From an uncultured Pseudomonadota bacterium (GTDB taxonomy: Bacteria; Pseudomonadota; Gammaproteobacteria; Steroidobacterales; Steroidobacteraceae), in contig CAJACZ010000232.1 of the NCBI GenBank assembly GCA_903938365.1, forward strand, positions 1-54,875: a DNA stretch of 54,875 nt, in the 5' to 3' direction. The notes below the pieces were generated by a model. That model searched no databases. It was not told the DNA's origin and saw nothing but the letters and a program-made list of their open reading frames with translations. Position numbers and translations under genes: made by a program. Positions 1 through 54,875 of this stretch are shown piece after piece (the first letter of the stretch is position 1; every line of letters starts with the position of its first letter).

Positions 1-1411
<1,411 letters not shown>

Positions 1412-1451
1412 GAGTGCTGCCTGCGGCACCAGGCCGCGGGCACGCGGGCTG

Positions 1452-2279
1452 CTACAGTTTCTTCTCGACCTTCGCAGCCTTGAGCAGCTCGTCCGAGTAA
1501 CCGCGGAACTTCTTGGCGAGCACCACCTGTCCCAGCTGGCCCTTGACCTGATCGAACGGCGGCGGCTGGATTTCGCGTGTGTCCTCGAGCCGGATGATGT
1601 GCCAGCCATACTGCGTCTGGACGGGCGTGGCGCTGAGCTCGCCTTTCTTGAGGGCCATCACGGCGGTGGCGAACGGCTGGACCATCGTCTGCGGGCTGAA
1701 CCAGCCCAGGTCGCCCCCTGCGGACTTGGTGGAATCGAGTGATTCCTTGGCCGCGACCTTCTCGAACTTCTCGCCCTTGCGGATCCGTGCGAGCAATTCG
1801 TTCGCGAGCGCCTCGTTCTGTACGAGGATATGACGCGCGCGATACTCGCTGCGCGGCATCTGGGCGAGCTGGCTCTCGTACTCCGCGCGCAGTTCCTGCT
1901 CGGTCGGAGTCTTGTCCTTGAGGTACTTCTGCTGCGCAGCGCGCTGCAGGACGTCCATCCGCGAGAGCTCGAGGGCCGACGCGATTTCCTTGTCTTTGCC
2001 CACGCCGTCCTTGTCGGCCTGCGCCGCGATCAGCTGCAGCCGCACGAGTGAATCCAGCGCCTGGTCGCGTTCTTCGGCGCTGAGGTCTGCCGAGGTCTTG
2101 CCGGTAGCGGCCTTGACATAGAAGTCGAAGGTATTGCGGGAAAGACTGGTGCCGTCGACCGTCGCCACCGGCTCCTTGCCGGGATCCTTGGCCTCTTCCT
2201 TGCCGGCGGCGCTACCGCCCTGCTGGCAGGCCGCCAGAGCGGCGACACTGGCCAGGATGAACAAGCGCGAAATCTTCAT
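1452..2279 (-). CDS. Parvulin-type peptidylprolyl isomerase, probable lipoprotein
   Basis: A 275-residue SurA/PpiC-like folding catalyst, probably acting on exported proteins in the periplasm. The N-terminus has a short hydrophobic signal ending in a lipobox (LAAC, Cys19), so it should be lipid-anchored. A SurA-N-like helical region (about residues 40-135, starting VATVDGTSLSRNTFDFYV) is followed by one parvulin domain (about 140-235) with the typical blocks RARHILVQNE, GGDLGWFSPQTMVQPF and TQYGWHIIRLEDT. It has one PPIase domain rather than the two of SurA. It lies just downstream of bolA on the same strand and ends at a strong terminator. Family assignment is secure; the client proteins are unknown. 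Confidence 0.9.
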   Translation of the reverse strand: MKISRLFILASVAALAACQQGGSAAGKEEAKDPGKEPVATVDGTSLSRNTFDFYVKAATGKTSADLSAEERDQALDSLVRLQLIAAQADKDGVGKDKEIASALELSRMDVLQRAAQQKYLKDKTPTEQELRAEYESQLAQMPRSEYRARHILVQNEALANELLARIRKGEKFEKVAAKESLDSTKSAGGDLGWFSPQTMVQPFATAVMALKKGELSATPVQTQYGWHIIRLEDTREIQPPPFDQVKGQLGQVVLAKKFRGYSDELLKAAKVEKKL

Positions 2280-2288
2280 GTGTATCTC

Positions 2289-2570
2289 TCAGTCGCTGGT
2301 GGTGTTGGAATCAGGGAGCCGGGCGTCGATCGAAATGGCGTGGATGTCCCGGCCCATCAGTGGGGCCACGGCATCGTATACCAGGCGGTGCCTCGCGATC
2401 ATCCGCAGCCCGTCGAAGCCACGGCAGGCGAGGGTCACGTGGAAGTGCCCGCCTTCGCGGGCGCCGGCGTGGCCGGCGTGCAGGGCGCTGTCGTCCCGGA
2501 TTTCCAGGAGCTGCGGGTCCAGTGCGGCTGCCAGGGCGGCGCGCAGTCGTTCGATCCTCGCGTCAGTCAT
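2289..2570 (-). CDS. BolA/IbaG family protein
   Basis: A 93-residue BolA-superfamily protein; relatives partner with monothiol glutaredoxins in iron-sulfur cluster handling or regulation. Visible features are the class II KH-like fold pattern, with EGGHFHVTLACRGFDGL and MIARHRLVYDAVAPLM, and the invariant His in RHRLVY. I chose the ATG at 2568-2570, giving the usual family start MTDARIERLRAAL, over an upstream in-frame ATG. That ATG overlaps the stop of a short yciB-like remnant (ATGACTGA), so the two are translationally coupled. The parvulin gene follows 9 nt downstream. BolA versus IbaG cannot be settled by eye. Confidence 0.88.
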   Translation of the reverse strand: MTDARIERLRAALAAALDPQLLEIRDDSALHAGHAGAREGGHFHVTLACRGFDGLRMIARHRLVYDAVAPLMGRDIHAISIDARLPDSNTTSD

Positions 2571-2664
2571 GCCGGGGCAGCCCGAGCGTCGCGGCACAGC
2601 TGCCCGCAGCGTAATACGCGCCGATGAAAGCCACGAAGGGCAGTAACTCGAGCAGGGCTTGCAT
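2563..2664 (-). pseudogene. yciB: Truncated remnant of septation/inner-membrane protein YciB (IspZ)
   Basis: A 33-codon ORF whose first 28 or so residues (MQALLELLPFVAFIGAYY, then ..CAATLGL) resemble the N-terminus of YciB/IspZ, an inner-membrane protein of about 180 residues (E. coli begins MKQFLDFLPLVVFFAFYK, then ..YAATAAL). After that point the sequence runs straight into the bolA start, and the frame closes at a TGA overlapping the bolA ATG. About 150 codons appear to be missing, consistent with an internal deletion that joined the yciB start to bolA. The remnant could still supply the translation start region for the bolA-parvulin pair. Homology is judged by eye over a short stretch. 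Confidence 0.55.
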
Positions 2665-2755
2665 GGGGAGGCTCGCGCTTGGAACCCGGCTGGGGCGGGT
2701 AAACAAGTATGATAATTGAATCTCCTGTCCGCCGGCCGCCGAGCCGCTGCATACC

Positions 2756-3376
2756 TTGCAATACTTCGAGCTCCATCCCCAGAACCCCCAGATCAGGCTG
2801 ATCCGCCAGGCCGCGGAGATCGTGCGCCGGGGCGGCGTGATCGCCTATCCGACCGACTCGTGCTATGCGCTGGGCTGTCATATCGGCGACAAAGACGCGC
2901 TCGAACGGATCCGGCGGATCCGCGGGGCCGATCGGAACCACCACTTCACGCTGGTCTGTCGCGACCTGACCGAGGTCGCCCGCTACGCCCGAGTCGACAA
3001 CACGCAATTCCGCCTGCTCAGGGCATGCACCCCCGGCCCGTACACCTTCCTGCTCGAAGCCACCCGCGAGACCCCGCGGCGGCTGCAGCACGAGAAACGC
3101 AGGACCATCGGGATACGGATCCCCGATCACGAAGTGCCCCGGCTCCTGCTGGCGGAACTGGGCGAACCCCTCATGACGTCGACCCTCATGCTGCCGGGCG
3201 ACGAGCTGCCGCTCAACGATGGCGAAGAGATCCGCGAACGCCTGGCCAGCGAACTCGACGCGGTGCTCGCGTGCGGCGCCTGCGGGATCGAGCCGACGAC
3301 CGTTGTGGATCTCGCAGCCCAGCCTGCGGTGATCGTCCGGCAGGGGCGCGGCAGCGTGGCACCCTTCGGCCTCTGA
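2756..3376 (+). CDS. yciO: YciO family protein (TsaC/Sua5-like)
   Basis: A 206-residue member of the Sua5/YciO/YrdC family. TsaC relatives make threonylcarbamoyl-AMP for the t6A modification of tRNA; YciO itself is a paralogue with less certain function. The match to E. coli YciO runs end to end: the start (FELHPQNPQ), the nucleotide/tRNA-binding block GGVIAYPTDSCYALGC, HHFTLVCRDL, CTPGPYTFLLEAT, the KR block EKRRTIGIRIPD, and the C-terminal TTVVDL...VVRQG-like pattern. I chose the TTG at 2756 because it reproduces the family start and no ATG or GTG is in frame before the upstream stop at 2717. The gene precedes trpS on the same strand. Confidence 0.88.
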   Translation: MQYFELHPQNPQIRLIRQAAEIVRRGGVIAYPTDSCYALGCHIGDKDALERIRRIRGADRNHHFTLVCRDLTEVARYARVDNTQFRLLRACTPGPYTFLLEATRETPRRLQHEKRRTIGIRIPDHEVPRLLLAELGEPLMTSTLMLPGDELPLNDGEEIRERLASELDAVLACGACGIEPTTVVDLAAQPAVIVRQGRGSVAPFGL

Positions 3377-3392
3377 GGTTCAAGCGCTCCGG

Positions 3393-3398
3393 TATAAT
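3393..3398 (+). promoter_or_regulatory. Candidate -10 element for trpS
   Basis: A perfect TATAAT, rare in DNA this GC-rich, located just after the yciO stop and about 128 nt before the trpS ATG. No good -35 box is seen at 16-18 nt. A GC-rich inverted repeat (CGCCGG around 3400 with CCGGCG around 3425) follows where the transcript would start. Only the -10 match supports the call. Confidence 0.4.
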
Positions 3399-3525
3399 CG
3401 CCGGTGGCGCGCCGCATGGGCGCCGGCGTTGTTCGGACACAAAGCATAAAAAACCTACCGATTCAAACGCTTGTAATGCATTTCTCCAGACTTTTGTCTT
3501 CCGGCCCCTTTACGGTGCAAGAATC

Positions 3526-4740
3526 ATGAATTCCTCTCTTTCTGCGGCACGCGTCCTGTCGGGCATGCGGCCTACCGGGCAGTTACACCTTGGTAACTAT
3601 CATGGCGCGCTGCGTAACTGGGTCGACCTCCAGTACCAGTACCCGTGCTTTTTCTTCATTGCCGACTGGCACGCATTGACCACCGGTTACGAAGACACCT
3701 CGCGGCTGCCCGAATTCACGCAGCAGATGGTCATCGACTGGCTGGCTGCAGGCCTCAACCCCGGTGTCGCAACGCTTTTCGTGCAGTCGCATGTCCCGGA
3801 GCACGCGGAACTGCACCTGCTGCTCTCGATGGTCACGCCCCTGTCATGGCTCGAACGGGTCCCCACCTACAAGGACCAGCAGGCTGAATTGCAGGAAAAA
3901 GACCTGGCCACCTACGGCTTCCTGGGCTACCCGCTGCTCCAGTCCGCCGACATCCTGATCTACCGTCCCGGCTTCGTGCCCGTGGGCGAGGACCAGGTGG
4001 CGCATGTCGAGATCACCCGTGAGGTCGCTCGCCGGTTCAACCATCTCTATGGCCGCGAAGCCGGCTTCGAGGAGAAGGCCGAGCGCGCGATCCAGCAACT
4101 CGGGGGTCGGCACAGCGCCCTGTACCGAGACCTGCGTCGTCGTTTCCAGGAAGCGGGCGAAACCGAGGCGCTCGAGAAGGCCCGTGCGCTGGTGCAGGGC
4201 AACACGCAGATCACCGTGGCCGATCGGGAGCGCCTGCTTGGCTATCTCGAAGGCGAGAGCGTGGCGATCCTCCCGGAGCCGCAGGTGCTGCTCACGCCCA
4301 CGCCCAAACTGCCCGGCCTCGATGGCCGCAAGATGTCCAAGAGCTACGGCAACACCATCGGCCTGCGCGAAGAGCCCGAGTCCGTGGCGCGCAAGCTCAG
4401 GACCATGCAGACGGATCCGGCGCGCGCACGTCGCTCCGATCCCGGCACTCCGGAGAAGTGCCCGGTGTGGTCGCTGCACCAGGTTTACTCTGACGAACCG
4501 ACGCGCCAGTGGGCTGCCGCCGGCTGCCGCAGCGCCGGCATCGGTTGCCTCGAGTGCAAGAAACCCCTGATCGACAAGGTCGTCGAGGAGGTCTCGGGCA
4601 TGCGCCAGCGCGCGCAGGAGTACGAGGACAACCCGGACCTCGTCCGCAACATCCTCGCGGAGGGCAGCGAGAAAGCCCGTGAAGTCGCCCGCGAGACGCT
4701 GGACGACGTGCGTCGCGCGATGCACCTGCGCAACGACTGA
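3526..4740 (+). CDS. trpS: Tryptophan--tRNA ligase
   Basis: Class Ic aminoacyl-tRNA synthetase that charges tRNA-Trp. It is 404 residues long when started at the ATG at 3526; an apparent upstream extension of the frame is only the shadow of yciO. The HIGH-type motif is HLGN in MRPTGQLHLGNYHGAL, and the KMSKS loop is intact in GRKMSKSYGN. Between the Rossmann core and KMSKS there is an extra segment of roughly 60-70 residues (after FNHLYG, rich in Arg and Glu), so the protein is longer than the ~330-residue E. coli enzyme, as in some other proteobacteria. A C-terminal helical anticodon-binding region follows (KCPVWSLHQVYS..). scpA begins 33 nt downstream. Confidence 0.97.
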   Translation: MNSSLSAARVLSGMRPTGQLHLGNYHGALRNWVDLQYQYPCFFFIADWHALTTGYEDTSRLPEFTQQMVIDWLAAGLNPGVATLFVQSHVPEHAELHLLLSMVTPLSWLERVPTYKDQQAELQEKDLATYGFLGYPLLQSADILIYRPGFVPVGEDQVAHVEITREVARRFNHLYGREAGFEEKAERAIQQLGGRHSALYRDLRRRFQEAGETEALEKARALVQGNTQITVADRERLLGYLEGESVAILPEPQVLLTPTPKLPGLDGRKMSKSYGNTIGLREEPESVARKLRTMQTDPARARRSDPGTPEKCPVWSLHQVYSDEPTRQWAAAGCRSAGIGCLECKKPLIDKVVEEVSGMRQRAQEYEDNPDLVRNILAEGSEKAREVARETLDDVRRAMHLRND

Positions 4741-4773
4741 CGACGGCGTCCTCTCAACCAGGAATCCCGGCGC

Positions 4774-5811
4774 ATGGCCAAACCCCAGCCTGTCGATCAG
4801 GCCCCGCAGCCCGAAGGCGAGCCTGCGCCCGTGGTGGGCGGCGAGTCATCTCCCGAGCAGGTAGAGATGCCGTTCGCCATGATCCATGGCGAACCCATGA
4901 CCCAGATGCCGAGGGATCTCTACATCCCGCCGCAGGCGCTGGAGGTGTTTCTCGAGGCCTTCGAGGGGCCTCTGGACCTGCTGCTGTATCTGATCCGGCG
5001 CCAGAATCTCGACATCCTCGACATCCCGCTGGCGGACATCACCCGCCAGTACATGCAGTACATCGAGCTGATGCAGGATCTGCAGCTTGAACTCGCCGGG
5101 GAATACATGGTGATGGCCGCAACGCTCGCGGAGATCAAGTCGCGGATGCTGCTCCCGCGCACCCAGGAGACGGTCGACGGCGAAGAGCATGACCCGCGCG
5201 CGGAGCTGGTGCGCCGCCTGCAGGAATACGAGCGATTCAAGCGTGCAGCGGAAAACATCGACCGCATGCCGCGGCTGGACCGCGACGTCTGGATCGCGAG
5301 CGCGGAAGCCGAGCGCCGCCGCCCGGGGCAGAATCTGCCGCAGGTCACGCTGCAGGAAATGATCCTGGCGTTCCGTGAGGTCGTCGCGCGCTCGGAAATG
5401 TTCGCGCACCACCACGTCAGTCGTGAACGGCTGTCGGTCCGCGCCCGCATGTCGGAGATCCTCGCCTCGCTGGAGGGCGCGCAGTTCATCGACTACACGC
5501 GCCTGTTCCGGCCGGAAGAGGGGCGCATGGGCGCCACCGTGACGTTCATGGCCATCCTCGAACTGGTTCGCGAGGGCTTGCTCGATCTGGTTCAGGCCGA
5601 GATCTACGGCCCTCTGCACGTGCGGGCCGCGGGTCCGGGGCGCGGCATTCGCCGGCTCCGCGAAGACAGCGGCGACGAAATGCTCGAGGAGCCCGTCGAA
5701 GGGGTCGCGTTCCCGCCGCTGGATGACGACACCGACGAGGACGAGCCGATCGACGATGATTTCATGGACGCTCCGGCGGACGACGCCGGCACCGCGGAGA
5801 AAGCCTCATGA
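4774..5811 (+). CDS. scpA: Segregation and condensation protein A
   Basis: Kleisin subunit of the bacterial SMC-ScpAB condensin, which organises and helps segregate the chromosome. It is 345 residues, with an N-terminal extension of about 50 residues before the conserved kleisin start (FEGPLDLLLYLIRRQNLDILDIPLADIT). The central EYMVMAATLAEIKSRMLLP and the C-terminal winged helix (TFMAILELVREG..VQAEIYGPL) are clear. The last 60 residues form an acidic tail rich in Asp and Glu (around DDDTDEDEPIDDDF), beyond the usual family end. Its TGA overlaps the scpB ATG (ATGA), so the two partners are translationally coupled. Confidence 0.95.
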   Translation: MAKPQPVDQAPQPEGEPAPVVGGESSPEQVEMPFAMIHGEPMTQMPRDLYIPPQALEVFLEAFEGPLDLLLYLIRRQNLDILDIPLADITRQYMQYIELMQDLQLELAGEYMVMAATLAEIKSRMLLPRTQETVDGEEHDPRAELVRRLQEYERFKRAAENIDRMPRLDRDVWIASAEAERRRPGQNLPQVTLQEMILAFREVVARSEMFAHHHVSRERLSVRARMSEILASLEGAQFIDYTRLFRPEEGRMGATVTFMAILELVREGLLDLVQAEIYGPLHVRAAGPGRGIRRLREDSGDEMLEEPVEGVAFPPLDDDTDEDEPIDDDFMDAPADDAGTAEKAS

Positions 5812-6485
5812 GTGACCATTACTTCCGCAACGTCATCGAGGGCGCGCTGCTCGCAGCAGGGCGTCCCCTGACGGTCGGCGAGATCGCACAGCTCTTCGAG
5901 GAAAGCGGGCGCCCGGGACCTGCGCAGATCCGGGAAGCGCTCGAGCGACTCGCCGAGGATTACTCCGGGCGGGCCATCGAGCTGAAGGAGACGGCGAGCG
6001 GGTTCCGCATCCAGGTGCGGCAGGACTATGCCCAGGAAGTCGGTCGGCTCTGGCCGGAGCGCGCCCAGCGCTATTCGCGGGCGCTCCTCGAGACCCTGGC
6101 GTTGATTGCCTATCGGCAGCCGATCACGCGGGCGGAGATCGAATCCGTGCGCGGCGTTGCGGTCAACCCGAACATCCTGAAGACGCTGATCGAACGTAAC
6201 TGGGTGCGCGGGCTGGGCCACCGCGATGTGCCGGGCCATCCTGAACTGCTCGGAACGACCCGTGAGTTCCTCGATTACTTCGGACTCAGGCGCCTGGACG
6301 AGTTGCCGCCGCTGGCCGAACTCAAGGCCATGGCAGACATCAACCCGCAGCTGACGCTGCCGGGCACGGGTGAAGTGGGCGCCGGCGACGATGTGGCGCT
6401 GGTGAACGTCGACGTACCGGTCGGCGAAGCGGCGACCGGAAGCGAAATCGACGGCAATGCTGAAACCGCAGGTATCTCCCCCTGA
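5808..6485 (+). CDS. scpB: Segregation and condensation protein B
   Basis: Partner of ScpA in the SMC condensin complex; it dimerises and holds the kleisin linker through tandem winged-helix domains. It is 225 residues. The family blocks are present: EGALLAAGRPLTVGEIAQLF at the start, YSRALLETLALIAYRQPITRAEIE, the winged-helix strand RGVAVNPNILKTLIERNWV, and GTTREFLDYFGLRRLDELPPL. The last 45 residues are a low-complexity tail. The stop (6483-6485) overlaps the likely CTG start of the following RluB-like gene, so all three genes appear co-translated, the order often seen as scpA-scpB-rluB. Confidence 0.95.
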   Translation: MSDHYFRNVIEGALLAAGRPLTVGEIAQLFEESGRPGPAQIREALERLAEDYSGRAIELKETASGFRIQVRQDYAQEVGRLWPERAQRYSRALLETLALIAYRQPITRAEIESVRGVAVNPNILKTLIERNWVRGLGHRDVPGHPELLGTTREFLDYFGLRRLDELPPLAELKAMADINPQLTLPGTGEVGAGDDVALVNVDVPVGEAATGSEIDGNAETAGISP

Positions 6486-7363
6486 AAACCCGGACACCCA
6501 GGCCGTCGGCGACCGAGGTTCCCGGCGAGCGCCTCCAGAAAGTGCTGGCCCAGGCCGGACTTTCTTCGCGGCGACAGGCCGAGGAATGGATCCGCGCAGG
6601 CCGGATCACGGTCAACGGAGAACCGGCCACCCTTGGCCAGCGTGTCAGTGGCCGTGACGAGATCCGCGTCGATGGTCGCATCGTGCGCCGCGCCAAGGCA
6701 GCCGACCGGGAGGGCCCGGTGGGATCCGTCTATCTCTGTCACCGCTCCCCCGGCGAGGATCTGAGGACCGGACTGATCGAGCGACTGCCCCGTCGCTCCG
6801 GGCGGCGCTTCCTCGCCGTGAGTCCGATGCCGAGCATCGACGGCGGGCTCGAACTCGTCACGACCGACGGCGCGCTGGCGCAGCGGCTGCAGCGCCGGAT
6901 TCGCGACTCCGTGGTGGAGTTCAGCGTGCGCGTGCGGGGCGAACTGGACGAAGTGCGCCAGGCCTCGATCCTCGCGGGTCAACTGGACGACGGCCGTGTG
7001 CTCGTCGTACAGGCATTGGAAGGCTCGACCGAAGAGGAGGAGGGCAGCAACCGCTGGTACCACCTCGCGGTGGTGGGCGCGAGCGGCAAGGACGTCCGGC
7101 AGCTGTTCGAACGTCAGGGACTGCTCGTCAGCCGCGTCATGCGCACCTCGCTGCTGGGACTGCGCCTCACGCGCGATGTGGGTCGCGGCCACTTCCGGGC
7201 GCTGCTTCCCGACGAAGCGCGGCAGCTCGAGCCGCCCGCACCCGTGGCGGTCGTGGAACAGACGACCGCCGCGGCGAAGCCCCGTCGGGCTCCCGCGCAG
7301 CGGGGTCGGCGCGCCCGCGGAACCGGGCCCCGCCCATCGCGGCCACGCGAACGCTCGCCCTGA
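6482..7363 (+). CDS. RluB/RsuA-family protein with a degenerate pseudouridine synthase active site
   Basis: About 293 residues. The N-terminal S4 RNA-binding domain is well kept (RLQKVLAQAGLSSRRQAEEW, then RAGRITVNGEPATLGQRV). The catalytic domain still aligns with RluB, but key positions are changed. The segment that should carry the catalytic aspartate (GRLD..TSGLLLLTTDG) reads SPMPSIDGGLELVTTDG, with SPMP at 6821-6832 in place of GRLD. The usual KPxG block is HRSPGED with the following loop shortened, and the NREVRR block is GKDVRQ. It is therefore probably an RNA-binding protein without pseudouridylation activity. The C-terminus is basic and low complexity. The S4 domain needs residues upstream of the GTG at 6542, and the only start-like codon is CTG at 6482, overlapping the scpB stop as CTGA. 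Confidence 0.8.
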   Translation: MKTRTPRPSATEVPGERLQKVLAQAGLSSRRQAEEWIRAGRITVNGEPATLGQRVSGRDEIRVDGRIVRRAKAADREGPVGSVYLCHRSPGEDLRTGLIERLPRRSGRRFLAVSPMPSIDGGLELVTTDGALAQRLQRRIRDSVVEFSVRVRGELDEVRQASILAGQLDDGRVLVVQALEGSTEEEEGSNRWYHLAVVGASGKDVRQLFERQGLLVSRVMRTSLLGLRLTRDVGRGHFRALLPDEARQLEPPAPVAVVEQTTAAAKPRRAPAQRGRRARGTGPRPSRPRERSP

Positions 7364-7367
7364 GGGA

Positions 7368-8156
7368 TCACTGCGACTCGAAGCTGGCTCCGGTGATGCC
7401 GCGTGCCTGTGCGCCCAGCAGCGCCACGTAGGAGCGGGTCAGCGACTCCGGCAGGGGGAGCGTGCTGGCGTCCTCGGATGGAAAAGCCTGGCGCCGCATG
7501 GCGGTGCGCATCCGGCCGGGGTTGATCGCGTTCACCCTGATGCGGGTCGACTCGAGCTCCGAGGCGAGCACCTGGACCAGCCCTTCGACGGCAAATTTCG
7601 ACACGGCATAAGCGCCCCAGTAGGCGCGCCCCTTGCGACCCACCCCGCTCGATGTGAACAGGATCGACGCGTCCGCCGACGCCCGCAGCGAGGGCAGGAG
7701 CACCTGTGTCAGGACAAAGGCGGCGGTCACGTTGATGTGCATCACCCGCACCCAGGTCGGCACATCATGCTGTTCGATGGGCGCGAGCTGGCCCAGGACC
7801 GCAGCGTTGTGGACCAGTCCGTCGAGCCGTCCCCAGCGTTGCTCGACGGCCTCGGCAAGCGCGTCGTAACCCCCCGCCACGGCTTTCTCGAGATCGAGAG
7901 GAGCGATCATCGGCGGTGCGACGGGCGCCCCATCCGCGCGGCGCAGGGTGAGGATCTCGTCGTGGAGTGCCTCGAGCTTGCGGGGGTTCCGGCCGATCAG
8001 CAGCACTTCGGCGCCGCGGCGTGCGCACTCGATGGCCAGCGCACGCCCCATGCCGGCCGTGGGTCCGGTGATCGCGATCACCCGGCCGGAGAGTTCATCC
8101 GGCCCCAGCGTGATCGTCCTTGGGTCGAAATCCGCCTGGCACTCGTCCCGCGTCAT
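7368..8156 (-). CDS. SDR family oxidoreductase (YciK-like)
   Basis: A 262-residue short-chain dehydrogenase/reductase, probably NADP-dependent; the substrate is unknown. The Rossmann glycine motif appears as TGPTAGMGRALA, the cofactor-binding block as HNAAVLG, the catalytic Ser in FTSSGVGRKGRAYWG and the catalytic pair as YAVSK. The pattern after that, INPGRMRTAMRRQAFPSED, resembles E. coli YciK. The start is the ATG at 8154-8156, overlapping the stop of the upstream gene by ATGA; a much longer in-frame extension only shadows that gene. It is the last gene of the ubiG operon and ends 4 nt from the convergent RluB-like gene. Confidence 0.88.
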   Translation of the reverse strand: MTRDECQADFDPRTITLGPDELSGRVIAITGPTAGMGRALAIECARRGAEVLLIGRNPRKLEALHDEILTLRRADGAPVAPPMIAPLDLEKAVAGGYDALAEAVEQRWGRLDGLVHNAAVLGQLAPIEQHDVPTWVRVMHINVTAAFVLTQVLLPSLRASADASILFTSSGVGRKGRAYWGAYAVSKFAVEGLVQVLASELESTRIRVNAINPGRMRTAMRRQAFPSEDASTLPLPESLTRSYVALLGAQARGITGASFESQ

Positions 8157-9028
8157 GATGCTGTCCTCAATAAGAAAGGGGTTGTGCCGCGGCCGGCGGC
8201 GACGGCGGCTCGCCAGGCCAGCCAGGTGGCCTGCGCGGCCTCCCAGCGGCCCGGGACAGGTTGCAGTGGCAGTGCCCGCTCCGTGACCTGCGCCGCCCGC
8301 AGCCCCAAGGCACACCAGACCAGCGCAGCGCGCTGCCCGGGGATCGCCGCGGATGGCAGGGCCTGGGCTGCCTCGCACAGGCTGCGGCCACAGGCCTGCA
8401 GGCGCCCAGCCAGTGTGCGCGCGCACTCGTCGCTCCAGGGCTGCAGGCGCCATGGCCCATGCTCTGCGGGATCCTCGCCGACAGGCACGTGGAAACGCCC
8501 CTGGCGGGCATCGGAAGCCAGCGTCGCCAGCAGTTCGATTTCCCGCAGCGCAGCGCCCGCCTGTGTCGCGAAACGTTCGAGGTGGGCACGTTCCCCGAGG
8601 CCCCGGGACCCGAGCAGCACCACCGAGCGGAACAGTCCGTCGGCCCACAGCCGGAAATAGTCGTCCAGGCCGGCACGCGAATCGAAGGCCGCGCAGGCAA
8701 GGTCGAGGCCTGCGCTTTCCACCAGCGCCGAGAGGTCAGGCGGCGAGGCCTCAAGAGCGCCGAAAGCCGATGCCACGCGGCGGGTCAGCGGGTGGGCGGG
8801 GCGGCTCATCAGCAGTCGCTGCGTTTCGTCCTGCCACCACTCGAGGCGGGCGTGGCTGACGGAATGGTCGATGTCGCGGCCATGGCGGCGACAGATCTCG
8901 GTCTCGATCTGCAACAGGCTGCGTACCGCAGCGCGTTGTGCCTCCGGCGCGAACAGGCAGACCAGATGGCGCACCGAGCCCTCGGGCGCAAACTCCACGA
9001 AGTCGTCCGGCGCCACAGCAGGGTTCAC
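8153..9028 (-). CDS. Squalene/phytoene synthase family protein
   Basis: About 291 residues with the all-helical fold pattern of the squalene/phytoene synthase family (LVCLFAPEAQRAAVRSLLQIE; HARLEWWQDE; GDLDDYFRLW-like region). Known members condense prenyl diphosphates or, as in NDUFAF6-like proteins, have assembly roles. The canonical Asp-rich DxxxD metal sites are not obvious here, so enzymatic function is doubtful. The GTG at 9026-9028 was chosen as start because it overlaps the gph stop as GTGA and gives a family-like N-terminus; the longer ORF start lies inside gph. Position between gph and the YciK-like gene in the ubiG operon is the only context clue. Confidence 0.72.
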   Translation of the reverse strand: MNPAVAPDDFVEFAPEGSVRHLVCLFAPEAQRAAVRSLLQIETEICRRHGRDIDHSVSHARLEWWQDETQRLLMSRPAHPLTRRVASAFGALEASPPDLSALVESAGLDLACAAFDSRAGLDDYFRLWADGLFRSVVLLGSRGLGERAHLERFATQAGAALREIELLATLASDARQGRFHVPVGEDPAEHGPWRLQPWSDECARTLAGRLQACGRSLCEAAQALPSAAIPGQRAALVWCALGLRAAQVTERALPLQPVPGRWEAAQATWLAWRAAVAAGRGTTPFLLRTAS

Positions 9029-9723
9029 GGAGGACCCGCGCCCTGGAACTCCGCGGGCCACGCGGCGCCGCGCGCGTCCACCCACGGGAGGAGTTCATCG
9101 AGACTGGCGATCACTCCGTCGCTGGGCCAGTCTGTGTACCCCTCTTCGGGGTCGATGTACCCATACGCGGCCACCAGCGCGCACATGCCCGCGGAACGCG
9201 CAGCGAGCATGTCGCGTTCGGCGTCACCGACGTAGGCGCAATCGACCGCCGCGACGCCGAGGGCGCGCGCCGCATGCAGCAGCGGTGCGGGGTGGGGCTT
9301 CTTCTCGGCGAGCGTGTCGCCGGATACCACGATCCGGGCCCGCCGATCGAGGCCCAGGGCCGCGAGGAGCGGCTCGGCAAGCCAGCCCGGCTTGTTGGTG
9401 ACGATGCCCCAGGGGGTGCCGGCCGACTCGAGGGCTGCGACCAGAACCTCGCCGCCCGGGAAGAGCGCGGTGTCCCGTGCCAGCCGCGCCGCATACAGAT
9501 CGAGGAAGCGCAGCCGGAGCCGCTCGTGCTCCGCCGGGCCGGCATCGACGAAGCCGAGGCGGACCAGCGCCGCCGCGCCATTGGAGACCCAGTGCCGGAT
9601 CAGGAAGGCGGGTAAGGGCCGACGCCCATGCTCGGCGCGCAACTCGTTCAGCGCACCACCCATGTCGGGCGCCGTGTCGAGCAGCGTGCCGTCGAGGTCG
9701 AACAGAATGCCCCGGATCGGCAT
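9025..9723 (-). CDS. gph: HAD-family phosphoglycolate phosphatase
   Basis: A 232-residue HAD hydrolase, most likely phosphoglycolate phosphatase, which removes 2-phosphoglycolate formed in DNA repair or oxygenation side reactions. All four HAD motifs are visible: DLDGTLLDT with nucleophile Asp9 and acid/base Asp11, the motif II Thr in IVTNK, the Lys in KKPHP, and the metal-binding acids in GDAERDM. The helical cap lies between residues 15 and 80. Its ATG overlaps the ubiG stop (TAATG) and its stop overlaps the next start (GTGA). The pairing with ubiG is common in gammaproteobacteria. Substrate is inferred from that context; pyrophosphatase PpaX-like activity is an alternative. Confidence 0.88.
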   Translation of the reverse strand: MPIRGILFDLDGTLLDTAPDMGGALNELRAEHGRRPLPAFLIRHWVSNGAAALVRLGFVDAGPAEHERLRLRFLDLYAARLARDTALFPGGEVLVAALESAGTPWGIVTNKPGWLAEPLLAALGLDRRARIVVSGDTLAEKKPHPAPLLHAARALGVAAVDCAYVGDAERDMLAARSAGMCALVAAYGYIDPEEGYTDWPSDGVIASLDELLPWVDARGAAWPAEFQGAGPP

Positions 9724-10436
9724 TACTGGGCCTCGGGCTTGCGCAGATGCACGATGTAGTTCACCGAGGCGTCACCCACGAGGCGTGCCTGCGAGGTGAC
9801 CGGGTTGTAGGCGAGACCACCGATCTCCAGCAGGTCGAGCCCGCTGCCACGCGCCCAGGAAGCCAGCTCGGCGGGTCGGATCAGACGCTCGTATTCGTGC
9901 GTGCCGGGCGGCAGCAGTCGCGCGACGTACTCGGCGCCGACGATCGCAAGGAGAAAAGACTTCAGGTTGCGGTTGATGGTCGAGACGAAGACCGAGCCCC
10001 CCGGACGCACGAGGCGCGCGAGCGAATCGACCATGCCGGCCGGATCGGGCACGTGCTCGAGCATTTCCATGCAGGTCACGACGTCGAACCCGCCCGCGTG
10101 GGTGACCGCCAGCGCTTCCGCCGCCGCGACCCGGTAGTCGATCTGCAGGCCTTCGGCCGCGGCGTGCAGCTGCGCGACCTCGATCATGGAGGGCGCCAGG
10201 TCGATGGCGAGGACCGAGGCTCCGCCGCGGCACAGACTCTCGGCGAGCAGGCCGCCGCCGCAACCCACGTCCAGCGCCCGCGTGCCCGGGAGGGGCGTGC
10301 GGGACGCGACGAACTCAAGCCGGACCGGGTTGAGGATGTGCAGGGGGCCAAACTCGCCGCGCTCGTCCCAGAACCGGTGCGCGATGGCATCGAACTTGGC
10401 GACCTCGGCCGGGTCGCTCTGTGGCGTAGTGGTCAT
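9723..10436 (-). CDS. ubiG: Bifunctional 3-demethylubiquinol 3-O-methyltransferase / 2-polyprenyl-6-hydroxyphenol methylase
   Basis: SAM-dependent O-methyltransferase that carries out both O-methylations of ubiquinone biosynthesis at the inner membrane. It is 237 residues, the normal length. Class I methyltransferase motifs are clear: LDVGCGGGLLAESLCRGGA (motif I), AIDLAPSMIEVA, FDVVTCMEMLEHVPDP, GGSVFVSTINRNLKSF. The typical UbiG start FDAIAHRFWDERGEFGPLH and the end segment NPVTSQARLV..DASVNYI also match. It is first in a minus-strand operon with gph, the squalene/phytoene-synthase-like gene and the SDR, divergent from gyrA across 95 bp. The organism therefore makes ubiquinone. Confidence 0.96.
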   Translation of the reverse strand: MTTTPQSDPAEVAKFDAIAHRFWDERGEFGPLHILNPVRLEFVASRTPLPGTRALDVGCGGGLLAESLCRGGASVLAIDLAPSMIEVAQLHAAAEGLQIDYRVAAAEALAVTHAGGFDVVTCMEMLEHVPDPAGMVDSLARLVRPGGSVFVSTINRNLKSFLLAIVGAEYVARLLPPGTHEYERLIRPAELASWARGSGLDLLEIGGLAYNPVTSQARLVGDASVNYIVHLRKPEAQ

Positions 10437-10531
10437 ATTTCTCTTGCTCCGGGGCCATATCGGACCGCCGACGGTGCGGCCGCCTATGTTACTATTTTCG
10501 CTTCGTTTCTGGACGCTGAACCCCGCTCCGA

Positions 10532-13162
<2,631 letters not shown>

Positions 13163-13186
13163 TCCCACTTCGGAAGGACAACCCAC

Positions 13187-14266
13187 TTGCGCGTATTCAA
13201 CTTCGCCGCGGGGCCGGCTACCTTGCCCCTTCAGGTTCTGGAGCAGGCACGGGACGAGATGACCGACTGGCTCGGCAGCGGCATGTCTGTCATGGAAGTC
13301 AGTCATCGCAGCAAGGCCTTCGTCGCCGTCGCGCAGGCCGCGGAAGCCGATCTGCGCGAGTTGATGGGCATTCCCTCGAACTACAAGGTGCTGTTCCTGC
13401 AGGGCGGCGCCTCGGGGCAGTTCAGCGCCATTCCCATGAATCTCGCGACGGCGGAATCAGTCGCCGATTACGTGAACACCGGTCAATGGTCCAAGAAGGC
13501 CATCTCGGAAGCGAAGCGTTACTGCAAGGTGAACGTGGCCGCGGACGAGGCGCCGAGCAACTATTCCACCGTGCCGCAACAGGGCGCCCTGAAGCTCACC
13601 CCCGGTGCCGCCTACGTGCACTACACGCCGAACGAGACCATCGGCGGGGTGGAATTCGGCTACGTGCCTGAAACCCAGGGTGCGCCGCTCGTCGCAGACA
13701 TGTCCTCGACGATCCTGTCGCGCCCGATCGACGTCTCCAGGTTCGGGCTGATCTACGCCGGCGCCCAGAAGAACATCGGACCCTCCGGCATCTGCGTGGT
13801 CATCGTGCGCGAAGACCTGTGCGGGAAGGCGCGCCCCGGCACGCCGGCTATCTGGGACTACGAGGCGATGGCGAAGGAGGGCTCGATGCTCAACACGCCG
13901 CCCACCTTCGGCATCTATGTCGCCGGTCTGGTGTTCCAGTGGCTCAAGCGCGAGGGCGGTATCGCTGCCGTCGGCGAGCGCAATCGCCTCAAGGCCGAGA
14001 AGCTCTATCGGGCCATCGACGAGTCGGGTTACTACCAGAACCCGGTGGCGCGCGATGGCCGCTCCTGGATGAACGTGCCTTTCACGATCCCGAACCCCGC
14101 CCTGGAAAAGACATTCCTCGCGGAAGCCGCCAGCGCCGGACTGGCGAACCTCGAGGGCCATCGTTCGGTGGGCGGCATGCGTGCCTCGATCTACAACGCG
14201 ATGTCGATCGAGGGGGTGGATGCCCTGATCGCCTTCATGGCCGACTTCCAGCGACGCAACGGCTAA
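13187..14266 (+). CDS. serC: Phosphoserine aminotransferase
   Basis: PLP enzyme converting 3-phosphohydroxypyruvate to phosphoserine (serine synthesis) and acting in pyridoxal phosphate synthesis. It is 359 residues, family length. The start is a TTG at 13187 preceded by GGAAGGA; it yields the canonical N-terminus MRVFNFAAGPATLP. Seen are EVSHRSKAF, the phosphate-binding LQGGASGQF, DMSSTILSRPIDVSRFG and the PLP lysine in YAGAQKNIGPSG. The C-terminal GHRSVGGMRASIYNAM is typical. The TAA overlaps the ATG of serA (TAATG), so consecutive serine-pathway enzymes are translationally coupled. Confidence 0.97.
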   Translation: MRVFNFAAGPATLPLQVLEQARDEMTDWLGSGMSVMEVSHRSKAFVAVAQAAEADLRELMGIPSNYKVLFLQGGASGQFSAIPMNLATAESVADYVNTGQWSKKAISEAKRYCKVNVAADEAPSNYSTVPQQGALKLTPGAAYVHYTPNETIGGVEFGYVPETQGAPLVADMSSTILSRPIDVSRFGLIYAGAQKNIGPSGICVVIVREDLCGKARPGTPAIWDYEAMAKEGSMLNTPPTFGIYVAGLVFQWLKREGGIAAVGERNRLKAEKLYRAIDESGYYQNPVARDGRSWMNVPFTIPNPALEKTFLAEAASAGLANLEGHRSVGGMRASIYNAMSIEGVDALIAFMADFQRRNG

Positions 14267-15444
14267 TGCTTGCCATGGGCTACCGCATCCTCACCCTGAA
14301 CAACATCAGCGTTCGCGGCCTCGAGCGACTGCCCCGCGACCGTTATGAGGTCGCGTCGGGCATGGCGGATCCGGACGCCATCATGGTCCGCTCGGCCGAC
14401 ATGCATGCCATGGAGATTCCGGCCAGCGTCCTGGCCGTCGGGCGCGCCGGCGCGGGCGTCAACAACGTCCCGGTCGCTGCCCTGTCGCGGCGCGGTGTGC
14501 CGGTGTTCAACGCGCCCGGGGCCAACGCCAACGCCGTGAAGGAACTGGTGATTGCCGGCCTGCTGCTGGGCGCACGCAACATCTGCCAGGCCTGGGATTT
14601 CGCCCGCCACCTGCAGGGCGACGATGCGACGATCGACGCGGCGACCGAAAAGGGCAAGAAGGACTTCGTCGGTTTCGAACTGCCCGGGCGCACCCTCGGC
14701 GTCATCGGCCTCGGCGCCATCGGCGTCGAAGTGGCGAACGCCGCGGAGAGGCTCGGGATGAAGGTCCTCGGCTACGACCCACAGATCACGGTGCAGCGGG
14801 CCTGGCAGCTCTCGTCATCGGTCGAGCAGGCGCTGTCTCTCGACGACCTCTTCGCACGCTCGCAGATGGTCACGGTACACGTCCCGCTCGCGGATGCCAC
14901 CCGCGGGCTCGTCAGCGAAAGCCGCATACGCCTCATGCAGGCCAACAGCGTCGTGCTGAACTTCTCGCGTGCGCCGATCGTCGACGAAGCCGCGATCCTC
15001 GCGGCGCTGGATGCGGGGCGACTGCAGGGTTACATCTGCGACTTTCCCAAGAACTCGCTGAAGAACCACCCGAGGGTGATCACGCTTCCGCATCTGGGCG
15101 CCTCCACGGGCGAAGCGGAGGAGAACTGCGCCGTGATGGTCGCTGACCAGCTGCGCGACTTCCTCGAGAACGGCAACGTCCGCAACAGCGTGAATTTTCC
15201 CGAGGCCATCCTCCCGCGCATCCCGGGATGCGCCCGCATCGCGGTAGCCAACAGCAACGTGCCGAACATGGTGGGCCAGGTGTCGACCCTGCTGGCCGCG
15301 GCGGGTCTCAACATTTCTGAACTGCTGAACAAATCCCGCGGCGAGTACGCCTATACCCTGATCGATGCGGAAGGCACCGTGGACGCCGCATTGCTCGACC
15401 GCCTGCGGGCGATCGAGGGCGTCCTCTCGGCACGCGCAGTCTGA
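14266..15444 (+). CDS. serA: D-3-phosphoglycerate dehydrogenase, short form with ACT domain
   Basis: First step of serine synthesis: oxidises 3-phosphoglycerate with NAD+. It is 392 residues, shorter than E. coli SerA, in the family whose substrate domain reads RAGAGVNNVPV and PGANANAVKEL. The NAD-binding motif is GVIGLGAIGVEVAN, the catalytic Arg is in NFSRAPIVDE and the catalytic His in PHLGASTGEAEENCA. The segment where this superfamily usually carries the third active-site residue, a Glu (DVF.xEP), reads CDFPKNSLKNHP, without an acidic residue after DFP. A C-terminal ACT domain (about 320-392) suggests serine feedback. The start at 14266 overlaps the serC stop; an ATG nine bases later is an alternative. 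Confidence 0.93.
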   Translation: MLAMGYRILTLNNISVRGLERLPRDRYEVASGMADPDAIMVRSADMHAMEIPASVLAVGRAGAGVNNVPVAALSRRGVPVFNAPGANANAVKELVIAGLLLGARNICQAWDFARHLQGDDATIDAATEKGKKDFVGFELPGRTLGVIGLGAIGVEVANAAERLGMKVLGYDPQITVQRAWQLSSSVEQALSLDDLFARSQMVTVHVPLADATRGLVSESRIRLMQANSVVLNFSRAPIVDEAAILAALDAGRLQGYICDFPKNSLKNHPRVITLPHLGASTGEAEENCAVMVADQLRDFLENGNVRNSVNFPEAILPRIPGCARIAVANSNVPNMVGQVSTLLAAAGLNISELLNKSRGEYAYTLIDAEGTVDAALLDRLRAIEGVLSARAV

Positions 15445-15460
15445 CCGTCCGGAGACCCGC

Positions 15461-16639
15461 ATGAGTTCCGATCGCCCCAAGGCACGCAAAAAGGCTCCCG
15501 CCAAGGCAAAACGGGCCGCAGCGCCCCGGGCCGCGACGCCGCCGGAAAAGCTCGGCGCCTTGCGCGAGCGCATCGACACGGTCGATGCGGCGATCCACGA
15601 CCTGCTCAATGAGCGGGCACGACTGGCGCGGATGGTGGGCATCTCGAAGTCCCGCGACGGACACCTCGTCGACTTCTACCGCCCGGAGCGCGAAGCGCAG
15701 GTCCTGCGCCTGGCGCTGGAGCGCAACCAGAAGGCCCGCCTGGAGGGTGGCCTGCGCGACGAGGAGATCGTCCGTCTGTTCCGCGAGATCATGTCCGCGT
15801 GTCTCGCCCAGGAAGAACCGCTCAAAGTCGCGTTCCTCGGGCCCGAGGGCACGTTTTCGCAGAGCGCCGTGCACAAGCATTTCGGGCACTCGGTCCGCGC
15901 ACTGGCGGTGGGGTCCATCGATGAAGTGTTTCATGAAGTCGAGGCCGGTCACGCCGACTTCGGCGTCGTGCCCATCGAGAACTCCACCGAAGGCAGCGTC
16001 AACCACACCCTGGACCGGTTTCTCTCTTCCCCGCTGAAAATCTGCGGCGAGGTGGAGCTCCGGATCAACCAGTGCCTGATGGGACGCATGGCTTCCCTGC
16101 AGCAAGTGAAGCGGATAACCAGCCATCCACAGTCCCTTGCGCAGTGCCGGCAGTGGCTGAACGAAAACCTGGGCGAAACGGAGCGACTCGCCGCCTCGAG
16201 CAACGCGGAGGCCGCGCGGCGGGCCAGGGACGAGGAGGGGACCGCGGCGATTGCAGGCCGGATCGCAGCCGAGGTCTACGGACTCCAGATCCTGGCCAGC
16301 GACATCGAAGACCGGCCCGACAACACCACGCGCTTCTTCGTGATCGGTCGTCGGGTCTTCGGCCCCAGTGGGGTTGACCGGACCACCTTGCTGGTCTCGA
16401 CGGGGCACACCGAGGCGCCCGGGGCACTCCACCGCCTGCTCGAACCGCTGGCTGCAAATGCGGTGAGCATGACCCGGATCGAGTCACGGCCGTCCCAGCG
16501 ACGCAAATGGGACTACGTGTTTTTCATCGACATCGAGGGTCACGTGGACGACCCGCCGGTCGCGCGTGCGCTCGAAGGCCTGAAGGGGCGTACGTCGCTG
16601 TGTCGCGTTCTCGGTTCATACCCCCGCGCTGTGCTCTAG
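15461..16639 (+). CDS. pheA: Bifunctional chorismate mutase / prephenate dehydratase
   Basis: Converts chorismate through prephenate to phenylpyruvate, the committed route to phenylalanine. It is 392 residues from the ATG at 15461, preceded by GGAG. After a Lys/Ala-rich leader of about 30 residues comes the AroQ helical chorismate mutase domain (LRERIDTVDAAIHDLLNERARL..VGISKS..FYRPEREAQVL). Then the prephenate dehydratase domain (VAFLGPEGTFSQSAV; GVVPIENSTEGSVNHTLD; the catalytic Thr in DNTTRFFVI) and a C-terminal ACT domain with the phenylalanine-sensing signature GALHRLLEPLA and ESRPSQRRKWDYVFFID. It follows serA by 16 nt and precedes aroA by 15 nt. Confidence 0.97.
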   Translation: MSSDRPKARKKAPAKAKRAAAPRAATPPEKLGALRERIDTVDAAIHDLLNERARLARMVGISKSRDGHLVDFYRPEREAQVLRLALERNQKARLEGGLRDEEIVRLFREIMSACLAQEEPLKVAFLGPEGTFSQSAVHKHFGHSVRALAVGSIDEVFHEVEAGHADFGVVPIENSTEGSVNHTLDRFLSSPLKICGEVELRINQCLMGRMASLQQVKRITSHPQSLAQCRQWLNENLGETERLAASSNAEAARRARDEEGTAAIAGRIAAEVYGLQILASDIEDRPDNTTRFFVIGRRVFGPSGVDRTTLLVSTGHTEAPGALHRLLEPLAANAVSMTRIESRPSQRRKWDYVFFIDIEGHVDDPPVARALEGLKGRTSLCRVLGSYPRAVL

Positions 16640-16654
16640 AGGTCCCCGGACTCC

Positions 16655-17989
16655 ATGACAAGCAGCAGCACAACCCCAGGCCACTGGCGGGTCGACCCCA
16701 CTCGGGAACTCAGCGGGACGATCACGGTTCCCGGCGACAAGTCGATCTCCCACCGTTCCCTCATGCTCGGGGGAATCGCCAGCGGCACCACCGAGGTGAC
16801 GGGTTTTCTGGCCAGCGAGGATTGCCTCGCGACACTCACGGCGCTCCGCAGCCTCGGCGCGGTCGTGGAACAGCGTGCACCGGACCATCTGCTGGTGCGG
16901 GGTGTCGGCGCCCGGGGACTGAGGGCTCCCGCGGGCCCCCTCGACATGGGCAACGCGGGCACCGCGATGCGGTTGTTCATGGGCCTGCTGTCCGGGCAGG
17001 GTTTCGACTCGACGCTCATCGGCGACTCTTCGCTCATGCGACGGCCCATGGAGCGGGTGGCCCGACCCCTGCGCGAGATGGGTGCGGTGATCGAGACGCT
17101 CGAGGGCCGACCGCCGGTGGTCATCCGGGGCGGGCAACAGCTTCATGCCATCGACTTCCAGATGCCGGTGGCGAGCGCCCAGGTGAAGTCAGCCCTGCTG
17201 CTCGCAGCCCTGGGGGCGGAAGGACGGACGCGGATCACGGAGCCGGCGCCGACCCGGGACCACACGGAACGCATGTTGGGCGGCTTCGGCGTCGAGGTCC
17301 TGCGGCAGGGCAACTCGGTCCTGATCGAGGGCGGCCAGCGACTGGAGGCCACGCGGATCGAAGTCCCTGGGGATTTTTCCTCGGCGGCGTTCTTCATCGT
17401 GGCCGCCAGCCTCGGAGAGGGGCCGGGGCTGCGCCTGCTCAATGTCGGCATAAACCCGACGCGCACGGGACTGCTGGATATGCTGCTGTCGATGGGCGCG
17501 GACATCCGGGTCCATCGGCGCCAGGATTCCGCGGGCCCGGAACCGGTTGCCGACCTCGAGATCCGACCGGCCCGGCTGCGCGGCCTGCGGGTGGCCGAGG
17601 GCCTGGTGCCGCTGGCCATCGACGAGTTCCCGGTGTTCTTCATCGCGGCAGCCTGCGCCGAGGGTGACACGCTGGTCCGCGGCGCCCAGGAACTGCGGGT
17701 CAAGGAAAGTGACCGGCTTGCTGTGATGGCCGAGGGCCTGGCAGCGCTCGGTGTGGAACACGAGCTGCTCGACGACGGGATGTGGATCCGCGGCAAGGGC
17801 TCGGGCGACGCCTTCCAGTCGGGGTCGATCGACAGCCACGGCGACCACCGGGTGGCGATGTCCTTTGCGGTCGCGTCCCTGCGCGCCGCGGGACCGATCC
17901 AGGTGCGCGACACCGCCAACGTGGCCACGTCCTTCCCGGGATTTGCCGGGCTCGCGCGCCACTGCGGCCTCAAACTGGTCGAGCTATGA
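16655..17989 (+). CDS. aroA: 3-phosphoshikimate 1-carboxyvinyltransferase (EPSP synthase)
   Basis: Joins phosphoenolpyruvate to shikimate-3-phosphate to make EPSP, the precursor of chorismate. It is 444 residues. Signature regions are VPGDKSISHRSLMLGGIASG, DMGNAGTAMRLFMGLL, QVKSALLLAAL, DFSSAAFFIVAA and KESDRLAVMAEGL..DSHGDHRVAMSF. The GNAGTAMRL block, without the Pro of the E. coli type (NAGTAMRP), resembles Bacillus-like forms; I would not predict inhibitor response from this. Its TGA overlaps the cmk ATG (ATGA). The enzyme supplies chorismate to the pheA product encoded just upstream. Confidence 0.97.
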   Translation: MTSSSTTPGHWRVDPTRELSGTITVPGDKSISHRSLMLGGIASGTTEVTGFLASEDCLATLTALRSLGAVVEQRAPDHLLVRGVGARGLRAPAGPLDMGNAGTAMRLFMGLLSGQGFDSTLIGDSSLMRRPMERVARPLREMGAVIETLEGRPPVVIRGGQQLHAIDFQMPVASAQVKSALLLAALGAEGRTRITEPAPTRDHTERMLGGFGVEVLRQGNSVLIEGGQRLEATRIEVPGDFSSAAFFIVAASLGEGPGLRLLNVGINPTRTGLLDMLLSMGADIRVHRRQDSAGPEPVADLEIRPARLRGLRVAEGLVPLAIDEFPVFFIAAACAEGDTLVRGAQELRVKESDRLAVMAEGLAALGVEHELLDDGMWIRGKGSGDAFQSGSIDSHGDHRVAMSFAVASLRAAGPIQVRDTANVATSFPGFAGLARHCGLKLVEL

Positions 17990-18681
17990 CGGCAGCCGGG
18001 CCCGCCGTCCCGATCGTCACCATCGACGGTCCCTCCGGCTCGGGCAAAGGCACGGTCAGCCGACTGGTGGCGCGCCACACCGGGTGGCACCTGCTCGACA
18101 GCGGCGCGCTCTACCGGCTGGTTGCGCTGTCCGGCCGACGCCAGGCGCTGGAGGCCGGGGATGTCGACGGCCATGTGCGTGCTGCCGGCAACCTGGCTGC
18201 CACCTTCGGTGTAACCGCTGCGGGTGCCGAGCAGGTATTCCTCGATGGCGAAGACGTGACCCTCGAACTGCGCGAAGAGTCGACCGGGCAGGGCGCCTCC
18301 CGGGTCGCGGCCTGGCCCGGGGTGCGTGCCGCGCTGCTCGACACCCAGCGTCGTTTCGCGCGGGAGCCTGGCCTTGTTGCAGATGGCCGGGACATGGGGA
18401 CGGTCGTGTTTCCGGATGCCCCGTTGAAGGTGTTCCTCACGGCCACCCCCGAGGAAAGGGCGCTCAGACGCTATAACCAGTTGAAACACAAGGGTTCCGC
18501 TGATAGTCTTGCGGCCCTTTCGCGGGAGATCGCGGAGCGTGACCTGCGGGATTCAACCCGCAGCGTGGCGCCATTGCGACCCGCGTCGGACGCGTTTGTC
18601 ATCGACTCCACCGGCGTCGCAGTGGAAGTCGTCGTCGAACGCGTGATCGAACTCGGCCGCGCGCGCGCGCTCTGGCGCTGA
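17986..18681 (+). CDS. cmk: Cytidylate kinase
   Basis: Phosphorylates CMP and dCMP using ATP, in pyrimidine nucleotide salvage and supply. It is 231 residues. The P-loop is IDGPSGSGKGT near residue 15; other family blocks are LLDSGALYRLVAL, the QGASRVAAWPGVRAALLDTQR region, GLVADGRDMGTVVFPDAPLKVFLTA, RALRRYNQLK, and ERDLRDSTRSVAPL with the substrate-binding Arg and Asp. The conserved order aroA-cmk-rpsA-ihfB is shared with many gammaproteobacteria. It overlaps aroA by 4 nt. Confidence 0.96.
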   Translation: MTAAGPAVPIVTIDGPSGSGKGTVSRLVARHTGWHLLDSGALYRLVALSGRRQALEAGDVDGHVRAAGNLAATFGVTAAGAEQVFLDGEDVTLELREESTGQGASRVAAWPGVRAALLDTQRRFAREPGLVADGRDMGTVVFPDAPLKVFLTATPEERALRRYNQLKHKGSADSLAALSREIAERDLRDSTRSVAPLRPASDAFVIDSTGVAVEVVVERVIELGRARALWR

Positions 18682-18724
18682 AGCGCCGGACCCGCCTCGA
18701 TCGGACATCATCTGGAGGCTTTGC

Positions 18725-18820
18725 ATGGATGCGGAGCCGACTTGGCAACCCCCTGGCCCCAGGATGAGGCCTTGGGATAACGACGCGGCGCATTGCCGTG
18801 CGAGTGAGAATAATGACTGA
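18725..18820 (+). CDS. Possible 31-residue leader peptide upstream of rpsA
   Basis: An ORF in the rpsA leader with an excellent ribosome binding site: GGAGG at 18714-18718, six bases before the ATG at 18725. It encodes 31 residues, including QPPGP and two Trp, and stops at 18818-18820, seven bases inside rpsA in another frame. rpsA itself (ATG 18813) has no strong Shine-Dalgarno, so ribosomes ending the leader could reinitiate there. The Pro-Pro-Gly stretch is a type known to slow ribosomes without EF-P. No homologue is recognised; it may be chance. The other bases between cmk and rpsA hold nothing else I can identify. Confidence 0.35.
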
Positions 18821-20495
18821 ATCTTTTGCTGAACTGTTCGAACAAAGTCTTGCGAGCCAGCGAATCCGGCCGGGAATGATCCTGATGGGACTCGTGGTGG
18901 ACGTCACCGACGACGTCGTGATCGTCAACGTCGGTCTCAAGTCCGAAGCGGTCATCGGTATCGACCAGTTCAAGAACGAGCGGGGCGAGGTCGAGGTCAA
19001 GCCCGGCGACGAAGTGGAAGTGGCGCTGGACTCCGTCGAAGACGGCACGGGTGAAACCCGCCTGTCGCGCGAGAAGGCCAAGCGGGCACGCACCTGGACA
19101 CGTCTCGAGGACGCGTTCAGCAAGGCCGAGATCGTCATCGGTATCATCACAGGCCGCGTCAAGGGCGGGTTCACGGTCGAAATCGAGCATGTGCGCGCAT
19201 TCCTGCCCGGCTCGCTGGTTGACGTCCGTCCGGTTCGCGACACTTCGTACCTCGAGAACAAGCCGCTCGAGTTCAAGGTCATCAAGCTCGACCAGAAGCG
19301 CAATAACGTCGTGGTCTCGCGTCGTGCGGTCGTGGAGCAGGAATTCTCCGCCGAGCGTTCCGCGCTGATGGACAACCTCCAGGAAGGCTCGGTCGTGCGC
19401 GGCACGGTCAAGAACCTCACCGACTACGGCGCATTCGTCGACCTCGGTGGCATCGATGGCCTCCTGCACATCACCGACATGGCCTGGAAGCGCGTCAAGC
19501 ATCCTTCCGAGGTGGTCAAGGTCGGCGACGAAATCGACGTGCGCATCCTGAAGTTCGACCGCGAGCGCTCGCGTGTCAGCCTCGGGCTCAAGCAGCTCGG
19601 CGCCGATCCGTGGGAGAACATTGCCCGCCGTTACCCCCCGAACACCCGCGTGTTCGGCAAGATCACGAACATCGCCGACTACGGCGCGTTCGTCGAGATC
19701 GAGGATGGCGTCGAAGGCCTGGTCCACGTGTCCGAAATGGACTGGACCAACAAGAACGTCAACCCGGCCAAGGTCGTGCAGACGGGGCAGGAAGTCGAAG
19801 TCATGGTGCTCGACGTCGACGAAGAGCGTCGCCGCATCAGCCTCGGTCTCAAGCAGTGCGCTGCCAACCCGTGGCGTGATTTCTCGGACAACTTCAATCG
19901 TGGCGACAAGGTCGCCGGGCAGATCAAGTCGATCACCGACTTCGGTATCTTCATCGGGCTCGACGGCAACATCGACGGTCTCGTGCACCTCTCGGACATC
20001 TCCTGGGATGTTCCCGGCGAGGAAGCCGTGCGCAACTACCAGAAGGGCCAGCAGATCGAAGCCATGGTGCTGTCGATCGACCCGGAACGCGAGCGCATCA
20101 GCCTCGGCATCAAGCAGCTGGCGAAGGACCCGTTCTCGGGCTACATCGCGGACAACCCGAAGGGCAGCATCGTTCGTGGCGTCGTCAAGGACGTCGACGC
20201 GCGTGGCGCGGTGATCGACCTCGGCAACGGCATCGAAGGCCAGTTGCGCGCGTCGGAGCTGGGCCGCGACCGTGTCGAGGACGCTCGCCAGTTCCTGAAG
20301 GTGGGCGAGGAGATCGACGCGAAGTTCATGGGCGTGGATCGCAAGACCCGCACCATCTCGCTCTCGATCAAGGCCAAGGAAGCCTACGAGGAAGCCGAGG
20401 CCGTGCAGAGCTACCGCTCGGAGCAGGGCAGCACCTCGGGCACGAGCCTGGGCGAACTCCTGAAGGCTCAGATCGGCGATCGCGATCGCAGCTGA
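18813..20495 (+). CDS. rpsA: 30S ribosomal protein S1
   Basis: The mRNA-binding protein that helps the 30S subunit load onto transcripts. It is 560 residues, the usual gammaproteobacterial length, with six S1 (OB-fold) repeats. The start [13 protein letters not shown] is canonical; the best conserved repeats read [41 protein letters not shown] and [21 protein letters not shown]. Five codons before the chosen ATG a GTG is in frame, but the family start fits the ATG at 18813. There is no strong Shine-Dalgarno, as is usual for rpsA, which is autoregulated by S1 in E. coli. A strong hairpin follows before ihfB. A 765-codon open frame on the opposite strand is a composition shadow. Confidence 0.98.
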
Positions 20496-20531
20496 CCGGA
20501 CACCGCGCCCCAGGGCGTGGGATGAAGAACG

Positions 20532-20569
20532 GGGACGGCGTCCGGCCTGATGTGCCGGACGCCAGTCCC
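20532..20569 (+). terminator. Strong GC hairpin between rpsA and ihfB
   Basis: A perfect 10-bp stem (GGCGTCCGGC at 20537-20546 with GCCGGACGCC at 20554-20563) with a 7-nt loop. It is extended by five more pairs (GGGAC with GTCCC) past one bulged A. No U-run follows (CCCTTCG), so it could be a weak terminator, an attenuator lowering ihfB expression relative to rpsA, or an mRNA 3'-end stabiliser. Confidence 0.55.
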
Positions 20570-20591
20570 TTCGACCGTCACGGGGCGAGAC

Positions 20592-20894
20592 ATGACGAAG
20601 TCGGAACTGATCGAGATCATCACGACCAAGCAGAAGCACCTGCCCGCCAAGGACGTGGAACTGGCGCTCAAGCAGATGCTCGAAATCATGAGCGATGCAC
20701 TCGCGACCGGCGACCGGATCGAGATCCGCGGTTTCGGCAGTTTCTCTTTGCACTTCCGTCCGCCGCGACAGGGGCGGAATCCCAAGACCGGCGAGGCGGT
20801 TGCGCTGGCCGGCAAATATGTCCCGCATTTCAAGCCGGGAAAAGACCTGCGCGAACGGGTCAACGAAGGCATCTCGAAGCCCATCCGCGATTGA
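20592..20894 (+). CDS. ihfB: Integration host factor subunit beta
   Basis: One half of the IHF heterodimer that bends DNA sharply at specific sites in replication, recombination and transcription. It is 100 residues. The DNABII signature [25 protein letters not shown] carries the proline that intercalates (in NPKTG). The N-terminal [14 protein letters not shown] and ending [13 protein letters not shown] match IHF-beta rather than IHF-alpha or HU. The usual rpsA-ihfB order supports this. The partner gene ihfA lies 17 kb away at 38047. A hairpin follows the stop codon. Confidence 0.96.
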
Positions 20895-20899
20895 GGTGC

Positions 20900-20926
20900 G
20901 CGCCGGGGACGCTGCATCCCGGGCGC
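20900..20926 (+). terminator. Hairpin just after ihfB
   Basis: Five bases after the ihfB stop: GCGCCGGGGA (20900-20909) pairs with TCCCGGGCGC (20917-20926) in 9 of 10 positions across a 7-nt loop. No U-run follows. A second, weaker hairpin (CTCTCG at 20961-20966 with CGAGAG at 20976-20981) lies further down before the ComEA-like gene. Together they could end the gyrA-to-ihfB transcription unit. Confidence 0.42.
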
Positions 20927-21034
20927 AGGCTCCAATCTCCACGAACACAAGAGTTTCAGGCTCTCGGCCGGCGGGCGAGAGGGTCCTATCTTTCCGCAGC
21001 GGCAATGTGCCGCGCCACTCTCCGGAAAGACGCC

Positions 21035-21343
21035 ATGAAGCTCCTCAAATCCCTCTGGCTCGCGCTCGCCCTCGTTCCCTGCCTCGCGTTCGGCGAGCCC
21101 GTCGACCTGAACACCGCCGACGCCGCCACACTCGCCCGTGAACTGAAGGGCATCGGCGAAGTCAGGGCACGCGCCATCGTCGAGCACCGGACCCGCAACG
21201 GCCCGTTCCGTTCGGTCGACGAACTGGCCCTCGTCAAGGGCATCGGACCCAAGGTCATCGCGACCAATCGGGCCAACCTCCGGGTCGAACGGAAGCCCCC
21301 CGCACCGCGCACCGTCCCTCCCCAGCGCCCTGCGCAACGCTGA
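21035..21343 (+). CDS. ComEA-like helix-hairpin-helix protein
   Basis: A 102-residue exported protein. A signal peptide (hydrophobic to about residue 20, ending CLAFGEP) is followed by a single HhH DNA-binding module typical of ComEA: PVDLNTADAATLARELKGIG, then RARAIVEHRTRNGPF, then LALVKGIGPKVIATN. ComEA relatives bind incoming DNA in the periplasm during transformation; small stand-alone versions are widespread, and their role often unproven. The C-terminus is Pro/Arg-rich. The ATG at 21035 is preceded by GGAAAG. An upstream in-frame extension has no family features. No other competence gene is nearby. Confidence 0.85.
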   Translation: MKLLKSLWLALALVPCLAFGEPVDLNTADAATLARELKGIGEVRARAIVEHRTRNGPFRSVDELALVKGIGPKVIATNRANLRVERKPPAPRTVPPQRPAQR

Positions 21344-21454
21344 CAAACCCCGCTGCTTTCCGCCTGCACGCAACTGTGAAACACGTCCGCCCGCGAATGT
21401 CAGTTGCGTGCCCGGGCTCGCGTATCATTGCCCCAAGGCGCAGGAGGCTCGGGC

Positions 21455-22384
21455 ATGGTCAAGCGGGTTCAGATCGAAACGGCAGTGTTCCCCGTCGCAG
21501 GCAGGGGCACCCGGTTTTTACCGGCGACCAAGGCCAGCCCGAAGGAAATGCTCCCGGTGGTCGACAAGCCGCTGATCCAGTACGCCGTCGAGGAGGCGCT
21601 TGCAGCAGGCGCGCGGCGGCTGGTGTTCGTCACGGGCTCCTCCAAGCGGGCAATCGAGGACCACTTCGACTCCGACCAGGAACTCGAGAAACTGCTGGAA
21701 TCCCAGGGCAAATCCGACCTGCTGAAGCAGCTGCGCAGCGTTCTACCCTCATATGCCACCTGCATCTATATCCGGCAGCCCGCCCCCCTCGGGCTGGGGC
21801 ATGCGGTCCTGTGCGCGCGGCCGGCCGTAGGGAACGAGCCCTTCTTCGTCCACCTTGCGGACGATCTCATCGATGCGGAAGTGCCCTGCCTCAAGCAGAT
21901 GGCCGCCGTGCACAGGACCAAAGGGGGCAGCGTCATTGGCTGCGAGACCGTGCCGCACTCCGACACGGACAAATACGGCATCGTCGAGGTCGCCGGCCGC
22001 GCCGGGCCCGTGCAGCTGATGCGCAGCATCGTCGAGAAACCCAAGCCTTCGGCCGCGCCATCGAATCTCGCCGTGGTGGGACGCTACCTGCTCACCCCGG
22101 CGATCTTCGACCACCTCGAGCACATCGGGCACGGAGCCGGCGGCGAGATCCAGCTGACCGATGGCATCGCAAGCCTGATGAAGGAGGAGTCGGTCTACGC
22201 GTACCGGTTCAACGGCGTCCGCTATGACTGCGGCAACAAGCTCGGCTACCTCGAAGCCAACGTCGCGTTTGGCCTCGCACATCCGCAGCTCGGCGACGCC
22301 TTCAAGGCCCACCTGATCCGGCTCGCAGCCACCCTCGCGCCGAAGAAGAGCGCCAGGACTCAGGGTCGTCCCAGAAAGATGTAG
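21455..22384 (+). CDS. galU: UTP--glucose-1-phosphate uridylyltransferase
   Basis: Makes UDP-glucose from UTP and glucose-1-phosphate, for envelope polysaccharides and LPS. It is 309 residues from the ATG at 21455, preceded by AGGAGG. The nucleotidyltransferase signature [29 protein letters not shown] contains the catalytic Arg and Lys. [41 protein letters not shown] and the late lysine region [14 protein letters not shown] are all present. Its last 25 bases overlap, tail to tail, the end of the patatin gene on the other strand, so the two 3' ends share coding sequence. Confidence 0.96.
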
Positions 22385-24660
22385 AGCGCCCGCTCGCCGC
22401 CTTCGCCGAGTCCCGCCCCGAAATACACCGGACCGAGGACCGTATCGGCAGCGACGAAGATCGATCCGGCCGCCACGAAATTCCGGGTATCCGAGTTCCC
22501 GGTGGATAGGCGCCGCGCGATGTTGAGTCGCTCGCTCAGATCGCCCACCTCGAGCGAACCGCCCAGGAACAGCCGCTTCGCCAGCGCGCCACCCGAGGCG
22601 ATTTCGTAGCCGTACACCGCGCGCCCGAAAGAGATCTGGTTCGCGATGAGCTGCCTCTCGCCGAAACCGGAGAGATTCTGGAACCCCCCCAGCGCGAAGC
22701 CCTCGAGGAGGGGGAGGTTGCCGCCAAACGCGGTGCCGTAGCGCATCAGCAGCGACAGGCTGTGGCGCTCTTGGCCGAATGACTTCTGGAACTCGACCAG
22801 GGCCTTGTCGAACACTTCGTCGCCGCCCAGTGCGGCGAACGCGTGTTCCACCTCGAGGCGGGCGAACGAACCTGAGCGCGGGAAGTCCCAGTCATCGAGG
22901 CGGTCGAACACAGCCTGTCCGTAGACCGAGGTAGCGTCCGTGTCGATGTTGGCGATCGGCACGCCGCTCTCCTGGCGTGCCTGGTAGTAGGTACGGCGGA
23001 CTCCCAGCACGAACTCGGCATCCGTGGCGTAACGACTGCGCACTTCGACCCCGCCGGCGATCACATCGTCGCGGAAGCGCCCCACGGGTTCCTCGCCCAC
23101 GTAGACCTCGTCGACGCGGCGCCGCCCGTCGACGTACACACCCGCCAGCCAGCGCCGCCGCAGGTCGATGGGCTGCAGGAGTTCCGACCGCAGCCCGACC
23201 ACGTCGCCGAGTGAGGCGGAGGTTCTCCACTCGAGACCCCGGCTGTTGAGCCAGGTCGCCCGGAGATCCCCGAAAACCGTGAACGCGCTGCGCCCGTCCA
23301 GGTCGGTCGACAGCGTCGTGCCGAGCCGCACGTAGTTGGGACCCCAGGCCTTCTCGCGCGGCGAGATCACAAGCTCGGTCCCGTTGGGCGCGGCCCGCGT
23401 GCGCAGGCTCACCTGCTCGAAGTCATCCGTCGCGTAAAGCGCGGCAACGGCGCGATCCACGTCGACGGGACCGGAGCCTTCGGCAGCGATCTCATCGAAG
23501 GTGGCCTGCAGGGCGGCGGCGTTCACGCGCTCCAGACCGCTGGTGTCGACGCGGACGGAACCTGCGCCCAGCTGCTGGGGTAAGGGTCTCAGGTGGGCCG
23601 CCTGCCAGCGCCGATACTCAGACTCCGGAACAGCGAATGACCGCAGCCGGTCCGCCACCTGCCGGGCGGCCCGTTCGCCGAGCTCGATGGTCGTCCAGGC
23701 CTCGGCAAAGTTCGCGGCACTGAAACTGCCCAGCTCGGGCGTAATCAGGATGTCGCTCGGGCCGAGTTCCGCCAGTGACCGCTGGACGTTCTGCTCGGTC
23801 AGGATGTTGATCATCTGCGAGGTCACGCCCAGCAGGGAGTTGATCTCGTCCCGGGGGGAGAGTGTCGTCCCGAGGTTGACCGCGATGATCCGTTCCGCAC
23901 CGAGGCCGCGCGCCACGTCCACCCCGAGATTGCGCACCAGCCCACCGTCCACGAGCAGCCGACCGCCGATTTCCTGGGGCGAGAACGCTCCGGGCACCGA
24001 CATGCTGGCCCTGACCGCCGCGTTCAGTGTGCCGCTCGAGAGCACGACGAGCCCGCCGTTCTCGATATCCGTCGCCAGGGCGCGGAAGCGCACGGGAAAT
24101 TCGTCAAAGGAAGCATGGTCTATCGGGGGCCCGAGCAGGGTCCGGAGGAAGCCCTCGAGCTGCTGCCCGATCACGGCACCGCTCGGAAGCACCGCCTTGC
24201 CGTCGCGAACGCCGAACTCGGCACCGAAAATCCGCAGCCGTTCCAGCTCCTTGCTGCGCCAGGACCGTTCGGGTCGCGCCGGTTCGTCCCCCAGCACGAC
24301 GTCCCAGCGTGCGGTGCGCAGGGCGCTCTCCATCTCGGCTATCGGGGTTCCGGCTACCCAGGCGCCCCCGACAATGGAGCCCATGCTGGTGCCCACCACG
24401 CAGTCCACGGGAATGCGCATTTCCTCGAGCACCTTGAGTACACCGACGTGGGCGGCGCCCCGCGCACCCCCCCCGCTGAGGACCAGGCAGGTGCGCGCCC
24501 TGGCGCCGTCCGAGCCCTGGGAGGAGCCAGCCGACGCCCCTGCCACGGGAAACGCCATACAGCCCGTGGCGACCACCAGAAGCGCAGCCAGGACAGCCCG
24601 CAGCGGCGGACGCCGGGGACGACTCGGGGCGGGATGGGAGGGATAAATGCGGCGAGTCAT
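22360..24660 (-). CDS. Patatin-like phospholipase with POTRA and beta-barrel (type Vd autotransporter, PlpD-like)
   Basis: A 766-residue protein resembling PlpD of Pseudomonas: a secreted patatin lipase joined to its own outer-membrane barrel. An N-terminal signal (hydrophobic at about 22-42) is followed by the patatin domain (about 55-340) with oxyanion motif GGGARG, nucleophile Ser92 in GTSMG and Asp238 in VDGG, forming the Ser-Asp dyad. A POTRA-like segment (about 350-430) precedes a C-terminal 16-strand-type barrel (about 435-766), rich in alternating aromatic strands such as [21 protein letters not shown]. The last residues end in a beta-strand (ALYIFLGRP). It is divergent from the acyl-CoA dehydrogenase and overlaps galU tail to tail. 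Confidence 0.9.
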
Positions 24661-24711
24661 GATGAAGCTCCCGATAGGGGCTTTTGCCCATGGATGCTAT
24701 CGTTTTACTGC

Positions 24712-24726
24712 GCTGCATCGTGCAGC
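24712..24726. promoter_or_regulatory. Short inverted repeat in the divergent spacer
   Basis: GCTGC and GCAGC arms separated by ATCGT, between the divergent patatin and acyl-CoA dehydrogenase genes, 28 bases before the latter's ATG. Size and position fit a repressor operator (for example a fatty-acid responsive regulator), but a 5-bp repeat can arise by chance. Confidence 0.25.
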
Positions 24727-24753
24727 ATTCAAGGCGAAAGGAAAACCTCGCAG

Positions 24754-25899
24754 ATGAACGAATACCAGTCGCCGTGGATGGACGATGAGCTGCGCACCTT
24801 CCGTGATTCGGTGGCGCGCTTCGTCGAGACAGAAATGGTCCCTCATGAGGCACGCTGGCGCGCGCAGCATCGGGTCGACCGTGAGGTGTGGCTGAAAGCC
24901 GGCCAGACGGGGCTGCTTTGCCTCGACATTCCAGCCGAGTACGGCGGCGCGGGCGGTGACTTCCGCCACGAATGCGTCCTCTATGAAGAGCTCTCGCGCC
25001 GCGGCATCTCCGGTTTCGGCCAGGGTGTCCACAGCATCTGCGCGCATTACCTGATCAACCACGGCAGCGAGGCCCAGAAGCAGCGCTGGCTGCCACGACT
25101 GGCCAGCGGCGAGCTGATTGGCGCCATCGCGATGACCGAACCCGGCGCCGGCTCCGACCTGCAGGGGATCCGCACCCGCGCGGTGCGCGACGGCGAGCGT
25201 TACCGCATCAACGGCTCGAAGATCTTCATCACCAATGGCGGGCAGGCCGGCCTGCTCACGCTGGTGGTGCGCACCAACCCGACCGATCGGAAACGCGGTC
25301 TGTCGATCCTGATGGTCGAAACCCGTGACCTGCCGGGTTACCGCGTCGGGCGCGTGCTCGACAAGATGGGCATGGCCGCCCAGGACACGGCCGAACTGTT
25401 CTTCGACGACGTCGAGGTCGGGGCGGACTGCCTGCTGGGCCCGGAGGAGGGGCGGGGCATGTACCAGCTCATGGCCGACCTGCCCTACGAGAGGGCGATC
25501 ATCGCCGTGTGTGGCGTCGGTGCCATGGAGGGTGCGCTCGCAGAGACCTCGCGCTACGTCAAGGAGCGGCAGGCCTTCGGCCAGACGCTCGGCAGCATGC
25601 AGCACATCCGCTTCAAGCTCGCGGAAATCGCCACCATCACCCGCGTGGCGCGCGTGTTCGTCGATCGCTGCATCCAGGAAGTGGTCGATGGCAGGCTGGA
25701 CAACGAAACCGCTTCAATGGCCAAGTGGTGGGTCACCGACATGCAGCAGCAGGTGCTCGACGAGTGCGTCCAGCTGCATGGCGGCTATGGGTACATGAAC
25801 GAGTACCTCGTCTGCCGGATGTTCGCCGACGCCCGCGTGCAGCGGATCTACGGCGGCACCAACGAGATCATGAAAGAATTGATCTCCCGTGCAATCTGA
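24754..25899 (+). CDS. Acyl-CoA dehydrogenase, long-chain (LCAD)-like
   Basis: FAD enzyme for the first oxidation of acyl-CoA beta-oxidation. It is 381 residues from the ATG at 24754, preceded by AAAGGAAAA; a longer in-frame extension shadows the patatin gene. FAD and substrate motifs are AMTEPGAGSDLQGI, KIFITNGGQAG and DKMGMAAQDTAELFFDDV. The C-terminal block where SCAD/MCAD carry the catalytic Glu reads RIYGGTNEIMKELI, with Gly instead. LCAD and isovaleryl-CoA dehydrogenases also lack it and use a Glu in an earlier helix, here LPYER, about residue 246. This places the enzyme in the LCAD subgroup; exact chain length is unknown. The next gene starts 10 nt downstream. Confidence 0.93.
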   Translation: MNEYQSPWMDDELRTFRDSVARFVETEMVPHEARWRAQHRVDREVWLKAGQTGLLCLDIPAEYGGAGGDFRHECVLYEELSRRGISGFGQGVHSICAHYLINHGSEAQKQRWLPRLASGELIGAIAMTEPGAGSDLQGIRTRAVRDGERYRINGSKIFITNGGQAGLLTLVVRTNPTDRKRGLSILMVETRDLPGYRVGRVLDKMGMAAQDTAELFFDDVEVGADCLLGPEEGRGMYQLMADLPYERAIIAVCGVGAMEGALAETSRYVKERQAFGQTLGSMQHIRFKLAEIATITRVARVFVDRCIQEVVDGRLDNETASMAKWWVTDMQQQVLDECVQLHGGYGYMNEYLVCRMFADARVQRIYGGTNEIMKELISRAI

Positions 25900-25909
25900 G
25901 GTCAGGGCG

Positions 25910-26296
25910 ATGCGTTGGCTGCTGGGCGTGGTAACGGGTTTTGTCATCTGGACCGTGCTGTTCCTGGCGGGCAACGCCTGGGTCGCACGGGCGATCCCCG
26001 GAGCCACTGATACGGACGGCGTCATCGTCAGCGCAACGGCACTCGGGTCCATTGTTGCGCTCACCGGGGCGTATTCCGTCCTGGCGGGTGCGGTCGCCTC
26101 GCGGCTTTCGGGCGCGTACGGTCGGCGTGCCGCACTGGTCCTGGGCGGGCTGCTCCTGGTGGTGGGCGCCGCGGTCCAGTCCGGATACTGGGAAAAACTG
26201 CCCCTCTGGTATCACTTGTCCTTTCTCGCCCTGCTCGTGCCCGCTTCGTGGGCAGGGCATATCATCGTCTCGCAACTGCGCACCCGGCGCCCCTGA
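25910..26296 (+). CDS. Small integral membrane protein of unknown function
   Basis: A 128-residue hydrophobic protein with about four predicted membrane helices: WLLGVVTGFVIWTVLFLAG, ALGSIVALTGAYSVLAGAVA, ALVLGGLLLVVGAAV and LSFLALLVPASWAGHIIV. I recognise no family signature. The ATG at 25910 is preferred over an in-frame GTG at 25889 that overlaps the acyl-CoA dehydrogenase end, because the ATG begins directly with the first helix and has GGTCAGGG upstream. It sits between the acyl-CoA dehydrogenase and ppa, close enough to be co-transcribed with both; no functional link is evident. Confidence 0.75.
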   Translation: MRWLLGVVTGFVIWTVLFLAGNAWVARAIPGATDTDGVIVSATALGSIVALTGAYSVLAGAVASRLSGAYGRRAALVLGGLLLVVGAAVQSGYWEKLPLWYHLSFLALLVPASWAGHIIVSQLRTRRP

Positions 26297-26314
26297 ACAC
26301 GCAAGGAATTCCCC

Positions 26315-26863
26315 ATGGCTCTGGACCTCGTTCCCACCGGCAAGAATGTTCCCCATGAGGTGAACGTCATCATCGAGATCCCCAAGGACGCGGATCCCGT
26401 CAAGTACGAGGTGGACAAGGCCACGGGAGCCATCTTCGTGGACCGGATTCTCTCCACGCCGATGCGCTACCCCTGCAACTATGGCTATGTGCCCCACACC
26501 CTGTGCGGCGATGGCGATCCCGCGGACGTCCTGGTGATCCTGCCCCTGCCACTGGTGCCGGGCTCAGTGATCCGCTGCCGACCGGTGGGCGTGCTCATGA
26601 TGCAGGACGAGGCGGGCTCGGACGAGAAACTGCTCGCGGTCCCGGTGGACAAGGTCTTCAACGGCTACAGCCATGTGCAGGACATCGCCCAGGTCTCGAA
26701 GCACTGGCTCGAGCGCATCGGGCATTTCTTCGAGCACTACAAAGACCTGGAAAAGGGCAAGTGGGTGAAGATCAGCGGATGGGGCGATGCCGAAAAGGCC
26801 CGCAGCATCATCGAAGAGGCGGTACAGCGCTTCAACGCGGCCCCCGACAAACCTCGCTTCTGA
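26315..26863 (+). CDS. ppa: Inorganic pyrophosphatase (family I)
   Basis: Soluble pyrophosphatase hydrolysing PPi to phosphate, pulling biosynthetic reactions forward. It is 182 residues. The family I metal-binding signature is DGDPADVLV; other active-site blocks are VIIEIPKD..VKYEVDK, MRYPCNYGYVPHT, and the late KDLEKGKWVKISGWGD with conserved Lys residues. The start is the ATG at 26315, with AAGGAA upstream. It ends 27 nt from the convergent DUF1330-like gene; the spacer contains only a weak 6-bp inverted repeat (TGATCC with GGATCA). Confidence 0.97.
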   Translation: MALDLVPTGKNVPHEVNVIIEIPKDADPVKYEVDKATGAIFVDRILSTPMRYPCNYGYVPHTLCGDGDPADVLVILPLPLVPGSVIRCRPVGVLMMQDEAGSDEKLLAVPVDKVFNGYSHVQDIAQVSKHWLERIGHFFEHYKDLEKGKWVKISGWGDAEKARSIIEEAVQRFNAAPDKPRF

Positions 26864-26890
26864 TCCGCTCTGCCGCGCGCCGGGCGTGGA

Positions 26891-27619
26891 TCAGCGGCCT
26901 TCAACTTCCAGCAGCACGTAGTCCCCCGCAGCCTGGCGGATTGCGATCAGCGGCTGGTAAGCCGGGTCTTCGTAGAAGCGGCGCAGCGCATCGATGGACG
27001 GAAACTGCAGCACGTTCACCGCGAGGTTGCCGAATTCGCCTTCGAGCAGTTCGATGTCCTTGCGTCCACCGGCGGCGATGAGCTTCCCGCCGGCCGCCTT
27101 GACCTGGGGACCGGCTGCAGCCGCGTAGGGCTTGAGTTTTTCGCGGTCCCGGAGGTCCGCGATCGACACGAGGTACGCCGGTTTGCCTTCGGGCATCTGG
27201 AGGTCGCCGGGCACGCCCGCTAACTTCAGCACCGTGAAGGTGCCCGCGCCCCGTCGCATCTCGGCGCTGCGACGGTATTCCGGGCTCCACCAGAACGCGT
27301 TCGGTCCCTCCAGCGAGCTGAACTTCGACAGCACGACAGCCTCGTGCGGGAAGCGGCCCTCGAGAACCCGCACCTTCGCGCCGACGCGCCCGTCAGCGAT
27401 GGCGCGGCCACCGAACTGCGCGTAGATCGGCGGAAGCGACCGACCGTACTGCACCATGGCGTCGCGGTGGGTTACCGAACCGAAGATCAACAGGAATCCA
27501 GGGCGGGTTGCCTCGGGCGCCGCGGACTGTGCATGGGCCGCATTCAGCACTAGCCACAGGGCGCCGAGCGCCCAGAACACGCAGGGTGGTGTTCGCGATC
27601 CGGATCGCCATCTTTGCAT
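26891..27619 (-). CDS. Exported protein with two DUF1330-like domains
   Basis: A 242-residue protein with an N-terminal signal peptide (VFWALGALWLVLNAAHAQSA, cleavage probably after AHA). Two ferredoxin-like alpha/beta domains of DUF1330 type follow in tandem: the first about residues 38-130 (GFLLIFGSVTHRDAMVQY ... FSSLEGPNAFWWSPEYRR) and the second about 145-240 (PAYLVSIADLRDREKLKPY ... FPSIDALRRFYEDPAYQPL). Single-domain members are cytosolic proteins of about 95 residues with unknown function. The duplication and export suggest a pseudo-dimer working in the periplasm. The function is not known. Confidence 0.8.
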   Translation of the reverse strand: MQRWRSGSRTPPCVFWALGALWLVLNAAHAQSAAPEATRPGFLLIFGSVTHRDAMVQYGRSLPPIYAQFGGRAIADGRVGAKVRVLEGRFPHEAVVLSKFSSLEGPNAFWWSPEYRRSAEMRRGAGTFTVLKLAGVPGDLQMPEGKPAYLVSIADLRDREKLKPYAAAAGPQVKAAGGKLIAAGGRKDIELLEGEFGNLAVNVLQFPSIDALRRFYEDPAYQPLIAIRQAAGDYVLLEVEGR

Positions 27620-27666
27620 CAGGGCTTTCCTGGGAATCGGGGGGCCGGCGACCCCAGCCCCGAAAT

Positions 27667-27687
27667 GACCCCACCACAGGGTGGGTC
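27667..27687 (-). terminator. Hairpin downstream of tRNA-Asn
   Basis: GACCCCACC (27667-27675) pairs with GGTGGGTC (27680-27687) with one bulged C and a 4-nt loop. On the minus strand it lies about 24 nt beyond the tRNA 3' end, which is itself followed by a U-rich stretch. A plausible but weak terminator for the tRNA transcript. Confidence 0.4.
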
Positions 27688-27710
27688 CTGATGCGTGCCC
27701 CTTGAAAAAT

Positions 27711-27786
27711 TGGCTCCCCGGGCTGGACTCGAACCAGCGACCTGCGGATTAACAGTCCGACGCTCTACCGACTGAGCTACCGGGGA
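27711..27786 (-). tRNA. tRNA-Asn (GUU)
   Basis: A 76-nt cloverleaf with 7-bp acceptor stem (TCCCCGG with CCGGGGA), D arm GCTC..GAGC, anticodon loop CTGTTAA giving GUU, T arm with GGTTCGAGTCC and an encoded CCA end (complement of 27711-27713). It stands alone between the DUF1330-like gene and the aminotransferase, with its own promoter upstream. Confidence 0.96.
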
Positions 27787-27814
27787 ACAGGAGGCATCAC
27801 TTGAGAGGCCGCGC

Positions 27815-27843
27815 ATTCTCTTGAATGCGCCGGGGTGCGTCAA
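27815..27843 (-). promoter_or_regulatory. Sigma-70 promoter of tRNA-Asn
   Basis: On the minus strand TTGACG (complement of 27838-27843) and GAGAAT (complement of 27815-27820) are separated by exactly 17 nt. Transcription would start about 20 nt before the mature tRNA 5' end, with a GC-rich stretch after the -10 as in stable RNA promoters. Confidence 0.62.
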
Positions 27844-27881
27844 GGGCGGCGGTCTCGGGGGCCCGAATGGCAGGTTCCGCG

Positions 27882-29060
27882 CTACAGCCAGCCTGCCATG
27901 CGCTCGAGCGCCTCGTGCAGCAGTTCAGGCCGCGTCGCGAATGAGAAGCGGGCATGGCCGGGGGCCCCGAAACCCGAGCCCGAAACGACCGCCACCCCGG
28001 TCGCCTCCAGCAGGGCATCGCAGAACACCATGTCGTTGGCATCACCGCGTGCGCGCATGGCCTCGCTCACGTCGGCAAAAGCGTAGAAGGTGCCGACCCC
28101 GGGCAGGCAGCGCACACCGGGCAGCGCGTTCAGCCCCGCAACGAAGAAGTCGTGGCGGGCCCGGTAGGAGGCGTTCATCTCGGCCACGCAGCCCTGGGGC
28201 CCCGTAAGCGCAGCCACGGCCGCCTTCTGCGAGATGCTGGAGGGATTCGACGTGGACTGCCCCTGCACCGTCGCCATGGCGGTGATGATCTCCCGGGGAC
28301 CGCCGCAGTAGCCGATGCGCCAACCGGTCATGGCATGGCTCTTAGAGAGCCCGTTGATCGTGACCGTGCGGTCGTACAGGGCGGGCACGGCCTGCGCCAG
28401 CGAATGAAAAGGCTCTGGCGCCCAGTGGATCTTTTCGTAGATGTCGTCCGTGCCCACCACGATGCGGGGGTGCAGCCGCAGGACCTCGCCCAGGGCCTCG
28501 AGCTCCGCCCGAGTGTAGGCGGCTCCGGTCGGATTGCTGGGGGAGTTCAGCAGCAGGAGACGGGTGCGCGGGGTGATCGCCGCCTCGAGCTGCCGGGCGG
28601 TGATCTTGTAGCCCTGGTCGGCGCCCGCCGGGATGATGACCGGCACACCATCGGCCAGCTTGACCATGTCCGGGTAGGAGACCCAGTAGGGCGCCGGGAT
28701 GAGGGCCTCATCGCCGGGGTCGAGCAGCGCCATGCAGAGGTTGAACAGGGTCTGCTTGGCTCCGGTCGACACGAGCACCTGTGCCCGTTCGTACAGGAGT
28801 CCGTTGTCGGTAGCGAACTTGGCGATCACCGCATCCTTGAGCTCGGGCGTACCGCCGACGTCGGTGTAACGGGTAAACCCGCCGCGGATCGCCTCGTGCG
28901 CCGCTTCGGCCACGTGTGCGGGGGTGGCGAAATCCGGTTCGCCGGCAGTCAGCGAGATGATGTCGCGACCCGCGGCGCGAAGCTGCGCCGCTCGGGCCGT
29001 CGCCACGAGTGTGGGCGAGGGTTTTACGCGCTGGACGCGCTGGGAGACGGTTCGGGTCAC
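27882..29060 (-). CDS. Pyridoxal phosphate-dependent aminotransferase, aspartate aminotransferase type Ib
   Basis: A fold-type I class I/II aminotransferase of 392 residues, most like bacterial aspartate aminotransferases (subgroup Ib), which interconvert aspartate/oxaloacetate and glutamate/2-oxoglutarate; some members also use prephenate. Markers are the N-terminal substrate loop SLTAGEPDF, YTDVGGTPELKDAV, the cofactor-contact block LNSPSNPTGAAY, Asp/Tyr in TDDIYEK, the PLP lysine (Lys240) in NGLSKSHAMTGWRIGY and the carboxylate-binding Arg in HARFSFATR. The gene is monocistronic, between tRNA-Asn and the divergent uvrB. Exact substrate range is not certain. Confidence 0.9.
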   Translation of the reverse strand: MTRTVSQRVQRVKPSPTLVATARAAQLRAAGRDIISLTAGEPDFATPAHVAEAAHEAIRGGFTRYTDVGGTPELKDAVIAKFATDNGLLYERAQVLVSTGAKQTLFNLCMALLDPGDEALIPAPYWVSYPDMVKLADGVPVIIPAGADQGYKITARQLEAAITPRTRLLLLNSPSNPTGAAYTRAELEALGEVLRLHPRIVVGTDDIYEKIHWAPEPFHSLAQAVPALYDRTVTINGLSKSHAMTGWRIGYCGGPREIITAMATVQGQSTSNPSSISQKAAVAALTGPQGCVAEMNASYRARHDFFVAGLNALPGVRCLPGVGTFYAFADVSEAMRARGDANDMVFCDALLEATGVAVVSGSGFGAPGHARFSFATRPELLHEALERMAGWL

Positions 29061-29148
29061 GGTCGGAAACCTTGTGGCCGGCGGGAGGTCTTAGGCGGGA
29101 TATAGTACGTGATCGCCCCCATCCATCGCCTGACGCCATGGTGCCCAG

Positions 29149-31260
29149 ATGAGCCAGAATGCCGGCGCCGAAGCCACGCGCTTCCGCCTCGAATCCAGAT
29201 ACCAGCCTGCGGGCGACCAGCCCAAGGCGATCGCCGGGCTGCTGGACGGGCTGCAGAGCGGCCTCGCGCACCAGACGCTGCTGGGCGTGACCGGCAGCGG
29301 CAAGACCTACACCATCGCCAACGTCATCGAGGCCGTGCAGCGCCCCACGCTCGTGCTGGCCCACAACAAGACGCTGGCCGCGCAGCTGTACGGGGAGTTC
29401 CGGGAGTTCTTTCCCGACAACGCGGTGGAGTATTTCGTCTCGTACTACGACTACTACCAGCCCGAGGCCTACGTGCCCTCGAGCGACACCTTCATCGAGA
29501 AGGACGCCTCGATCAACGAACACATCGAGCAGATGCGGCTGTCTGCCACCAAGGCGCTGCTGGAACGCCCCGACTCGATCATCGTGGCCACCGTGTCATC
29601 CATCTACGGCCTCGGTGACCCGCAGACCTACCTCGCGATGGTGCTGCATCTGGTCAAGGGCGAGCGCATGGACCAGCGACGCCTGCTGCGCCGGCTCGCC
29701 GATATGCAGTACACGCGGAACGAGATCGACCTTTCACAGGGCACCTACCGGGTGCGCGGCGACGTGATCGACGTCTTTCCCGCCGAAGCCGAACGGGAAG
29801 CACTGCGTATCGAACTCTTCGACGAGACCATCGAATCGCTGGCCCTGTTCGATCCGCTGACCGGGGAAATCTCGCGCCGCGTCCCGCGGTTCACCGTGTA
29901 TCCCGGCACGCACTTCGTGACGCCGAAGGACCGGCTGATGGGCGCGATCGACCATATCCGCGAGGAACTGCGCCTGCGCCTCGCAGAACTGCGCGGGGCC
30001 GACAAGCTGGTCGAAGCCCAGCGCCTCGAGCAGCGCACGATGTTCGACATGGAGATGATGAAAGAGGTCGGCTACTGCGCCGGCATCGAGAATTACTCGC
30101 GGTACCTGTCCGGCCGGGGGCCTGGGGAGCCACCGCCCTGCCTTTACGACTACCTGCCGAAAAACGCGCTGCTGGTGGTCGACGAGAGCCACCAGACTCT
30201 TCCCCAGCTCGGGGCCATGTACAAGGGCGACCGTTCGCGCAAGGAAACACTGGTGGAATACGGCTTCCGCCTCCCCTCGGCGCTCGACAACCGCCCGTTG
30301 AAGTTCGAAGAGTGGGAGCAACTCGCGCCGCAGATGATCTTCGTCTCGGCAACGCCCGGACCCTACGAAGGCCGGCACGCCTCGCAGGTGGTCGAGCAGG
30401 TCGCACGACCGACCGGGCTCGTCGATCCGGAAGTCGAGGTACGCCCGGTCCGCACCCAGGTGGACGATCTGCTCTCGGAAATCCGGCTCTGTGTCGCCAA
30501 GGAGGAGCGCGTCCTGGTCACGACCCTCACCAAACGGATGTCCGAGGACCTCACCGAGTACCTGGGCGAACACGACGTGAGGGTCCGCTACCTGCACTCC
30601 GACATCGAGACTGTGGAACGCAGCGAGATCATCCGCGACCTGCGCCTCGGGCACTTCGACGTACTGGTCGGCATCAACCTCCTTCGTGAGGGCCTCGACA
30701 TGCCGGAGGTGGCGCTGGTGGCCATCCTCGATGCGGACAAGGAGGGCTTCCTGCGCTCCGAGAATTCGATCATCCAGACGATCGGACGCGCCGCGCGCAA
30801 CCTCAACGGCCGCGCGATCCTCTACGCCGACCGGATCACCGGATCGATGCAGCGCGCCATGGACGAAACCGCGCGTCGTCGCACCAAACAGGTTGCTTTC
30901 AACACGCTGCACGGCATCGTGCCACAGGGCATCTCAAAGACCGTCACGGACGTCATGGAAGGCGCAAGAGGCGAGGGCGCGGGGGTGATTCCCGGCTCGC
31001 GTGGCAAGGGCGGCGCATCCCGCAAGGGGGCGGAGACCGGCAAGGGGTCTGGCCGCAATGCTGCGGGCAGCAATCGTCCGGGAAGCCCGGCGGCCGTCCC
31101 GATGCGTCCGGAGCAGGCCCTGCGCAAGATCAAGCAGCTCGAGGCAGAGATGTTCAAGCGCGCGCGCAACCTCGAGTTCGAAGAAGCCGCGCGCCTGCGC
31201 GACCAGATCGAAACGCTGAAAAGGGTCGAGTTGGGCCTTCCTGCCTCGAGGGCAGGCTGA
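29149..31260 (+). CDS. uvrB: Excinuclease ABC subunit B
   Basis: Damage-verification helicase-like subunit of nucleotide excision repair. It is 703 residues. Motifs in order: Walker A GVTGSGKT, the DNA-contacting beta-hairpin [16 protein letters not shown]-like box VVDESH, the helicase motif III-like [20 protein letters not shown]-like motif V ([10 protein letters not shown]) and motif [12 protein letters not shown] Gly/Ser/Lys-rich linker (about 600-645) leads to the C-terminal UVR domain ([29 protein letters not shown]) that binds UvrA or UvrC. A TATAGT at 29101-29106 could be a -10, but I find no good -35 and no CTGT-N8-ACAG LexA box in the 88-bp divergent spacer. Confidence 0.98.
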
Positions 31261-31300
31261 CCGGCGCCTCCGGCCAGCCCCGGGGGCCTGCACGGCTCAG

Positions 31301-31329
31301 TTGCCGGCAAGCCTCGTCTCGGGTATCGT
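31301..31329 (+). promoter_or_regulatory. Sigma-70 promoter of tRNA-Val
   Basis: TTGCCG (31301-31306) and TATCGT (31324-31329) with an exact 17-nt spacer. A GC-rich discriminator (TCGCGACC) follows, a feature of stringently controlled stable-RNA promoters. The start would be about 8-10 nt before the tRNA. Confidence 0.6.
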
Positions 31330-31344
31330 TCGCGACCTTCCCAT

Positions 31345-31419
31345 AGGCGCGTAGCTCAGTGGTAGAGCATCACCTTGACATGGTGGTGGTCGGTGGTTCG
31401 ATCCCACTCGCGCCTACCA
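31345..31419 (+). tRNA. tRNA-Val (GAC)
   Basis: A 75-nt cloverleaf: acceptor AGGCGCG with CGCGCCT, D arm GCTC..GAGC, anticodon loop TTGACAT giving GAC, T arm GGTTCGATCCC and encoded CCA at 31417-31419. It lies directly upstream of thrS, with a strong terminator hairpin starting 8 nt after the CCA. Confidence 0.96.
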
Positions 31420-31427
31420 ATTCGAAC

Positions 31428-31461
31428 AAGGGCGTTTTCGCAGCGCGGAAGCGCCCTTTTT
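31428..31461 (+). terminator. Strong intrinsic terminator/attenuator between tRNA-Val and thrS
   Basis: AAGGGCG-TTTTCGC (31428-31441) pairs with GCGGAAG-CGCCCTT (31445-31458), 14 bp including two G-U pairs, with a 3-nt loop (AGC), followed by TTT. It ends the tRNA transcript. Only 24 nt remain before the thrS ATG, so it must also control entry into thrS unless thrS is transcribed from a promoter inside the tRNA gene. Confidence 0.78.
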
Positions 31462-31485
31462 CGGTTCAGACGGAGTCGTTTCCGC

Positions 31486-33414
31486 ATGCCGGTGATCACG
31501 CTGCCCGACGGTAGCCAACGCAATTTCGACCAGCCCGTGACCGTGGCAGGTGTTGCCGCGAGCATAGGCGCAGGATTGGCCAGGGCAGCACTGGCGGGCC
31601 GCGTCGGCGACCGCCTGGTCGACACCTCGTTCCTGATCGCGGACGACACCCGCCTCGAGATCGTCACCGACAAGCATCCCGCGGCACTCGAGATCATCCG
31701 TCACTCCGCGGCACACCTGCTCGCGCAGGCCGTGCAGTCGCTGTTCCCCGAGGCCCAGGTGACCATCGGCCCGGTGATCGAGGACGGTTTCTTCTACGAC
31801 TTCGCCTACAAGCGACCCTTCACCCCTGAAGACCTGGTCGCCATCGAGGCGAAGATGCTCGAGATCGCCAAGGCAGACCTGCCGGTGGCGCGGACCGAAA
31901 TGCCCCGTGACGAGGCGGTCGGGTATTTCCTCGGCCTGGGCGAGAAGTACAAGGCCGAGATCATCGCCGCGATCCCGTCCAGCGAGCCGATCAGCCTGTA
32001 CGGGCAGGGCGGCTGGGTGGACCTGTGCCGCGGGCCGCATGTGCCCAGCACCGGCAAGCTCAAGGTCTTCAAGCTCATGAAGGTCGCAGGAGCCTACTGG
32101 CGCGGCGACTCGAACAACGAAATGCTGCAGCGGATCTACGGCACCGCCTGGACCGCAGAGAAGGACCTCAAGGATTACCTCCACCGGCTCGAGGAAGCCG
32201 AGAAGCGCGACCATCGCCGCATCGGGCGGGAACTGGACCTCTTCCACATGCAGGAAGAAGCACCCGGCGCGGTGTTCTGGCACCCGAAGGGCTGGAGCGT
32301 GTTCCAGTCCCTGATCAGCTACATGCGTGCCAAGCAGCAGGCCGCGGGCTTCGAGGAGGTCAGCGGCCCGGAACTGATGGACCGCAGCCTCTGGGAAGCC
32401 TCCGGCCACTGGGAAAAGTTCGGCGAGAACATGTTCACCACGACGACGCCGGACGAGCGCGTCTATGCGATCAAGCCGATGAACTGCCCCGGGCACGTGC
32501 AGATTTTCCGTCAGGGCCTGCGCAGCTACCGCGATCTCCCGGTCCGGTACGCCGAGTTCGGCAAAGTGCACCGTTACGAACCCTCGGGCGCGCTGCACGG
32601 ACTGATGCGGGTGCGGGCGTTCACCCAGGACGACGCCCACATCTTCGTGAGCCCCGAGCAGATCACCGTCGAATCCGTCGCGGTCACCCGACTGATCCTC
32701 GACATCTACCGGGATTTCGGCTTCGATGACGTCCGTATCAAGTTCTCGGACCGCCCCGAGAAGCGCGTCGGCTCGGACGACATCTGGGACAAGGCCGAGG
32801 CCGCCCTCCAGGAGGCCGCGCGCGTCGCGGGCATCGATTTCACCCTGAACCCGGGCGAGGGCGCGTTCTACGGCCCCAAACTCGAATTCGTGCTGCGGGA
32901 CGCCATCGGCCGCGACTGGCAGTGCGGCACCCTCCAGGTGGACCTGAACCTGCCCGGCAGGCTGGGCGCCCACTATGTCGACGAACACAGCCAGAAGAAG
33001 ACGCCGGTCATGCTGCACCGGGCCATCTTCGGTTCGCTCGAGCGCTTCCTGGGCATCCTGCTCGAGCACCACGCCGGAAAACTGCCCGCCTGGCTCGCGC
33101 CGACCCAGGTCGTGGTGATGAACATCACCGACCGCCAGGATGAATACGTCCGGGAAGTCGGCGAATTCCTTAATAATCATGGGGTTCGTGTCCAAACCGA
33201 CTTGCGAAATGAAAAGGTCGGCTTTAAGATTCGCGAACACACGCTGCAACGCGTCCCGTACCTTTTGGTTGCGGGCGACAAGGAAGTAGCGGCTAAGCTT
33301 TTGTCCGTGCGCACCCGTAGTGGCAAGGATCTGGGTCAGATGTCTCCGCAGACTTTCGTCGAGCGGCTGGCAGACGAACTCGGAAGCCACGGGCGCCGAA
33401 CTTTGGAGGATTGA
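31486..33414 (+). CDS. threonyl: Threonine--tRNA ligase
   Basis: Class II synthetase (ThrRS) charging tRNA-Thr, encoded by thrS. It is 642 residues from the ATG at 31486, preceded by GGAG. The N-terminal TGS domain ([17 protein letters not shown]) and the editing domain with [11 protein letters not shown] (the HxxxH pair) and [12 protein letters not shown] precede the class II core: motif 2 [20 protein letters not shown], the zinc ligand Cys in KPMNCPGH, and motif 3 [19 protein letters not shown]. An anticodon-binding domain closes the protein. It heads the translation-related operon thrS-infC-rpmI-rplT-pheST-ihfA. The frame extends upstream through tRNA-Val, but the family start fits this ATG. 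Confidence 0.96.
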
Positions 33415-33417
33415 TTT

Positions 33418-33939
33418 ATCTCGACTGCAAACAAGCGCATCCGGCGCAATGAGGACATCACGGCACCTGAGGTGCGCGTGATCGCGGCGGACGGATCCCA
33501 GGCGGGGATCATGACGCGCTTCGAAGCGCTTCAGCTGGCCACCTCGAGCGAGCTCGATCTCGTCGAAGTGTCACCGATGGCAGAGCCACCGGTCGTGCGC
33601 ATCATGGACTTCGGGAAGTTCCTCTTCGAACAGAAGAAGAAGACCCATTCCGCGCAGAAGAAGCAGAAGCAGCAGCAGATCAAGGAAGTAAAGTTTCGTC
33701 CCGGCACGGAAGAGGCCGATTACCAGGTCAAGCTGCGTAATCTGGTCCGCTTCCTGTCAGAGGGTGACAAGGCCAAGGTAACCCTGAGGTTCCGCGGCCG
33801 AGAGATGGCGCACCAGGAGATCGGGCGCCGGCTACTGGATCGGGTCGCTACCGACCTCGCCGCAACGGCGACGGTGGAACAGAACCCGCTGATGGAAGGC
33901 CGGCAGATGGTCATGGTGTTTTCGCCTAAAAAGAAGTGA
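33418..33939 (+). CDS. infC: Translation initiation factor IF-3, AUC start codon
   Basis: IF-3 binds the 30S subunit, prevents premature 50S joining and checks the start codon. I place the start at ATC 33418, giving 173 residues: GGAGGA lies at 33405-33410, seven bases upstream, the thrS stop is at 33412-33414 in the same frame, and the N-terminal [20 protein letters not shown] aligns with other IF-3 proteins. The first GTG (33472) would cut off this conserved start. A non-AUG start is the known basis of infC autoregulation (AUU in E. coli). The N-domain ([21 protein letters not shown]), Lys-rich linker helix ([13 protein letters not shown]) and C-domain ([17 protein letters not shown]) are standard. 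Confidence 0.92.
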
Positions 33940-33955
33940 TGCGTCAGTCGTCGTA

Positions 33956-33976
33956 GCTGCCCCATGGTGGGGTAGC
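33956..33976 (+). promoter_or_regulatory. Hairpin in the infC-rpmI spacer
   Basis: GCTGCCCCA (33956-33964) pairs with TGGGGTAGC (33968-33976), 9 bp with one G-U pair and a 3-nt loop, no U-run. It lies in the 109-bp gap before rpmI. L20 represses its own operon in E. coli through structures in this region, so this may be part of an L20 operator or a processing site; the remainder of the gap shows nothing clear. Confidence 0.4.
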
Positions 33977-34048
33977 CCGACACCGACTCATCCGCCCGTA
34001 GCGGGTTCTCGCGAACCTTGTGAACGGGGCCACAACAGGAGATGAGAA

Positions 34049-34249
34049 ATGCCCAAGTTGAAAACCAACCGGGCGGCGGCAAAGCGTTTTCGCAAGACGG
34101 CCAAGGGCTTCAAGTCCTACTCGGCCGGCCGACGCCACAACCTCGGACACAAGCCCCGCAAGACCAAGCGGCAGCTTCGCTCAGGAGGCACGAGTCTCGT
34201 GCACGAGAGCGATGTCGGTCGTCTTGTTCAGCTGCTGCCGAACGCCTAA
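34049..34249 (+). CDS. rpmI: 50S ribosomal protein L35
   Basis: A 66-residue basic ribosomal protein. The canonical start MPKLKTNRAAAKRFRKTA and the block HNLGHKPRKTKRQLR are present. AGGAG lies upstream of the ATG at 34049. It is the normal partner of rplT, which follows after 23 nt; in E. coli L20 translationally represses rpmI. Confidence 0.97.
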   Translation: MPKLKTNRAAAKRFRKTAKGFKSYSAGRRHNLGHKPRKTKRQLRSGGTSLVHESDVGRLVQLLPNA

Positions 34250-34272
34250 GTAAGCATCCGAGGTAAGGAACC

Positions 34273-34635
34273 ATGGCAAGAGTAAAGCGTGGCGTGACCG
34301 CGAGTCGCCGCCACAAGAAAGTTCTGGGCAAGGCCAAGGGCTACTACAACGCCCGTCGCAAGGTCTATCGCGCCGCCAAGCAGGCCGTCATCAAGGCCGG
34401 CCAGTATGCGTACAAGGGCCGTCGCATCAAGAAGCGCGACTACCGCGCGCTCTGGATCCAGCGCATCAACGCAGCGGCACGCCTGCACGGCCTGTCGTAC
34501 AGCCGCCTGATGAACGGCCTGAAGATCCTGCAGGTCGAGGTCGACCGCAAGATGCTCGCGGACATCGCGGTCCACGATGCAGAGGCCTTCGGCGCCCTCA
34601 CCACCAAGGTCAAGGCAGCCCTCGGCATCGCCTAG
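34273..34635 (+). CDS. rplT: 50S ribosomal protein L20
   Basis: A 120-residue 23S rRNA-binding protein needed early in 50S assembly and a known autoregulator of the infC-rpmI-rplT operon. The start [18 protein letters not shown] and the blocks [16 protein letters not shown] and [11 protein letters not shown] are typical. GAGGTAAGG precedes the ATG. pheS follows after 9 nt; its ribosome binding site overlaps the rplT stop. Confidence 0.98.
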
Positions 34636-38033
<3,398 letters not shown>

Positions 38034-38046
38034 GACCAGCCACATC

Positions 38047-38346
38047 ATGGCTTTGACAAAAGCCGAGATGGCGGAGGCGCTGTTCAACCAGCTCGGGCTG
38101 AACAAGCGCGAAGCCCGCGAGCTCGTCGATCTTTTTTTCGAGGAGGTCCGGGCGGCCCTTTCAAACGGGGAGCAGGTGAAGCTCTCTGGTTTCGGAAATT
38201 TCGACCTGCGCGACAAGAACCAACGGCCTGGCCGTAACCCCAAGACCGGTGAGGAGATCCCCATCAGCGCGCGGCGCGTGGTGACCTTCCGGCCGGGACA
38301 AAAACTGAAGGCTCGGGTCGAGGCTTATGCTGGAAGCAAAGAATAA
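38047..38346 (+). CDS. ihfA: Integration host factor subunit alpha
   Basis: The alpha half of the IHF heterodimer. It is 99 residues, starting [23 protein letters not shown], typical of IHF-alpha; an upstream in-frame ATG inside pheT adds a non-conserved extension. The DNABII arm [29 protein letters not shown] carries the intercalating Pro. Location after pheT is the standard gammaproteobacterial position, also known for E. coli, where ihfA expression is linked to pheST. It overlaps the next gene by 20 nt. Confidence 0.97.
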
Positions 38347-38683
38347 CGACGAACTGCCGCCGATCCCGGGGAAGCGCTACTTCACCATCGGTGAGGTCAG
38401 CGACCTCTGCGGCGTGAAGCCCCATGTCCTGCGCTACTGGGAACAGGAGTTTCCGCAGCTCAAGCCCGTCAAGCGACGCGGCAACCGGCGCTACTACCAG
38501 CGTCAGGACGTGCTCGTCATCCGCCAGATCCGCAGTCTGCTTTACGAACAGGGCTTCACGATCGGTGGCGCGCGCAACAAACTGCAGGGCGAAGAAGCCC
38601 GCAGCGACGTGAGCCAGAGCCAGCAGATCGTCAAGCAACTCCGGATCGAACTCGAAGACATCCTTCGCATACTTCGCCGCTGA
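38327..38683 (+). CDS. MerR family transcriptional regulator
   Basis: A 118-residue MerR-type DNA-binding protein. The winged helix-turn-helix is [28 protein letters not shown], followed by [23 protein letters not shown] and a dimerisation helix. No C-terminal effector domain or metal-binding Cys cluster is present, so it is a short, probably constitutive, form. A gene of this type commonly follows ihfA in gammaproteobacteria; its targets are, to my knowledge, unassigned. Its ATG lies within the end of ihfA, implying coupled translation. Confidence 0.88.
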
Positions 38684-38744
38684 ACGCGGTATCATTGGAA
38701 ACGGCGCGAGAAACCCCCACTCGCAAGCCTGCTGGATCTACGGT

Positions 38745-38821
38745 CGGGGCGTGGCGCAGCCTGGTAGCGCACTTGCATGGGGTGCAAGGGGTCCCGAGTT
38801 CAAATCTCGGCGCCCCGACCA
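38745..38821 (+). tRNA. tRNA-Pro (GGG)
   Basis: A 77-nt cloverleaf: acceptor CGGGGCG with CGCCCCG, anticodon stem CTTGC/GCAAG with loop ATGGGGT giving GGG, T arm GAGTTCAAATCTC and an encoded CCA at 38819-38821. It follows the merR gene and stands directly before a large hairpin and the LeuC-like gene. I could not find a confident promoter with correct spacing upstream. Confidence 0.95.
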
Positions 38822-38823
38822 AC

Positions 38824-38881
38824 TTCTCCAGCTCAGGAAAATCCCGGTGCGTCAGCCAGACGCATCCGGGCCGCTGGAGAA
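38824..38881 (+). promoter_or_regulatory. Nested RNA hairpin between tRNA-Pro and the LeuC-like gene
   Basis: Outer stem TTCTCCAGC (38824-38832) with GCTGGAGAA (38873-38881), 9 perfect pairs. Inner stem CCCGG-TGCGTC (38843-38853) with GACGCA-CCGGG (38859-38870), 11 pairs with one bulged T, and a 5-nt loop AGCCA. The structure begins 2 nt after the tRNA CCA and ends just before the leader CAGGA and ATG of the next gene. No U-run follows, so it may be a tRNA terminator, a processing signal or a leader controlling the operon. Confidence 0.6.
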
Positions 38882-38890
38882 ACCGCAGGA

Positions 38891-40312
38891 ATGGCCCAGA
38901 CCCTCTTCGAAAAAATCTGGCGGCAGCACGTCGTCCGCGAGCTGGACGGTAATGCCGCCCTGGTCGCGATCGACCGTGTTTTCCTGCACGAACGCACCGG
39001 CTCCGTCGCACTGAAGAGCCTGCGTGACGCGGGACGCTCGGTGCTGGACCCGGCTCGAGTCTTCTGCACCATGGACCACATCGTCGACACCCTGCCCGGG
39101 CGCGGCGACGACACCCTGATGCCCGGTGGCCGGGCCTTCATCGTCGAGACCCGTGAAGCTGCGCTCGCCGCCGGCATCCGCCTGTTCGACGTGCGTGACC
39201 CGCAGCAGGGCATCGTGCATGTCATCTCGCCGGAACTCGGCATCGTACTGCCGGGTGCCACGGTGGTCTGTCCGGACAGTCATACCTGCACCCAGGGTGC
39301 GATGGGCGCATTGGCCTGGGGCATCGGTTCGACCGAAGCGGAACATGCTCTTGCGACCGGAACCTTGCGGGTCAACAAGCCGAAGACCATGCGGGTCCGT
39401 TTCGAGGGTCGACTGGCGCCAGGCGTGACCGCGAAGGACCTGACCCTGGCACTCATTTCCCGCCATGGCTCGGCCGGCGGCAACGGCTACGCGGTCGAAT
39501 ACGCGGGCAGCGCCGTGACCGCGCTCGAGGTGGAGGCGCGACTCACCCTCTGCAACATGGCGACGGAATTCTCGGCGATGACCGGCATGATCGCCCCGGA
39601 CCAGAAGACCTTCGAGTATCTCGAGGGACGGCAATACGCACCGCGTGACGCCGGCTGGGAGCAGGCCGTGGCGCATTGGCGCACCCTGGTCACCGACGAA
39701 GGCGCGAGCTTCGACCGGGAAATACTCATCGAGGTCGATGAGCTCGCGCCGATGGTCACCTGGGGAACGAGCCCCCAGCACGCGGTTGCCATCACCGCGA
39801 CGGTACCGACGCTCGAGGCGAGCGGCACCGCGCCTGAGGGCTATGCGCGCGCCCTGCAGTACATGGGCCTCGAGGCGGGCGCTTCGCTGCTGGGCCTGCC
39901 GGTGGGCGCGGCGTTCATCGGCTCCTGCACGAACAGCCGGATCTCCGATCTGCGGCGCGCGGCGGCCGTGCTGCGCGGCCGCAAGGTCGCACCGGGCGTG
40001 CGCGCAATCTGTGTGCCAGGTTCGATGACCGTCAAGCGTCAGGCCGAAGCGGAAGGCCTTGACCGCGTGTTCCGCGACGCCGGGTTCGAATGGCGCGAAT
40101 CGGGCTGCTCGATGTGTTTTTTCTCGGGCGGCGAAAGTTTCGGTGCCCGCGAGCGCGTGATCTCCTCGACCAACCGGAACTTCGAGAGCCGACAGGGCCC
40201 GGAGACCCGTACCCACATCGCGAGTCCGGAGACCGTGGCCGCGAGCGCGATCGCCGGGCATATCGCCGATGTGCGACCCCTGCTGGCCGGTTCATCGACC
40301 GGCCACCATTAG
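38891..40312 (+). CDS. LeuC-like dehydratase large subunit (3-isopropylmalate / (R)-citramalate dehydratase family)
   Basis: A 473-residue aconitase-superfamily subunit with a [4Fe-4S] cluster; relatives isomerise 2- to 3-isopropylmalate, or hydrate citraconate to (R)-citramalate. The cluster ligands are Cys346 (GSCTNSRI), Cys406 and Cys409 (GCSMC). Two regions deviate from typical leucine-pathway LeuC: PDSHTCTQGAMGALAWG instead of GDSHTSTHGAFGALAFG, and CFFSGGESFGARERVISSTNRNFE instead of the CLxMNxD..P.GERCASTSNRNFE pattern. The RNFESRQG tail and length fit LeuC. It is followed by a LeuD-like subunit, an HMG-CoA-lyase-like protein and a CoA transferase rather than leuB, so a catabolic role is likely; leucine synthesis remains possible. 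Confidence 0.85.
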   Translation: MAQTLFEKIWRQHVVRELDGNAALVAIDRVFLHERTGSVALKSLRDAGRSVLDPARVFCTMDHIVDTLPGRGDDTLMPGGRAFIVETREAALAAGIRLFDVRDPQQGIVHVISPELGIVLPGATVVCPDSHTCTQGAMGALAWGIGSTEAEHALATGTLRVNKPKTMRVRFEGRLAPGVTAKDLTLALISRHGSAGGNGYAVEYAGSAVTALEVEARLTLCNMATEFSAMTGMIAPDQKTFEYLEGRQYAPRDAGWEQAVAHWRTLVTDEGASFDREILIEVDELAPMVTWGTSPQHAVAITATVPTLEASGTAPEGYARALQYMGLEAGASLLGLPVGAAFIGSCTNSRISDLRRAAAVLRGRKVAPGVRAICVPGSMTVKRQAEAEGLDRVFRDAGFEWRESGCSMCFFSGGESFGARERVISSTNRNFESRQGPETRTHIASPETVAASAIAGHIADVRPLLAGSSTGHH

Positions 40313-40327
40313 GCGGGGAGGGCAGAC

Positions 40328-40960
40328 ATGGAAAAAGTCGAGACGGTCACTTCGGTCGCGGCGCCTCTCATCAGGGCGAACATCGACACAGACGCGATCA
40401 TCCCGTCGCGTGAAATGAAATCCGTTTCCAAGACCGGCCTCGCGGACGGTCTGTTCGCCGGCTGGCGATACACGGCCATCGGAGGACGCGAACCGAATCC
40501 CGGATTCGTGCTCAACCAGCCGGCCTACTCAGGAGTGCGGATCCTGCTCGGTGGCACCAACTTCGGCTGCGGCTCGAGCCGCGAGCACGCGGTCTGGGCG
40601 CTGCATGAATACGGCATTCGTGCGGTGATCGCGCCGACCTTCTCGCCCATCTTCTACGGCAACTGCGTCAGGAACGGCATCGTTCCGGTGCGGCTCGCCG
40701 CCCCCGACATCGCCACGCTGGCCGTGTGGGTCGAGCAGGACCCCGCAGGGCATCCGCTCACCGTCGATCTGCGGGCCCAGCGTGTCACGTCCGGCGGCGG
40801 GCATGCCTTCTCTTTCGAGATCGAGGCGGAGCCGCGGGACATGCTGCTCGAAGGCCTGGACGGCATCGACCTTACTCTCAAGCAACGCTCCGCCATCGAG
40901 TCCTTCAGGGCAGCGGACCGCAAGGCTCGTCCCTGGATCTACCTGGAACCCACCCCATGA
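40328..40960 (+). CDS. LeuD-like dehydratase small subunit
   Basis: A 210-residue swivel-domain subunit that completes the active site of the large subunit encoded 15 nt upstream. Family blocks are NIDTDAIIPSREMKSVSKTG, EPNPGFVLNQP, the phosphate/substrate-loop region NFGCGSSREHAVWAL and IFYGNCVRNGI, and the C-terminal TLKQRSAIESF. The GSSREHA motif is intact, so the pair should be catalytically competent. Typical LeuD reads KQFLKSIKRTG and ends with a conserved HxxxLLxGLDDIGLTL; here the latter is RDMLLEGLDGIDLTL. Its TGA overlaps the start of the lyase gene (ATGA). Confidence 0.87.
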   Translation: MEKVETVTSVAAPLIRANIDTDAIIPSREMKSVSKTGLADGLFAGWRYTAIGGREPNPGFVLNQPAYSGVRILLGGTNFGCGSSREHAVWALHEYGIRAVIAPTFSPIFYGNCVRNGIVPVRLAAPDIATLAVWVEQDPAGHPLTVDLRAQRVTSGGGHAFSFEIEAEPRDMLLEGLDGIDLTLKQRSAIESFRAADRKARPWIYLEPTP

Positions 40961-41892
40961 ATATCCTGATCAGCGAGGTCGGTCCGCGCGACGGCCTGCA
41001 GAGCATCGACCGCATCATGCCGCTCGAGGCCAAGAAGGCCTGGATCGATGCGCAGGCCGCAGCCGGCTTCACCGAGATCGAGGTGGGCAGCTTCGTGCCC
41101 GCGCGAATCCTGCCGCAGCTCGCGGACACCGCCGAGCTCGTGGCGCATGCGCGCGGCATCGCGGGCATGACGGTGGCGGTGCTGGTGCCGAACCTCAAGG
41201 GAGCGGAGGCCGCCGTAGCTGCCGGGGCGCACAAGCTCACCCTGCCGCTGTCGGTGTCGGAGACCCACAGCCTCAAGAACGTCCGCCGCACGCATGCCCA
41301 GATGCTCGACGAAGCGCGCGGCATCGTCGCGCTGCTGCGCAGCCTCGCGCCGGCGCTGCGCCCCAGGTTCGAAGGCGGACTCTCAACGGCTTTCGGGTGC
41401 ACGATCGAGGGCGCCGTACCGGCGGACAAGGTGGTGCGCATCGCCGAGCAACTCATGGAAGCCGGCTGCGATGAAGTCGGCCTCGCCGACACCACCGGAT
41501 ATGCGAATCCCGCGCAGGTCAAGGACCTGGTGCGGCGGATCAAATCCGCCCTGGGCGACCATGCGCTGTCGGGTCTGCACCTGCACAACACGCGGGGCCT
41601 GGGACTGGCCAACGTGCTCGCGGGCCTGGATGTCGGGATCACCACCTTCGACAGCTCCCTGGGTGGCCTCGGTGGCTGCCCTTTCGCGCCGGGCGCGTCG
41701 GGCAATATCGTCACCGAGGATCTGGTGTTCATGCTCGAGGCCATGGGGCTGCGCACCGGCATCGACCTCCCGAAGCTTCTCAAGGTCAGGGATATCCTGC
41801 GTGCGGCCCTGCCCGGGGAGGCCCTGTACGGGTTCACCCCCGACGCCGGCCTGCCGCTCGGGTTCCAGCCCGCCACGATCGCCAGCCGCTGA
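40957..41892 (+). CDS. HMG-CoA lyase family protein, possibly (R)-citramalyl-CoA lyase
   Basis: A 311-residue DRE-TIM metallolyase that should cleave a 3-hydroxy-acyl-CoA to acetyl-CoA and an oxo acid. The HMGL markers are EVGPRDGLQ (Arg11, Asp12), the metal-binding histidines in LHLHNTRG, and the signature GLGGCPFAPGASGNIVTEDLV with the loop Cys241. HMG-CoA lyases usually read HCHDT where this has HLHNT. (R)-citramalyl-CoA lyase of Chloroflexus is known to belong to this family. The neighbouring dehydratase and CoA transferase favour citramalyl-CoA (to acetyl-CoA and pyruvate) over HMG-CoA of leucine breakdown, but the sequence alone does not decide. Start overlaps the upstream stop. Confidence 0.85.
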   Translation: MNILISEVGPRDGLQSIDRIMPLEAKKAWIDAQAAAGFTEIEVGSFVPARILPQLADTAELVAHARGIAGMTVAVLVPNLKGAEAAVAAGAHKLTLPLSVSETHSLKNVRRTHAQMLDEARGIVALLRSLAPALRPRFEGGLSTAFGCTIEGAVPADKVVRIAEQLMEAGCDEVGLADTTGYANPAQVKDLVRRIKSALGDHALSGLHLHNTRGLGLANVLAGLDVGITTFDSSLGGLGGCPFAPGASGNIVTEDLVFMLEAMGLRTGIDLPKLLKVRDILRAALPGEALYGFTPDAGLPLGFQPATIASR

Positions 41893-41904
41893 GGTAGCGC
41901 ACGC

Positions 41905-43098
41905 ATGAACAACACGACGAAATCAGCCGCACTGCCCCTGGCAGGCATCAAGGTGGTCGAGTTCACCCACATGGTGATGGGGCCGGCCGCAGGCGCCGTG
42001 CTCGTGGAACTCGGAGCGGAAGTCCTGAGGATAGAGCCCATCGGCGGCGACTCGACCCGGGAGCTCAAGGGTTCCGGAGCGGGCTATTTCCCGATGTACA
42101 ACCGCAACAAGAAGAGCATCTGCCTGGACCTCAAGTCACCCGAGGGCCTGGCAATCGCCCGGCGACTCTGCGCCCAGGCGGACGTGGTGGTCGAGAACTT
42201 CCGCACCGGTGCCATGGACAAACTGGGGCTCGGCTACGACGCCCTGTCCCAGGAGAATCCCCGGCTGATCTACTGCTCGGAAAAGGGCTTCCTGCCTGGC
42301 CCGTACGAGAACCGGACGGCGCTCGACGAAGTCACGCAGATGATGGGTGGCCTGGCCTACATGACCGGCCCGCCGGGGAGGCCGCTTCGCGCGGGCACCT
42401 CAGTGATCGACGTGACAGGCGGCATGTTCGGTGTGATCGCAGTCCTCGCGGCGATCGAGCAGCGGCACACCACGGGCCGCGGCCAGAAGGTCAGCAGTGC
42501 GCTGTTCGAAACGACGGTGTATCTGGTCGGGCAGCACATGGCGCAGATGGCCGTGACCGGTCGCGCCGCCCAGCCCATGCCCGTGCGTATCTCGGCCTGG
42601 GCGATTTACGACGTGTTCGAGACGCGCGACAACGACCACGTCTTCGTGGGAATCGTCTCGGACGGCCTGTGGCAGAAGTTCTGCGACACTTTCGGCCTGG
42701 CTGAACTGGGCGCGGACCCCCGCTACAAGGCGAACAACGACCGCGTGGCCGCACGCGAGGTTCTGCTCCCGCAGGTGCGGGACCTGTTCAAGAGCTTCAC
42801 GAAGGCGGAACTGATCCCGCAGCTGGAGCGGACGGGCCTTCCGTTCGCTCCGATCGGCAAGCCCGAAGACATGTTCGACGATCCGCACCTCGCGGCCAGC
42901 GGCGGCCTCGGCGCGACCACCTTGCCGGATGGACGGGCGACACGACTGCCGATCCTGCCCATCGAAATGGACGGACGCCGTCCGAGTCAGGGCGGCAGCC
43001 TCGCCCGGCCCGGCGAGCATGGAGAAGAAGTCCTGCAGCGACTCGGGATCGGGGCGGAGGACATCGCGGCACTCAGGGCGCGCAAGATCGTGGGTTGA
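41905..43098 (+). CDS. CaiB/BaiF family III CoA transferase
   Basis: A 397-residue formyl-CoA-transferase-type enzyme that moves CoA between acids. The N-terminal Rossmann region (LAGIKVVEFTHMVMGPAAGAVLVELGAEVLRIE) and NRNKKSICLDLKSPEG are typical, and the nucleophilic Asp (about residue 141) is in TALDEVTQMMGG. A C-terminal domain (about 215-330) and a returning tail complete the interlocked-dimer fold. It is the last gene of the four-gene set, 12 nt after the lyase. A likely job is succinyl-CoA:(R)-citramalate CoA transfer, a reaction known for a family III member in Chloroflexus; other dicarboxylic acids are possible. Confidence 0.9.
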   Translation: MNNTTKSAALPLAGIKVVEFTHMVMGPAAGAVLVELGAEVLRIEPIGGDSTRELKGSGAGYFPMYNRNKKSICLDLKSPEGLAIARRLCAQADVVVENFRTGAMDKLGLGYDALSQENPRLIYCSEKGFLPGPYENRTALDEVTQMMGGLAYMTGPPGRPLRAGTSVIDVTGGMFGVIAVLAAIEQRHTTGRGQKVSSALFETTVYLVGQHMAQMAVTGRAAQPMPVRISAWAIYDVFETRDNDHVFVGIVSDGLWQKFCDTFGLAELGADPRYKANNDRVAAREVLLPQVRDLFKSFTKAELIPQLERTGLPFAPIGKPEDMFDDPHLAASGGLGATTLPDGRATRLPILPIEMDGRRPSQGGSLARPGEHGEEVLQRLGIGAEDIAALRARKIVG

Positions 43099-43222
43099 TC
43101 CTGCCGCAAACGTGCGCCGCTTGGCATTCGCGAGCGCAGCGGCCCGCTTATGTCGTGTGCCGGGATCCTCGGCCGGGTCCTCATAGAGAATCCCCGTCAG
43201 TTGGACAAAACGCGGGAATCAC

Positions 43223-44617
43223 TTGGCCACGGCACGCTTGGAATCTGCATCGGGATCTGTTGCCTCAGGGCAGCGCCAGGGTCGCACGCCTGAATCAGAC
43301 GAGGCAGCACCTTCGCGGCAGCTGGCCTTCGGTCCGAACGCCCGCGGCGGCGCACTGCGCGCTGCGCTCGCGATCGCCGGGACACTGGCGCAGGCCCACT
43401 CGCGCGGCATCGTCCACGGGGCGCTGAAGCCAGAGTGCCTGCGCACCGGAGACTCCGGCGAGGTGCGGATCACCGGCTTCCAGGGCGCCGCCGCTTCTCC
43501 GGCGCAGTTCCGTGAAGCAGCCACGGCGGACGTCGCGGCGTTTCTGCATTGCGCGGGCGTGTTGCTGGGGCCCAGCGGCGGCCCACCACCGCGCCTGCGG
43601 GGTGTCTTTGACGGTCGGGTGGTGCTTTCGGCAGACGATCCGCGGCAGGCCATGGCGGCGCTGCGTGACGAACTCCGGGAGTCTCTCGAGGATACTTTCC
43701 CCTGGCCCATCCCCGGCTGGGAACGCCCACCGGGAAAGCCGGCTCCCGTCGTCCAGCGCGTAGAGCAGGGCGGCGCGCCGAAGCGTCAGACAGCGCCTGT
43801 GCCGCCCACGCCGCCCACTGCGCTGACCCCGCCGAAGGAGGCCCGGCTCGCGGCTGCGCCCGTCGTCGCTGTGCCGGCCGTTGCCCAACCCGTGACCGCG
43901 GCACCGGCCGCGCCCGTGGCGCATCCGCAGAGCGTGATCCCGGCTACTCCGGTGGTCGCCGTGGTCGAGCCCGCGGGCCTGCATGCACTACAGCCTTCGT
44001 CCCAGCCCGCGTCCACGCCTCCCGCCAGGCCCGGCAACGGCGGGGCACCCATGGTGCAGGCTGCAGTAGCGCGCGCCGTCCTGCAGGCACTCGAGTCCAC
44101 CGCCGAGAGGCCCGCAACCCCTCAGGTCCCGGCGGCTTCCCGCAAGGCTCCGCGAGTGGCGGTGCAGGGCGCCGCCACCGCAGGTTCTGGCAGGCGCCAA
44201 AGCGCGTGGTGGTCAGGACCCGCGGCCTGGCTCTGTGTCGGATTGCTGGCCAGCGCAGCGACCCTGTGGGTGCTCGATTCGGTCTACGGCATCGCCGATG
44301 CATCGAGCGACGCACCGACTGCCACGCCATCGGCGGCGGTGGCGACGTTGAAATCCTTCCCGGCCGCAGGAACACCAGTACCCCAGGGCGCGGCGGAAAC
44401 CGACAGCGCGGTCTCCGCCGCCATCACGGACGGTTTCGCACGGCTCGAGGCCGGTCAGCCGGATCTCGCGCGCGCCTGGTTCGAGCATGCGCTGACACTG
44501 CAGCCCGACAACGCGAGGGCACTCGCGGGCCAGCAGCAGGCTGCCGCGGCGATGGGGTCGTCGAGCCTCGACCGCGTATCCCGATTGCTGGAGCAAGCCG
44601 CGACCACGCAGCGCTGA
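43223..44617 (+). CDS. Membrane-anchored pseudokinase fragment protein with TPR-like tail
   Basis: A 464-residue protein of novel layout. Residues 43-95 match the C-lobe core of Ser/Thr protein kinases (ALAIAGTLAQAHSRGIVHGALKP...VRITGFQG). The HRD aspartate is replaced (HGALKP, Ala67) and DFG is GFQ (Gly85 for Asp), so it cannot be an active kinase; the glycine-loop N-lobe is missing altogether. A Pro/Ala-rich linker (about 165-325) leads to a single membrane helix (about 333-355), then a short extracytoplasmic TPR-like pair of helices (about 395-440). The start is a TTG at 43223 with GCGGGA upstream; no ATG or GTG is in frame after the stop at 43184. The 125-base spacer before it shows no clear signal. 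Confidence 0.7.
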   Translation: MATARLESASGSVASGQRQGRTPESDEAAPSRQLAFGPNARGGALRAALAIAGTLAQAHSRGIVHGALKPECLRTGDSGEVRITGFQGAAASPAQFREAATADVAAFLHCAGVLLGPSGGPPPRLRGVFDGRVVLSADDPRQAMAALRDELRESLEDTFPWPIPGWERPPGKPAPVVQRVEQGGAPKRQTAPVPPTPPTALTPPKEARLAAAPVVAVPAVAQPVTAAPAAPVAHPQSVIPATPVVAVVEPAGLHALQPSSQPASTPPARPGNGGAPMVQAAVARAVLQALESTAERPATPQVPAASRKAPRVAVQGAATAGSGRRQSAWWSGPAAWLCVGLLASAATLWVLDSVYGIADASSDAPTATPSAAVATLKSFPAAGTPVPQGAAETDSAVSAAITDGFARLEAGQPDLARAWFEHALTLQPDNARALAGQQQAAAAMGSSSLDRVSRLLEQAATTQR

Positions 44618-44647
44618 AAAAACCGCCGGTGTAGACTCCATCGGGCA

Positions 44648-45916
44648 ATGGGGTCTTTCTCCCTCGACATGATCTGGACGCTGCCTTACGGTGGCTTTCT
44701 CGTCGCGCTCGGGATCGGGTTGCTGATCGGTGTGGAGCGCGAGCGTCGCAAGGTGGACAGCTCGGTCGGTGCACCGGGGGGTATCCGCACCCATGCGATC
44801 ATCGCCCTCCTGGGCGCTGCCGCGGCCAGCTTCGACAGCCCGGCCATCGTGGTCTCGGGCGCAGCGGTCGTAGGCGCGCTCGCGGTCGGCTCGTACCTTC
44901 GATCGAAAGCACCCGACCCGGGGATCACCAGCGAAGTCGCGCTGTTCAGCACCTACCTGATCGGCGCCCTGGCGATCAATGCGCCTCAGCTCGCGGCGGC
45001 ACTGGGCGTCCTCATCGCTCTGCTGCTCGCATCCCGCGGCGTCCTGCACGAATTTGCCCGGCGCAGTCTCTCGGACCGGGAGGTCCTGGACGCCATTCTG
45101 CTTTCAGGGGCGGCGCTCGTCGTGCTGCCCCTCATGCCGGACCGTGGCGTGGACCCCTACGGCGTGGTCAACCCGCAACTCGTCTGGCGGCTCACCGTAC
45201 TGGTGCTCCTGCTCAACGCATTCGGCTACGTGGCCCTGCGGGCGCTGGGGCCCGGACGCGGACTGCCGCTGGCCGGTCTGTTCGGCGGCTTTGTGTCGAG
45301 CACCGCGACCATCGGTGCGATGGGAGCGCAGGCCCGTGGAACCCCAGCGCTCGCACGAGCGGCGGCCACCGCAGCGACGCTCTCGTCGCTGGCCACAGTC
45401 CTGCAGATGTCGATGGTGCTGAGTCTGGTCAACCGCAGCCTGCTCGCGCAGCTCGCCCCGGGCCTTGCGGGCATGGGCCTGGTCGCGGTCATCTGGGCGT
45501 TCATGGGCATGAGGGCGGTCAGACGCGACCCGGCCTGCGAAGCGACTCCAGCGCAGGCAGGCAGGGCGTTCCAACCCGCCTACGCGCTGGCCTTCAGCGC
45601 CACGATCACGGCGGTGCTGTTGATGGCGGCGTTCCTGGAGCGACGCTATGGCTCGGTCGGCGCGCTGTTCGGCCTCACGATAGGCGGTTTCGCCGACACG
45701 CACTCGGCCGGCGCCTCGGCAGCGGCACTGCAGGCCAAGGGAGCACTGTCCATGCACTCCGCACAGCTGGGCGTGATGCTGGCCATGACGGCCAACACCG
45801 TGTCGAAGCTGCTGGTGGCACAGACCACCGGTGGATGGGGCTTCGTGCGCGCGACAGCACCCGCCTTGCTCGTCATGCTCGCGGCACTGTGGGTCATGAC
45901 GCTCGCACTGCGCTGA
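44648..45916 (+). CDS. MgtC/SapB-like integral membrane protein with DUF4010
   Basis: A 422-residue polytopic inner-membrane protein. The N-terminal MgtC/SapB signature is GIGLLIGVERERRK and GIRTHAIIALLGAA, with further membrane helices through residue 150. The second half (about 175-385) is the DUF4010 region, including LFGGFVSSTATIGAMG and FGLTIGGFADTHSAGASAAAL, both rich in small residues. About 12-13 membrane helices in total. MgtC itself modulates F-type ATP synthase and magnesium stress survival in Salmonella; proteins of the DUF4010 type have no established function. It starts 30 nt after the pseudokinase gene, so the two may be co-transcribed. Confidence 0.85.
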   Translation: MGSFSLDMIWTLPYGGFLVALGIGLLIGVERERRKVDSSVGAPGGIRTHAIIALLGAAAASFDSPAIVVSGAAVVGALAVGSYLRSKAPDPGITSEVALFSTYLIGALAINAPQLAAALGVLIALLLASRGVLHEFARRSLSDREVLDAILLSGAALVVLPLMPDRGVDPYGVVNPQLVWRLTVLVLLLNAFGYVALRALGPGRGLPLAGLFGGFVSSTATIGAMGAQARGTPALARAAATAATLSSLATVLQMSMVLSLVNRSLLAQLAPGLAGMGLVAVIWAFMGMRAVRRDPACEATPAQAGRAFQPAYALAFSATITAVLLMAAFLERRYGSVGALFGLTIGGFADTHSAGASAAALQAKGALSMHSAQLGVMLAMTANTVSKLLVAQTTGGWGFVRATAPALLVMLAALWVMTLALR

Positions 45917-45950
45917 GGGCTCCACCCCCCAGCGCAGGCTCTGAGGCGAA

Positions 45951-46937
45951 TCAGACCGTCATCGCGTTGGGCATCGTCATCAGCTGCGCGCCACGGCTAC
46001 GCGCCGTCACCTTGGTCTTGAACTTGCCGGGCTTCACGATCAGTACATCGCAGGGGAGGGCATCGAGCACCGCCTCGGCGGTATTGCCGATGAGCAACCG
46101 CCTGATGCCCGAACGCGAGACCGCGCCCATCACGACGATGCCCGCCTTCAGCGCCTTGGCAGCCGCGGGGATCGCATCGCGCGGCACGCCTTCGAAAATC
46201 GACAGCTTGTGCGGCGGCAGCGGCAGGCGTTCGATCTCTGCCGCCAGGGCCTGACGGGCTGCCCTGGCCGCTGCCTTGCCATCGGACCCAGGCATCACGA
46301 CCGGGCCTGCAGCCCAGCCTGCGCTGAGCAGGACCGGCGGCGGATAGACATGAACGACCTGCATCGTGCCGCGCAGTGCGGTCTTGATGGCGCCGGCCGT
46401 CTGGAGGATGCCACCGTCGAGGCGGGCCGGCTTGGCATGCAGGTGGAACGGATCGACCGCCGCCATGACGGCAGGTCGATGGTAGGGCTTTGCGGTCTTG
46501 ACGATCAGGACGGGGCAGGGCGCAAGCCGAAGCAGTTCCCAGTCCGTGTAGCTGAGCATCCAGCCTGCGATATGCCTGCCGGAGTGCCGCTCGGCGACGA
46601 TCAGGTCGGCCTTGCTGCGCATGGCCCGCCGCACGATGGCTTCGGAGGGCGGAAAGTCCCACTCTGCGGCGACCGTGACCGGGATCTGGTGGCGACGCAG
46701 GCCCGACGCGATTTTCTCGAGCCGGGTCAGCGTGCGCCCGAGTTGCTCTTTCTCGAACTCGCGAAGGCTCATGTGCTGGGCCTCCAGCGCATCGACGAGG
46801 ACCGTCTGCGAGAGGCCATGGAACAGTTCGAGTTCGGCGCCGAGTGCCTTGGCGAGTTGCGCCGCCTTGCTCACGGCGGGGAAGGAGCGGGCACCTGGAT
46901 CCTTGATCGCGACCAGAATTCGTTTCACGGACTGCAT
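45951..46937 (-). CDS. Universal stress protein with two tandem Usp domains
   Basis: A 328-residue UspE-like protein. The first domain is about residues 1-150 (VKRILVAIKDPGARSFPAVSKAAQLAKALGAELELFHG ... CPVLIVKTAK) and the second about 155-315 (PAVMAAVDPFHLHAKPARLDGG ... CDVLIVKPG). The second carries an ATP-binding pattern G-x2-G-x9-G-N (VMGAVSRSGIRRLLIGNTAE); in the first it is less complete (ERHSGRHIAGWMLSYTDWE). The ATG at 46935-46937 gives the family start; the longer frame overlaps the divergent gene. It is divergently arranged with the FAD oxidoreductase, sharing a 148-bp spacer in which I see no recognisable regulator site. Confidence 0.9.
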   Translation of the reverse strand: MQSVKRILVAIKDPGARSFPAVSKAAQLAKALGAELELFHGLSQTVLVDALEAQHMSLREFEKEQLGRTLTRLEKIASGLRRHQIPVTVAAEWDFPPSEAIVRRAMRSKADLIVAERHSGRHIAGWMLSYTDWELLRLAPCPVLIVKTAKPYHRPAVMAAVDPFHLHAKPARLDGGILQTAGAIKTALRGTMQVVHVYPPPVLLSAGWAAGPVVMPGSDGKAAARAARQALAAEIERLPLPPHKLSIFEGVPRDAIPAAAKALKAGIVVMGAVSRSGIRRLLIGNTAEAVLDALPCDVLIVKPGKFKTKVTARSRGAQLMTMPNAMTV

Positions 46938-47085
46938 TTGAATCGTTCTCCCTTCGCGTGGTGTGTGGATTTTTGCCGGATTGAGCGCCGGTTGCATCCG
47001 TAGGTCTGCGTATCCGCACCGGCATGGCAGCGGCGGATCAGTGGCGTTAAAGTTGGAGCTGGTTTCAGCAGCAGGATTACCGACG

Positions 47086-48699
47086 ATGCAGCAGGCAATC
47101 AGGATCGACGACACGGCAGCACTGGAGCAGGTCCTCGGGGGACTGCTCGAGCCGGACGAACTGATCTTCGACGAAGCCGAGCGCCGCACCTGTTCGAGCG
47201 ACGTCTATTCATCGGGGCTGCTGGTGGACGCGATCCTGCGCCCCCGTGACCGCCAGCGGCTCGCGCGGGCCGTGGCGGCTGCCACCGCCGCGGGTTACTC
47301 GATCGTCACGCGGGGCGGCGGTCTCTCGTATACGGGTGGGTACCTCGCCGAACACCCCGGAACCCTGGTGGTGGATACCGCGCGCCTCGATCAAATCATC
47401 GAGATCAGCGCCGAGGACCTCTATATCAGGGTGGAAGCCGGTGTCACCTGGAAGCGCATCTACGAAGCACTGAAGCCCCTGGGCCTCAGGCTGCCGTTCT
47501 TCGGCACGTTTTCTGGCGCCCGTGCGACCGTGGGCGGCGGCCTCTCGAACGGCGCGTTGTTCCTCGGCACGGCGCGCTTCGGCACGGCGGCCGACTGCAT
47601 GCTGGGGCTCGAAGTGGTGCTTGCGGACGGCACGATCGTGCGTACCGGGCAGGCGGGCATCCGCAACGCAGCGAAGCCCTTTTATCGAACCTACGGACCC
47701 GATCTGTCGGGCCTGTTCATCCACGATTCCGGCGTGCTCGGCGTCAAGGTGGAGGCGACGTTCCGGCTCATCCGCATGCCTGAGCACACCGGATACGTGT
47801 CCTTCGTGTATGACGGCATGGCGGCCGCGGGCGCAGCGCTGTCGGAAGTCGCACGCACCGGCGCGGCAGAGGAAGCCTACGTCTTCGACCCGGAAACAAC
47901 GCGCAAGAACCTCGCGACCGGTGACCTGCTCAAGGATGCAGGCACCCTGCTGAACGTCGTGCGCGGCGAATCCAGCCTGCTGAAGGGCCTGAAGGAGGGC
48001 GCGCGACTGGTGGCTGCGGGGCGGGACTTCATGCCCGACGACGCCTACTCGCTGCATATGGTCTGCACGGGCCGCACCGAAGTCGCCCTCGAGGCCGACC
48101 TCGAGGCCTGCCGTGCGGCCTGCCAGTCGCTCGGCGGCACCGAGATCCCGAACTCGATCCCCAAGGCCGTACGGGCGAGCCTGTTTCCCGAGCCGGATGG
48201 CGTGCTCGGACCCGACGGCGACCGCTGGGCCGCCCTGAACGCCAAGGTGGCGCATTCCGACGCCCGGCGCATCATGGAGGCCGCAGCGGCTGCGCTCGAA
48301 CCCCATCAGGCCGAGATGGCCGCCCGCAAGGTGTGGATGAGCCATCTGTTGATCGCGATCGGTTCCACGGCGTTCAGCTTCGAACCCGTGTTCCATTGGC
48401 ACGACGAGTGGCTGCCGCTGCACGAGACCATGCCGTCGGCTGCAACGCTCGCGAAGTTCAAGCGGCCGGCTGCGGATCCTGCGGCGCGCGAACTGGTCGC
48501 GCGGCTGCGGGAGCGCCTGATCGAGGTCTTCAGCGAACTCGGTGCCGCCTCGAACCAGATCGGCAAAACCTATCCGTATCTGCAGAACCTCGAACCGGAG
48601 ACGGCCGCGCTGTTGCGCGCACTGAAGTCGGCCGTGGACCCGGGTGGCGCGATGAACCCGGGTGGGCTGGGGCTGGGGCTGGGGCGCGACCTGGGCTGA
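47086..48699 (+). CDS. FAD-binding oxidoreductase of the GlcD/VAO superfamily
   Basis: A 537-residue flavoprotein. The N-terminal PCMH-type FAD domain (about 50-240) reads SIVTRGGGLSYTGGY, VRVEAGVTWKRIYEALKPLGLRLPFFG, and ATVGGGLSNGALFLGTARFG. The C-terminal FAD-oxidase domain ends with the typical DPGGAMNPGGLGLG. Close families are glycolate and D-lactate dehydrogenases and 4-cresol-type dehydrogenases; the substrate cannot be told. No signal peptide is seen. The ATG at 47086 was chosen over upstream in-frame starts because the protein there loses homology. Its last codons contain a repeated GGGGCT hexamer. The next gene encodes a cytochrome-containing exported protein, a possible electron acceptor. 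Confidence 0.88.
   Translation: MQQAIRIDDTAALEQVLGGLLEPDELIFDEAERRTCSSDVYSSGLLVDAILRPRDRQRLARAVAAATAAGYSIVTRGGGLSYTGGYLAEHPGTLVVDTARLDQIIEISAEDLYIRVEAGVTWKRIYEALKPLGLRLPFFGTFSGARATVGGGLSNGALFLGTARFGTAADCMLGLEVVLADGTIVRTGQAGIRNAAKPFYRTYGPDLSGLFIHDSGVLGVKVEATFRLIRMPEHTGYVSFVYDGMAAAGAALSEVARTGAAEEAYVFDPETTRKNLATGDLLKDAGTLLNVVRGESSLLKGLKEGARLVAAGRDFMPDDAYSLHMVCTGRTEVALEADLEACRAACQSLGGTEIPNSIPKAVRASLFPEPDGVLGPDGDRWAALNAKVAHSDARRIMEAAAAALEPHQAEMAARKVWMSHLLIAIGSTAFSFEPVFHWHDEWLPLHETMPSAATLAKFKRPAADPAARELVARLRERLIEVFSELGAASNQIGKTYPYLQNLEPETAALLRALKSAVDPGGAMNPGGLGLGLGRDLG
48660..48684 (+). repeat. G-quadruplex-like hexamer repeat at the 3' end of the FAD oxidoreductase gene
   Basis: Five consecutive G-runs (3, 3, 4, 4 and 4 bases) separated by T or CT, from three GGGGCT units. 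The spacing fits a stable intramolecular G-quadruplex on the coding strand and in the mRNA. The repeat encodes the GLGLGLG tail of the oxidoreductase and is just upstream of the AT-rich region before the next gene. Confidence 0.6.
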
Positions 48700-48732
48700 G
48701 CGCCCCCGCCCGACCCCATCATTCCTAGTGCG

Positions 48733-48748
48733 CATAATGTATATTATG
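48733..48748. promoter_or_regulatory. AT-rich inverted repeat upstream of the cytochrome/propeller gene
   Basis: CATAAT and ATTATG arms around GTAT, within an A/T-rich island of about 35 bases (48731-48765) that stands out in this GC-rich DNA. It is 52 nt before the chosen ATG of the next gene and contains TATATT and TATTAT -10-like hexamers. It is likely a promoter, perhaps with an operator dyad. Confidence 0.45.
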
Positions 48749-48799
48749 TTAAATAATAGATATCGCCAAAGCCGCCCTGGAGCCCGCCAGCCCGGCCCC

Positions 48800-50401
48800 A
48801 TGCGTCTCCTGGGTCTGCTTGCGGCCTTGGTGCTCGGGACTCCTGCTGCGCCGCTCCTGGCCGCAGGCGCATCCGGGCAGCCCAAGCTCTCGGGCACGGT
48901 CCGGGCCGCGCACGCCTCAGCCGTCCACGGCGCGACCGTCTACGCCACGGAGTTGCGCACCGGGATCATCGTCAGCACCCACACGGGTCCGGACGGCCGC
49001 TTTTCGATTCCGCTGCGCGAGCCCGGGGATTACTCGCTGAGCGCTTCGGCGAAAGGCTACCGGGCGGGTGACGCGCGCTCTGTCCGCGTCGAGCGTGAAC
49101 CCAGGGACGCCGGAACCCTGGCTTTGACCCTGGAGCCGGTGGTGCCGGCCGACCAGCTCACTTCAGCGGACATCATTCCGCGGCTGCCTGGGCTCGACAC
49201 ACCGGGCGGACGCCGCGTGAGCCAGTCCTGCAGCCAGTGTCACAGCATCTCGGCGCTGCTGTGGCGCGGCGGGCGCACCGAGGAGGACTGGACCGCCACG
49301 GTTGAGCGCATGGGAATGGTGGCAGGCGGCTATTTCCCGATTCGCGACGAGACCCGGAAGGAATTCGTGGCGTACCTGAGCAGCCACCTCGGCCCGGACA
49401 GCGCCTTGCCCGCGGCCATCGGCAGGGCGGTGGCACAGGAGCCCCGCGCCCTCCCCTCGGGCACCGATGTCGTCTTCACGGAATACGAGATCCCCAGCGC
49501 GCTCGCACTGGCGCATACCGCAGTGCCTGATCATCGAGGCAGCGTCTGGTTTGCCTCCTTCGGTGCAGGCAACGTGGGCCGGCTCGACCTCGCCTCGGGT
49601 CGCGTCACCGAATATGTGCCCAAGACCCCGGGGATCCGTCCGCATGGCATCACCGTAGGCGCGGACGGCACCGTCTGGTATTCGGCCATGCCTTACGGCA
49701 TCGGTCGGATCGATCCGCGCACCGGGGCGATGGAAGAATTCAAGGCCCCGGATCCCACCGAGTCCGCCAGAGGAACGCCGCACACGATCATCGTGGCGCG
49801 CGATGGCAAGGTCTGGTTCAGCGAGCTCAGCAACGGCAGCATCACCCGGTTCGATCCGGAGACGCGCGGGTTCCGTCGCTACCAGATCGAGGAGCGCAGC
49901 GGGCCTTACGGAATTCTGGAACGCGAGGACAACGTTTTCTGGTTCGTGCTGTCGCGGGCCTCAAAGATCGGTTTTCTGGACGCCAACACGGGAAAGATCA
50001 GAACCTGGTCCACGCCGACCCTGAACGCCAACCCGCAGCGCTTCCGGTTCGATTCCACAGGACGCCTGTGGTTCGGCGAGTATGGTGCCGGGAAGATCGG
50101 CGTTTTCGACCCGAAGACGGAGACCATGACCGAGTACCCACTGCCTTCCGGTGGCAGCGCTTACTGCCTGCACATCGACGAGCAAGACCATGTCTGGGTC
50201 GCCAGCACCCAGCGCGAGAGCCTCATCCGGTTCGATCCAGCGACGCAGGCCATGACGGAATACCCACTGCCCGGGGCAGGCGCCGACGCCGATCTCCTGG
50301 GGCCCATCGTTCGCGACATCTGGCCCGATGAAACCGGGAAAATGTGGTTCGTGGAGTGGAGCCGCAACAAGGTGGCCAGTGCCGAGATCCTGCGCAAGTG
50401 A
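48800..50401 (+). CDS. Exported cytochrome c / virginiamycin B lyase-like beta-propeller protein
   Basis: A 533-residue periplasmic protein. The signal peptide (MRLLGLLAALVLGTPAAPLLAAGA) sets the start at ATG 48800; frames starting further upstream run through the A/T-rich promoter region. Domains: a carboxypeptidase-regulatory (CNA-B-like) beta sandwich (about 30-105), a small cytochrome c domain with one heme site CSQCH (Cys144, Cys147, His148; about 125-205), then a Vgb-type beta-propeller (about 225-530) built of repeats such as GIGRIDPRTGAMEEF and GKIGVFDPKTETMTEY. The lyase residues of true Vgb were not verified, and antibiotic inactivation is not implied. A redox or sugar/ether-sensing role is a guess from context with the FAD enzyme upstream. 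Confidence 0.82.
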   Translation: MRLLGLLAALVLGTPAAPLLAAGASGQPKLSGTVRAAHASAVHGATVYATELRTGIIVSTHTGPDGRFSIPLREPGDYSLSASAKGYRAGDARSVRVEREPRDAGTLALTLEPVVPADQLTSADIIPRLPGLDTPGGRRVSQSCSQCHSISALLWRGGRTEEDWTATVERMGMVAGGYFPIRDETRKEFVAYLSSHLGPDSALPAAIGRAVAQEPRALPSGTDVVFTEYEIPSALALAHTAVPDHRGSVWFASFGAGNVGRLDLASGRVTEYVPKTPGIRPHGITVGADGTVWYSAMPYGIGRIDPRTGAMEEFKAPDPTESARGTPHTIIVARDGKVWFSELSNGSITRFDPETRGFRRYQIEERSGPYGILEREDNVFWFVLSRASKIGFLDANTGKIRTWSTPTLNANPQRFRFDSTGRLWFGEYGAGKIGVFDPKTETMTEYPLPSGGSAYCLHIDEQDHVWVASTQRESLIRFDPATQAMTEYPLPGAGADADLLGPIVRDIWPDETGKMWFVEWSRNKVASAEILRK

Positions 50402-50434
50402 ACGGCGCCTGAGCGGGCCGTTCCAGATACGCTG

Positions 50435-50824
50435 ATGCGCAGTCCACTCACACGCGGGACAGCCTGCCTGGCCCTGGCAGGCCTGCTGATGACCCTGCCC
50501 GTGGTGGCTCAATACACGCTCGAGTCGCCCAGCGATCATCATGAAGTCGCCGGCGTCCGTTACTTCGGCTCCGCCAAGGACGAACGGGGCGCATTTATTG
50601 CCGATGTGTCGTTCTTCCTCGAATCCGGACAACAGAGCTTCGTCTTCGTGACGGACGCATCAGGCCGATTCCGCGGCACCCTGCCGCTCGACACTTTGTC
50701 GCACAAGGTGACAGCCCGGTGCTGGAAACCCGGCCTGCAGTCCGTGCGCGTCACCCGCCGCCCAGGACCCGGCTCAGCGGCGCCGACCGTACAACTGGAC
50801 TGTATCCTCCGACCTGCACTCTGA
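50435..50824 (+). CDS. Small exported protein with carboxypeptidase-regulatory-like domain
   Basis: A 129-residue protein with an N-terminal signal peptide (CLALAGLLMTLPVVAQ, likely cut after VVA). The mature part of about 100 residues reads as one beta-sandwich: VRYFGSAKDERGAFIADVSFFLES, then FVFVTDASGRFRGTLP and CWKPGLQSVRVTRRP, a pattern like the carboxypeptidase-regulatory domain at the start of the protein encoded just upstream. Two Cys (in ARCWKP and LDCIL) could form a disulfide. It lies 33 nt after that gene and is probably co-transcribed with it. Function is unknown. Confidence 0.7.
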   Translation: MRSPLTRGTACLALAGLLMTLPVVAQYTLESPSDHHEVAGVRYFGSAKDERGAFIADVSFFLESGQQSFVFVTDASGRFRGTLPLDTLSHKVTARCWKPGLQSVRVTRRPGPGSAAPTVQLDCILRPAL

Positions 50825-50841
50825 GCGGGCCCGCCCGAGCC

Positions 50842-51738
50842 ATGACCGCCCTTGCCCCGCTGCTTGTGTTCTTTGCCCTGGGCGCCCTTGCCCGCGCCTC
50901 CGGGCGCGCACCGGAAGGACTCGGGTCCTCGCTCAACTGGTGGATCCTCAACCTTGCGCTGCCCGCGCTGCTGCTCGAACTGATCCCCGGCCTGGGATTC
51001 GACGTCCAGTACTGGTTCCTGGTGGTCGCCATGTGGCTGGTCTTCGCGGGCGCCTGGGCCGGCGCCGTCCTGCTGGGACGTCTGCTGCACTGGTCACGGG
51101 AGCGCGTGGGTGCGGTCACGCTGATGGCCGGCCTGGGCAACTGCACGTTCATCGGCTACCCCATGATCGAGGCGCTGCACGGTCGCGACGGCCTCGCGCT
51201 CGCCGTCATCGCGGACCAGCTCGGCTTGCTCTTTGTTCTCACCGTCGGCGCCACCATGGTGGCCGCGAGCTGCTCCGGGCGCGACGCGCAGCCCTCAGGC
51301 ATCGCGCACCGCATCCTGGTCTTTCCGCCGTTCCTCGCCGTGCTCGCGGGCCTGGTGGCGGGACGGATCGGGCCCTGGCCCCTGGTATTCCAGGACGTCC
51401 TGTCCGCCGTGGCCGCCACGCTGACGCCTCTGGCGCTGTTCTCGGTCGGTCTCCGCTTCCGGCCCGGCCTTGCGCCGCGGCACCTGGGACCGGTCGGCGC
51501 CGTTCTGGCCTGGAAGATGCTGCTCGCCCCGGCGGCGGTGCTCGGGCTCGGCTGGGCCGCCGGGATCACGGGCCTCACGCTTACCGTGGGCGTGCTGCAG
51601 GCCGCCATGGGCCCGATGATCACCGCGGCCATCATTGCAGACCAGCACGGACTCGAGAGCGAGGTGATCAACACTTCGCTCGGCGCAGGCGTGCTGCTCA
51701 CTTTCCTCACGGTCCCCGCGTGGAACATGATCCTCTAG
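50842..51738 (+). CDS. AEC family transporter
   Basis: A 298-residue inner-membrane permease with about ten helices, of the auxin efflux carrier / malonate-type (AEC) family. Recognisable regions are the first helices (LAPLLVFFALGALA; LNWWILNLALPALLLELIPG), GLGNCTFIGYPMIEALHG with the conserved Asn/Pro in the broken helix, and the mirrored late helix TVGVLQAAMGPMITAAIIADQHG. Substrates of the family are usually small carboxylates. The start is the ATG at 50842; the longer frame overlaps the upstream gene. Only two bases of spacer follow the previous stop's end region, so it is likely in the same operon. Confidence 0.86.
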   Translation: MTALAPLLVFFALGALARASGRAPEGLGSSLNWWILNLALPALLLELIPGLGFDVQYWFLVVAMWLVFAGAWAGAVLLGRLLHWSRERVGAVTLMAGLGNCTFIGYPMIEALHGRDGLALAVIADQLGLLFVLTVGATMVAASCSGRDAQPSGIAHRILVFPPFLAVLAGLVAGRIGPWPLVFQDVLSAVAATLTPLALFSVGLRFRPGLAPRHLGPVGAVLAWKMLLAPAAVLGLGWAAGITGLTLTVGVLQAAMGPMITAAIIADQHGLESEVINTSLGAGVLLTFLTVPAWNMIL

Positions 51739-51779
51739 CCCACGCCGACGCCGGACCCATGAACCCGGAGTGACTCACC

Positions 51780-52943
51780 ATGATCGACCCTGTCGCCGCC
51801 ACCGCGGCATACATCGACGCACTGGGACCCGCGGCCCTTGCACGGGCGGCGGCCTACACGACGGGCAACCACTGGCTGCTGCTCTGGGGGCTGCTGGTCA
51901 CGGCCGCCGTGACCGGGATCATCGTGCGCGCGCGCATTCTCGAGCGGCTGGACGTCCGGCTGGCACGACGTGGACGCGCGCTGCGGACCGGCATTATTGC
52001 CGTCGCCTTCTTCCTGCTGTCGGGCCTGATGACACTGCCGTGGTCCCTTTACGAGAGCTGGTGGCGGGAGCACGGCTACGGTCGCAGCGCGCAGCCGCTG
52101 ACGGATTTCCTGGCCCAGGGCCTGCTGGCGCTGCTGCTGTCGGCAGTGCTTGCGGGTATGTTCTTCATCGGCATCTACGCGCTGATACGGCGCGCCGGTC
52201 GCGCCTGGTGGGTCTGGTCGGGCGCCCTCGCCGCCGGCACCCTCGCGGCGCTGCTTCTCGCCGCGCCCGTCGTCATCGAACCCCTGTTCAATGACTTCAA
52301 ACCCGTGCCCGAGGGCGAAGTCCGGGACGCGCTGTACGAGATGGCCTATGAAGCCGGCATCGCGGGTGACCGCATCTTCGTGTACGACGGCTCGCGCCAG
52401 TCGAACAATTTCACCGCGAACGTCGCGGGCCTCGGCGCTTCAGCACGTATTGCGATTTCGGATGTGGCGTTCAAGGGTGCCTCGCTGGATGAGGTCAGGG
52501 CGGTCACCGCCCACGAGATAGGCCACTACGTGCTCGATCATGTGTGGCGCTCGGTACTGGTGCTGTCTGCGCTCGCCACCGTAGTGTTCTTCCTGGCGGA
52601 CCGTCTGTTCCCGGTGTTCGCGCGCGCCTTCGGCAGTCGTGCCGCGCTGGGCGATCCTGCGGGGCTGCCGGTGCTGGTGTTCATCGTGTCGCTGCTGGGC
52701 GTGCTGGCGCAACCGGTCACCAATGGTCTCTCCCGCCGCGCCGAAATCGAGGCGGATCGCTATTCCCTGCAGACGGTGAACCTGCCCGATGCGCTCGCTT
52801 CGGCGCTGGTCAAGACCGCGGAATACCGCGACCCGCGTCCTCACGTCCTGGAGGAATGGTTGTTCTACACGCACCCGTCCGTCGAGCGCAGGGTACAGCG
52901 CGCCATGGAATGGAAGGCCGCCAGGGAAGTCGCCGCGCCCTGA
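51780..52943 (+). CDS. M48 family metallopeptidase, Ste24/CAAX-protease type
   Basis: A 387-residue integral membrane zinc protease. The zinc-binding motif is HEIGH (His245, Glu246, His249), with the third ligand in the later EIEAD (Glu322). Membrane helices lie at about 32-50, 68-88, 115-140, 150-170, 255-280 and 295-315. The N-terminal part resembles Ste24-type CAAX peptidases (SLYESWWREHGYG; FNDFKPVPEGEVRDAL) rather than HtpX. Bacterial homologues probably take part in membrane-protein quality control; the substrate is unknown. It ends 30 nt from the convergent MFS gene, with no obvious terminator between. Confidence 0.9.
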   Translation: MIDPVAATAAYIDALGPAALARAAAYTTGNHWLLLWGLLVTAAVTGIIVRARILERLDVRLARRGRALRTGIIAVAFFLLSGLMTLPWSLYESWWREHGYGRSAQPLTDFLAQGLLALLLSAVLAGMFFIGIYALIRRAGRAWWVWSGALAAGTLAALLLAAPVVIEPLFNDFKPVPEGEVRDALYEMAYEAGIAGDRIFVYDGSRQSNNFTANVAGLGASARIAISDVAFKGASLDEVRAVTAHEIGHYVLDHVWRSVLVLSALATVVFFLADRLFPVFARAFGSRAALGDPAGLPVLVFIVSLLGVLAQPVTNGLSRRAEIEADRYSLQTVNLPDALASALVKTAEYRDPRPHVLEEWLFYTHPSVERRVQRAMEWKAAREVAAP

Positions 52944-52973
52944 CCCGTCAGCGGACGGACCAGGACGCTTCGT

Positions 52974-54221
52974 TCACTTCGGACGTGCGGGCAGGGCCTG
53001 GCCCGGAAACGGGCCAAACATCGCGAACAGCACGCAACCGACCACCAGCAGCAGCGCATGTCCCGTGAGGGCCACGGGGTAGCCGCCCGCGCGCTCCACC
53101 ACCAGCGCCGTCACGACGGGACCGATACCGCCGCTGAGCGAATACATGCCGTAGTAGGAGCCATAGATCCGGCTGAAATGCTTCTGCCCGAAGTAGCGCC
53201 CCGTAAGGTAAGCCAGCACGTCCACCTCGGCACCGACGGCAAGCCCGATCAGCAGTGCCGCCGCGAAAGCAGGTACGCCACCGGCGCCGGCGGCCAGCAG
53301 GCCGATCCCGATGATCGGCGCCACCAGGAACGCGAGGGCGACCCGCGGCGCGAAGAACCGGTCCATCAGCCAGCCGGTCACGAGGCGCCCAGTCGTCACG
53401 GCAAGGAAGAGCATGGATTGGGCGAGCGCCGCCAGCATCGGCGACAGGCCCCGCCCCGTCAGCAGCGGAACCAGGTGCAGCATCACGCTCTGTACCGCGA
53501 AGCCCACAATGAAGAAGGTCAGCATCATCAGCCAGTAACGGCGGGTCCGCAGCGCCTCCCCGAACGTCATGCCTTCCTGTGCGGCAGCAACGGCTGCGGC
53601 GCGGCGCGGTTCGCCGTCAGGCGTCTGGCCCAGCAGTTCGGGGCTGTCCTTGAGCATCAACAGGCTCACCGGCAGTGCGATCAGCGCGATCGCCGCCGCA
53701 AGCAGCAGGTACGCGTTCCGCCAGCCGAAGTTTTCGATCATCGCCTGCACGTAGAGCGGCCACAGGAAACCCCCTATCCCGATGCCCGACAAGGCCAGTC
53801 CCAGCGCCAGGCCACGCCGCCGGTCGAACCAGAGGGTGATCACACGTGCAAACGCCACATGCGTGGTCCCGAGGGCCAGCACGGCCAGCAGGAAATAGCG
53901 CAGGTAGAAAGTCCAGATCGCCGGAGTCTGCCAGGCGAAGGACGCGAAGATCAGCACCTCGGCGATGAACGACGCAATGACGATACGGCGCGCGCCGAAG
54001 CGGTCCACGAAACCGCCCACGATCGGTGCCAGCACCGCTGCGGTCAGGGTCACTGCGAGCAGTGCCGAGAACGCGTCGCTCTGCGACCAGCCCATTTCCG
54101 TGCGCACCGGCGTCAGGAAGACGCTGAACGTCGCGGCCACCATCGTTGCGATCCCGCAGGCGAGCCCTATGGCCGCCGCGGCGATCACAAGCCAACCATC
54201 GAACCTTGCGGTCTGAGTCAC
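52974..54221 (-). CDS. MFS transporter, monocarboxylate/oxalate-formate antiporter-like
   Basis: A 415-residue 12-helix major facilitator protein. The start is the GTG at 54219-54221, preceded by GGGGGAGGG, giving VTQTARFDGWLVIAAAA; an upstream in-frame ATG adds an Arg-rich stretch without homology. The MFS signature between helices 2 and 3 is GGFVDRFGARRIVI, and the loop after helix 4 has LWFDRRRGLALGLALSGIGIGGF, typical of the OFA / monocarboxylate branch (FxxRRGLAxG). A second signature, GWLMDRFFAPRVALA, follows the central loop. The substrate is probably a small carboxylate; no pathway context confirms it. Confidence 0.88.
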   Translation of the reverse strand: MTQTARFDGWLVIAAAAIGLACGIATMVAATFSVFLTPVRTEMGWSQSDAFSALLAVTLTAAVLAPIVGGFVDRFGARRIVIASFIAEVLIFASFAWQTPAIWTFYLRYFLLAVLALGTTHVAFARVITLWFDRRRGLALGLALSGIGIGGFLWPLYVQAMIENFGWRNAYLLLAAAIALIALPVSLLMLKDSPELLGQTPDGEPRRAAAVAAAQEGMTFGEALRTRRYWLMMLTFFIVGFAVQSVMLHLVPLLTGRGLSPMLAALAQSMLFLAVTTGRLVTGWLMDRFFAPRVALAFLVAPIIGIGLLAAGAGGVPAFAAALLIGLAVGAEVDVLAYLTGRYFGQKHFSRIYGSYYGMYSLSGGIGPVVTALVVERAGGYPVALTGHALLLVVGCVLFAMFGPFPGQALPARPK

Positions 54222-54333
54222 CTCTACCCTCCCCCGTCCTGACGTCGGCGCATGCCGTGCGCCACTCTGCGCCGCTGCTACACTGCGCCGCAAGCATTTC
54301 CACAGCCCCGCGCAGCCGCGCAGGAGTATTCCG

Positions 54334-54738
54334 GTGATCTACCTCGTCAACCGCATGCACCTTGCGCCGCGCGCGCGCCGCGACCTGAAATCCTTCTGGG
54401 CCTGGCTCGAGGAGCGCGAGCGCTGGTTCTATCGCGACCTGCCGATGGTGCGCGGGGTCCGGTGGTTCATGACCTCGGTCGGCGATCTCTACACGCTGGA
54501 GGTCTGGGCCGGCTTCGACGACATGGCGGGTTTCGCGGCCTACCGGGCGGCGGTCGACACGCAGAAAACCGATGCGCGGTGGGAATCGGAGAGGGTCACG
54601 CAGGACGACTGGTGGGAGTTCCTGGATTCCCGCCTGATGAGCGATATCCCCTGCCGCGTGGGCTTCGGTCAGATCGGCGAGACGAGTTCCAGCCACTCGC
54701 CCGCTGCGCCGACGACCCGTCCCGGCGCACCCGAGTAG
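54334..54738 (+). CDS. Hypothetical protein, possible dimeric alpha-beta (NIPSNAP-like) fold
   Basis: A 134-residue protein with a GTG start at 54334 and AGGAG eight bases upstream. The body (about 1-105), with YLVNRMHLAPRARRDLKSFWAW, WFMTSVGDLYTLEVWAGFDDMAGFAAYRA and DDWWEFLDSRL, looks like a small ferredoxin-like dimeric alpha-beta barrel protein, rich in Trp and Arg, but I recognise no family. The last 23 residues are low complexity because the frame continues over the end of a gene on the other strand (70-base overlap). It is divergent from the MFS transporter across a 112-base spacer with no clear promoter. Confidence 0.62.
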   Translation: MIYLVNRMHLAPRARRDLKSFWAWLEERERWFYRDLPMVRGVRWFMTSVGDLYTLEVWAGFDDMAGFAAYRAAVDTQKTDARWESERVTQDDWWEFLDSRLMSDIPCRVGFGQIGETSSSHSPAAPTTRPGAPE

Positions 54739-54875
54739 GCGAAGCTCACCATCGCGATTCCGCCGGGCAGCTCGCCCTCGCGGCGCGCCCGGGGCCGGGA
54801 CTGGACGGGGTACTCGTCCACCTCGATGAGGTAATCGCGCGGCAGTTTGACGATGCCCAGCGGGATCCGTGCATC
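54669..54875 (-). CDS. Unrecognised protein, C-terminal 68 residues (runs off the window)
   Basis: The minus strand is open from the right edge to a TGA at 54669-54671. The visible C-terminus has a natural composition, for example IPLGIVKLPRDYLIEVDEYP, GGIAMVSFAYSGAPGRVVG and GEWLELVSPI, with alternating hydrophobic strands that suggest a beta-rich protein. G/C at third codon positions is high, supporting coding. It overlaps, tail to tail, the hypothetical gene on the plus strand by 70 bases. The start and family lie outside the window. Confidence 0.55.
   Translation of the reverse strand, partial: DARIPLGIVKLPRDYLIEVDEYPVQSRPRARREGELPGGIAMVSFAYSGAPGRVVGAAGEWLELVSPI

Follow-up and report, generated by a model that had tools for sequence, protein, structure and literature searches.

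What does a LeuC- and LeuD-like pair do in an operon with a lyase of the HMG-CoA lyase family and a CoA transferase? The question is raised by positions 38891-43098 of a contig of an uncultured member of the Steroidobacteraceae (CAJACZ010000232.1), which was analysed as a window of 54,875 nucleotides. Four intact open reading frames, with no internal stops, lie there on the plus strand behind a tRNA gene:

38745..38821, plus strand: tRNA-Pro (ggg), called by ARAGORN; flank, outside the pathway, directly upstream of the operon
38891..40312, plus strand: LeuC-like large subunit of an Fe-S hydro-lyase (P0001, 473 aa), of an orphan group; ATG start, TAG stop; PF00330, 506 bits
40328..40960, plus strand: LeuD-like small subunit (P0002, 210 aa); PF00694; PRK01641, 241.6 bits against a cut-off of 167
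40957..41892, plus strand: HMG-CoA-lyase-family lyase, HMGL (P0003, 311 aa); PF00682; PRK05692, 280.4 bits against a cut-off of 246
41905..43098, plus strand: family III CoA transferase, CoAT (P0004, 397 aa); PF02515, 356 bits

The genes are spaced by 15 nt, -4 nt (a 4-nt overlap) and 12 nt, and the profile search of the four proteins gave matches to PF00330, PF00694, PF00682 and PF02515 that were all well over the Pfam cut-offs, which confirms the four-gene operon described in the initial annotation. The reported absence of neighbouring leuA, leuB and cimA also held, as none of them was seen among the listed ORFs of positions 33000-49000; likewise, neither a CitE-type lyase nor an itaconyl-CoA hydratase was seen by eye among these ORFs. 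According to translations read by eye, the upstream order is thrS-infC-rplT-pheS-pheT-ihfA, a merR-like gene and the tRNA-Pro, while a hypothetical ORF, an MgtC/DUF4010 protein and, farther on, an FAD_binding_4 protein lie downstream. The scan of the operon region found no promoter-like site and no excess of terminator-like sites over chance.

The phylogeny of LeuC and the search for a second canonical leuCDB, both proposed in the initial annotation, separate the pair from the leucine pathway. Contig C263 of the window genome carries leuA-leuC-leuD-leuB, each gene recognised by its model. In the LeuC tree a single 100/100 branch, present in 100% of 200 bootstrap trees, parts 41 cassette rows from 14 other rows, for which the leucine operon was checked for the window genome's own copy only and which include five additional LeuC copies, from L051, L065, L067, L146 and L147. 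Because the genome has this operon elsewhere and the window LeuC falls on its own side of the branch, the window pair is, judged by sequence, a paralogue and not the leucine enzyme. The LeuC alignment contains 14 columns that differ at agreements of at least 95 and at least 90% (88 cassette against 14 other sequences), and LeuD has the stretch IPSREMK where other LeuD have P(G/A)RFL or PKQFL. The motifs SHTCTQG and CFFSGGE, which had been pointed out as divergent, are both present in the window LeuC, but CFFSGG proved to be the window genome's own form: 41 of the 42 cassette LeuC caught by the pattern for this region (42 of 88 were caught) have CFFAGG or CFYAGG. The Lys of the LeuD loop was considered as a sign of an additional substrate carboxylate and was dropped, as FLK also occurs in an ordinary LeuD.

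The Aconitase and Aconitase_C domains and the cysteines of SCTNSR and CSMC, which we take to be the Fe-S cluster ligands, place the pair in the aconitase superfamily, of which the window genome has three matches. These domain families and cysteine motifs are shared with isopropylmalate isomerase LeuCD, including the isopropylmalate/citramalate isomerases 4nqy and 4kp1, the nearest solved relatives of LeuC; the window pair differs from them in its separate tree group, the 14 near-fixed LeuC positions, the IPSREMK stretch and its place outside the leucine operon. With 559.1 bits, the window LeuC misses the cut-off of the leuC equivalog TIGR00170 (560.25) by 1.2 bits, and it scores 689 bits against NF009116/PRK12466 (cut-off 531). 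The window LeuD lies above the cut-off of the leuD model PRK01641 and below that of the DmdB-type model TIGR02087 (71.7 against 108.95 bits).

The PF00682 and PRK05692 matches, the fold and the residues all assign P0003 to the HMGL family. R11, D12, H208, H210, C241 and N250, presumably the active-site residues, are invariant in all 29 aligned rows, and the predicted structure (pLDDT 92.7) has the HMG-CoA lyase fold according to Foldseek against solved structures. The closest solved relative by both sequence and fold is 6nds, whose title gives CoA and 3-methylmalate as its bound partners; it is itself named HMG-CoA lyase, and P0003 keeps the residues of that enzyme, both of which weigh against a narrow assignment of the substrate. 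PF02515 and the Asp of SVIDVTGG, which we assume to be catalytic and which aligns with Asp in three relatives, as expected of the Asp that formyl-CoA transferases conserve, assign CoAT to family III. It is well below the cut-off of every specific CoA-transferase model: its best NCBIfam match, succinate-glutarate CoA-transferase, reaches 249 bits, far under the cut-off of 750, and the solved succinate-hydroxymethylglutarate CoA-transferase 9br6 is fourth in the list of structures with 172 bits. The NCBIfam hits included no model for (R)-citramalyl-CoA lyase or succinyl-CoA:(R)-citramalate CoA transferase. The window genome has two HMGL genes, neither of which was seen beside leucine-degradation genes.

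The HMGL-CoAT pair also occurs on plasmids without the cassette LeuC, mostly next to di/tricarboxylate transporters; in the six plasmid regions opened, HMGL and CoAT are adjacent in five, and a TRAP, TTT, dicarboxylate or citrate transporter is present in five. In Paraburkholderia terrae the pair lies near MmgE/PrpD, acyl-CoA dehydrogenase, CoA transferase, enoyl-CoA hydratase and aconitase-family genes. The plasmid pairs beside transporters and the methylmalate complex of 6nds fit a branched C5 dicarboxylate.

All four genes were found in 66 of 80 loci, in the same order and strand in 53 (identity limits: LeuC 60, LeuD 48, HMGL 60 and CoAT 55%). Since these loci had been fetched by LeuC alone, the set is a unit beyond chance, and among the loci with about full 9-kb flanks it is complete in 44 of 50. 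For the 14 loci without HMGL or CoAT locally, 11 genomes were searched and both genes were found in 10, adjoining each other in eight; one genome (G086) lacks both at the limits used, and the HMGL match of another (G077) is partial. The four genes are thus a real conserved unit. A GltS-type symporter is present in four of the 80 loci and an acyl-CoA dehydrogenase in six. A methyltransferase-like protein (c5) lies near many sphingomonad cassettes, and its alignment gave no hint of the substrate.

A second operon is linked to the cassette, an association newly recognised here. It encodes an isochorismatase-family amidase (AMI) and two PuuE/polysaccharide-deacetylase-like hydrolases (IMIa and IMIb), and stands beside the cassette in 39 of the 80 loci (identity limits 52, 55 and 42%, respectively). 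The window genome has AMI-IMIa-IMIb as a tight operon on C182, in which AMI and IMIa share 62% identity with their sphingomonad counterparts; cassette and triad lie on different contigs of this metagenome bin. A carbon-nitrogen hydrolase on C182 was left out of the pathway because it is only 34% identical to its counterpart near sphingomonad cassettes. Among 60 genomes of the family, with IMIa called at E 1e-70, the cassette is present in five of the six carriers and eight of the 54 non-carriers (Fisher p = 0.0012; p = 0.0048 without the window genome). All ten plasmids with a LeuC at least 65% identical carry IMIa, and AMI adjoins HMGL on pJE1, pTomTYG65b and an Acidiphilium plasmid. The association is partial: IMIa is absent at the limit used from eight of the 13 cassette genomes of the family, including all three others of the same genus, the imide module is absent from 16 of the 36 cassette genomes searched for it, and one genome (G025) has IMIa and no cassette LeuC of at least 60% identity. 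IMIa and IMIb are closest to the PuuE allantoinase model (123.7 and 103.2 bits, cut-off 424.6), and PuuE is also the best PDB match of IMIa (118 bits). N-carbamoylsarcosine amidohydrolase (96 bits) is among the nearest relatives of AMI, none of which stands out; in the 71 AMI-like rows the Asp pattern is present in 64, Lys in 60 and Cys in 68. Judging from the triad, one source feeding the pathway in some of the genomes may be a cyclic imide or a half-amide.

The computed results are that the four genes form a unit, that their LeuC stands in a group of its own, that the genome has a canonical leucine operon and that the cassette co-occurs with AMI-IMIa-IMIb; every reaction, the order of the steps and the substrate are what we infer. 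We consider it likely that the cassette serves to catabolise a branched dicarboxylate of the cis (maleate) type, using LeuCD, CoAT and the lyase, with the triad as a feeder in some genomes. The best reading of the genes is hydratase, CoA transferase and lyase, with citraconate/(R)-citramalate or larger 2-alkyl- or 2,3-dialkylmaleates as candidate substrates. LeuCD would hydrate a 2-alkylmaleate to a tertiary 2-hydroxy acid, in the simplest case citraconate to (R)-citramalate; CoAT would transfer CoA to this acid from a donor such as succinyl-CoA; and the HMG-CoA lyase relative would cleave the thioester, giving a 2-oxo acid such as pyruvate and an acyl-CoA such as acetyl-CoA. In the window genome and some relatives, the triad would probably open a cyclic imide and free ammonia from the half-amide to give the diacid. 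The conserved set probably turns acids like citraconate into ordinary food molecules. The three-step citraconate/citramalate route of the initial annotation is strengthened by the paralogous LeuCD, the conserved unit and the C5-compatible lyase and transporter evidence, but not its restriction to these acids: larger alkylmaleates are admitted because the neighbourhoods indicate an imide or half-amide feeder in part of the genomes.

Parts of this chemistry have precedents. Succinyl-CoA:(R)-citramalate CoA transferase and (R)-citramalyl-CoA lyase come from Chloroflexus and belong to the same enzyme families as the window CoAT and HMGL. The proposed chemistry is shared, the likeness being one of family and reaction only, but the window pair stands in one operon with LeuCD and, in some genomes, with the imide/half-amide module. 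Nicotinate fermenters have 2,3-dimethylmaleate hydratase and 2,3-dimethylmalate lyase, where a LeuCD-type hydratase likewise feeds a C-C lyase yielding pyruvate; in contrast, the window LeuD is under the DmdB-type cut-off and the window lyase is of the CoA-dependent kind. Maleamate pathways contain maleamate amidases. The cyclic imidase HxnM acts in an imide pathway (accessible part of PMC9304392), and the related hydrolase families of the two kinds of pathway fit a sequence from imide through half-amide to diacid, although the diacid here would be hydrated and then cleaved via CoA. The (R)-citramalate CoA transferase and lyase reactions are known as EC 2.8.3.20 and 4.1.3.46 (excerpt of PMC8307300), and the superfamily of 2,3-dimethylmalate lyase is named in the reference list of PMC7609661. 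The Pseudomonas itaconate/methylsuccinate cluster Ict-Ich-Ccl also makes acetyl-CoA and pyruvate from a branched C5 dicarboxylate via CoA transfer and a lyase, but through the (S)-citramalyl series and, as far as the accessible text goes, without a LeuCD step (PMC12290011, PMC9875883).

Two alternatives divide the operon. The 1.2-bit shortfall of LeuC, the leuD score of LeuD and the names of 4nqy and 4kp1 would suit a second isopropylmalate/citramalate isomerase for leucine or isoleucine biosynthesis, with the other two genes incidental. Given the full leucine operon on C263 and the separate LeuC group, leucine biosynthesis was demoted to a weak rival, and the almost constant pairing of LeuCD with HMGL and CoAT also speaks against it; we regard it as very improbable. 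Alternatively, the last two genes could break down 3-hydroxy-3-methylglutarate with CoAT and a true HMG-CoA lyase, LeuCD serving something else. The kept HMG-CoA lyase residues, the names of the nearest solved structures, the match of CoAT to 9br6 and the two HMGL genes away from leucine-degradation genes all agree with this, but it leaves the company of LeuCD and HMGL-CoAT in nearly every genome examined unexplained, and we judge it quite improbable.

Two further alternatives concern the substrate and are narrower forms of the main reading, so that the likelihoods given to them and to it do not add up to unity. The substrate may be exactly citraconate and (R)-citramalate, imported as such, with AMI-IMIa-IMIb as an unrelated nitrogen salvage that merely co-occurs. 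The transporters beside HMGL-CoAT pairs, the P. terrae neighbourhood, the GltS symporter, the family cassette genomes without IMIa and the 6nds complex point this way, and according to an excerpt of PMC9875883, P. putida carrying the C5 cluster of Pseudomonas used neither (R)-citramalate nor citraconate, so that another route for them is required. The triad is, however, too tightly associated with the cassette for chance, both in the 39 loci and on the ten plasmids, and AMI adjoins HMGL on three plasmids, which makes this restriction possible yet doubtful. Rather unlikely is the opposite restriction, in which 2,3-dialkylmaleates derived from substituted maleimides are what the unit breaks down and citraconate is only the smallest member. 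It would explain why pJE1 and pTomTYG65b combine triad, cassette and acyl-CoA synthetase with a second LeuCD and an enzyme of the isocitrate lyase/PEP mutase family, a pairing like that of dimethylmaleate breakdown; L067 shares this second set, and Burkholderia plantarii p1 has the triad together with such an enzyme and a LeuCD of the hacA/DmdB type. This enzyme groups among relatives of methylisocitrate lyase and 2,3-dimethylmalate lyase, but its matches are unspecific (best 4iqd, 212 bits; 2,3-dimethylmalate lyase 3fa3, 145 bits) and below the NCBIfam cut-offs, and the three aconitase-family matches of the window genome include no such second LeuCD.

No description of the four-gene operon or of its link to the imide module was found by title or start of abstract in the literature searched, which lay mostly outside subscription papers and was in part searched with other questions in mind. 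In the annotated records of pJE1, pTomTYG65b and the Acidiphilium plasmid, the cassette genes go by the names 3-isopropylmalate dehydratase and hydroxymethylglutaryl-CoA lyase, and recognition of the catabolic unit would mend annotations in Sphingomonadales, Steroidobacteraceae and others. The unit offers a testable route for the two C5 acids that P. putida left unused in the excerpt of PMC9875883. Together with the imide genes, it hints at a little-known recycling of nitrogen-containing imide rings in many relatives, and the probable link lets one ask which imides bacteria consume, including pigment breakdown products. A bolder and distinctly unlikely proposal is an undescribed bacterial route for substituted maleimides, in which IMIa/IMIb would open the imide, AMI release ammonia and the orphan LeuCD hydrate the diacid before CoA-dependent cleavage to pyruvate and acyl-CoA. 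The maleimides meant are methylmaleimide, ethyl- or vinyl-methylmaleimide and hematinic acid, from chlorophyll or haem decay; if true, the route would dispose of the last carbon and nitrogen left from pigments that are very abundant. A second HMGL-CoAT-HyuAB set, which in this proposal would serve another ring type, is present in the window genome on C215.

The four open reading frames were re-examined and correspond to those described in the initial annotation: LeuC (P0001), LeuD (P0002), an HMG-CoA-lyase-family protein (HMGL, P0003) and a family III CoA transferase (CoAT, P0004), together called the cassette. The operon is preceded by a tRNA-Pro gene, and their surroundings were read as the thrS-infC-rplT-pheST-ihfA region. 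The host genome comprises 3.59 Mb in 359 contigs (completeness 99.4%, contamination 1.9%), of which the window is contig C232. Among the best 80 of 593 confirmed loci, the closest named relatives of the window LeuC are from Steroidobacteraceae bins (84 and 83% identity). A FAD_binding_4 protein at 46963-48699 of the window clusters with counterparts from Novosphingobium cassette neighbourhoods.

The window LeuCD is distinct from the leucine enzyme. Three Aconitase-family matches were present in the genome:

C93: aconitase-like protein, 976 aa
C263: LeuC, flanked by leuA and leuD-leuB
C232 (the window): cassette LeuC

The search for a second canonical leucine set found leuA-leuC-leuD-leuB on C263, where leuA (647.7 vs 598.7), leuC (643.3 vs 560.25) and leuB (459.6 vs 353.2) exceed their equivalog cut-offs and leuD (188.9) exceeds the cut-off of its own model (116.25). 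The window LeuC, with 559.1, lies just under the leuC cut-off of 560.25, and its top-scoring model is the subfamily PRK12466. Matches to P0001 of at least 60% identity occurred in 13 of the 60 family genomes (in G042, G049 and G058 the match is split between different contigs), while ordinary LeuC, among the matches listed for these genomes, was mostly 47-53% identical. The careful phylogenetic tree of 55 rows (14 non-cassette LeuC plus 41 of the 88 distinct cassette sequences, with L106, L149 and L152 omitted) parted cassette LeuC from the others by a single 100/100 branch, and the quick tree of 62 rows, in which these three long rows were retained, gave the identical split with support of 80 and 90. 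Fourteen alignment columns distinguish the cassette from the others, with agreement of at least 95 and at least 90%. The two LeuC motifs singled out in the initial annotation fared differently: SHTCTQG is typical (66/88 cassette LeuC), whereas, among the 42 sequences (of 88) caught by the pattern, CFFSGG is peculiar to the window and the other 41 carry CFFAGG or CFYAGG. In cassette LeuD, the commonest of the listed forms are IPSRE(M/I)(K/R); the others have mostly P(G/A)RFL and, once, PKQFL.

The P0001 scan across contigs of named genomes, which yielded the 80 loci, includes some genomes also in the 60-genome family set. LeuD was found in all 80 loci and, within the DNA of each locus, HMGL in 69 and CoAT in 68. 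All four genes occur in 66 loci, in the same order and strand in 53 and in another order or orientation in 13, where HMGL and CoAT mostly stay together. The remaining 14 loci, several of them at contig ends, lack HMGL or CoAT within the locus DNA; searches of the genomes of 11 of them (L080, L086 and L090 were left out) recovered both genes in 10, including G077 with a partial HMGL match, and adjoining in eight, while neither gene was detected in G086 at the limits applied. Judged by this gene content, LeuC-LeuD-HMGL-CoAT is a predicted single functional unit.

We infer the step order and substrate of the pathway as follows: LeuCD would hydrate a diacid, CoAT would transfer CoA, and HMGL would perform a retro-Claisen cleavage. 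In the alignments, the lyase residues and the conserved Asp of CoAT are in place. The predicted lyase structure (pLDDT 92.7) has as its first-ranked Foldseek match 6nds (43% identity), an HMG-CoA lyase described in its title as complexed with coenzyme A and 3-methylmalate. As a pointer to the substrate, this match of a model can be taken only as a hint, because human and other HMG-CoA lyases rank close behind.

In 39 of the 80 loci, the locus DNA also contains a triad: an amidase of the isochorismatase family (AMI) and two hydrolases resembling PuuE/polysaccharide deacetylases (IMIa and IMIb). In the window genome, the triad lies near the end of contig C182 with overlapping stops and starts, and its AMI and IMIa are 62% identical to their sphingomonad counterparts. 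Among the 60 family genomes, six carry IMIa, and the cassette is present in 5/6 genomes with IMIa vs 8/54 without it (Fisher p = 0.0012; 0.0048 without the window genome); in the three other genomes listed as the same genus, the cassette is present and IMIa was not found. A further search of 36 cassette genomes, 35 of them without the triad at the cassette locus, detected IMIa in 20 (two being duplicates of family-set genomes with identical coordinates), and it was absent from 16. Among 72,556 plasmid records, 32 had IMIa (E 1e-60), including all 10 of the records with LeuC of at least 65% identity.

Our best guess is that the triad would convert an imide via a half-amide to a diacid, because the cyclic imidase HxnM is described, in an extract of PMC9304392, as related to HpPgdA and PuuE. 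The triad may act on ureides instead, given that the PDB relatives include PuuE allantoinase for IMIa (118 bits) and N-carbamoylsarcosine amidohydrolase for AMI (96 bits). AMI also matches 4l07 (93 bits), which we take to be maleamate amidase.

Under the imide-to-diacid role, the diacid itself can be considered from the accompanying hydratases and lyases. In Burkholderia plantarii, the LeuCD accompanying the triad is of another kind (hacA/DmdB type), and an enzyme of the isocitrate lyase family is also present. Plasmids pJE1 and pTomTYG65b have the triad, the cassette, another LeuCD, an isocitrate-lyase-family enzyme and an acyl-CoA synthetase, and locus L067 has the same extra set. An extra LeuCD of this kind was located at:

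L146, 6284-9106: extra LeuCD and an adjoining gene of the isocitrate lyase/PEP mutase family, with the triad alongside
L147, 6359-9169: extra LeuCD and an adjoining gene of the isocitrate lyase/PEP mutase family, with the triad alongside
L067, 1373-4190: extra LeuC and LeuD and an adjoining gene of the isocitrate lyase/PEP mutase family, with the triad alongside

The extra LeuC of these three form a starred subclade in the quick tree. The isocitrate-lyase-family enzyme falls in a group containing 2,3-dimethylmalate lyase, and its best solved relative is another enzyme. Two kinds of hydratase and lyase accompany one triad, which suggests alkyl- or dialkylmaleates as the candidate diacids. In contrast, six plasmid regions with CoAT and HMGL relatives (CoAT 53-59% identical; no LeuC match at E 1e-150 in a search of the plasmids alone) have contents that would fit (R)-citramalate as the substrate. 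HMGL and CoAT adjoin in five of them, five contain a transporter of the TRAP, TTT, dicarboxylate or citrate type, and the Paraburkholderia terrae region has MmgE/PrpD, acyl-CoA dehydrogenase, CoA transferase, enoyl-CoA hydratase and aconitase-family genes close by. This gene content resembles the methylsuccinate set in an excerpt of PMC12290011. Among the 80 loci, acyl-CoA dehydrogenase occurs in six and a GltS-type symporter in four (L036, L037, L038 and L100), the first three of which group with the window LeuC in the quick tree.

Two further gene sets resemble each other in content:

C215 (L115, window genome), 1-8568: HyuA/HyuB-type proteins together with a second HMGL and a second CoAT (40 and 31% identical, respectively)
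L148 (Acidiphilium multivorum plasmid), 19418-25389: GntR, HMGL, CoAT and hydantoinase A/B (HyuA-HyuB) genes

The plasmid set lies ~6 kb past the cassette LeuD. For the C215 HyuA/HyuB-type proteins, the best model is caprolactamase, below cut-off, and the contig also has two isochorismatase-domain genes and a partial molybdopterin-binding protein at its edge; perhaps the set belongs to a further N-heterocycle or lactam pathway. As a conjecture, the cassette and this second set, each for its own ring type, would suit tetrapyrrole fragments. PMC7318184 counts hematinic acid and methyl-, methylethyl- and methylvinylmaleimide among the compounds left by chlorophyll and haem degradation, with citations for the occurrence of both maleimides and hematinic acid in senescent leaves and lake sediments; in that paper's own study, leaves contained hematinic acid and maleimides were not detected.

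Every activity type in the proposed route is already known; (R)-citramalate transferase and lyase, for example, are listed in a section of PMC8307300. According to PMC9875883, neither (R)-citramalate nor citraconate was used by P. putida carrying the itaconate cluster of P. aeruginosa. Our literature search found no paper describing the four genes as a unit or linking them to the triad.

A third variant may exist in genome G002, where at L022 842-3905 another LeuCD, 47-49% identical, adjoins an HMGL that is 43-44% identical. A MmgE/PrpD-cluster gene lies near the Novosphingobium cassettes L081, L082, L085, L087, L091, L094 and L097, and L081, L082, L087, L091, L094 and L092 have genes clustering with arylmalonate-decarboxylase-family and FAD_binding_3 proteins, labels that come from one annotated representative per cluster. 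Cluster c5 (L049 1926-3113 and similar), found in 35 loci by loose clustering, comprises proteins in which a methyltransferase domain is combined with a long, unusual N-terminal region; they often adjoin a small protein of ~100-130 aa.
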